Shown here piece after piece: positions 1 to 35,735 of a DNA stretch of 35,735 nucleotides (its first letter is position 1; each line of letters begins with the position of its first letter). A program made the position numbers and the translations under genes. The DNA comes from Hyphomicrobiales bacterium. GTDB lineage: Bacteria; Pseudomonadota; Alphaproteobacteria; Rhizobiales; JAJFHB01. Location: contig JAJFHL010000127.1 in assembly GCA_021775615.1 (NCBI GenBank), forward strand, positions 1 through 35,735, given 5' to 3'. The notes below the pieces were generated by a model. The model made no database searches, was not told where the DNA came from, and saw nothing but the letters and a program-made list of their open reading frames with translations.

Positions 1-88
1 CCCGCAGGGTTAGGCCAGGAGGGCCCGCCTGCAGGCAAACAATGCTCGATAAGGCGCAAAGCCTGATCTTGCGCTTGTTTTCCAGCAT
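1..88 (-). CDS. Partial ORF running off the left edge, unrecognised
   Basis: An ATG at 88 is preceded by a strong ribosome binding site (AGGAGGG at 94-100, 5-nt spacing). The frame stays open for 29 codons to the window edge and begins MLENKRKIRLCALSS. It lies 84 nt downstream of the SDR stop on the same strand, so it may be the next gene of the TRAP operon, although a stem-loop (138-176) lies between them. I do not recognise the N-terminus. The call rests only on the ribosome binding site and the absence of stops over a short stretch. Confidence 0.45.
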   Translation of the reverse strand, partial: MLENKRKIRLCALSSIVCLQAGPPGLTLR

Positions 89-137
89 TCGAACCCTCCT
101 GACCAAACAGAATGTGCGCCATTTATGAGTCCATGAC

Positions 138-176
138 CTAGACCCTTTCATTTCCGCAAGAAAAAGAAGGGTCTAG
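138..176 (-). terminator. Stem-loop overlapping the SDR stop codon
   Basis: CTAGACCCTT (138-147) and AAGGGTCTAG (167-176) form a perfect 10-bp inverted repeat with a 19-nt loop. The right arm includes the TAG stop of the SDR gene. No T-run follows on the minus strand, so this may be a leaky terminator, an mRNA-protecting 3' structure or an operator rather than a strong intrinsic terminator. Confidence 0.45.
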
Positions 177-955
177 AACATGCCGCGGATCAGCCCACCG
201 TCCACCGCGATGTTCTGAGCCGTGATGTAGGACGCATGGCGCGAACACAGAAAGGCGCACACCGGTCCGAAATCTGCCGCCAGCCCGAGTCGCCCCGCCG
301 GCACGGAGGACGCCATGTCGGCCCTGACGTTCCGCTCACTGTTCCCTGATTTTTTCATCCGCGCTTTGATCACCCGTTGCAGCGCACCGGTGTCCATCAG
401 ACCAGGCAGCAGATTGTTGACCGTGACGCCGAGTCCGATCACCTCGCGCGCCAGGGTCGACATGGCGCCGTGCAAGCCGGCCCGCACGCTGTTGGCCAGC
501 GCCATGTTGGGGTAGGGTTCCTTGGCGGCAAAGGATGTGATGTTGACGATCCTTCCGAAGCCGGCGGCAAGCATGTCAGGGAGCAACCGCTGGGCGATTT
601 CGATGTGCCCCAGCATGTTGAGCTCCAGCGCGGCACGCCAGTCGTCGAGTGTCTGCTCGGTGAACTCGCCTGGCGGCGGCCCTCCGGCATTGGTCACCAG
701 AATGGAAATCGGCCCGCCCAGCCGCTCGCTCGCTGTGTCTGCGGCGTGGACGCGGCTGCCGGGCTCGGCCAGGTCCGCTTGCAGAAAGATCGCGCCGGTT
801 CCCAGGGCGCGTGCCGCTTTGTCGCCCGTCTCGCGATCGCGGCCCACCAGAGCCACGTTGACACCTGCGTCGGCAAGCGCGGCGGCGCAGGCATAGGCCA
901 GCCCCTTCGTGCCGCCGAGCACCAACGCCCTTTCGCCGTCTATTCCCAGATCCAT
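173..955 (-). CDS. SDR-family oxidoreductase (BKR-like subgroup)
   Basis: A 260-residue Rossmann-fold protein of usual SDR length. The nucleotide-binding glycine stretch is LVLGGTKGLAYA (residues 11-22) and the NAG motif is intact (NAGG near residue 89). The PG motif after the active site (LLPGLMDT) and the C-terminal ITAQNIAVDGG are typical of 3-oxoacyl-ACP-reductase-like SDRs. The usual catalytic YxxxK is not visible: the matching segment reads ALANSVRAG, so Tyr and Lys are replaced. A known BKR-like SDR subgroup departs from the catalytic tetrad in this way. It is the last complete gene of the minus-strand TRAP operon and probably handles an intermediate of the imported substrate. A GGAGA ribosome binding site precedes the ATG at 955. 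Exact substrate unknown. Confidence 0.85.
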   Translation of the reverse strand: MDLGIDGERALVLGGTKGLAYACAAALADAGVNVALVGRDRETGDKAARALGTGAIFLQADLAEPGSRVHAADTASERLGGPISILVTNAGGPPPGEFTEQTLDDWRAALELNMLGHIEIAQRLLPDMLAAGFGRIVNITSFAAKEPYPNMALANSVRAGLHGAMSTLAREVIGLGVTVNNLLPGLMDTGALQRVIKARMKKSGNSERNVRADMASSVPAGRLGLAADFGPVCAFLCSRHASYITAQNIAVDGGLIRGMF

Positions 956-1049
956 TTGCTTTTCTCCGCGCCCCCCTGTGTTAGCGGCGTGCCGTCTGAT
1001 GGCCGAGACAAGAGCAGCAGACTGTCGGTTTGCCTCATGGGCGGCTTGG

Positions 1050-1931
1050 TCAGTGGACCGGGTTATGCAGGCTGCCCAGTTTGTCGATGGTCACGGTAAC
1101 CTCATCGCCCGGTTTCAGAAACTTGGGTGGCGAAAAGCCTATGCCGACACCGGGCGGCGTGCCGGTGGCGATGAGATCTCCCGGCAGCAACGAAATGCAA
1201 TCGGAAATGGTCGCGATGAGCGTCGGGACGTCGAAGATGAGATCTTGCAGACTGGCCTCCTGGCGCAATTCGCCGTTGACCCGGGTGGCCAGTCTCAAAT
1301 GCCCGATCTCGCCGACCTCGTCGGCGGTCACCAGCCATGGTCCCATGGGGCAAAAACCATCCATGCTCTTGCCCAGCACCCATTGTCCGTGCCGTTTTTG
1401 AATTACCCGCGAAGTGACATCGTTGACGATGAGATAGCCGAACACGTGATCATACGCCCGGTCCTTTGGAATTCGGTGTCCACCCTTGCCGATCACGACG
1501 GTGAACTCGCCTTCGTAATCGACGCTGTTGGTGGCATCGCTGCTCGCCGGTATCGAATCTTCCGGTCCGATCACGCTGGTCGTCGCCTTGGTGAAGATGA
1601 TCGGCACTTCAGGGATGGCGGTGTCACCCCCGGTGCTGTCGAACCCGCTCTTGTGAAATTCCTCCGCATGGGCGTGGTAGTTCTTGCCAACACAAAAGAT
1701 GTTGCGCATGGGGTTCGGGATCGGCGCAAGCAGCCGGCTCTCCTCCACCACCGGTAGGTCGCCTTGCCCGAACGCCGCCTCTATTTTCGGCAACAGCTCA
1801 TCTCCCCTGGCGATCAGAGAAACAAGGTCGCTGGCCATGCCGGGCACGCCGGATATGTCATGGACAGCGCCACCATCATCGACGCAGCCGATACCCGTCT
1901 TCCCGGCGCTTTCGAAGCTTACAAGTTTCAT
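1050..1931 (-). CDS. Fumarylacetoacetate hydrolase (FAH) family protein
   Basis: A 293-residue FAH-fold protein. This fold covers acylpyruvate hydrolases, 2-hydroxyhepta-2,4-diene-1,7-dioate isomerases and decarboxylases that act on 2-oxo acids with a divalent metal. The metal-binding pattern is present: VDYEGEF supplies the paired glutamates, VNDVTSR the aspartate, and GKSMDGFCPMGP and ATGTPPGVG are the conserved substrate-side segments. I chose the ATG at 1931 (MKLVSFES) over an in-frame ATG at 1958 because the shorter form matches family N-termini and has AAGGGA upstream. It sits between an OsmC-like gene and the SDR in the TRAP operon. A second, different FAH protein lies at 6954-7919. 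Substrate unknown; a 2-keto-acid intermediate is likely. Confidence 0.9.
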   Translation of the reverse strand: MKLVSFESAGKTGIGCVDDGGAVHDISGVPGMASDLVSLIARGDELLPKIEAAFGQGDLPVVEESRLLAPIPNPMRNIFCVGKNYHAHAEEFHKSGFDSTGGDTAIPEVPIIFTKATTSVIGPEDSIPASSDATNSVDYEGEFTVVIGKGGHRIPKDRAYDHVFGYLIVNDVTSRVIQKRHGQWVLGKSMDGFCPMGPWLVTADEVGEIGHLRLATRVNGELRQEASLQDLIFDVPTLIATISDCISLLPGDLIATGTPPGVGIGFSPPKFLKPGDEVTVTIDKLGSLHNPVH

Positions 1932-1976
1932 CGTCTTTATCCCTTCATCAGGCTGCATACGGCCCGGCGATGCCGT

Positions 1977-2492
1977 TCAGTCGCCTTCGGCAAGGCTGGC
2001 TGGCTGCTTGGTCCAGGTCACGTTCATCTCGACATCCGCGGCGCGGAACAGGTTCATGACCGGGCACCGGAATTCGACGTTTTTCTGAAGCCGCCGAAAC
2101 CGCTCGTCGGGCTCGTCGGAGTAAACCGTGATCGCCAGGTCCAGGCTCTCAAAGTAGGGCCGGACACCGGGGACGCCCTTGGGACCGCGGATGTCGATCT
2201 GGCTGGAGCAGTCGAACTCCACCTGGCGGTAGTCGAAGTCCATGGCATCGGCCACGCCCCTGATGATGACCCCGTCGCACCCGACAAGTGACACAAGTGC
2301 GGTTTCCAGCGGGCTTGGCGCGGTGTTGGTTCCACCAAGCGTGTCCGGTTCATCGGTAAACACCGGATCGTAGTCGCGCACGAAGCACTCCGTACGCGTG
2401 CCACCGCGGTTGATCGCCCGAACGTTGCGGATGCCGAGCTTTCTTGTTTTCGGATCAATGCTCGGTGGCAGGATGTCGTTGCTGTCTGTCAT
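1977..2492 (-). CDS. OsmC-family protein
   Basis: A 171-residue OsmC/Ohr-fold protein. The family usually reduces organic peroxides with two cysteines, although many members have unknown roles. The first conserved block (GGTNTAPSPLETALVSLVGCD) carries one cysteine, and the second (FRCPVMNLFRAA) carries the other. I chose the ATG at 2492 because AGGAGAG at 2498-2504 lies directly upstream; the in-frame upstream ATG at 2528 lies inside the RidA gene. The ribosome binding site overlaps the RidA stop codon, so the two genes are probably translationally coupled. OsmC members in catabolic operons are common in alpha-proteobacteria, but whether this one detoxifies peroxide or a thiol-reactive intermediate cannot be told from sequence. 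Confidence 0.85.
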   Translation of the reverse strand: MTDSNDILPPSIDPKTRKLGIRNVRAINRGGTRTECFVRDYDPVFTDEPDTLGGTNTAPSPLETALVSLVGCDGVIIRGVADAMDFDYRQVEFDCSSQIDIRGPKGVPGVRPYFESLDLAITVYSDEPDERFRRLQKNVEFRCPVMNLFRAADVEMNVTWTKQPASLAEGD

Positions 2493-2502
2493 CAAACTCT
2501 CC

Positions 2503-2931
2503 TTACTTCGGTATCGCGGCGATGCCATCGATCTCGATCAGCATGTTGGGATGGGCCAGTTCGGGAACTCTCAGCAAAGTGCGCGCCGGTGGATTTTCCA
2601 GGCTGAACGTCGCGTAGGAAATTTCGTTCAGAACGTCCTGATCCGTCATGTCGGTGAGGTAGATGGTGAGAAAGACCACGTTGTCGAAACTGCCCCCGGC
2701 GGCATCGAGGATCTGTTTCATGTGCTCGAACGTGCGTTCCGTCTGCTCACGCATGTCGCCTTTCAGCCACTCTTTCTCTTCTACGGGGTCGTGTGGATGC
2801 TTGTGATAGATCGGAATCGTGCAGCAACCGGAGAGAAACAGAAGCCGCGAGTCGTCGACCAGGAAACCGGCTGAAAACGGGCTCTTGTATTCGGGTTTCA
2901 TGGGTATGTGGTGAACCGGGGTGATCGCCAT
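2503..2931 (-). CDS. RidA/YjgF-family protein
   Basis: A 142-residue RidA-fold protein, slightly longer than the usual 125-130 because of a charged insertion around residues 40-58. RidA proteins hydrolyse reactive enamine/imine intermediates from PLP or oxidase chemistry. The segment ENPPARTLLRVPEL keeps the arginine that binds the substrate carboxylate in archetypal RidA, so a deaminase role is plausible. AAGGAG precedes the ATG at 2931. It is followed by the OsmC gene and preceded by the TRAP large permease, 26 nt away. Its presence suggests that the imported compound gives an imine or enamine intermediate, although some Rid members do other reactions. Confidence 0.88.
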   Translation of the reverse strand: MAITPVHHIPMKPEYKSPFSAGFLVDDSRLLFLSGCCTIPIYHKHPHDPVEEKEWLKGDMREQTERTFEHMKQILDAAGGSFDNVVFLTIYLTDMTDQDVLNEISYATFSLENPPARTLLRVPELAHPNMLIEIDGIAAIPK

Positions 2932-2957
2932 TGGTCATCTCCTTTGCGGGGCCGAAA

Positions 2958-4274
2958 TCAGTTGAGCATAAAGTCGTTGAACCAGGTCACGGTGCCTGGA
3001 AAGAACATCACGGTGCAGAGCACGATCAGGTCGCAGATCAGGAACGGAACGCACGACAAATAGATCGACCGCATGGTGGTTCCGGCCGGCGCGACGCCCT
3101 TCATCACAAACAACAGCAAACCGAACGGAGGCGTTGTCAGCGCGATCTGAAGATTGATCAGCATGAGAATGCCGAACCAGATCGGGTCGAAACCCAGTGC
3201 CTTCACGATTGGGATCAGGATCGGCAACGTGATCAGCATAATGGCGATCTGCTCCATGAAGGTTCCCAGGAACAGAACCGCCAGCATGCAGAAGACGATG
3301 ATCAGCATCGGCGAGACCGGCAGCTCGACGATCCAGTTCAGCAGGCCGCGGGTCGCGCCGGAAAATGCGAGAATCTGACTGAAACCGATGGCGCCGACCA
3401 GGATCACCAGCATCATACTGGTGATTTTCAGCGTTCCGATCAGCGACTCGCGGATCACCGTCACATTGAGGGACCGATAGGCCGCCACGATCGCAAACGT
3501 TCCAAGACAGCCGAGCGCCGCCGACTCCGTCGGCGTCGATATCCCCAGAACGATGAATCCGGTCACCAGCACCACGATAAGAACCAATGGCAGCAGGTAC
3601 TTGACGATGGCGGCGAGCTTCTCCGACAGGGGGATCCGTTTGAATTCGTAGGCCGGTGTCAAAGAGGGCTGCAGGGAACAGCGAACGACGATGTAGCCGG
3701 TATAGAGCGTCGCCATCAGTATGCCGGGCAGCAGGGCCCCGATCAGGATCTTGCTGATCGACAGGCCGCCCAACGATGCCAGAATAACGCCGAGCGCGCT
3801 TGGCGGGATCATCATCGCCAGACCGCCGCTCGCGAGAATCGGACCCATTGACATGGAGCGGTCGTAACCGCGGCGCTCCATCTCCGGCAGCAGCATGGTC
3901 CCCAGCATTGCGGTGTTGGCCATTGTCGAGCCGCTGAGGCTGGAGAACACCGTGCCTGTGGCCACGGTCAGAACCGAAAGACGTCCGGCGACCCGACCCA
4001 ACAGCATGTCGAGCACGTCGAGTGCCCTGAAGGCGACCTTGGAGTGCCAAAGCAGTTCGCCCATAAGCACGAACAGCGGGATCGGCGCCAGTGTGAACGA
4101 GCTCACCGAATTGTACATCGAGAGGGCAAGCTGCTCGAACGCCTGTCCTCCACCCTGCAGCAACAGGATTCCAAGAAGATTGACCAGGATAAAGGCAAAG
4201 GCGACCGGCATGCCCAGCGCCAGCAGGAAGGTTATGCCGCCGAAGATGTAGATTAAGGGTACCCACCACTCCAT
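2958..4274 (-). CDS. dctM: TRAP transporter large permease (DctM)
   Basis: A 438-residue integral membrane protein with about 12 hydrophobic segments, the standard DctM length. DctM is the main ion-coupled channel of TRAP importers for organic anions and related solutes. Family segments include LFVLMGELLWHS, SSLSGSTMANTAMLG and ILASGGLAMMIPPSALG. The start overlaps the DctQ stop by one base (TGATG at 4272-4276), which indicates tight coupling. A longer open frame (2935-4296, 453 codons) crosses the same place but encodes arginine-rich sequence without membrane segments, so it is a shadow. Confidence 0.96.
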   Translation of the reverse strand: MEWWVPLIYIFGGITFLLALGMPVAFAFILVNLLGILLLQGGGQAFEQLALSMYNSVSSFTLAPIPLFVLMGELLWHSKVAFRALDVLDMLLGRVAGRLSVLTVATGTVFSSLSGSTMANTAMLGTMLLPEMERRGYDRSMSMGPILASGGLAMMIPPSALGVILASLGGLSISKILIGALLPGILMATLYTGYIVVRCSLQPSLTPAYEFKRIPLSEKLAAIVKYLLPLVLIVVLVTGFIVLGISTPTESAALGCLGTFAIVAAYRSLNVTVIRESLIGTLKITSMMLVILVGAIGFSQILAFSGATRGLLNWIVELPVSPMLIIVFCMLAVLFLGTFMEQIAIMLITLPILIPIVKALGFDPIWFGILMLINLQIALTTPPFGLLLFVMKGVAPAGTTMRSIYLSCVPFLICDLIVLCTVMFFPGTVTWFNDFMLN

Positions 4275-4771
4275 CAGGCGGTCTCCCGCCAGCCACGGAA
4301 CGTGGCGCGCAGGAACTCGATGAAAGCGAGGGTCAGGCCAAATGCGATCACCGATATCAGCAGATACTTTTGCATCGGATAGATACCGATGGTCACCACG
4401 TTGCGCTCGTATTGGCTAATCGTCGTGAGGGTTGCGGCATAGGCCGCCGCGCCGCAGGTCATTGTCGCGAGTACGTTGGTCAACAGATTGAGACGCGCCC
4501 GGTTGCGTTTGCCCAAGGCATTGAGAAGGATGTCTATGCGCACATGGCCCGCCTGCCGGACCAGCCAGGCCATGGACAGAAAGGGGATGGTCATAAGGGC
4601 GTATTCGGAGAATTCGATCGCCCAGCCGATCGGATTGCCGAGCAGGTATCGGCCAAACACGTCGGCGGAGATGGTCACCATGATGCCGAGGATCATCAGC
4701 GCCGCCAACCATGCACAAACCAGCTCGATCCCGTCGAGCAAGGCCCCTGCTGTTTGAAGCAAGCCCTTCAT
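4274..4771 (-). CDS. dctQ: TRAP transporter small permease (DctQ)
   Basis: A 165-residue protein with four hydrophobic segments, the usual DctQ form. It partners DctM in the inner membrane. Recognisable segments are VTISADVFGRYLLGNPIGWAIE near residues 30-55 and SMAWLVRQAGHVRIDIL, which match the D-V-x-x-R-Y and H-x-x-x-D patterns of the family. I chose the ATG at 4771 (MKGLLQTAG) with a GGGAGG upstream; a further in-frame ATG at 4798 would add nine residues without family match. It follows dctP after an 83-nt gap containing a stem-loop and overlaps dctM by one base. Confidence 0.94.
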   Translation of the reverse strand: MKGLLQTAGALLDGIELVCAWLAALMILGIMVTISADVFGRYLLGNPIGWAIEFSEYALMTIPFLSMAWLVRQAGHVRIDILLNALGKRNRARLNLLTNVLATMTCGAAAYAATLTTISQYERNVVTIGIYPMQKYLLISVIAFGLTLAFIEFLRATFRGWRETA

Positions 4772-4811
4772 CGGCGCGTGGCCTCCCTGCAACTGCACCG
4801 GTCACGTGAAA

Positions 4812-4837
4812 CAGGGCGACGCGATCGCATCGCCCTG
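4812..4837 (-). terminator. Stem-loop between dctP and dctQ
   Basis: CAGGGCGA (4812-4819) pairs with TCGCCCTG (4830-4837), and the centre holds the palindrome GCGATCGC (4821-4828). The hairpin lies 18 nt after the dctP stop on the transcript and has no T-run. Such structures after solute-binding-protein genes usually protect the upstream message and lower permease expression. That role is inferred here. Confidence 0.6.
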
Positions 4838-4854
4838 CTGTCGGTTCCGGTGGT

Positions 4855-5850
4855 CTATTTGTTTTCTGCAAGCCCGCGCAGTTTTGCACCGGTTTCGGGG
4901 TGGTCTTTGATGAATGCGCTCCAGGCAGCGTCATAGGCTGTCTCGACATACATTTTCTTGTCTGCATCGGAAAAAGTGATGAACTCGACGCCTGCTTTCT
5001 TGAGCAGCTCGTTGTCGGCTTCGTTCTTAGTGTCCATGTAGTCCTGAGCCCACACTTCGAGTTCCAGGGCGATTTCCTCCATCACCTTTTTCACGTCATC
5101 GTCCAGGCTGTCCCAGACCTTGCCGTTCAGGAGGATTGCCGTATTGGCCGTGTAGAAGCCATGATCGATGGCGTACTTCGTGACCTCTTGCCAGCCGAAA
5201 TCGGAAATGCCGCCGTAGGACCACCCGTAACCGTCGACAACGCCACGCTCGAGCGCGGTGTAAATTTCGCCGGGCTTCATCACGATCGGTGTTCCGCCGA
5301 GGGCCTTGACGAGTTCGACATAGACCGGGGAAACACGAACCTTCAGACCGCTGAAGTCCGGTTTGGCGACCTTTTTGTTCAGGTACATCCGGAAGGCCTT
5401 GCCGACACCGCCGCCGGTGTTGGCGAGATAGACGACGTCCGCTTTCTCACGATGCACGGTGCGCATGAAGTCGTAAAACCCGTTCTTGCGCAAATCGGTC
5501 GACTGCAGGCGGGTGTAGAGAACCGCGGTCGCCTCGGGCACCTGCCCGGTATAGTAGGACGATGCCCCCAGGATGATGTCGACGACACCATTGCGCAGCC
5601 CTTCGAACTGCTCGAAGGTCGGCACGACATCGCTGTGACCCAGATAGTCTATCTTGACCTTGCCCGCGAGACGTTCATTGACCCGGCGCTGGAATTCGAG
5701 CAGCGGCTCAACCCAATAGTAGGCGGCCGGCCACGGCGAGATTGCTTTGAGGACACGGGTTTCCGCATTCGCTGCAGGGACTTGCGTGAAAAGAACTCCC
5801 AACAGAGCTCCGGCAGCCAGAGCCATTCCGGTGAACTTTCTGAATTTCAT
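4855..5850 (-). CDS. dctP: TRAP transporter solute-binding protein (DctP type)
   Basis: A 331-residue periplasmic binding protein. The first ~29 residues form a Sec signal peptide (MKFRKFTG, a hydrophobic core, then cleavage after AANA). The mature part has the DctP signatures GLKVRVSPVYVELVKALGG, whose arginine binds the ligand carboxylate in the family, and PGEIYTALERGVVDG. I chose the ATG at 5850 because GGAGGA lies at 5855-5860; an ATG at 5862 upstream would absorb that site. It is the first gene of the operon dctP-dctQ-dctM-RidA-OsmC-FAH-SDR and diverges from the GntR regulator at 6174. Ligand unknown, probably a carboxylate, given the FAH and SDR enzymes downstream. Confidence 0.95.
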   Translation of the reverse strand: MKFRKFTGMALAAGALLGVLFTQVPAANAETRVLKAISPWPAAYYWVEPLLEFQRRVNERLAGKVKIDYLGHSDVVPTFEQFEGLRNGVVDIILGASSYYTGQVPEATAVLYTRLQSTDLRKNGFYDFMRTVHREKADVVYLANTGGGVGKAFRMYLNKKVAKPDFSGLKVRVSPVYVELVKALGGTPIVMKPGEIYTALERGVVDGYGWSYGGISDFGWQEVTKYAIDHGFYTANTAILLNGKVWDSLDDDVKKVMEEIALELEVWAQDYMDTKNEADNELLKKAGVEFITFSDADKKMYVETAYDAAWSAFIKDHPETGAKLRGLAENK

Positions 5851-5960
5851 TTCATCCTCCAATTCGCGTGAGTTTCCCTAACGTGCGCCATGATCTCCGG
5901 ATTGCCGGATCGGTGGCACGCCCCCGCCAAGTTCTGCAAAAAAGTGTTTCGTCCCGCAAA

Positions 5961-5982
5961 AACCAATCAAGAAATTGGTTGC
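5961..5982. repeat. Inverted repeat AACCAAT-N6-ATTGGTT
   Basis: AACCAAT (5961-5967) and ATTGGTT (5974-5980) are perfect inverted copies separated by six bases. Its right arm, extended to ATTGGTTGC (5974-5982), is the exact reverse complement of GCAACCAAT in the tandem repeats at 6051-6082. All these sites may therefore be bound by one protein. Confidence 0.6.
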
Positions 5983-6009
5983 GGATTTATGGATCGTACT
6001 AGCTAACCT

Positions 6010-6022
6010 ATTGTGTTACAAT
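6010..6022. promoter_or_regulatory. Probable FCD-type GntR operator
   Basis: ATTGT-GTT-ACAAT is a perfect inverted repeat with a 3-bp centre. It fits the TNGTNNNACNA pattern known for the FadR/FCD branch of GntR regulators. It lies midway between dctP and the adjacent GntR gene, so autoregulation plus control of the TRAP operon is the natural inference. A partial half site (ATTGTATCAA) follows at 6031-6040. Confidence 0.6.
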
Positions 6023-6050
6023 GGAAAAATATTGTATCAAGCAGAGAATT

Positions 6051-6082
6051 TGCAACCAATATGCAGCCAATGTGCAACCAAA
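6051..6082 (+). repeat. Three 11-bp-phased direct repeats (TGCARCCAAW)
   Basis: TGCAACCAAT at 6051, TGCAGCCAAT at 6062 and TGCAACCAAA at 6073 are spaced exactly 11 bp apart, about one helical turn, so the same face of the DNA is presented three times. They lie about 90 bp upstream of the regulator start. Their role is unknown; cooperative protein binding is the simplest idea. Confidence 0.7.
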
Positions 6083-6173
6083 TTTACCGCTATCGTGTTT
6101 TGCAACTTTCAAGCGCCATCGGTTTGAAGCATATTGATGCCTGTTGGCATCGGCAGAAGGACGGGTCTTCGGA

Positions 6174-6893
6174 ATGATGAGGGAGTCCGCAAAAACCGGC
6201 AGCGAAAGCCTGGATGTGCAAGGCGTCTCGGTGCCTCAGGAAGACGATCTGCGCAGTTTTCTGATTCAGGCGATGGTGGAGAACCGGATGAGTTTCGGCG
6301 ACCGCCTCCCGACCGAGCGCGAATTGGCAAGCCGCTTTCAGTTGACCCGTGCGGCCGTCCGCAGAGTGTTGCTGGACTTGGAGCGCGATGGCCGGATCTA
6401 TCGCAAAGTCGGCCGCGGCACATTCGTCAGTGAAGGCAGCGGCCATGCGCCCTGGTCGGCCGAGAACTGGCGCGACATCGGACCCAAGGAGCTGATGGAG
6501 GCGCGCCTCGCAGTCGAACCGGAGCTGGTCCGTTTGTTCGTTGAAAACGCCAGCTCTCTGAACGAGGACCGGCTTCAAATGTGCCTTACCCGTTCGGAAG
6601 CCGCACGGGGATTTGAGGAGTTCGAACAATGGGACGAAGCGTTGCATGAAGCCATCGCCGAGGGCACCCGCAATGTTCTGCTGACCGAGTGGTATGTTCT
6701 GATCACCAAGGTGCGTAAGCAGTCGCGGTGGTACGGCATCAAGCGACGGGTTTACACCGGCGACTATCGCAGTGAGATCGAACGCCAGCACCGGACGCTG
6801 GTGTCCGCGTTGATCGAACGAAATGAAGAGCGGGCGGTCGAAGCTGCGCGGCACCATCTCGTTTTCATCCGGTCGGGTCTCTTTGGCCCGTGA
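6174..6893 (+). CDS. GntR-family transcriptional regulator, FCD (FadR/VanR) type
   Basis: A regulator of about 239 residues. The N-terminal winged helix-turn-helix contains GDRLPTERELASRFQLTRAA and DGRIYRKVGRGTFVS, standard for GntR. The C-terminal all-alpha FCD domain begins near ELMEARLAVEPELVRLF; WDEALHEAI, ERQHRTLV and AARHHLVF supply the Asp and His residues that bind metal or an organic-acid effector in this family. I favour the ATG at 6174 or 6177; a TTG at 6144 is in frame but has no better ribosome binding site. It diverges from the TRAP operon and is followed 60 nt later by an FAH-fold gene, so it probably controls both units in response to a carboxylate. Confidence 0.93.
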   Translation: MMRESAKTGSESLDVQGVSVPQEDDLRSFLIQAMVENRMSFGDRLPTERELASRFQLTRAAVRRVLLDLERDGRIYRKVGRGTFVSEGSGHAPWSAENWRDIGPKELMEARLAVEPELVRLFVENASSLNEDRLQMCLTRSEAARGFEEFEQWDEALHEAIAEGTRNVLLTEWYVLITKVRKQSRWYGIKRRVYTGDYRSEIERQHRTLVSALIERNEERAVEAARHHLVFIRSGLFGP

Positions 6894-6953
6894 GGCCGCC
6901 GGACATGCCGAATACACCAACCGGGCTCCGTCCTGCTGCGGGGAAGAGGGAAT

Positions 6954-7919
6954 ATGAAGATAGTCAATGTATTGGATCGTGACGGCGGGCAAGTGGCCTT
7001 CCTTGACGGAGAAACCGTGATCGATCCCGTGAAATGTCCGGAACCCGGGGGCGGCCTCGACCACCGATGTTTCTCCGATACACTCGCTTTCATCAATTCA
7101 GGAGACCCCGGACTGGCGGCGGCGCGCCGCCTTGTGTCCGAAGCGCCCGAGGCCGCACGCGTGCCGCTGTCGCAGATCCGGCTCACCGCCCCGATCCGCC
7201 CAAGCACAATTCTGTGCAGCGGCAGCAACTACCGCGACCACAACAAGGAAAAGTCCAACACGCCGATCAGTGGCAAGGAACCGGAGTTCTTTCTCAAAAC
7301 CGCCGATTGTGTGATCGGCCCGGACGAGCCCATTGTCTATGACGAGCAAATGTCCACCAAGCTCGACTGCGAGACCGAGTTGGGGGTCGTGATCGGCAAA
7401 GCCGGCCGTCACATCGCCGTATCCGACGCGCTGGATCATGTGTTCGGATACACCATCGTGAACGATGTGACGGCGAGAGATCGCCAGGTGCGGACCGCTG
7501 GTGATTTCACCTGGTATGAACTCGGCCGAAGCAAGGCGTTCGACAGCAGCGCTCCGATAGGCCCGGCCATTGTGACCGCTGACGAGGTGGGAGATCCGCA
7601 GGCGCTGCAACTTCAAACCCGCATCAACGGCGAGCTGAGGCAGAACTCGTCCACCGCCGACATGATCTGGACCTGCGCCGAGCTGATCCACTTTTTCTCT
7701 GTCAACTTCACGCTGCGGCCGGGCATGGTGATCATTACCGGAACCCCGGCCGGCACCGCATGGTCGACCGACCGCGAACTTGGCGGCACATGGCAGGGCT
7801 TGCCCGGCCTGACGCCGGCGACGCGATACTGCTTGCCGGGCGATGTCGTCGAAAGCAAGATCGAGAAGATCGGTGTCCTGCGCAATGAGGTTGTTCAATT
7901 CGAAGAATCGGCGAATTGA
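6954..7919 (+). CDS. Fumarylacetoacetate hydrolase (FAH) family protein
   Basis: A 321-residue FAH-fold protein. The metal site is present: DCETELGVVIG gives the paired glutamates and VNDVTARD the aspartate. ELGRSKAFDSSAPIGP and IITGTPAGTAW are the conserved substrate-side segments. The longer N-terminal domain resembles the 2-keto-3-deoxy-sugar-acid dehydratase/hydratase side of the family as much as true FAH. GAGGGA lies just before the ATG at 6954. It forms a two-gene unit with the GntR regulator. Its likely job is hydrolysis, hydration or decarboxylation of a 2-oxo acid from the TRAP substrate. It differs clearly from the FAH protein at 1050-1931, so the pathway may use two different FAH-fold steps. 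Confidence 0.9.
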   Translation: MKIVNVLDRDGGQVAFLDGETVIDPVKCPEPGGGLDHRCFSDTLAFINSGDPGLAAARRLVSEAPEAARVPLSQIRLTAPIRPSTILCSGSNYRDHNKEKSNTPISGKEPEFFLKTADCVIGPDEPIVYDEQMSTKLDCETELGVVIGKAGRHIAVSDALDHVFGYTIVNDVTARDRQVRTAGDFTWYELGRSKAFDSSAPIGPAIVTADEVGDPQALQLQTRINGELRQNSSTADMIWTCAELIHFFSVNFTLRPGMVIITGTPAGTAWSTDRELGGTWQGLPGLTPATRYCLPGDVVESKIEKIGVLRNEVVQFEESAN

Positions 7920-8227
7920 ACAGCATTGGAAGCACGGGTACCCGATGAGTTCACCGGGCAGGCGAGGGCGCGCGACGGCGTTGTGAAATGCAGGTGTGCA
8001 GCCTGATCGCACGGCGGACGATGACGGGTGGCGGACGCTGGCCGGCGTGGTGGTTTTTTGCCTGAGCAGATGCGTGCGCGCATCGCGTTGCGCGGTGCGC
8101 CGACGCCAAATTAGCCTGACAGTACCGTTTCGAAGCTTGTCCATCGTGTGGGCTTTGCCTTAGAAGGCGATGAAGCCGGCCGTCCGAAGACGCCGGACAC
8201 AATAACCTGCGAAAGGGTGGCCCGCTT
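7920..8227. other. Non-coding gap, 308 bp
   Basis: GC-rich sequence between the FAH gene and the NodB-fold gene. No ORF with a ribosome binding site and recognisable product was seen, and no strong terminator with a T-run. It probably carries the promoter of the 8228-11242 genes, but I cannot place it. Confidence 0.5.
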
Positions 8228-9130
8228 ATGATCCGAAACCCGATTCCCTGGCCGAACGGCGCCAAATGCGCATGCTGCATCACCTTCGATATGGACGCTG
8301 ACAGCCTGGTCCATGTCGACCATCCGCTCGACGGTCATTCGCGTGTTTCGGCCATTTCGATGCTGCAATACGGGCCCGACGTCGCCGTTCCCCGGATTGT
8401 CGAGACCTATGAACGACTGGGTCTGACGCAGACGTTTTTCATCCCGGCCTGGTGCATCGAGACCTATCCGGAGGCGGTCGAAACAATCATGAAAGGCGGC
8501 CATGAGATTGGCCACCACGGCTACATTCATGAGAACCCGAGATCGAACACGCGCGAGGAGGAAGCCTATTGGCTCGACCGTTCGCTTGAGGTGATCGAAC
8601 GGGTTACCGGCAAAAGACCGCGCGGATGGCGGGCGCCGCTCTACAACTTTTCAAACCACTCCGCCGAGCTTCTGGTCGAGCGCGGCTTTGTCTATGACGC
8701 CTCGCTGATGGGAGACGATATCCCTTACATGATCGAAGCCAGGAACGGCCGGCTGGTGGAGCTGCCCTCGCACTGGGGCATGGACGACTGGCCGCAATTC
8801 GTCCAGTCATTCGATCTCGACTACATGATGCCGGTGCGCGCGCCGCGTTCCGGGTTTGAGATTTTCCGGCAGGAGTTCGACGTCGCCTACAAATATGGCG
8901 GGCTGTGGGTGCCGGTCGTTCACCCCTTCGCCACCGGCCGGCTCTCGCGCTGGCATGTGGTCGCCGAGTTCCTGGAAGAGATCCTGGCGCGCGGCGATGT
9001 GTGGTTTGCGCCGATGGAGCAGATCGCCGCGCATGTGAACCGCGTCACCGATGCCGGCGACTACCAGCCACGCGTGGTGCGTGTTCCGCAATATGACGGA
9101 CCGGTCAGCCCGGTGCCGCCAAAAGACTGA
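8228..9130 (+). CDS. Polysaccharide-deacetylase (NodB-fold) family protein, PuuE/PgdA-like
   Basis: A 300-residue NodB-fold (carbohydrate esterase 4) protein without a signal peptide, so cytoplasmic. ITFDMDADS (residues ~17-25) matches the aspartate motif, GGHEIGHHGYIHE (~94-106) the His-x-x-x-His-type motif, and RGWRAPLYNFS the RxP loop. The length and the ending match the HpPgdA/PuuE group, which includes metal-independent allantoinase as well as peptidoglycan deacetylases. The next gene overlaps by one base (TGATG) and encodes an allantoate/N-carbamoyl-amino-acid amidohydrolase. That supports a cyclic-ureide or amide-ring-opening role over cell-wall modification. The specific substrate is not determined. 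Confidence 0.85.
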   Translation: MIRNPIPWPNGAKCACCITFDMDADSLVHVDHPLDGHSRVSAISMLQYGPDVAVPRIVETYERLGLTQTFFIPAWCIETYPEAVETIMKGGHEIGHHGYIHENPRSNTREEEAYWLDRSLEVIERVTGKRPRGWRAPLYNFSNHSAELLVERGFVYDASLMGDDIPYMIEARNGRLVELPSHWGMDDWPQFVQSFDLDYMMPVRAPRSGFEIFRQEFDVAYKYGGLWVPVVHPFATGRLSRWHVVAEFLEEILARGDVWFAPMEQIAAHVNRVTDAGDYQPRVVRVPQYDGPVSPVPPKD

Positions 9131-10386
9131 TGGGGGTGCGAATGGCGAGCGATGTATCAGGCGTGCGGGTGAACGGCGAGCGACTGTGGCAGACCCACAT
9201 GGAGATGGCCGAAATCGGCGCAATCCCCAATGACGGCTGTTGCCGGCTGACCCTGACCGACGAGGACAAGCGGGCGCGAGACCTGTTCGCGGAATGGTGC
9301 GTCGCTGCGGGCTGCCGCGTCGATGTGGACCTGGCCGGCAACATGTTCGCGACACGGCCGGGCCGGCAGGCGGCGCCGCCGGTCGCCACCGGCAGCCATC
9401 TCGACACCCAGCCCCATGGCGGCCGGTTCGACGGCATCTACGGTGTGCTGGCAGGCCTGGAAGTGATCCGCACACTGAACGATGCGGACATCGAAACCGA
9501 GCTTCCCGTGGCGGTGGTCAACTGGACCAACGAGGAGGGGGTCCGGTTTCCGGCAGGCATTCTGGGGTCGACCGCCTATGCCGGCCGCTGGGCGCTTGAC
9601 GACCTGCACAGGCTGGTGGCCACCGACGGCGCAACGTTCGGCGATGAACTGAAGCGCATCGGGTATGACGGCGAGCTCGGCCTCGGTGCTTTCGAGATGG
9701 CTGCGTTCTACGAGGCCCATATCGAACAGGGGCCCGTGCTCGAGCGTGAGGACATTCCCGTCGGCGTCGTGACCAAGGTGCAGGGTCTTCGGTGGATTGA
9801 AGTCACGGTCACCGGCGCCGACCGTCATGCGGGCACCACGCCGATGGACGCGCGCAGCGACAGCCTGGTGGCGGCCGCCCGCATGATCGTCGAGCTTGAA
9901 GCGCTCGGTTTGGCGCATGCCCCCGATGCCCGCGTGACTGTCGGCCGCCTCGACGTATCACCGAATTCCGGCAGCACGATCCCCGGTGGCACCTTGTTCA
10001 ACATCGATCTCAGGCACCCGGAGTTGGAGACGCTGGACCGGCTGGAGGGCGAAATCGCCGCCTTGTGTAATGCGGCTGCGGAACGCCAGTCGGCCAGGGT
10101 TGATGTTCGCCGCACCGTCGAGATGCCGCCCGTCGACTTTGACGAAACCTGCGTCGCCGATCTCGAACGCGCCGCCGCTGCGCTCGACATTCCCAGCCGG
10201 CGCATGCTGAGCGGGGCGTTGCACGATGCCTCGCCGGTCGGCACGATCGTGCCTGCCGCGATGATCTTCGTGCCGTGCCGCGACGGCATCAGCCACAACG
10301 AGGCGGAATGGGCGGAGCCCGCCCACCTGGAGGCGGGCTGCAACGTCATGCTGCATGCAATGCTCGGCCGGGCGGGTGTCGCGTGA
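9130..10386 (+). CDS. M20-family Zn hydrolase (N-carbamoyl-L-amino-acid / allantoate amidohydrolase type)
   Basis: A 418-residue M20-type amidohydrolase of the HyuC/AllC/beta-ureidopropionase group, which removes carbamoyl groups and releases CO2 and ammonia. ATGSHLDTQPHGGRFDG (residues 87-102) contains metal ligands His90 and Asp101. NWTNEEGVRF holds Glu135/136, YEAHIEQGPVLE holds His197, and RDGISHNEAEW holds His389. The substrate-binding SGALHDASPV block is present. The lid segment DRHAGTTPMDARSD is characteristic of the family. An alternative ATG at 9142 has GGGGGT closer upstream, so the exact start is uncertain. It overlaps the preceding gene by one base and is followed by an Asp/Glu-racemase-fold gene. 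The real substrate could be any ureido acid. Confidence 0.9.
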   Translation: MGVRMASDVSGVRVNGERLWQTHMEMAEIGAIPNDGCCRLTLTDEDKRARDLFAEWCVAAGCRVDVDLAGNMFATRPGRQAAPPVATGSHLDTQPHGGRFDGIYGVLAGLEVIRTLNDADIETELPVAVVNWTNEEGVRFPAGILGSTAYAGRWALDDLHRLVATDGATFGDELKRIGYDGELGLGAFEMAAFYEAHIEQGPVLEREDIPVGVVTKVQGLRWIEVTVTGADRHAGTTPMDARSDSLVAAARMIVELEALGLAHAPDARVTVGRLDVSPNSGSTIPGGTLFNIDLRHPELETLDRLEGEIAALCNAAAERQSARVDVRRTVEMPPVDFDETCVADLERAAAALDIPSRRMLSGALHDASPVGTIVPAAMIFVPCRDGISHNEAEWAEPAHLEAGCNVMLHAMLGRAGVA

Positions 10387-10453
10387 CCCGCGTTGACAGC
10401 GCCATGCGCAGTGCGCAACCATCGCCGCCGCCCAACCTGCGGAGGTCCCTGCC

Positions 10454-11242
10454 GTGACAGACACACCCGTCAAGTCCAGATCCTTTTCGGCCCGTTTTGA
10501 CGAGGGCCGCCATCACCGTGCCAAATTCGGCTTCGTCGTGCTGGCCATGGAGCAGACCGTGGAGGACGATGTGTTCCGCCTGGCGCCGGATGGTGTCGGC
10601 GTGCATTTCTCACGCATGGCCATGTCGAACGAGGCGACGGTGGAAACGCTCAAAAGCATGGAGCCCGGCATCGAAACCGCCGCGTCGCTGCTGCTTCCCG
10701 ACGATGACCTCGATGTCAGCTGCTACACCTGCAATTGCGGCACCATGGTGATCGGCGAGACCCGCGTGATGGATGCTCTGCGCCGGGGCAAGCCGGAGGC
10801 GAATGCAACGACTGTCATGACCGGCGTGGTGAACGGTCTGCGCGCGGTCGGCGCACAGCGGATCGTCGCCGCGACCCCCTATCTCGACGAGATCAATGCA
10901 CATGTTCTGGATTTTCTGCGCGCCAGCGGATTTGATGTGCTCGACATCCAGGGACTCAATCTCATGACCAACAAGGAAATCGATTGTGTCGAACCCGAGT
11001 TCCTGCGCGAGTTCGGCGCCAGCCTCGACCGGCCCGACGCCGACGCGGTGTTCGTGTGCTGTGGGGCCCTGCGCACCCTCGACATTGTCGACGCGCTGGA
11101 ACGCGAGATCGGTAAACCTGCGATCGTCAGCAATCAGGCGATGATGTGGGACTGCCTGAGGCGCGCCGGCATTGAAGACGCGATCGATGGTTACGGCCGT
11201 CTGTTGCGGACCAGTGGCCGCGCCGTCGGGCTGGCTGCCTGA
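10454..11242 (+). CDS. Asp/Glu racemase-superfamily protein, maleate isomerase/arylmalonate decarboxylase-like
   Basis: A 262-residue two-domain protein with the paired-cysteine arrangement of the family. The first cysteine block is SCYTCNCGTMVIGE (residues 89-102), where Cys93 fits the nucleophile position. The second is FVCCGALRTLDIVD (200-213), with Cys203 preceding the L-R-T segment. GKPAIVSNQAMMWDCLR matches the C-terminal block of maleate isomerases and arylmalonate decarboxylases. The start is GTG at 10454, fixed by GGAGG at 10441-10445. The family also includes hydantoin and allantoin racemases, and the neighbouring ureide-type hydrolases make a racemase or isomerase role possible. 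It is convergent with the LysR gene only 38 bp away. Confidence 0.82.
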   Translation: MTDTPVKSRSFSARFDEGRHHRAKFGFVVLAMEQTVEDDVFRLAPDGVGVHFSRMAMSNEATVETLKSMEPGIETAASLLLPDDDLDVSCYTCNCGTMVIGETRVMDALRRGKPEANATTVMTGVVNGLRAVGAQRIVAATPYLDEINAHVLDFLRASGFDVLDIQGLNLMTNKEIDCVEPEFLREFGASLDRPDADAVFVCCGALRTLDIVDALEREIGKPAIVSNQAMMWDCLRRAGIEDAIDGYGRLLRTSGRAVGLAA

Positions 11243-11258
11243 GCTGGGGTTTCAGTCG

Positions 11259-11301
11259 GGCAGGCCCGAAAGCCTCTCAATCAGGCAAGCCCGAAAGCCT
11301 C
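11259..11301. repeat. Near-perfect 18-bp direct repeat at the LysR 3' end
   Basis: GGCAGGCCCGAAAGCCTC (11259-11276) and GGCAAGCCCGAAAGCCTC (11284-11301) match at 17 of 18 positions with a 25-bp offset. The second copy contains the last codons and stop of the LysR gene, so the first looks like a duplicated gene end in the convergent gap. The first copy can also fold (AGGC-N6-GCCT). Confidence 0.6.
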
Positions 11302-12192
11302 GAGCAGATCGGTTTTGAGATACTGCGCCGCGAGCGTTTGCGGCACGGTCTTGCGCAGGATCAGCTCCATCCCGGTTTCATAGTGCATCCGATCGGGTAG
11401 CACCGTTTTCATCTCACCGCTGGCGACCCAGCGGGCCGCGTAGTGTTCGGGCAGAAATCCGATAAAACCACCTGACAGGATCAGCATGGCAATAGCTTCC
11501 ATGTTTTCCGCATAGGCGGCGGCGTTCAGGAATTCGGCTGAGGGGATATGTCCGTCCGGCACGTATGGCCGCTTGACGAAATTGTGCCGCGCGAGATCCG
11601 ACACATCAGTTTCGCCGGGATCGGCCTCGAAGAGCGGGTGCATGCTGCTGCAATACAGGCGCTGGCTCTCCGGCAGGAGGGGCGTGTACTCGATGGCGGA
11701 AATCTGTTTGGTGTAGGCACCGATACCGATGTGATGGCGGCCTTCGACGACGGCTCGTTCGATTTCGGCGGGTGTCGCGACATGCAGGCTGATCTGTACG
11801 TCGCCATGTCTCCTGGTGAATTTTGCGAGCGCACTGGAAAGCGCGAATTTCGGATTGCCGGCCACGCTGTCAATCGTGGCAATATGAAGTTCGCCGGTGA
11901 GCCGGCCCCGCAAAGCCTCGACTTCCGAGCTGAAGGAATCGATCGAGCGAAACAGCCGCTGCGCCGCCTCGTAGACGCGGTTTCCGTTCTGTGTGATCCG
12001 AAATCCGGCGCGCCCGCGTTCGCACAGCCGCATGTCGAGGCGCGCCTCGAGTGCGGCCATGTGCGAGCTTATGGTGGACTGGCTGACGTTCATCGCCACC
12101 TGTGCGGGCGTAAAGCCGCCGCACTCGACGACGGTCGAAAATACGCGCAACAGCCGCACATCCACCTGGCTGACGTTGATGCTGCTCGTCAT
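11281..12192 (-). CDS. LysR-family transcriptional regulator
   Basis: A 303-residue LysR regulator of normal length. The N-terminal helix-turn-helix (residues ~10-65) contains LRVFSTVVECGGFTPAQVAM, NVSQSTISSHMAALEARL and LCERGRAGFRITQNG. The remainder is the two-lobed effector domain, with GELHIATIDSVAGNPKFALS at the start of lobe one. It is divergent from the creatininase gene at 12419 across a 226-bp AT-rich gap, so it most likely controls the creatininase-BMP transporter-amidinotransferase unit. It is convergent with the racemase-fold gene. The effector cannot be inferred from sequence. Confidence 0.93.
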   Translation of the reverse strand: MTSSINVSQVDVRLLRVFSTVVECGGFTPAQVAMNVSQSTISSHMAALEARLDMRLCERGRAGFRITQNGNRVYEAAQRLFRSIDSFSSEVEALRGRLTGELHIATIDSVAGNPKFALSSALAKFTRRHGDVQISLHVATPAEIERAVVEGRHHIGIGAYTKQISAIEYTPLLPESQRLYCSSMHPLFEADPGETDVSDLARHNFVKRPYVPDGHIPSAEFLNAAAYAENMEAIAMLILSGGFIGFLPEHYAARWVASGEMKTVLPDRMHYETGMELILRKTVPQTLAAQYLKTDLLEAFGLA

Positions 12193-12418
12193 GGTGTACT
12201 CCTGATCGGACCGGGTGGCTTCGGTATTACATCGAAGACTATCGATATAAGTATGATAACTTCACTATTTTTGGGAAGAACAAAAAGTACGACACTCCGT
12301 TTTGGTATGAACCTGGAGACCGGCTCCGGGGCGAACCTGGCCCCCGGTGGCCGGAAAATTCGGTCGGTCCTGAATACTCTGCGGTCCTGAAGAGGGATCT
12401 GCGAGCGGGGAGAACGGT
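12193..12418. promoter_or_regulatory. LysR/creatininase divergent promoter region
   Basis: A 226-bp gap with an AT-rich core at about 12225-12300. It contains inverted repeats ATCGA-N6-TCGAT (12231-12246) and AAGT-N6-ACTT (12249-12262), suitable as LysR sites, although I do not see an exact T-N11-A palindrome. Binding by the adjacent LysR protein is inferred from position. Confidence 0.55.
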
Positions 12419-13195
12419 GTGATCGCCTCAGTCATGATGTCCGACCTCAGTTGGGACGAATACCAGCGCCGTATCGCCGACGAAGACGCAATCGTGCTGC
12501 TGCCGGTCGGGGCGGTCGAGCAGCACGGCTATCATCTGCCGCTGGGAACCGATTGGATGATGGCCACCTACATGGCCCGGCGCGCGGCGGAAAATGTCGG
12601 CGGCGTCGTGGCGGCGCCCATCACCTATGGCTATCGCTCCCAGATCCGCACCGGCGGCGGCCCCCATCGCGGCGGCACCACCAATCTCGACGGGCTGACC
12701 CTGATCAACCTGGTCAAGGACGTCCTGAAGGAACTGGTGCGGCACGGCGCCCGCAAGCTCGCGGTCATAGACGGCCATTTCGAGAACCGGTTCTATCTGG
12801 ACGAGGCCTGTTTTCTTGCTGTCCGGGAACTCGAATATGCCGGCATTACCGATGCGAAAATCCTCAAGATGATCTACGCCGAAGACATCAAGCCCGAGAC
12901 ACTTGAGACCATCTATGCCGGCAAGACGTATCCGGGCCTTGACCTGGAACATGGTGGCATCCTCGAGACCGCGATGATGCTCTATTGCCACCCCGATCAC
13001 GTGGATATGTCCAAGATCCCGGACGAAGATCTGCCCAAGTTTCCGCCCTATGATCTGTTTCCCGTCGATCCGGACTGGGTGCCGGCCTCCGGCGGCTTGT
13101 CGTCGGGCAAGGGCTCGACGGTTGAAATGGGCAGGCTCCTGGTCGAGGAATTTGTCGACTTGGTGAGCACGTCACTGAGCAAGGAGTTTCGCTGA
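12419..13195 (+). CDS. Creatininase-family amidohydrolase
   Basis: A 258-residue protein; creatininase from Pseudomonas putida is about 260. It aligns without gaps from the GTG start, and all five metal ligands fall at the same numbers as I recall them for the P. putida enzyme: Glu34 and His36 (VEQHG), Asp45 (LGTD), His120 and Glu122 (DGHFEN). EHGGILETAMML and FPPYDLFPVDP further down also match. Two tryptophans that contact creatinine in that enzyme (154 and 174) correspond to Ala and Leu here, and Tyr121 to Phe. The fold and two-metal chemistry are therefore clear, but creatinine may not be the substrate. It opens an operon-like run with a BMP transporter and an amidinotransferase-fold enzyme and is divergent from a LysR gene. 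Confidence 0.9.
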   Translation: MIASVMMSDLSWDEYQRRIADEDAIVLLPVGAVEQHGYHLPLGTDWMMATYMARRAAENVGGVVAAPITYGYRSQIRTGGGPHRGGTTNLDGLTLINLVKDVLKELVRHGARKLAVIDGHFENRFYLDEACFLAVRELEYAGITDAKILKMIYAEDIKPETLETIYAGKTYPGLDLEHGGILETAMMLYCHPDHVDMSKIPDEDLPKFPPYDLFPVDPDWVPASGGLSSGKGSTVEMGRLLVEEFVDLVSTSLSKEFR

Positions 13196-13273
13196 AGCTG
13201 GCCGGTCACCCACTGTATCTGAGACATCTGCTTTATCTTTGAACGTCAAACAAAACAAAAGGGAGAAACGCAC

Positions 13274-14227
13274 ATGATCATTTCGAGACGAAACCTACTG
13301 ATTGCGACCTCCGTGGTGGCTGGTGCCGGTGCAATGGGCCGGCCTGTTTTCGCCGCCGATTTCAAGGCAGCCGCCGTTTTGCCCGGCTCGATTACCGATC
13401 AGGCGTTCAACCAGGTTGTCTACGAGGGCCTGGAGGCGGCCAAGAGCAAACTCGGCATCGAAGTTGCGTTTTCCGAAAAGGTGAAACAGGCGGATCAGGT
13501 CTCCGCCATGTCGGACTATGCACGCCGCGGTTACAACATGGTCATCGGCGCTGGCGGAGAATTCACCGCGGCGGCGCAGCGGGTTGCCAAGCAGCACCCT
13601 GAAGTACTGGTCGCTGTCATCAACGGCGCGCCGACCGAAGGTATCGCCACGGTCAACTATAACAATCCGCAGTTCGGATATGTGCTCGGCTATATCGGCG
13701 GCAAAATGACCAAGAGCGGCAAGGCCGGCATGGTGTGCGCCCAGGAGATCAAGGCGTTCGTCGATATCGCCGCCGGCTTCAAGAAGGGCTGGGCCAAGGG
13801 TGGCGGCTCCGGCGAAGTGACGCTGACCTATACCGACGACTGGGATGACGTTGCTAAAGCCAAGGAAGCGACCCTCAATCTGATCAACCAGGGCGCAGAT
13901 GTGGTTGTGCCTTATCTCGACAACGGTATCGTCGGTGTGGTCCAGGCGGCAGAAGAGAAGGGCGTGTGGGCTACCGGCGTGATTACGGATCTTGGCAAGT
14001 CTTCGCCGAAGGCCAACCTCGCCTCCACCGTTCTCGACTTCGCGGCGGCGACGGCAACGGCGATCGAACTCGGCATGAAAGGCGAGTTGGCGCGGGAAGA
14101 CTATAAGTTCGCCATGGGCTCGGCTGCGGGCTACATGGGTACGATCAATGATGCCGTGCCCGCGGATGTCAAGGCGGAAGCCATGGCGATCGTCGATCAA
14201 ATGACGGCCGGCACCTTCGAAATGTAA
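13274..14227 (+). CDS. BMP-family ABC transporter substrate-binding protein
   Basis: A 317-residue BMP/PnrA-type periplasmic binding protein. The N-terminus reads MIISRRNLLIATS, a twin-arginine (Tat-like) signal, with cleavage likely after VFAA. The mature start AAVLPGSITDQAFNQVVYEGL matches the D-x-x-F-N-Q pattern of the family. Characterised members mostly bind nucleosides, but the ligand range is wider. GGGAG lies before the ATG at 13274. It sits 78 nt after the creatininase gene and is followed by a stem-loop and then the ATPase and two permeases, which form a complete importer. Ligand unknown; the neighbours point to a guanidino, ureido or cyclic-amidine compound. Confidence 0.93.
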   Translation: MIISRRNLLIATSVVAGAGAMGRPVFAADFKAAAVLPGSITDQAFNQVVYEGLEAAKSKLGIEVAFSEKVKQADQVSAMSDYARRGYNMVIGAGGEFTAAAQRVAKQHPEVLVAVINGAPTEGIATVNYNNPQFGYVLGYIGGKMTKSGKAGMVCAQEIKAFVDIAAGFKKGWAKGGGSGEVTLTYTDDWDDVAKAKEATLNLINQGADVVVPYLDNGIVGVVQAAEEKGVWATGVITDLGKSSPKANLASTVLDFAAATATAIELGMKGELAREDYKFAMGSAAGYMGTINDAVPADVKAEAMAIVDQMTAGTFEM

Positions 14228-14241
14228 CGGCGCTACTTTAA

Positions 14242-14270
14242 GGGATGCCTGCCGGATTGGTGGGCATCCC
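14242..14270 (+). terminator. Stem-loop after the BMP binding-protein gene
   Basis: GGGATGCC (14242-14249) pairs perfectly with GGCATCCC (14263-14270) around a 13-nt loop, 15 nt after the stop codon. No T-run follows. It probably stabilises the upstream message or partly attenuates transcription into the ATPase gene. Confidence 0.65.
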
Positions 14271-14315
14271 GAAGTGACGTGACGTATTTCGGTAATCACC
14301 GCCAAGAGGCAGCCG

Positions 14316-15827
14316 GTGACCAACTACAAGCTCTCGCTGGAGAACATTTCCAAGTCGTTTGGAACCCTGAAGGCAAACGACCAGGTGACCCTGGACGTGC
14401 GGCCCGGCACGGTGCATGCGGTGCTTGGCGAGAACGGCGCGGGCAAGAGCACCTTGATGAACATTCTCTACGGCCTCTACCGGCCGGACGAGGGCCGCAT
14501 TCTGGTGGACGGCCAGGCGGTCGCCATCGACAGTCCGCGTGCCGCGCTTGCCGCCGGTATCGGCATGGTGCACCAGCATTTCATGCTGGTTGGACAGCTC
14601 ACGGTTACAGAGAACATCGTGCTTGGAATGAAGGGCCAGGGCCTGAAGCTGGATCTGGCGACCCATGTTCGGAAAATTTCCGAATTGAGCCAGTCGTTCG
14701 GGTTCGAGATCGATCCCGAGGCCGAGGTGATGAAGCTGCCGATCGGCATGCAGCAGCGGGTGGAGATCCTCAAGCTGCTCTACCACAACGCGGAAGTCCT
14801 CATCCTGGATGAGCCGACCAGCGTCCTGACCCCCAATGAGACCGGTCCGTTTTTCGAGTTACTCGAACGTCTCAAATCGGCCGGCAAGACCATCATCTTC
14901 ATCACCCATAAGCTGGATGAAGTGATGACCATTGCTGACGATGTCACGGTGATGCAGGACGGCAAGGTGATGGCGTCGCTGCCGAAGTCCGATACTGATC
15001 CGGCAAACCTCGCACGCATCATGGTGGGCCGTGAAGTTCTGTTTCAGGTCAAACGGTCCAGTCATGCGTCTGGCCCGGTGGTGTTGCGCCTGGCTGACGT
15101 GAGCGCCAGCAACACGCGCGGCCTCACGGCGCTCGATCAGGTCACTCTTGAGGTGCGCGCTGGCGAAGTTTTCGGCATTGCCGGCGTGGATGGCAACGGC
15201 CAGGCCGAACTGGCTGAAACCATCGCCGGTCTGCGGCCGGTCGACTCCGGCCGGATTTTTTTGTCCGACAGCGACATCACTCAGACGTCGATTTCCGATC
15301 GTGCCGACAAGCTGGGGATCGCCTACGTCCCCGAAGACCGGCACCGGGACGGTATCGTTCTGGACGAGAGCGTTGCTCAGAACATGATCCTGCGAACATA
15401 TGATCGTGCGCCTTTTGCGCGTTTCGGGTTTTTCAATCCGGGAGCCATTCGCGACCATGCCGAACGCCTGACCTCGGCCTTCAATGTTCGCATGCAGTCG
15501 GTGGATCAGGAGATACGTTTCCTTTCCGGCGGCAATCAGCAAAAAGTGATCCTGGCGCGCGAGCTTGAGGGCGAACCCAAGGTGCTGATCGTGGCGCAGC
15601 CGACAAAGGGGTTGGACGTCGGTGCGATTGAATTCGTCCAACAGCAGATTCTGGTGCAGCGCGACCGCGGCGTCGCCGTGCTCTACATTTCGACGGAGCT
15701 GGAACACCTGCTCGATGTGTGCGACCGGGTGGGCGTTCTGTTCAGTGGTAAGCTGATGGATACCGTGGACTCAAGCGAGGCGACACCTGAACGCGTTGGC
15801 CTGCTCATGGCCGGCGTTGCGGCGTAG
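14316..15827 (+). CDS. BMP-type ABC transporter ATP-binding protein (two nucleotide-binding domains)
   Basis: A 503-residue protein with two ATPase domains, as in nucleoside and sugar importers of this class. Domain one has Walker A GENGAGKS (38-45), the signature position LPIGMQQRVEIL and Walker B VLILDEPTS. Domain two has the degenerate Walker A VDGNGQAEL, a normal LSGGNQQKV signature and Walker B LIVAQPTKGLD, a pattern usual for the class. The start is GTG at 14316, giving MTNYKLSLENI. It lies between the binding protein and two permeases in one transcription direction, with short gaps that suggest co-transcription. Confidence 0.95.
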   Translation: MTNYKLSLENISKSFGTLKANDQVTLDVRPGTVHAVLGENGAGKSTLMNILYGLYRPDEGRILVDGQAVAIDSPRAALAAGIGMVHQHFMLVGQLTVTENIVLGMKGQGLKLDLATHVRKISELSQSFGFEIDPEAEVMKLPIGMQQRVEILKLLYHNAEVLILDEPTSVLTPNETGPFFELLERLKSAGKTIIFITHKLDEVMTIADDVTVMQDGKVMASLPKSDTDPANLARIMVGREVLFQVKRSSHASGPVVLRLADVSASNTRGLTALDQVTLEVRAGEVFGIAGVDGNGQAELAETIAGLRPVDSGRIFLSDSDITQTSISDRADKLGIAYVPEDRHRDGIVLDESVAQNMILRTYDRAPFARFGFFNPGAIRDHAERLTSAFNVRMQSVDQEIRFLSGGNQQKVILARELEGEPKVLIVAQPTKGLDVGAIEFVQQQILVQRDRGVAVLYISTELEHLLDVCDRVGVLFSGKLMDTVDSSEATPERVGLLMAGVAA

Positions 15828-15840
15828 GAGAGGCGACGCC

Positions 15841-16938
15841 ATGGAACGGGTCTATCGCGTTTTGTTTCACTTGCGCAGCGTATGGGCGATCATTGCCGCG
15901 CTGGCGGTCGGTTCGATCCTCATCCTGGCGGCCGGAAGCAATCCAATCGAAGCCTATTACACTCTGTTTCAAGGAGCGTTTTTCGACTATTGGGGTTTCG
16001 CCTCAACCCTGGTCAAGATGTGCCCGCTGCTGCTCGCGGGACTGGCGGTCGTGCTGCCCCTGAGGGCTGGCCTGTTCAATATCGGCGCTGAAGGCCAGAT
16101 CTATATCGGTGCCCTGTTTGCAACCGTCGTGGCGCTCTATCTGCCCGGCGTTCCAGGGCCGCTGCACATAATCATGTGCACCCTGGCGGGGGCTCTTGGC
16201 GGCGCTCTGTGGGCGCTCATCCCGGCGTTGCTCAAGGCCTATCAGGGGATCAACGAGATCATCGTGACATTGTTGCTCAACTTCGTCGCGCTGCATTTCG
16301 TCAGCTTCATGGTCAGCGGTCCGATGATGGAACCAGGCGCACCCTATCCCTATTCGCCGGAGATACCCGATACATTGTTCCTGCCGCATGTGCTGCCGCG
16401 AACCGATGCCCACTTCGGCGTTCTGGTCGGAGTGGTGATCGCGATCGCCATGTATGCGGTTTTCAAACGCGGCGTGTTCGGCTTCACGCTGGCAACGGTC
16501 GGGCGCAATCCGGACGCGGCCCGCTATGCCGGGATGTCGGTCAGGCGCCATATCATCGTGTCGTTCCTGATCGCCGGTGCCTGCGCCGGGCTCGCCGGTA
16601 CGTTCGAAGTGCTGGGCCACCGCTATCGCCTGTTTCACGCGTTCAGCCAGGGCTATGGCTATGACGGTATCGTTGTTGCGTTCCTGGCGGGTCTCAGCCC
16701 GCTGTTTGCAATCTTCTCGGCGTTGTTTATCGGCGGTTTGCGCAGCGGCGCCAACATGATGCAACGAGCCATGGGCATTGAGACCACCGTGGTCGAGGCG
16801 ATCCAGGGATTGGTCATTCTGTTCGTCGCCGTCTCCCTCGCGTTTCGCTACAAGGTAACGGAGATCGGCAAGGCGATTGCCAGGCGGGGTGAGCTGGAAC
16901 AGGCGCTGGAAGACAAGACAAGCGACGGGAAGGAGTGA
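15841..16938 (+). CDS. BMP-type ABC transporter permease 1
   Basis: A 365-residue membrane protein with about ten hydrophobic segments. The segment FNIGAEGQIYIGA (79-91) is the hallmark of the larger permease of nucleoside/BMP-type importers, and GINEIIVTLLLNF and TVGRNPDAARYAGM are also typical. I chose the ATG at 15841, preceded by GGAGAGG, over an in-frame ATG at 15796 inside the ATPase gene. It ends five bases before the start of permease 2 and should pair with it in the inner membrane. Confidence 0.94.
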   Translation: MERVYRVLFHLRSVWAIIAALAVGSILILAAGSNPIEAYYTLFQGAFFDYWGFASTLVKMCPLLLAGLAVVLPLRAGLFNIGAEGQIYIGALFATVVALYLPGVPGPLHIIMCTLAGALGGALWALIPALLKAYQGINEIIVTLLLNFVALHFVSFMVSGPMMEPGAPYPYSPEIPDTLFLPHVLPRTDAHFGVLVGVVIAIAMYAVFKRGVFGFTLATVGRNPDAARYAGMSVRRHIIVSFLIAGACAGLAGTFEVLGHRYRLFHAFSQGYGYDGIVVAFLAGLSPLFAIFSALFIGGLRSGANMMQRAMGIETTVVEAIQGLVILFVAVSLAFRYKVTEIGKAIARRGELEQALEDKTSDGKE

Positions 16939-16942
16939 GGTC

Positions 16943-17884
16943 ATGGAAAGTCTGCTCAACCCGCAAGCCATCACCGAAATACTGACCACAAGCCTCAGGC
17001 TCTCGGTGCCACTGGTGTTCGCCGCACTCGCGGGCGTGCTGTCGGAGCGCAGCGGCGTGTTCAACATTGCACTCGAGGGCAAGATCCTCGCCGGCGCATT
17101 CGGTGCTGCGGTCGGCGCTTTTTTCATGAACGATCCCTATAGCGGCCTGGTTGTCGGCATGCTGTTCGGAATGCTGGCGGGCTCGATCCTGGCGGTGCTC
17201 GGCGTGACATTCGGCGTCAACCAGATCGTCACCGGCATCGCGATCAATATATTCGTGCTTGGAATAACCGCGTTCCTGTCACGTATCGTGTTTGGCGCGC
17301 AGGCCAACACGTTGCGGCTGCCGGGCTTTAAGGCGTTCGACTTTCCCGGCCTCTCGTCGATCCCCATTATCGGGCCCGTACTGTTCGGCCAGGACCTCAT
17401 GGTCTATCTGATGTTCGCCTGTGTCGGTCTGGTGTATTTTTTCCTCTACTTGACACCTTGGGGGCTGGCTGTGCGCGCGGTCGGCGAGAACCCCGCGGCA
17501 GCTGACAGCGCCGGTCTGTCGGTGCCGAAACTGCGCTACGGTTGCGTCATCGCGGCCGGGGCGCTTGCGGCTCTGGGCGGCTGCTATCTGGTGCTGGCAC
17601 AGGTCTTTCTGTTTTCTGAGCATATGAGTGCGGGCAAGGGCTTCATTGCGCTTGCCGCAGTCATCCTGGGACGCTGGAACCCGGTCGGCGCAATGTGCGC
17701 ATGCCTGTTGTTCGGCTTTTTCGACGCGCTTCAACTGCGCCTTCAGTTCAACTATCAAGAAGTGCCGCACCAGTTTTTCCTGATGCTGCCTTACCTGATT
17801 TCGATCCTCGCCCTGGTCGGTCTGGTCGGCAAGCCGCGGCCACCCTCGGCGGTCGGCCGCCACTATCGGCGCGAGGCAAAGTGA
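16943..17884 (+). CDS. BMP-type ABC transporter permease 2
   Basis: A 313-residue membrane protein of the second BMP permease family. GVFNIALEGKILAGA (38-52) and FGVNQIVTGIAINIF are characteristic, as is VGENPAAADSAGLS. The ATG at 16943 is preceded by AAGGAGTGAGG, which spans the permease 1 stop, so the genes are coupled. With permease 1, the ATPase and the binding protein it makes a full importer. The operon probably continues into the amidinotransferase-fold gene 50 nt downstream. Confidence 0.94.
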   Translation: MESLLNPQAITEILTTSLRLSVPLVFAALAGVLSERSGVFNIALEGKILAGAFGAAVGAFFMNDPYSGLVVGMLFGMLAGSILAVLGVTFGVNQIVTGIAINIFVLGITAFLSRIVFGAQANTLRLPGFKAFDFPGLSSIPIIGPVLFGQDLMVYLMFACVGLVYFFLYLTPWGLAVRAVGENPAAADSAGLSVPKLRYGCVIAAGALAALGGCYLVLAQVFLFSEHMSAGKGFIALAAVILGRWNPVGAMCACLLFGFFDALQLRLQFNYQEVPHQFFLMLPYLISILALVGLVGKPRPPSAVGRHYRREAK

Positions 17885-17934
17885 GGCGGCGCACTGAATT
17901 CGAACACTCATGACCTGCAGATGAGGAGACCGAC

Positions 17935-18963
17935 ATGTTGGACAAACCAGAAGACACCGCCGCGACGGGCGCGGCCGCATCGAAAACCGACCCCATTTTC
18001 GTTCGCAGCGAGTGGGGCGAACTGAAGGAGTGCGTTTATGGCGGCTACGATCAGTTCGTGTTCCCGAAGTTCCTGCAAGATGCCGACGTGCGCCCCTCCG
18101 GCGATTTTCGGCAGTTCTGGTTCGACAACCAGGAAAAGGTCGTCAAGGACGCCGACCCCGAGTATTACGCGCGCTGGCAGTCGCAGATCAAAGGCACGGT
18201 CGAATTCCTTGAGAACAGCGGCATCAAGGTGCATCTGCCGGACCGCATCAGCGACCAGAACATGAAGTTCCCGCGCGGTGAGAACCATGGCGTGCTGACC
18301 GGCTGGCTGCGCGACCCGTTTGTCACCATCGGCAACAACGTCATCGAACTGGCGCCGCGCTCGATGTTCCACCGCCGCCAGCGCTTCGCCATCCGCCACA
18401 TCCTGGCCGCCACCATGGATCGCGGCGCGCGCTATTACGCGCAGCCGGATTCGGGCGCCGATGACGACAACGAAGGCAAGCCCGGCTGGGGCTATCTGGA
18501 AGGCGGCGACATTCTGGTGCTGGGAAGCAAGATATTGGTCGGCCACTCGGGCAACTGCTCGAACGCCGAGGGCGTGCGCTGGCTGCAGCACATGCTGGGA
18601 CCCGACTACGATATCGAGATGGTGAACATCGACGCCCGCTTCTCCCATCTCGACTGCGTCATGCTGACCCCGCGCGAGGGCGTTGCCGTCGTCTCGCTGG
18701 AATGCCTCCCCGACGGTGTTCCCGACTACATGAAGGACTGGGACCTGATCGACGTGCCGTTCGATGTCACCAAGGTGCATATGGGCTGCAACAATCTGAC
18801 GATCAACGATCAGACCGTGATCATGCCCACCGGCGAGCCCCACGACCGGGTCGCCGGCGAACTTGAGGCGCGCAAGTTCGAGGTCATCCGGATGCCCTAC
18901 GACGCGGTCTACTGCCTCGGCGGGTCGTTCCGCTGCGCGCATCAGCCGTTCATCCGCCTGTAG
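17935..18963 (+). CDS. Amidinotransferase-fold enzyme (glycine/inosamine amidinotransferase-like)
   Basis: A 342-residue member of the guanidino-modifying (GME) superfamily, close in length to StrB1 and AGAT-type amidinotransferases (~347). The catalytic triad is visible: Asp192 in YLEGGDIL, His239 in RFSHLDCVM and nucleophile Cys334 in LGGSFRCAHQP. Related members transfer an amidino group from arginine or hydrolyse guanidino groups (arginine deiminase, DDAH). The GGSFRC ending favours the amidinotransferase branch. GAGGAG lies before the ATG at 17935. It follows the importer genes, which links the transported compound to guanidino chemistry. Whether it transfers or hydrolyses cannot be told here. 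Confidence 0.9.
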   Translation: MLDKPEDTAATGAAASKTDPIFVRSEWGELKECVYGGYDQFVFPKFLQDADVRPSGDFRQFWFDNQEKVVKDADPEYYARWQSQIKGTVEFLENSGIKVHLPDRISDQNMKFPRGENHGVLTGWLRDPFVTIGNNVIELAPRSMFHRRQRFAIRHILAATMDRGARYYAQPDSGADDDNEGKPGWGYLEGGDILVLGSKILVGHSGNCSNAEGVRWLQHMLGPDYDIEMVNIDARFSHLDCVMLTPREGVAVVSLECLPDGVPDYMKDWDLIDVPFDVTKVHMGCNNLTINDQTVIMPTGEPHDRVAGELEARKFEVIRMPYDAVYCLGGSFRCAHQPFIRL

Positions 18964-18979
18964 CCGGGAGAGCGCGGTC

Positions 18980-19963
18980 ATGCGTGCGATCGAAGTCGCA
19001 GCTAGCGGCGGCGTAGACAAACTCGTCTTTGTCGATCTGCCGGATCCGGTGCCCGCTGCACGCGAGGTCGTCATCGACGTTGCATTTGCAGCGGCGAACT
19101 GGAGCGATATTCAAAAGCGCGAGGGGGTCTATCCAGATCCCGTCGCCTATCCCGCGGTGATCGGGCTTGAGGTCTCGGGCACCGTGAGTTCCATTGGGGC
19201 GGGGGTAGGCGGGCTCGAACCCGGGCAACGGGTGTGCGCCATCACGGGGCCGGGAATGCTCGGCGGCTATGCCGAGAAATGTGTCGTCGGCGTTGACTTC
19301 GTCATCCCGCTTCCCGATACGATATCTCTTGAAACCGGCGCCGCCTTTCCGATGGTGACCCTGACCGCCTATCACCTGTTGAACAGCGCTTACAGCCTTG
19401 AGCGCGGCGACTCGGTTCTGGTCCACGCCATCGGCGGTGCGGTGGGGCTGGCCGTCACGCAACTTGCCATGGAGAAGAGGACGACCGTGATCGGTACGGT
19501 GAGCGGGGCCGGCAAGGGCGACAAGGCGCGTGCCTACGGCGCGCATCTCGTCATCGACCGCAGCGCGGAGGATTTCGTCGAAGCGGTCACGAAGTTTACC
19601 GATGGTGCGGGCGTCGACCTCGTTATCGACTCTCTCGGTGGCGATATCCTTCCGCGCAGCATCGATCTCCTCAAGACCTACGGGCACGCCATCAATATCG
19701 GCGAGGCGGCGGGCTATCCCGACTTCGACATTCGGCCGAAGCTCTACGAGAACTCAACGTCTCTGGCGGGTTTCGAGGTCCTGCATGCCATGCGCGTTCC
19801 CGGACTGTGGCAAAAGGGCGTCGACGACGTCATGAGCCATCTGATGTCGGGCACGCTGGAGATGCCGGTCGCGGGGATCTTTCCGTTCGAGGCGGTGCAA
19901 GACCTTCACCGCAAGCTTGAATCGCGCACGGTCAGCGGCAAGCTTCTGCTTCAGGTTTCCTAG
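18980..19963 (+). CDS. MDR-family NAD(P)H:quinone oxidoreductase-like protein
   Basis: A 327-residue medium-chain dehydrogenase/reductase. The N-terminal GroES-like half lacks structural or catalytic zinc cysteines, as in the quinone-oxidoreductase branch. The Rossmann domain begins at VLVHAIGGAVGLAVTQLA, and the NADPH-type loop TVSGAGKGDKA follows. GADLVID-like segments (GAGVDLVIDSLGGD) are typical. I chose the ATG at 18980, 16 nt after the amidinotransferase stop, with GGGAGA upstream. It is the last gene of the plus-strand unit that starts with creatininase. The substrate is unknown; in such operons these proteins often reduce an enone or quinone-like intermediate. Confidence 0.9.
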   Translation: MRAIEVAASGGVDKLVFVDLPDPVPAAREVVIDVAFAAANWSDIQKREGVYPDPVAYPAVIGLEVSGTVSSIGAGVGGLEPGQRVCAITGPGMLGGYAEKCVVGVDFVIPLPDTISLETGAAFPMVTLTAYHLLNSAYSLERGDSVLVHAIGGAVGLAVTQLAMEKRTTVIGTVSGAGKGDKARAYGAHLVIDRSAEDFVEAVTKFTDGAGVDLVIDSLGGDILPRSIDLLKTYGHAINIGEAAGYPDFDIRPKLYENSTSLAGFEVLHAMRVPGLWQKGVDDVMSHLMSGTLEMPVAGIFPFEAVQDLHRKLESRTVSGKLLLQVS

Positions 19964-20075
19964 ATCACGATCGGCTTTGGTGGACTTATCTAAGCCGATA
20001 AAACGTGATCGATTCACATATTTTAGAGCGGAATCGGCCGGAAAACCGGTGCCCACTTTTCCTGATCCCGCTCTA
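19964..20075. repeat. Palindromic intergenic mosaic element (rhizobial RIME-like)
   Basis: Two palindromic units fill the convergent gap. The first pairs ATCGGCTT (19970-19977) with AAGCCGAT (19992-19999), with outer arms ATCACG and CGTGAT. The second pairs TAGAGCGG (20024-20031) with CCGCTCTA (20068-20075) and contains CCGG-AAAA-CCGG inside. From memory, such sequences are repeated in intergenic regions of rhizobial genomes. The TAG stop of the ureohydrolase gene is part of the outer right arm. It could also serve as a bidirectional terminator. Confidence 0.7.
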
Positions 20076-21056
20076 TGCGCAGTAGTCCCAGGCGCCGACC
20101 TTGTCGCAGCGCGGTGCCGCGAGGCAGCAAATGGCCTCGACCATGATCCGGGCCGCCAGCGTGCTGGTGATGCCGCTCGTGGCATCGAAGTCCGGTGAAA
20201 CCTCGACCACGTCAAACCCGCAGAACCCGTTTTCAGCCGCCAGCCGCACGCCGTTGATGATTTCGCGCGACGTCATGCCGCCGGGCTCGAGGCTGTTGGT
20301 TCCAGGCGCGTAAGCCGGGTCCATGACATCGATATCGACACTGATGTAGGGCGGTTTTCCGTCCGGCGAAACGATCTTCAGGGCTTCGCGGGTCACCTCC
20401 TCGATACCGCGCACCTGTACCTCCCGGTCGGGATAGACCTTCAATCCCAGTTCTTTGTAGAGTGGCGTCCATTCGGGGAGATTGCGTGGGCCTTTCGGCC
20501 CGATGATAGCGACGCGCGACGGGTCGACCTCCTCAAGCTCAAGGATGCGAAGCACCGGCGAGGCACGCGTGAGCCGGTCGTTGTTGAAGCTTTCGCTCAG
20601 GTCGAGATGGGTGTCGAACAGGAGAAACCCGAGAGGGCCACCGGTTTTTCCGGCAACCGCCTTGACGGCCGGATAGGTCACGCCATGGTCGCCGCCGAAC
20701 ATGAGCGGAACGGCGCCGCAGTTCTGGATCTCGGCAATTTTCGCCTCGAGCCGGCGGTAGCTTTCCGGTGTGTCGCCGGGGACCACGTCGACATCGCCGC
20801 AGTCGAACACCCGAACATGGTCGAGCGCATGCATGTCCCAATCGAAATTGTAGCTCGAGAACAACAGTGAGTATTTTCGGATCTCCTGCGGAGCCCGGCG
20901 CGTCGCGCCGCCACGGAACGTGGCGATACCGTCATAGGGCATGCCGATGACGACGGCATCCGCCGAGACGCCGCTTAGGTCGGGAACATGATCCACCCCC
21001 ATGAACGGCGGAACGTCGCCAAACATGATCGGAACTTCATTCGGCGACAATGCCAT
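20073..21056 (-). CDS. Ureohydrolase (agmatinase/guanidinobutyrase/arginase family)
   Basis: A 327-residue ureohydrolase, a family that removes urea from guanidino compounds using two Mn (or Ni) ions. Expected ligands are visible: His124 in GGDHG, Asp148, His150 and Asp152 in FDTHLD, and Asp241 and Asp243 in DIDVMDP. Glu285 (VVEVSP) fits the conserved substrate-side glutamate. Two departures stand out. DTHLD replaces the common DAHxD, and the following HG-T/S-P motif of arginases and agmatinases reads LTRASPV, without the His-Gly. The true substrate may therefore differ from agmatine. It is convergent with the amidinotransferase-MDR unit and lies downstream of the amidohydrolase gene on the same strand. 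Confidence 0.9.
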   Translation of the reverse strand: MALSPNEVPIMFGDVPPFMGVDHVPDLSGVSADAVVIGMPYDGIATFRGGATRRAPQEIRKYSLLFSSYNFDWDMHALDHVRVFDCGDVDVVPGDTPESYRRLEAKIAEIQNCGAVPLMFGGDHGVTYPAVKAVAGKTGGPLGFLLFDTHLDLSESFNNDRLTRASPVLRILELEEVDPSRVAIIGPKGPRNLPEWTPLYKELGLKVYPDREVQVRGIEEVTREALKIVSPDGKPPYISVDIDVMDPAYAPGTNSLEPGGMTSREIINGVRLAAENGFCGFDVVEVSPDFDATSGITSTLAARIMVEAICCLAAPRCDKVGAWDYCA

Positions 21057-21137
21057 TTTTCATTTCCCTCCGACTGGTTGCGCGGCCAATTCAGGCAGCC
21101 GCACTTTCGAGACAAGACCCCTTGGCCGTCGTTTGCT

Positions 21138-22766
21138 TCACCTCTGAAAAACGATCTGCCCGCCGAGCACCGTCATGTCCACCTGGATGTCGCGGATGTC
21201 CTCGGCCGGTATAGAGAAGAAATCGCGGTCGAGCACGGCAATGTCGGCCAGCTTGCCGATCTCAAGCGATCCCTTGACGGCTTCCTCGCGGCCGGACCAT
21301 GCGCCGAGCGTTGTGTATGCGTGCAGCGCCTCTTCGCGCGACACCGCCTGGGATTTGTCAAGATCGCAGCCGGTGTCGGACTGGCGGTTGACCATGGACC
21401 ATATGGCCAGGAACGGATTGGCCTGGCAAACCATCGCATCCGAATGACCCGGTGCCGGCACGCCGGCGTCGATCAGGCTGCGGTGCGGCCACATCCAGCG
21501 CATGGCGTCGGCCCCGCGATTGGCCCGGTAGGCGCCTCCCAGGTCATACATGAAGCCGGTCGCTGAACTGTCGACAGCGCCGACCCGTTTCAGCCGGTCG
21601 AGGATTTGCGGCGTGACGTAACAGCAGTGTTCCACGCGCATGCGATGATCGTCCGCCGGGTGGGCCTCGAGACATGCTTCGATGGCATCAAGCGCGAAGT
21701 CGATGCCACGGTCGCCGACACCCTCGATCATGACCTGCAGGCCGGCTTGATGTGCGGCTATGGCGCGCGCCGTCAGGTCTTCGGCGTCGTAAAGAAGCAC
21801 GCCGGTATTCGGCACCGGCTCGCCCTCGACCGGGGTGCCGACGTAAGGGTCATAGTAAGCCGCTGTGCGGCCCGACGTCGAGCAGTCCGGACACCACTCG
21901 ACACCGATCACCCGTATCATGTCATCTCCGAAGCCGGAGCGGACGCCGGACTGGATGAAGGCCTCGATCAGGCCGTCCTCGCGACCCGAGACGATGATGC
22001 CGACCCGCATCCTGAGGCGCTCCGATTGCCGCATCTTCTGATAGGCCTCGATCGAAAGCCGTCCGCAAAGCGAATTGTAGACGCTGGTGATGCCGTAGCC
22101 GAGCCACTCGTCAAACACCTGTTCCAGGCCGGCGGCCACCATCTCCGCGGTGTCGCCTGCATGGATGTGCGTCAGGAAGATATGCGCCGCGGTCTCGCGC
22201 GCCAGACCGGTCAGCTCGCCGGTATCGGAATGCCGGTCGAAGCTGCCGAACGGGGGATCGGACGGATCGGCTCCGAGGCCGACTTCGGTGAATGCGCGTC
22301 GGTTGGCAAGGCCGAGATGACCGTCGGTGCGCTGGATGAACAACGGCCGGCCGTCTGCCGCCCTGTCCATCTCGTCAAGGGTCGGATACCCGCCGGACTT
22401 GACATCGTCGAAACGGTAGCAGGCGATCCAGTCGTCGTGCCCCCGCGCCTTGGCCGCGTCCGCGATATGGTCGAGCAGGGCGGCACGCGATCCGATCCGG
22501 TCAGGACTGACGACCTCCCAGGTGCCGAGCCTAGCGGCGTGCATGTCCGGATGGCAATGGCTGTCGATAATGCCCGGAATTGCGGTGCGTCCGTCAAGCG
22601 CGTGGACCGAGGTCCCGTCTCCCGCCAGCGCGCGAATGTCGTCGTCTTCGCCAAGTGCCACGATCCGGCCGTCGCGAGCCGCAACCGCGGAGGCGAAGCG
22701 GTCGTCGCGGTCCATGGTGGCGATCTTTCCACCCCAATAGATCTGGTCGGCTACGAGCCGGCTCAT
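21138..22766 (-). CDS. Amidohydrolase superfamily protein (YtcJ/NfdA-like) with altered metal site
   Basis: A 542-residue TIM-barrel amidohydrolase of usual YtcJ length. The strand-one HxH is present (His70, His72 in IDSHCH). The conserved strand-six His (VEHCC, His380) and strand-eight Asp (GHSDAMV, Asp443) are present. The segment that is usually HAIGDRA reads IEGVGDRG, putting Glu348 where a metal-binding His is expected. The segment expected to read GxKxxxDG reads GVEWCPDC, with Glu290 at the Lys position. Known relatives include N-substituted formamide deformylase. It lies 81 nt upstream of the ureohydrolase on the same strand and may form an operon with it. Activity cannot be assumed given the changes. 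Confidence 0.87.
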   Translation of the reverse strand: MSRLVADQIYWGGKIATMDRDDRFASAVAARDGRIVALGEDDDIRALAGDGTSVHALDGRTAIPGIIDSHCHPDMHAARLGTWEVVSPDRIGSRAALLDHIADAAKARGHDDWIACYRFDDVKSGGYPTLDEMDRAADGRPLFIQRTDGHLGLANRRAFTEVGLGADPSDPPFGSFDRHSDTGELTGLARETAAHIFLTHIHAGDTAEMVAAGLEQVFDEWLGYGITSVYNSLCGRLSIEAYQKMRQSERLRMRVGIIVSGREDGLIEAFIQSGVRSGFGDDMIRVIGVEWCPDCSTSGRTAAYYDPYVGTPVEGEPVPNTGVLLYDAEDLTARAIAAHQAGLQVMIEGVGDRGIDFALDAIEACLEAHPADDHRMRVEHCCYVTPQILDRLKRVGAVDSSATGFMYDLGGAYRANRGADAMRWMWPHRSLIDAGVPAPGHSDAMVCQANPFLAIWSMVNRQSDTGCDLDKSQAVSREEALHAYTTLGAWSGREEAVKGSLEIGKLADIAVLDRDFFSIPAEDIRDIQVDMTVLGGQIVFQR

Positions 22767-23288
22767 GAAAAATATCCTCTCGCGGGATCGCGAAAACGGA
22801 CACTAAACCGGATCGAGGGAACAATGAAAGTGCAGACGCTGCATCTGTTCGTTCTCGCGAGCCCGTCAGGTTGTGGTCCATCCCGATGATGGGGACGGGA
22901 CCGCAATGTCGCATGAATCGACAGCGGCCGTAGGGTGTCCCAAAGAGCCTACTGGTCAAGCGTGAAACAGCCGAAAGGCGAATTCGTGGACGAATTGCGA
23001 GGGTTTGCCGGTTCAACAAGCTTTGCGCCAAGCTGAGACGTGGTTACGTCGGTGCTCTGCAGCTTCCGGCGGACCCGGAAACGATCAGCATCAGCACCCG
23101 GCGCGTCCCTCCGCCAGGTGCTGGAAGTGGAACGGAATTCCCACATTAGGACTCAATTCGAGAACAAAGGACCCGAAGCGGTCAGTCGATCCGGTTGGAG
23201 AGCAACGACGGCCTGCTGCCAGAATGTGACATCGTTCTGAGCGAGCAGACAAAACAGCCTCTTGCAGGTACGTCGGCTTTGCACAACT
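22767..23288. other. Non-coding gap, 522 bp
   Basis: No gene could be supported here. Short open frames occur on both strands (for example 22949-23146 minus, 23005-23229 plus), but they lack ribosome binding sites and recognisable products. The gap separates the guanidino-type cluster from the LysR-Rieske cluster and may be an insertion boundary or an eroded remnant. The promoter of the amidohydrolase gene should lie just right of 22766. Confidence 0.5.
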
Positions 23289-24233
23289 CTACTCCGTCAC
23301 TCCATCTGGCTTGTCGGCCTCGAGGTTTGATTGTTGCTTCACCTGCGATCTCAGCCATTCGCAGAAGGCAATGGTTTGTTCCTCTTCCGTACGACCCTCC
23401 GGAACAACAATGTAGTAGGACCAGGGATGCTGGACGCTCTCATCAAACAGCCTCAGCAACCGCCCTTCGGCCATGTCAATCTCGGCCAGTTCCAGGTACC
23501 CCATGACGATTCCGAGGCCGTCGATTGCCGCCCGCAGGGCAAGGCCGGGATCTTGAAACGATAGCCCGCGCCGGACGTTGATGTCTTCCGCGCCAACAGC
23601 CATCAGCCATTCACGCCATTCGGACTCGATGCCCGTCTCCTTGCTCACATCCGCATGAATAAGCGTGAAGTCGGCTAGGTCAGCGGGTTTCGCAGGGTGT
23701 TCACGCCCATCAAGCAAGCCGGGGCTGCAAAGCGGCGTCATGTGTACGGGCATAAAGAACTCAGCCTTGAGTCCAGGCCACTTGCCCCATCCCGTACGCA
23801 CGCCGACGTCGTGGCCGACGACGTCAAACTCCGACAACGAAAGTGACGGCTGCAGCTGCACCTCTATACCGGGATGAGCCTCCCGGAAGCGCGGTAGACG
23901 TGGCATCAGCCACTTGTTGGCGAACGATGGGGTAACGGTCACCTTCAGAGGTTCTTTTTCTCTGCTTTCCTTCAGTGTTGACAGGGTCAGGGAGATTTTG
24001 TTGAAGGAACACTCCAGAACAGGATACAAAACCTCGCCCGCACTGGTCAGCACGACCCGCCGATTCCGCCTGACAAACAATCGTATCCCAAGCGTCTTCT
24101 CAAGGCCTTTGATGTGATGACTGATCGTGGATTGGCTTACGTTCAGTTCTTCCGCTGCCCGGCTGAAGCTCGACAGACGGGCCGCCGCCTCGAAGGCACG
24201 CAACGCGTTCAAGTGCAGGCCAAAATGGCGCAT
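23289..24233 (-). CDS. LysR-family transcriptional regulator (GcvA-like)
   Basis: A 314-residue LysR protein. The helix-turn-helix segment LNALRAFEAAARLSSFSRAA with ELNVSQSTISHHIKGLE closely resembles GcvA-type regulators of amino-acid and betaine genes. The effector domain follows, with VTVTPSFANKWLMPRLPRF typical of the GcvA branch (the S-F-A-x-x-W-L-x-P-R-L pattern). It is divergent from the Rieske oxygenase gene over a 338-bp gap with a LysR-type palindrome beside its start codon. It probably controls the whole 24572-32335 unit. Confidence 0.94.
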   Translation of the reverse strand: MRHFGLHLNALRAFEAAARLSSFSRAAEELNVSQSTISHHIKGLEKTLGIRLFVRRNRRVVLTSAGEVLYPVLECSFNKISLTLSTLKESREKEPLKVTVTPSFANKWLMPRLPRFREAHPGIEVQLQPSLSLSEFDVVGHDVGVRTGWGKWPGLKAEFFMPVHMTPLCSPGLLDGREHPAKPADLADFTLIHADVSKETGIESEWREWLMAVGAEDINVRRGLSFQDPGLALRAAIDGLGIVMGYLELAEIDMAEGRLLRLFDESVQHPWSYYIVVPEGRTEEEQTIAFCEWLRSQVKQQSNLEADKPDGVTE

Positions 24234-24571
24234 GTTCCATCTTCATCTATCGAATTTTTCGATACAGTCTGTAGAATCTATATGGTTGCAGTCAAGCGGC
24301 ATCTCTTCAGAATGCGACTGCATCGCAATAACAAGCGGAACGAGATGCTCTGATGGTGAAGAGGTAGGCGACCACCGATCTGGCCATATGTCAACGGCCA
24401 GCCAGCAATGAAATTGCCTATGGGGACTTAGGCCTCGTCACAAAGAAGTGGCGCGGACGTGCGTCACACTTGTGCCGGCAAAGCGGCTCCGCCCTGCCGT
24501 GTCCCGTGTGTGGCAGCCGATCTGCCCGGCATCTTGGAGAGCTTGGTTGTACTGGAATGGAGGATCCTGGC
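24234..24571. promoter_or_regulatory. Divergent control region between LysR and Rieske genes
   Basis: A 338-bp gap with no supportable gene. The 60 bp next to the LysR start are AT-rich and hold a 17-bp palindrome listed separately. The Rieske promoter should lie in the right half; I cannot place its boxes. Confidence 0.6.
24248..24264. promoter_or_regulatory. LysR-type operator, 17-bp perfect palindrome
   Basis: TATCGAA-TTT-TTCGATA is a perfect inverted repeat. It contains ATC-N9-GAT (24249-24263), a classic form of the LysR T-N11-A site. It begins 14 bp upstream of the LysR start codon, the usual place for an autoregulatory site that also governs the divergent operon. Confidence 0.75.
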
Positions 24572-25783
24572 GTGGCTAAGACGAACGACTCAATCTTTTC
24601 ACCGCAAAACTACACCAAAACCCTGGCGCCCATCGATGAAGCACATCCTCTGCCGCTCAACGTCTACACGTCGCCAGAGTGGTACGAACGTGAAATAGAA
24701 ACGATTTTTTTGAAGACTTGGCTCGTTGCGACCCGCGAGGAAGAGATTCCAAATCCCGGCGATTATGTGCGCCTCGACGTCATCGGTGAACCCCTCATTA
24801 TTTTGCGTGATAGAGAAGGCGTGGTCCGCGCCGTGTCCGCGGCTTGTCGGCATCGGGGCTCAGAGCTGGTGCAGGGCAAGGGGAACTGTAAAAAATTGGT
24901 GTGTCCCTATCATGCCTGGACCTACTCCCTGACTGGTGAACTGCTCGCAGCGCCCTCAATGGCCGATGCGAAGGGCTTCGACAAATCACAGCACAACTTG
25001 CCGACCGTGCGAGCTGAGACGTGGGCCGGCTTCGTGTTCATCAATTTCGATCCAGCTGCAAAACCTCTTCTCGACTCGCTTGGAGGTCTCCCTGACCGCT
25101 TCCGGCAATATCGAATGGAAGACATGAAGGTCACAAAGAAATGGGAGAACAGGTTCAATGCCAACTGGAAGATCTGGGTCGAAAACTCCCGGGAAGGCTA
25201 TCACGTGCGGACCGTACATCGCGGCACGTTGAACGCCTATTATCCGGGAGCGAAGGTCGAAAAGTTCTCGTCGGAAGGTGTGCCCGGTGTCTATGAGGTC
25301 AACACAAGCGACAACGAGAACGGGCTCTATGTTCCGCGCAACAAAACGCTGCCTTTCATAGACGGCCTTTCAGATGATGATCAGGAGTGCACGCACTTCC
25401 TGATCTTCTATCCCCATCTGCTTCTCAATCTGCCGCCGGATCGCATCACATTCCACCAGTATTTTCCGGAAGGCCCGGAATGGACGCGAATAGTTACGTG
25501 GTGCTGCTTTCCCCAATCGACAATCGACCGTGAGGACTTCGAGAAGGAAGCGGAGGACAAATACTATCCGCCCATGGAGCTATTCATCGAGGAAGACAAG
25601 GGGATCTGCGAACTTGTTCAACGCGGCATCGTTGGGCGACTGGCAAGGCCCGGGCGTTTCAGTCCATCGGAAGAAAAAACGGTGCACGAGTTTGCTGCCT
25701 ACGTCCTCGACCACGTCATTGGGTCGCCATCCGAAGATCCACTGTCCGGCCAGGAATCGGTCGGGCAAAGCGCAGCGGAGTAG
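24572..25783 (+). CDS. Rieske [2Fe-2S] aromatic-ring-type oxygenase, alpha subunit
   Basis: A 403-residue Rieske non-haem iron oxygenase. The Rieske centre is Cys92, His94, Cys111 and His114 (CRHRG ... CPYHAW). The mononuclear iron ligands are His211 and His216 in VENSREGYHVRTVH, with Asp342 in IEEDKGICELVQRG the likely third. Glu208 sits at the bridging position; Glu rather than Asp is a feature I recall for quaternary-ammonium oxygenases such as CntA and betaine demethylases. I chose GTG 24572 because GGAGGA lies 7 nt upstream; an ATG at 24557 is blocked by that site. No reductase partner is encoded here. It begins an operon with RidA and a betaine-type importer, so oxidative demethylation or cleavage of a quaternary amine is inferred. 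Confidence 0.92.
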   Translation: MAKTNDSIFSPQNYTKTLAPIDEAHPLPLNVYTSPEWYEREIETIFLKTWLVATREEEIPNPGDYVRLDVIGEPLIILRDREGVVRAVSAACRHRGSELVQGKGNCKKLVCPYHAWTYSLTGELLAAPSMADAKGFDKSQHNLPTVRAETWAGFVFINFDPAAKPLLDSLGGLPDRFRQYRMEDMKVTKKWENRFNANWKIWVENSREGYHVRTVHRGTLNAYYPGAKVEKFSSEGVPGVYEVNTSDNENGLYVPRNKTLPFIDGLSDDDQECTHFLIFYPHLLLNLPPDRITFHQYFPEGPEWTRIVTWCCFPQSTIDREDFEKEAEDKYYPPMELFIEEDKGICELVQRGIVGRLARPGRFSPSEEKTVHEFAAYVLDHVIGSPSEDPLSGQESVGQSAAE

Positions 25784-25788
25784 CTTCG

Positions 25789-26178
25789 GTGGCCAGAAAA
25801 AATATTTCGATACCTTCGGTTGCCGAGCCAGCCGATGCGAGAGTGGGATCCCAGTGCATCAAGTCCGGGAACCTGTTGTTTATCTCCGGACAGATCGCAT
25901 ACCACAACGGCGAACTCGTCGGCCCGGGCGACCCGCTTGAGCAGTGCCGGCAGGCATTTTGTAACATCGAAGCTTTCGTCACCGCTGCCGGCGGAAGCAT
26001 GGATGACGTCGTTTCACTCAATATATTCCTCAGTGATATCCGTTACCGGCAGGCTGCGATCGACGCCCGCGCCGAAGCTTTCGACGAACCCGGTCCCAGC
26101 GCCACCGTCGTTGGAGGAGTGGACTTCGCCTTCGAGGACCTCTTGGTTGAGATAAGCGCGATCGCGGACCTCTCGTAG
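25789..26178 (+). CDS. RidA/YjgF-family protein (non-archetypal)
   Basis: A 129-residue RidA-fold protein of normal length. GNLLFISGQIA and VVSLNIFLSDIRYRQAA are typical. At the place of the archetypal NPPART motif it reads EPGPSATVVGG, so the carboxylate-binding arginine used for imine deamination is absent. It probably belongs to one of the Rid subgroups with another activity. The start is GTG at 25789, five bases after the Rieske stop, with CGGAG upstream. The tight spacing implies co-expression with the oxygenase. It contrasts with the RidA at 2503-2931, which keeps the arginine. Confidence 0.88.
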   Translation: MARKNISIPSVAEPADARVGSQCIKSGNLLFISGQIAYHNGELVGPGDPLEQCRQAFCNIEAFVTAAGGSMDDVVSLNIFLSDIRYRQAAIDARAEAFDEPGPSATVVGGVDFAFEDLLVEISAIADLS

Positions 26179-26194
26179 CCGGCGGAGTGAAAAA

Positions 26195-26323
26195 ATGCCT
26201 ATCCGAGAGTCCGCCAGCGCCGCCGTAGTCGAAGACGCGTCCGTTCAATCGATGGAAGCGCGGCCAAAGACCGATTGTGAGCGCGCGATCCGCTCTACAC
26301 AGCCAGCGAACTTGGGGAGATGA
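26195..26323 (+). CDS. Possible 42-residue small protein or leader peptide
   Basis: An ATG at 26195 with GGCGGAG (26181-26187) upstream opens a 42-codon frame ending in TGA at 26321-26323. The frame's end covers the ribosome binding site of the ABC ATPase gene (GGGGAGA at 26314-26320). The product is charged and not recognised. It may be translated and coupled to the ATPase, or it may be chance; codon statistics would help decide. Confidence 0.3.
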   Translation: MPIRESASAAVVEDASVQSMEARPKTDCERAIRSTQPANLGR

Positions 26324-26329
26324 AAAATC

Positions 26330-27394
26330 ATGGTCCCTAAGATCGAATGCAGAGGTTTGTGGAAAGTCTTCGGCACCCGCAGCGCCGAGGCGATGATGGC
26401 AATCAAATCCGAGACCGTCGGCAGGGAAGAGATCAGGGAGCGTTTTGGCTGCATCCCCGCTGTCGCGGATGTCAGCTTCGACGTCGTCCATGGCGAAATC
26501 TTCTGCGTCATGGGGCTGTCGGGTTCGGGCAAATCAACAGTGGTGCGCCACATAAACCGGCTAATCGAGCCTACCAGCGGACAGGTCTTCATCGACGGGC
26601 GCGACATCAGCGAACTCAAGCCCAAGGAACTGCGTCAGCTGCGCGCGGCAAAGATTGGAATGGTATTCCAGGACCGGGGTCTCCTGCCGCATCGCAATGT
26701 TCGCGACAATGTCTCATTCCCGCTCGAATTGCGCGGCGTGGAACAAGAATCGCGAAACGGCGTTGCGGAAGAGGCCCTGCAAATGGTCCATCTGACCGGT
26801 TGGGGCGACCTCATGCCGGACGAACTCTCCGGGGGAATGCAGCAACGTGTTGGCATCGCCAGAGCGATAGCGGCGAACCCCGACATCCTGCTTATGGACG
26901 AGCCTTTCAGCGCCTTGGATCCACTGATTCGGCGGGAGCTGCAGGCACAGTTTCTGGAGCTCTCCAAGGTTCTGAACAAAACCACGATCTTCATCACACA
27001 TGATCTCGACGAAGCCATTCGGCTGGGGGCGAGAATCGCAATCATGAAAGACGGTTCTATCGTTCAGGTTGGAACGCCTGAGGAAATCCTCACGCGTCCG
27101 GCGGACAGGTATGTAGAGGACTTTGTCCGTGGCATTTCCCGCCTCGAGGCTGTCAAGGCACGCAGCGTGATGGAGCCTGTCGAGGCCTGCACGTCTGCGT
27201 CCGGCGGAACGGCGGAAGACCATCCGGAAGCCCCTGCGGAAGCCGATCTAGCTCAACTCATCGACATCATGATCAAAGGACGCTCGCCCGTCTGGGTTGT
27301 CGATGCCGGCAAGCGGGTGGGCCTCGTCACGATCGAAGCCCTGTTGCGGGGCATTAGAGGAACGCCGACAGGCGGATCGGAGCCCCATGTCTAA
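26330..27394 (+). CDS. Glycine betaine/proline-type ABC transporter ATP-binding protein (ProV/OpuAA-like)
   Basis: A 354-residue ATPase of the quaternary-amine uptake class. Walker A is GLSGSGKS (62-69), the signature LSGGMQQRVGIARA begins at 166 and Walker B is LLMDEPFSALD (187-197). ProV family proteins usually carry an N-terminal extension (seen here, residues 1-45) and two C-terminal CBS domains. Here only one short, degenerate CBS-like segment remains (IMIKGRSPVWVVDAGKRVGLV), so osmotic gating is probably lost and the transporter may serve nutrition. The stop overlaps the permease start by 8 nt. Confidence 0.94.
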   Translation: MVPKIECRGLWKVFGTRSAEAMMAIKSETVGREEIRERFGCIPAVADVSFDVVHGEIFCVMGLSGSGKSTVVRHINRLIEPTSGQVFIDGRDISELKPKELRQLRAAKIGMVFQDRGLLPHRNVRDNVSFPLELRGVEQESRNGVAEEALQMVHLTGWGDLMPDELSGGMQQRVGIARAIAANPDILLMDEPFSALDPLIRRELQAQFLELSKVLNKTTIFITHDLDEAIRLGARIAIMKDGSIVQVGTPEEILTRPADRYVEDFVRGISRLEAVKARSVMEPVEACTSASGGTAEDHPEAPAEADLAQLIDIMIKGRSPVWVVDAGKRVGLVTIEALLRGIRGTPTGGSEPHV

Positions 27395-28799
27395 GTTGCG
27401 GAGTGCGGACGTCGGCAGCCAGTGGTCAGAAACGGTTGATGCGAATTCTGTGGTGCCGGAGGAGGCTATCGCTGAGTTCTGTGTGTCATCGGTCGCGTAC
27501 TACACCCAGGCCCGCAGACGCACTACCAAAGGCTGGATTGCCGGCATCACGTTTAATTTGAGCTGCGCACTGCTTGGACCTGCTTGGGCCGCTAGCAGGA
27601 GACTTTGGGGATTGTGCTGGAGTATTGCGGTTGTTGATGCGTTGCTGATTGTCCTCGTCACCCGTGCCGCTTGGCATCCGCAATCCGAATTGGGTGATGA
27701 GTTCGTTTGGGTCGGTGGGCTCTTGTTCGCTGTCGCGCGCATTGTCTGGGGATGCGCCGCCAACGTCTTCTATTTTCGGTCTCTGTCCAAATGGCGCTCC
27801 CAGCGGTCGGCACCAACAGGACTGTCGCTGTCTTTGGGCGTGGGTGCCTTCATACTCGTCACCATACTGACTTCGATTCTGGTTTACCGATTTGCCACTC
27901 CCGATGTCGCCAAGTTCATCAAGGAGTTTCCTACCGACCGCAAGATCGCCCACGAAAGTGCGCGCGCGATCGATATTGTAGTTCGCACGTTGACGATCCA
28001 GTTTGGCAGCTTCTTTGACGCCGTCACTGTCGTTGTCCGCACTCTGTTGAGAGCGTTGAAGACGGTCTTTGTGGAAACACCGTGGCCGGTGATGGCAACC
28101 ATAATGCTTCTTGCAGCGTGGCGGGCCGGGGGAATCAAGACCGCCTTGTTCACCGCCGCTGCAATCCTCTACCTCGGCCTGTTCGGGTTCTGGTCCAAAG
28201 CGATGGACACGCTGTCTCTGGTCGCGGGCTCGGTTGTGATTTGCTTGATCATCGGGCTGCCGATCGGCATCTGGGCGGCGAAGAGCAAAAGAGTGAATTC
28301 AATACTTCTGCCCATCCTCGACCTTATGCAAACGATGCCCAGCTTCGTCTACCTCATACCCGCAATCGCGTTTTTTTCCGTTGGCAGGACGCCGGCTGTT
28401 CTGGCCACCGTGGTTTTCGCAATGCCGCCAATGATCCGGCTAACGACATTGGGGATAAGCCAGGTGCCGTCGGGCACCAAGGAATCCGCACTCGCTTTTG
28501 GAGCCACTCCAGCGCAGCTGCTGTTCAAGGTGGAGATTCCACTTGCGCTTCCTTCGCTCATGGCGGGCGTGAATCAGACCGTGATGATGAGTCTGTCGAT
28601 GGTTGTGATTGCCGCTCTCATTGGTGCCGGCGGACTGGGCTTCGACGTGCTGTTCGCACTTCAACAGGTGGATGCCGGCAAGGGGCTGCTTTCCGGCCTG
28701 GCAATCGTCGTCTGCGCCATGGTCGTGGACCGCATCATCCAGAGCTCTCGGGCTCGACGGGGGACGTTCAGTACGCGTGGTGCTGAGAGCAAGGAATGA
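27387..28799 (+). CDS. Betaine-type ABC transporter permease with N-terminal DUF2628-like domain
   Basis: A 470-residue membrane protein, longer than usual ProW/OpuAB permeases (~280-350). Residues ~35-130 hold membrane segments with FNLSCALLGPAWAASRRLW and ANVFYFRSLSKW, which resemble the DUF2628 family (FNWxAFFFGPxWALYRxLW and a final YYR pattern). From about residue 230 the protein is a standard ProW domain: GLPIGIWAAKS, LDLMQTMPSFVYLIPAI and the EAA loop KESALAFGATPAQLLFKVEIP. The ATG at 27387 overlaps the ATPase end (ATGTCTAA). The extra domain is uncommon and may modulate the channel or anchor a partner. Confidence 0.92.
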   Translation: MSKLRSADVGSQWSETVDANSVVPEEAIAEFCVSSVAYYTQARRRTTKGWIAGITFNLSCALLGPAWAASRRLWGLCWSIAVVDALLIVLVTRAAWHPQSELGDEFVWVGGLLFAVARIVWGCAANVFYFRSLSKWRSQRSAPTGLSLSLGVGAFILVTILTSILVYRFATPDVAKFIKEFPTDRKIAHESARAIDIVVRTLTIQFGSFFDAVTVVVRTLLRALKTVFVETPWPVMATIMLLAAWRAGGIKTALFTAAAILYLGLFGFWSKAMDTLSLVAGSVVICLIIGLPIGIWAAKSKRVNSILLPILDLMQTMPSFVYLIPAIAFFSVGRTPAVLATVVFAMPPMIRLTTLGISQVPSGTKESALAFGATPAQLLFKVEIPLALPSLMAGVNQTVMMSLSMVVIAALIGAGGLGFDVLFALQQVDAGKGLLSGLAIVVCAMVVDRIIQSSRARRGTFSTRGAESKE

Positions 28800-28831
28800 A
28801 CCACGCAACAAGAAAGGTGGAGGAAAAGGAA

Positions 28832-29854
28832 ATGAAGGCATTAAGCGCAAATTTGGTATCCGGCGCGCTAGCGCTGGGGCTGCTGACATCCGCTGCTGCT
28901 GCGGATACGATCAGAATGTCCGGGTTCACCTGGCCGGGCGCTGTGGTGACCCAGGCCGTTGTCGAAACCGTTATCGAGTCCCGCCTCGGGCACGAGGTGG
29001 AGCTTGTTTCCGTCGACATCGCTGCTGGAATGGCGGCAATGTGCAAAGGTGACGGCAGTATCGACGTCCAGGTGGACTTCTGGATGCCGAACCATCAGGA
29101 AAAATGGAACAAGTACATCGGCGCCGGTTCGCAAGAGTGTGTCCGCGCCGGATCGTTTCCCTATACCGGAATCCAGGGCATCTTTGTTCCCGGATATGTT
29201 CAGGACAAGCACGGCGTCACCAGCGTAAGCGATCTGTCCAAGCCAGAGGTCGCCGCGCTTTTTGATAATGACGGCGACGGGCGAGGAGAGTGGTGGCCTG
29301 GGCCCGCAGGCTGGGGCTCGACGAACATCGGTCTCGTCAAGGCGAAAAGCTACGACTTTGAAAAGGGCATTGAGCCGTTCGTCGTTTCTGAGGCAGCGTT
29401 CAAGGCAAAGTTGCAAGCTGATTACGCGCGCAAAAAGCCCGTTCTGTTCTTCTATTGGACGCCGGAGTGGCTGTTCGCAAAGTATGACCTCCGCCAGCTC
29501 AAAGAACCTGCCTTTGACGGCTATGCGATGCCAAGTCAAAAGGACAGCCCCAATTACAACAGCAAGGGCTGCTGGGATATGTACCAGCCGGCGGACGATC
29601 CGGACTGGTTGCAGAAGAGCACGGTCAAATGCGCCTTCCCGGACGCATCGATCTACGTCACCTATTCCTCAGCACTCGAAAAGAAAGCACCGGATGTGGC
29701 GCGTTTCATGAAGCAGGTTTCCCTTGATACCGACACCGTCAGCCAATGGATCCTGCAGAAGGAAGTCGACAAGCGCGACCCCGAGGAGTTGGCGGCGGCA
29801 TGGATCAAAAGCAATGCAGAAAAGGTCAACAGTTGGCTTGCTGGAATTGAATAA
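28832..29854 (+). CDS. Glycine betaine-type ABC transporter substrate-binding protein (OpuAC/ProX-like)
   Basis: A 340-residue periplasmic binding protein. I chose the ATG at 28832, with GGAGG 8 nt upstream and a clean Sec signal (MKALSANLVSGALALGLLTS, cleavage after AAA). An ATG at 28796 overlaps the permease stop but gives a poor signal. Trp34 (GFTWPGA), Trp84 (DFWMPNH) and FYWTPEWLFAKYDLRQL supply the aromatic cage residues expected for quaternary-amine ligands. WWPGPAGWGS fits a further family block. Together with the two preceding genes it makes a full importer. The ligand may be betaine-like, carnitine-like or another methylated amine. Confidence 0.93.
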   Translation: MKALSANLVSGALALGLLTSAAAADTIRMSGFTWPGAVVTQAVVETVIESRLGHEVELVSVDIAAGMAAMCKGDGSIDVQVDFWMPNHQEKWNKYIGAGSQECVRAGSFPYTGIQGIFVPGYVQDKHGVTSVSDLSKPEVAALFDNDGDGRGEWWPGPAGWGSTNIGLVKAKSYDFEKGIEPFVVSEAAFKAKLQADYARKKPVLFFYWTPEWLFAKYDLRQLKEPAFDGYAMPSQKDSPNYNSKGCWDMYQPADDPDWLQKSTVKCAFPDASIYVTYSSALEKKAPDVARFMKQVSLDTDTVSQWILQKEVDKRDPEELAAAWIKSNAEKVNSWLAGIE

Positions 29855-29926
29855 ATCCCTGATGCCGATCGCTCTACCGGCGGGCGAAATCTTGCGCCGC
29901 GCCGGCTGGTGATCTGCCCTGAAGCG

Positions 29927-29957
29927 AGGGGAGCGACTGCTGCCACACCGCTCCCCT
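29927..29957 (+). terminator. Stem-loop after the betaine-type binding-protein gene
   Basis: AGGGGAGCG (29927-29935) pairs perfectly with CGCTCCCCT (29949-29957) around a 13-nt loop, followed by TTCTCT. It lies 72 nt after the binding-protein stop. It may terminate part of the transcription before the hydrolase gene or stabilise the upstream message. Confidence 0.7.
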
Positions 29958-29991
29958 TTCTCTGATCTGATGGCAGAACACGGATCGTGAA

Positions 29992-31047
29992 ATGACAAAA
30001 GAAGACAAAGTTGGCAAGGCACAAACTGTTCTGGGTCTGGTTGATGCAAATGATCTCGGCGTCACACTGGCGCATGATCATGTCCTGATCGACGGGACAT
30101 TTATGTATGTCGAACCGGAGGAGATCAGCCAAAAGGGTTTGGCGCATCAAAAGATCAGCCTCCAGAACCGGGGATGGGTCGGATACAACTGGACATCAAA
30201 CAGGGACAACGTCGAATTGAAGGACGAAGAAATCGCCGTCTCAGAGCTTCGTCGTTTCGTTGCCGCCGGTGGCCGCACCATAGTCGACCCGACCAACATT
30301 GGCCTTGGCCGCGACCCCAATGCTCTTGCCCGGATCGCGCGCCTGACCAGCATGAATGTCATTATGGGTGCGGGACACTATATCGGCTCTACGCACCCGG
30401 AAGATATGGCGGACCGCAGCGAGGAGTCCATTGCCGAGGAGATTATATCTGACATCAATGACGGCGTCGGCGATACACTGATACGGGCGGGGCTGATTGG
30501 CGAAATCGGATGCACATATCCTTGGTGGGACAATGAGAAAAAGAGCTTGCGGGCTGGCGTCCATGCACAAAGGGAAACCGGGGCGGCGCTGATGGTGCAC
30601 CCGGGGCGCGACCCTAAGTCTCCAACGGAAATTCTGGAAGTCGTCGATCAAGCCTCAGGTGACCTGTCCCGAACCATCACTTGCCACATCGATCGCACAA
30701 GTCTTGATCGTGTCTGGCTGCAAGAACTGGCCGATACCGGGTGCTATCTGGAGTACGACCTGTTCGGTAATGAGAGCTCACATTATCCACCCAATACTGA
30801 AGTCGACATGCCGTCTGACGCACAACGTATGGACGTTATCCTGTGGCACTTCGAAAATGGTTATGAGAGACAGGTGCTGCTTTCGCATGACGTCGCGACC
30901 AAACACAGACTGCATGCTTACGGCGGCCTCGGATACGATCATCTGATCACAAATGTGGTGCCGCGCCTGCGCAAGCGAGGCCTGTCGGAGCGGGATGTTT
31001 CGACACTGATTGTGGATAACCCGCGAGACATCTATTGCTTCGTGTAG
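29992..31047 (+). CDS. Phosphotriesterase-family metal hydrolase
   Basis: A 351-residue TIM-barrel hydrolase of the phosphotriesterase homology group, which includes lactonases and amide or ester hydrolases as well as phosphotriesterases. Metal ligands are visible: His28 and His30 (AHDHV), Glu170 (GLIGEIGC, the bridging carboxylate; other members use carbamylated Lys), His202 (MVHPG), His231 (TCHIDRT) and Asp299 (LSHDVATK). The ribosome binding site before the ATG at 29992 is weak. Lying between a betaine-type importer and an MFS transporter, it probably hydrolyses an ester, lactone or amide in the imported or oxidised compound. The substrate is unknown. Confidence 0.9.
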   Translation: MTKEDKVGKAQTVLGLVDANDLGVTLAHDHVLIDGTFMYVEPEEISQKGLAHQKISLQNRGWVGYNWTSNRDNVELKDEEIAVSELRRFVAAGGRTIVDPTNIGLGRDPNALARIARLTSMNVIMGAGHYIGSTHPEDMADRSEESIAEEIISDINDGVGDTLIRAGLIGEIGCTYPWWDNEKKSLRAGVHAQRETGAALMVHPGRDPKSPTEILEVVDQASGDLSRTITCHIDRTSLDRVWLQELADTGCYLEYDLFGNESSHYPPNTEVDMPSDAQRMDVILWHFENGYERQVLLSHDVATKHRLHAYGGLGYDHLITNVVPRLRKRGLSERDVSTLIVDNPRDIYCFV

Positions 31048-31063
31048 CGGCGGAATCGGCCTG

Positions 31064-32335
31064 ATGAAAGACGGGCCCGCCAACGAGTGCAAACACAAGG
31101 GCGCTGCGAGAGAACCGAAGCCAGTGATGCGTTCGTCGACCGACGATGGTGGAGGAGTGAACATCCTTCACCTCATCTCAGCGGTTGCGGTCAACGTAAT
31201 GATCGGCGTGTTGTACGGCTGGAGCCTGGTTATTGCACCCCTGGAGGAGTTCTTGAGCGTCTCTCGAGGGACGTTGAGCTTCGTTCCAGCTCTCGGGCTT
31301 GCCTGCTTTACGGCCGGTGTGTTCGTTCACGACGGCATTGTGCGACGGGTGCGATTGCCCGTGCTGTCCTTTGGTGTCATGCTCATGGCCGGCGCGGGCC
31401 ACCTCCTCTTTTGGTTCGTCCCAAGCTACTTTGGGCTCCTGTTTGGCTACGGTGTGGTTTACGGGTTCGCGGCAGGGATTGGTTACGGCCTGGCCTTAGC
31501 CCTGGCGCGCGGAGCGCCGCCGCCAATCCGGGGATGGGCGCTGGGTCTGACGGTTGCTGCTTTTGCAGCAAGCGGCATGATTGTTTCGGCGGCGGGCGCG
31601 GTGTTGGGCGCACCGCGCAATGTCCTCGGATTTTTCGGCGCAATTGGCATCGCGTTTTGTCTCTGTGCGGTGATCCTCGCACTGCTCCTACGCAGATCCG
31701 GAGTGCTCAGCATTGAAGCGGACCATCAGTCGGCTGGTCCTATCGATGTTCGGCCGGTTCAATTCCTGCTTTTGGCTGGCGGCTTCTTTGCTTTGTGCTA
31801 TCTCGGCCTCATGGGCGTGAGCCATGGTGTCGCAATTCTGTCCGAACAGAACGTTGTCCCAGCCCTTTCCTCACTGACACCCTTCGTGCTGAATTTCGGG
31901 TACATCCTGGGTGCTGTGTTGGGCGGTGCCGTTGCAGCACGGGTACCTGAGCGGATCGTCGTTTCAGCGTTCTTGCTGCCATCAATGCTATCGGTGCTGG
32001 CAATAAGTGCACCGGTGCCTGCTTCTGCGAAGCTTCTCTCATTTCTGGTCATAGGGCTGGGATTTGGATCGACGGTACCCGTTTTCGTCGTGGTGCTGAC
32101 GGTCCGCTATGGCGCGGACAAAGCGGGTATCCTGTTTGGACGCCTTAATATCGGCTACGGAATGGCCGGTTTTCTCGCGCCTGCGGCATCGGGGTGGCTG
32201 CATGATCTCAGCGGCAGCTATGAGATACCGCTTTGGCTGGCCGCCTGTCTCGGTAGTTTGGGCTTACTGGCCAATTTTGCCGGCACGCACCCGCGTACGC
32301 AGGTACCGACCAGGCCAGTTCGTGAGAGGAAATGA
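31064..32335 (+). CDS. MFS transporter, OFA (oxalate/formate antiporter)-like
   Basis: A roughly 423-residue membrane protein with 12 predicted hydrophobic segments. The first helix segment NVMIGVLYGWSLVIAPLEEF matches the G-x-L-Y-x-W-S-x-x-x-x-P-L pattern of OFA-family anion transporters. VYGFAAGIGYGLALALARG also fits. Start uncertain: ATG 31064 follows the hydrolase stop by 16 nt with a weak GGCGGA; ATG 31127 is an alternative, and the first ~30 hydrophilic residues argue for the later one. It is the last gene of the Rieske-ABC unit and may export a product or import a related anion. Confidence 0.88.
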   Translation: MKDGPANECKHKGAAREPKPVMRSSTDDGGGVNILHLISAVAVNVMIGVLYGWSLVIAPLEEFLSVSRGTLSFVPALGLACFTAGVFVHDGIVRRVRLPVLSFGVMLMAGAGHLLFWFVPSYFGLLFGYGVVYGFAAGIGYGLALALARGAPPPIRGWALGLTVAAFAASGMIVSAAGAVLGAPRNVLGFFGAIGIAFCLCAVILALLLRRSGVLSIEADHQSAGPIDVRPVQFLLLAGGFFALCYLGLMGVSHGVAILSEQNVVPALSSLTPFVLNFGYILGAVLGGAVAARVPERIVVSAFLLPSMLSVLAISAPVPASAKLLSFLVIGLGFGSTVPVFVVVLTVRYGADKAGILFGRLNIGYGMAGFLAPAASGWLHDLSGSYEIPLWLAACLGSLGLLANFAGTHPRTQVPTRPVRERK

Positions 32336-32543
32336 CCACTCCTGAGCGACTGGCATGGCCGAGGAAACCAGGAAGCGATGCGATTGAGCCCGCTTACCAG
32401 TGGCCTATTCCCCTCCATGCAGCAGTTAGCAGCTACCCTCTGGGCGGGAGATGGTTCGATAGATCAGGCTCTCCGCCTGAAGTGTACGACAGGCGGTTTG
32501 CACCGCCTGCCGATTGCTTGAACGAAAAACAGTTTTCCGCGGC
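32336..32543. other. Convergent gap with an unrecognised open frame
   Basis: A 208-bp gap between the MFS gene and the minus-strand THI5-type binding protein. An open frame starts at ATG 32332, overlaps the MFS stop by four bases (ATGA) and is preceded by GAGAGGAA. It runs to 32652, antisense into the binding-protein gene. Its product (106 residues) is not recognised, so I do not call it a gene. A stem-loop at 32490-32509 lies inside. Confidence 0.5.
32490..32509. terminator. Stem-loop in the convergent gap
   Basis: CAGGCGG (32490-32496) and CCGCCTG (32503-32509) form a perfect 7-bp stem with a 6-nt loop. It sits 34 nt downstream of the THI5-type binding-protein stop on the minus strand and could serve both convergent units. 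No T-run follows on either strand. Confidence 0.55.
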
Positions 32544-33533
32544 CTACTGCAAAGCCTTGTCCGTGATCATGGATGTCCAGGCACCCACCGGCTCTTTGGT
32601 GATCACCGGATCGGAGCCCGCGGACAACAGGGTTTTCACCGTGCGCTGGTAGTCAGCCTCGTCAAGCGCGCCGTTGGAGCCGGCCGTGAGCTTGATGATC
32701 TCGCCCATCATGCGTTTTTGATGCTTTTCGGTCTGGGCGCCGGAGGCATCGTTTTCCAGCACGATGTCGGCGGCTTCGTCCGGGTTGGCTTCGGCATATT
32801 TCCAACCTTTCATCGATGCACGTACGAAGCGGACCATCCTGTCCACGAAGTCGGCATCCTTGAGCTTGTCTTCCAGCACGTAAATGCCGTCTTCCAGCGT
32901 CGCTACGCCCTGGTCCTCATATTTGAAGACAACCAGATCGTCCGGAGACAGGCCGGCATCTATGATCTGCCAGTATTCGTTGTAGGTCATGGTGGAGACG
33001 CAGTCGGCCTGCTTCTGCAGGATCGGGTCGACATTGAAACCCTGCTTGAGCACTTTGACGCCATCGGCGGAGCCGTCGGTCTTGATGCCGAGCTTGCTCA
33101 TCCATGACAGGAACGGATACTCGTTGCCGAAGAACCAGACGCCAAGCGTCTTGCCTTTGAAGTCAGCCGGCGTCTTAATGCCGGAATCCGTGCGGCAGGT
33201 CAGCATCATGCCCGAGGACTTGAACGGCTGGGCGATGTTGACCAGCGCCACACCCTTTTCCCTGGTCGCGAGTGCCGACGGCATCCAGTCCAGCACCACG
33301 TCGGCTCCGCCACCGGCCAGCACCTGAGCCGGCGCTATGTCCGGGCCACCTGGCTTGATCTCAACTGAAAGGTTCTCTTCTTCGTAGAAACCCTTGTCCT
33401 TGGCGACGTAGTAACCCGCGAACTGGGCTTGCGTGACCCATTTCAACTGGAGTGTCACCGTGTCTGCGGCCCAGGCCTGGGCGGTCGTGAGTGCCATGGC
33501 GCCTGCCGCCAGCAGCGTTGCTATTCTCTTCAT
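32544..33533 (-). CDS. ABC transporter substrate-binding protein, THI5/NMT1 (ThiY/SsuA-like)
   Basis: A 329-residue periplasmic binding protein. The signal peptide MKRIATLLAAGAMALTTAQA is followed by LQLKWVTQAQFAGYYVAKDKG, the hallmark opening of THI5/NMT1-type proteins that bind pyrimidines, flavins or related heterocycles. VLAGGGADVVLDWMPSAL and FKGKTLGVWFFGNEYPF also match. The ATG at 33533 is preceded by GGGGAGAAAG; an upstream in-frame ATG at 33581 lies inside the permease gene. It is the last gene of a four-gene minus-strand importer. Its ligand could relate to the ureide chemistry nearby or to a vitamin precursor; sequence alone does not decide. Confidence 0.93.
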   Translation of the reverse strand: MKRIATLLAAGAMALTTAQAWAADTVTLQLKWVTQAQFAGYYVAKDKGFYEEENLSVEIKPGGPDIAPAQVLAGGGADVVLDWMPSALATREKGVALVNIAQPFKSSGMMLTCRTDSGIKTPADFKGKTLGVWFFGNEYPFLSWMSKLGIKTDGSADGVKVLKQGFNVDPILQKQADCVSTMTYNEYWQIIDAGLSPDDLVVFKYEDQGVATLEDGIYVLEDKLKDADFVDRMVRFVRASMKGWKYAEANPDEAADIVLENDASGAQTEKHQKRMMGEIIKLTAGSNGALDEADYQRTVKTLLSAGSDPVITKEPVGAWTSMITDKALQ

Positions 33534-33547
33534 TATCTTTCTCCCCG

Positions 33548-34414
33548 TTAGATCCGGCCAGAACGTATGGAAGGATGCCAAAAAGTGACGGCACGTTCAA
33601 TCAGCGCCACGGCACCATAAAACGCAGAGCCCGCCAGGGCGGCCACTGCAATCTCGGCCCACACCATGTCGACATTCATGCGCCCGACCTCGGTCGAGAT
33701 ACGAAAGCCCATGCCGACAATGGGGGTGCCGAAGAATTCCGCCACGATGGCGCCGATCAGCGCCAGCGTAGAGTTGATTTTCAATGCATTGAAGATGAAC
33801 GGCGCCGCGGTGGGCAGGCGCAGCTTTGTCAGTGTCTGCCACCAGGTGCTCGCATAGGTGCGCATGAGATCGCACTCCATCTGATCCGCCGCCGCGAGCC
33901 CCTGGACCGTGTTCGCCAGCATCGGAAAGAACGTCATGATCACGACGACGGCGGCTTTCGACTGCCAGTCGAAGCCGAACCACATGACCATGATCGGGGC
34001 AACACCGATGATCGGCAGCGCGGAAACGAAGTTGCCGAGGGGCAGGAGCCCGCGCCGCAGGAAAGCAGACCGGTCGACGGCCAGGGCCACAAGGAAACCG
34101 GACCCGCAGCCCAGGACGTAGCCGGCCAGGACGGCTTTGAGAAAGGTCTGCTGGAAGTCCGCCCAGAGGATCGGCAGGGAGTTGACGATACGCTCCCAGA
34201 TCATTGACGGCGGCGGCAGCAGAACCGTCGGCACTTCGAGCCCGCGCGTCACTCCTTCCCAGAGGACCAGGAGCGTGACGCCGAAAATGCTCGGCACGGC
34301 GAGATTGATGCCGCGGGCGAGGGCGGCATTCGTCCCGGCGTCAATCGCAACGAGCCGTTGGTTCAGCCACCACATGGCCACCCAGAACACCAGTGCGCCG
34401 ATCACCAACGTCAT
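33548..34414 (-). CDS. ABC transporter permease (SsuC/ThiX type), second of the pair
   Basis: A 288-residue membrane protein with six or seven hydrophobic segments. The EAA loop region MRTYASTWWQTLTKLRLPTA and PIIGVAPIMVMWFGF identify the SsuC/TauC/ThiX permease family. The start overlaps the preceding permease stop by four bases (ATGA at 34411-34414), so they are coupled. The first ~35 residues form an extra N-terminal hydrophobic segment. It works with the permease at 34411-35298 and the ATPase at the right edge. Confidence 0.93.
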   Translation of the reverse strand: MTLVIGALVFWVAMWWLNQRLVAIDAGTNAALARGINLAVPSIFGVTLLVLWEGVTRGLEVPTVLLPPPSMIWERIVNSLPILWADFQQTFLKAVLAGYVLGCGSGFLVALAVDRSAFLRRGLLPLGNFVSALPIIGVAPIMVMWFGFDWQSKAAVVVIMTFFPMLANTVQGLAAADQMECDLMRTYASTWWQTLTKLRLPTAAPFIFNALKINSTLALIGAIVAEFFGTPIVGMGFRISTEVGRMNVDMVWAEIAVAALAGSAFYGAVALIERAVTFWHPSIRSGRI

Positions 34415-35298
34415 ACCGCGGACGCTCCCGGTTTCTCGCCCATGCGCCGCAGCACGTAGGAATGCGCAAGTCCGACCAGCATGACGAGGATCGCCGCAAG
34501 CGTCGCCGCCATGAACAGCGCGGACCAGATCTGAATCGTCTGACCATAGTAGGATCCGGCCAGAAGCCGGGCGCCGAGCCCCGCAACTGCGCCGGTCGGA
34601 AGCTCGCCGACGATGGCGCCGACAAGCGATATGGCGACGGCCACCTTGAGCGAGGTGAAGAGGTAGGGCATGGAAGAGGGCCAGCGCAGCTTCCAGAAGG
34701 TCTGCGCCGATGTGGCGTTATAGGTGTACATCAGATCGAGCTGCGCAGCGTCGGGCGCGCGCAACCCCTTGACCATGCCGACGACCACCGGAAAGAAAGA
34801 GAGGTACGTGGAGATCAGCGCCTTGGGCAGCAGCCCCGACAGGCCGATTGCGTTCAGCACCACGATGATCATCGGCGCGATCGCCAGAATGGGGATCGTC
34901 TGGGAGGTGATGACCCATGGCATCACGGACTTGTCCATCGCGCGGTTGTGCACGATCCCGACCGCGAGCGCGATGCCGAGCGCCGTTCCGATGATAAAGC
35001 CTAGGAGTGTGGCGGAAAGGGTGATCCAGGAATGATAGATCAAAGAGCGTTTCGACGTGATCTTCTTCTGAACCGTGGTTTTGTAGATCTCCTGGATGAC
35101 CTGATGCGGGGCCGGTAGGACGGGCCGGTTCTGGGCCATCGTGTTCGAAAGGATCTCGGAGAAGGTAATTGTCGTGCCGGCGCGCTCGGCCTGATCCCGC
35201 TCAAAGGGCGCATTCATCCAGACGGCGCCCGCGTACCAGATCGCGATGAGCGCCGTCAGCACCGTCAGAACTGGTGCGATTTTTCGGACATCAATCAT
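34411..35298 (-). CDS. ABC transporter permease (SsuC/ThiX type), first of the pair
   Basis: A 295-residue permease of the same family. It has a periplasmic insertion (residues ~30-75, charged) after the first helix. The EAA loop is MYTYNATSAQTFWKLRWP, with QTIPILAIAPMIIV before it. The ATG at 35298 overlaps the ATPase stop by 8 nt (ATGATTGA). Two different permeases plus a single ATPase suggest a heterodimeric channel, as in other pyrimidine-type importers of the group. Confidence 0.93.
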   Translation of the reverse strand: MIDVRKIAPVLTVLTALIAIWYAGAVWMNAPFERDQAERAGTTITFSEILSNTMAQNRPVLPAPHQVIQEIYKTTVQKKITSKRSLIYHSWITLSATLLGFIIGTALGIALAVGIVHNRAMDKSVMPWVITSQTIPILAIAPMIIVVLNAIGLSGLLPKALISTYLSFFPVVVGMVKGLRAPDAAQLDLMYTYNATSAQTFWKLRWPSSMPYLFTSLKVAVAISLVGAIVGELPTGAVAGLGARLLAGSYYGQTIQIWSALFMAATLAAILVMLVGLAHSYVLRRMGEKPGASAV

Positions 35299-35735
35299 CG
35301 TAGGAATGTCCGCTCCGCAACCCCTCGCGCACGCGGTGGGCGATCTCCAGGAACTCCGGGGTCTCGCGCACGTCCAGTGGCCGATCGTTGGGAAGCGTTG
35401 ATGTGATCAGATCGGTCACCCGTCCCGGGCGCGGCGACATGACGACGATCTTGGTGGAGAGATAGACCGCTTCCGGGATGGAATGGGTGACGAAACAGAT
35501 CGTCTTGTTTGTCGCCTCCCATAGTTTCAGCAGTTGCTCGTTGAGATGATCCCGCACGATCTCATCCAGTGCGCCGAACGGCTCGTCCATGAGAAGCAGG
35601 TCCGCGTCGAAGGCGAGCGCCCGGGCGATCGATGCACGCTGCTGCATGCCGCCTGAAAGCTGCCAGGGATATTTCTTCTCAAAGCCGGAGAGGTTCACGA
35701 GATCCAGTGTGCGGGAGATGCGCTCGCGCGCGTCC
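35291..35735 (-). CDS. ABC transporter ATP-binding protein, partial (runs off right edge)
   Basis: The C-terminal ~147 residues of an SsuB/TauB/ThiZ-type ATPase. Its 5' end lies beyond the window, so Walker A is not seen. The signature LSGGMQQRASIARA and Walker B LLLMDEPFGALD are present, as is the switch His in CFVTHSIPEAVYLS. The reading frame is open from 35735; a GTG at 35698 is in frame but is internal, not the start. It is coupled to the permease at 34411-35298 by an 8-nt overlap. Confidence 0.93.
   Translation of the reverse strand, partial: DARERISRTLDLVNLSGFEKKYPWQLSGGMQQRASIARALAFDADLLLMDEPFGALDEIVRDHLNEQLLKLWEATNKTICFVTHSIPEAVYLSTKIVVMSPRPGRVTDLITSTLPNDRPLDVRETPEFLEIAHRVREGLRSGHSYDD

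Follow-up and report, generated by a model that had tools for sequence, protein, structure and literature searches.

We found a conserved gene cluster in a window of 35,735 nt (contig JAJFHL010000127.1 of assembly GCA_021775615.1, from a Hyphomicrobiales bacterium), in which a creatininase homologue, a complete BMP-type ABC importer, an enzyme of the pentein (amidinotransferase) fold and a convergent ureohydrolase lie together. The favoured reading, to which we give a little less than an even chance, is the regulated uptake and breakdown of a cyclic guanidine-type compound (2-iminoimidazolidinone or a close relative) as a source of nitrogen and possibly of carbon. An initial annotation had placed the cluster at 12419-21056 and proposed guanidino-compound catabolism with a dedicated importer. 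The four components that it named are all intact ORFs with families confirmed by profile or PDB matches, and as far as sequence can tell the gene set fits such catabolism. Its observation is thus confirmed, while its joint-pathway interpretation is partly supported.

Table 1 Genes assigned to the cluster, with window coordinates and the matches used for assignment.
Feature	Coordinates	Strand	Evidence
Polysaccharide-deacetylase family protein	8228..9130	+	Pfam 61 bits; PuuE model 88.9 bits, below cut-off
M20 hydantoinase/carbamoylase-family amidase, candidate N-carbamoyl hydrolase	9130..10386	+	TIGR01879 412.8 bits vs cut-off 204
EutA/arylmalonate-decarboxylase-like protein	10454..11242	+	Pfam Amdase 101 bits; EutA 191 bits, below cut-off 318
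LysR regulator, divergent from operon	11281..12192	-	Pfam
Creatininase-family hydrolase	12419..13195	+	Pfam 172 bits; NCBIfam TIGR04448 296.7 bits vs cut-off 235
BMP-type solute-binding protein	13274..14227	+	Pfam Bmp 142.7 bits; nearest PDB Lbp 7x0r
Two-domain ABC ATPase of importer	14316..15827	+	Pfam ABC_tran, two stretches
Importer permease 1	about 15841..16938	+	Pfam BPD_transp_2 141 bits
Importer permease 2	about 16943..17884	+	Pfam BPD_transp_2 134 bits
Pentein (guanidino-modifying) enzyme, candidate guanidino deiminase	17935..18963	+	PDB HsvA 8.7e-20; Pfam ADI only 19 bits
Zinc-binding dehydrogenase/quinone oxidoreductase	about 18980..19963	+	Pfam ADH_zinc_N; quinone_pig3 209.8 bits
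Arginase-family ureohydrolase-superfamily protein, convergent	20073..21056	-	Pfam Arginase 246.5 bits; nearest PDB guanidinopropionase

The seven plus-strand genes from the creatininase to the oxidoreductase are separated by gaps of less than 90 bases, so a single operon is plausible. Within it the BMP protein, the two-domain ATPase and both permeases form one run, as expected of a BMP-type ABC importer. The oxidoreductase gene lies inside the initially annotated limits but had been overlooked, and its homologues occur in 11 relative loci.

Homologues of the pentein enzyme (E <1e-60) are rare, occurring in 10 of 297 genomes in the order sample, 5 of 385 in the class sample and 3 of 398 in the phylum sample, each count including the window's own genome. 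The initial annotation had named a lack of co-occurrence elsewhere as refuting its joint pathway, and the idea survives this main test: the creatininase-importer-pentein set is retained in seven lineages, a linkage far from chance, and we regard the cluster as a confirmed conserved unit. The series LysR-creatininase-BMP-ATPase-permeases-pentein was seen in the relative loci L009, L010, L012, L034, L039 and L014 (the pentein frame is split in L014), each with the LysR orthologue in the equivalent place; L013 contains the creatininase-importer-pentein set, and LysR was not detected there. The entire order from deacetylase to ureohydrolase is reproduced in L010 at 75-90% identity. In G388 and G473, from another family of the order, creatininase, importer, pentein and ureohydrolase genes are all found together in a rearranged order, with divergent creatininase and ureohydrolase neighbours followed by the deacetylase, BMP importer and oxidoreductase, and then by LysR, pentein and M20.

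The initially proposed limits contain the core and are too narrow upstream. Because the trio of deacetylase, M20 and EutA-like genes (8228-11242) recurs with the core in relatives, it belongs to the cluster; the deacetylase accompanies the core in L010, L014 and L040-L042, and the EutA-like gene, whose product we take to be a member of the racemase superfamily, is adjacent in L010, L012 and L034. Beyond the other end, a YtcJ-type amidohydrolase (21138-22766) was rejected as a member since its orthologue appears in no relative locus. Two minus-strand ORFs (6090-7064 and 7098-8144) were likewise rejected as shadow ORFs of plus-strand GntR and FAH genes, with no Pfam match. An Rfam search of the window and six relative loci returned no guanidine riboswitch and no other Rfam family.

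The creatininase homologue shares 44% identity with P. putida creatininase and keeps all metal ligands (E34, H36, D45, H120 and E122) and the catalytic H178. In structures of the P. putida enzyme, tryptophans 154 and 174 close over creatinine; the open-access literature yielded no paper on the role of these residues. Both positions are Trp in all nine creatininases from annotated plasmids that adjoin an M24 gene, a neighbour taken as creatinase from its annotation, and these nine group with the P. putida enzyme, which is represented in the comparison by a W154A crystal mutant. In the window protein these positions are Ala and Leu, and together with eight relatives (A/P at 154, L/R at 174) the protein forms a separate clade with 100/99 support; the creatininase of the G388/G473 lineage belongs to another clade, with Tyr154 and Trp174. 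Because both tryptophans are replaced and the clade is separate, creatinine is an unlikely substrate on these residue patterns. In addition, no M24 creatinase is adjacent among the annotated window genes; elsewhere the genome encodes 17 Creatinase_N proteins, of which NCBIfam assigns one to ectoine hydrolase DoeA and leaves the rest without assignment. The initial annotation was therefore right that a cluster without an M24 neighbour and without W154/W174 does not match the known creatinine route. Its statement that creatinase, urease and urea carboxylase genes are absent holds for the window annotation but not for the genome, which encodes a urease alpha subunit outside the window (814 bits against a cut-off of 680).

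The active site of the pentein enzyme comprises E189-G-G-D192, H238-x-D240 and C334, invariant in 23 sequences. By whole-sequence similarity the protein resembles the amidinotransferases HsvA, GATM, SxtG and StrB1 (PDB matches to GATM at 5e-11 and, with a profile, to HsvA at 1.7e-28), which counts against a deiminase reading. It also shares their catalytic His-x-Asp and Cys, but the Asp of D-A-A-D expected of an amidinotransferase is replaced by the Glu of E-G-G-D in 23 of 23 sequences; at the aligned place HsvA reads D-A-A-D, and P. aeruginosa DDAH reads E-A-G-D. Catalytic Glu, His and Cys with an E-G-G-D-like motif are the signature of guanidino deiminases and hydrolases of the ADI and PaDDAH type. 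Among the paralogues in the same genome, five are deiminase/hydrolase-like with E-G-G-D or E-G-G-S and one is GATM-like with D-A-A-D. The settings differ as well, being catabolic for the window enzyme and biosynthetic for HsvA, GATM, SxtG and StrB1. Since some pentein hydrolases use Asp in place of the catalytic Glu, a Glu there does not by itself establish a deiminase. An AlphaFold model of the enzyme (nine homologues) reached a mean pLDDT of 57, too poor for fold comparison. The triad of arginine deiminase is Cys-His-Glu (PMC3474736), and the open-access literature held nothing relevant on creatine deiminase or guanidinoacetate deiminase. Given the E-G-G-D active site and the carbamoylase linkage described below, deimination is favoured over transfer, and the enzyme is probably a guanidino deiminase and not a transferase.

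Of 23 pentein loci, 15 encode a hydantoinase/carbamoylase M20 or a biuret-hydrolase-like enzyme close to the pentein gene; after collapsing to lineages, the count is 10 of 17 pentein lineages. The M20 of hydantoinase/carbamoylase type was found in none of 25 creatininase loci without a pentein gene, against the 15/23 pentein loci with either hydrolase (Fisher p 4e-7). This comparison draws on phylogenetically dependent loci and unequal search spans; for some of the plasmid loci annotation was the sole basis, and in L120 an annotated M20 metallopeptidase has no type assigned. Ureohydrolase-family genes flank 7 of the 23 pentein loci and 5 of the 25 others. From these counts, the carbamoylase tracks the pentein enzyme and the ureohydrolase does not specially do so. 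The best PDB matches of the window M20 protein include N-carbamoyl-beta-alanine and N-carbamoyl-L-amino-acid hydrolases (346-380 bits), with allantoate amidohydrolase at only 170. However, in the window the M20 gene is outside the operon, on the upstream side of the divergent LysR gene, which counts against the favoured reading; only L012 and L034 (one lineage) have a biuret-hydrolase-like gene within the operon. We also observed a second arrangement, in which a pentein paralogue group accompanies LysR, an M20 amidase and an ABC importer of the polar-amino-acid type (L009, L036, L039, L047 and the Agrobacterium pusense plasmid L048), sometimes with another ureohydrolase-family gene. Both arrangements stand side by side in L009 and L039, and a single pentein gene serves both in L040-L042.

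In the ureohydrolase the metal ligands of the GGDH, DTHLD and DxD motifs are retained, and its score for agmatinase TIGR01230 is just under the cut-off (173.9 vs 174.3 bits). The HGxP motif, aligned with HGTP of guanidinopropionase, reads RASP (Arg for His) in all six orthologues checked. Of 297 genomes, five have an orthologue (at least 62%), and the pentein gene is present in four of these five (Fisher p 3e-6). Three of the four are one genus, so that the independent evidence amounts to two lineages; in G437 the ureohydrolase and pentein genes stand at distant sites of the chromosome. Because HGxP is altered, release of urea by this enzyme is plausible but not secure. The initial proposal of urea release hence stands as one option only: the metal-ligand motifs support it, while the status of the ureohydrolase as a minority companion and its altered motif do not.

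For the deacetylase, the nearest named enzyme family is allantoinase PuuE, and it is possibly a ring-opening amidohydrolase. The plasmids L115 and L116 carry the BMP orthologue with the deacetylase and neither creatininase nor pentein, which also counts against the favoured reading; L116 (Aminobacter) additionally has DUF1989, an amidase and a molybdopterin oxidoreductase. In a published study of nitrifier genomes, bmpA-nupABC occurs with biuret hydrolase, a creatininase-like gene lies near one biuret hydrolase, and the bmpA-nupABC/biuret hydrolase genes are read as serving the use of purine breakdown products (PMC12625717). In view of the importer-deacetylase pairing in L115/L116 and these nitrifier loci, the imported compound may be of the cyclic ureide kind or of mixed ureide and guanidine character.

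From the gene content, the conserved linkage, the active-site motifs and the separate creatininase clade, we infer a substrate and an order of reactions. The BMP-type ABC system would import the cyclic guanidine-type compound, and the creatininase-family enzyme would convert it by ring opening into a guanidino acid. From the guanidino group the pentein enzyme would then remove NH3 to leave a ureido (N-carbamoyl) acid, which the M20 carbamoylase, or in one relative lineage the biuret-hydrolase-like enzyme, would split into NH3, CO2 and a free amine or amino acid. A related hydantoin-type ring would probably be opened by the allantoinase-like deacetylase, with the ureohydrolase as a parallel or side branch. 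Guanidino-type catabolism by deimination and decarbamoylation appears more likely than amidino transfer and is the reading that best suits the motifs and linkages.

The ureide-like features underlie a rival that we consider rather unlikely, in which a purine-derived ureide, cyclic or linear and resembling allantoin, biuret or triuret, enters through the importer and is degraded by the deacetylase and M20 together with the creatininase-like and ureohydrolase-like enzymes, guanidino chemistry being secondary. The PuuE affinity of the deacetylase, the in-operon biuret-hydrolase-like gene of L012 and L034, the Aminobacter importer locus and the purine reading given to the nitrifier genes all argue for it. 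Against it stand two core or frequent members that ureides would not require, namely the arginase-family enzyme and a pentein enzyme whose guanidino-type active site is intact. A route for oxidised guanine, namely for 5-guanidinohydantoin/iminoallantoin as the guanine counterpart of allantoin, is a long shot. Here a nucleobase-type BMP importer would take up the compound, the creatininase-like enzyme would open the iminohydantoin ring (a ring type shared with creatinine), the deacetylase would open the hydantoin ring, the pentein enzyme would deiminate the guanidino group, and the breakdown would be completed by the M20 and ureohydrolase-like enzymes.

The initially proposed sequence of import, amidino transfer and urea release by the ureohydrolase now looks unlikely. 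The resemblance of the pentein enzyme to HsvA and its relatives, the ureohydrolase linkage in two lineages and the urease of the genome speak for it; the deiminase-type motif, the tracking of the pentein gene by carbamoyl hydrolases rather than ureohydrolases and the RASP substitution speak against it, and the guanidino-transfer step is not supported. A new creatinine route (creatinine to creatine, by deimination to N-carbamoylsarcosine, and on to sarcosine) would agree with the TIGR04448 score, the identity and intact metal ligands shared with the P. putida enzyme, and the carbamoylase. We judge it about as unlikely, as the tryptophan pair present in 9/9 M24-adjacent creatininases is missing from 9/9 members of the window clade.

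Compared with known creatinine/creatine catabolic loci (creatininase, M24 creatinase and transporter), the window cluster shares a creatininase-family enzyme, a dedicated transporter and LysR; those loci have the M24 neighbour and W154/W174 and import through a cytosine permease or a spermidine/putrescine-type ABC system, whereas the window cluster has a BMP-type importer and adds the pentein enzyme and carbamoylase. The N-carbamoylputrescine amidase of the agmatine deiminase route is nitrilase-type, unlike the M20 metalloenzyme of the window, where moreover a creatininase-family step would precede. The logic of a pentein deiminase followed by a carbamoyl hydrolase is common to both routes (PMC6447857). 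With the N-carbamoylsarcosine/hydantoinase creatinine route of C. glutamicum (CrnA, HyuB and CshA; PMC8864220) the cluster shares a creatininase homologue, hydantoin-type ring opening and carbamoyl hydrolysis, although no pentein is named there, the hydantoinase and amidase are of other families, and there is no BMP importer. The nitrifier loci share the BMP-type importer, biuret hydrolase and nearby creatininase-like gene, but the available part of that paper mentions no pentein, M20 or ureohydrolase (PMC12625717), and in our loci the biuret-hydrolase-like gene is confined to the L012/L034 lineage.

These results bear on how creatininase annotations are read: proteins above the curated creatininase cut-off can fall in a clade without the two conserved active-site Trp of creatinase-linked creatininases, and because this clade passes TIGR04448, creatinine use inferred from such annotation may be over-called. 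They also offer a testable function for a pentein family whose members are labelled hypothetical protein, as on the Agrobacterium plasmid. The oxidised-guanine route, if true, would bring the guanidino and ureide sides of the gene set together. If deimination and decarbamoylation hold, the cluster would give the organism a urease-independent recovery of nitrogen from cyclic guanidines.

The genome to which this contig belongs (G000) holds an unusually large set of guanidino enzymes. Besides the candidate guanidino deiminase of the window, it encodes seven additional pentein enzymes, located on contigs C377, C95, C36, C243, C333 and C92 (loci L003-L008) and on contig C360 (L022). Five of the seven carry the E-G-G-D/S motif, one is GATM-like with D-A-A-D, and one is a close paralogue of the window enzyme (62%). 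This paralogue, which lies on a short contig, adjoins XdhC-, MobA- and CoxE-like genes, which are molybdenum hydroxylase maturation genes. At two loci of another lineage, the genes flanking a pentein paralogue encode a DDAH-like pentein and an amidase-signature enzyme. One MAG has its pentein gene broken across two reading frames, reflecting either a sequencing error or a true frameshift.

The window itself contains a second possible catabolic run, together with another small catabolic neighbourhood. The Rieske oxygenase of the former has the glycine betaine monooxygenase model as its closest match, scoring 173 bits against a cut-off of 670, and the genes of this run may carry out quaternary amine demethylation.

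Locations of the features (window coordinates, or coordinates internal to each locus)
Sequence	Coordinates	Feature
Window	within 24470-31047	Rieske oxygenase
Window	within 24470-31047	RidA-like protein
Window	within 24470-31047	ABC importer, betaine/choline-type
Window	within 24470-31047	Phosphotriesterase-family protein
Window	within 1050-5862 / 6144-7919	TRAP transporter DctP, DctQ, DctM
Window	within 1050-5862 / 6144-7919	RidA-like and OsmC-like proteins
Window	within 1050-5862 / 6144-7919	FAH-family hydrolases (two)
Window	within 1050-5862 / 6144-7919	GntR regulator
L022	4781-10713	Close pentein paralogue and neighbours
L043	8288-11973	Pentein paralogue and flanking genes
L044	2150-5770	Pentein paralogue and flanking genes
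L014	10001-10884	Split pentein gene
L110 (C285)	326-1866	Creatininase family
L109 (C247)	8094-8861	Creatininase family

Three additional creatininase-family genes accompany that of the window in G000, two of them in tandem, and all three proteins have Phe or Tyr at position 154 and Trp at 174, the positions of the Trp pair kept in creatinase-adjacent creatininases. Elsewhere, pentein-free creatininase-family genes cluster with ureohydrolase-family genes at three loci (L103, L106 and L108), joined by DUF1989 at L103 and L108. The creatininase-family enzymes of these three loci retain W154 and lack W174, a residue pattern suggesting that they may form yet another substrate group.
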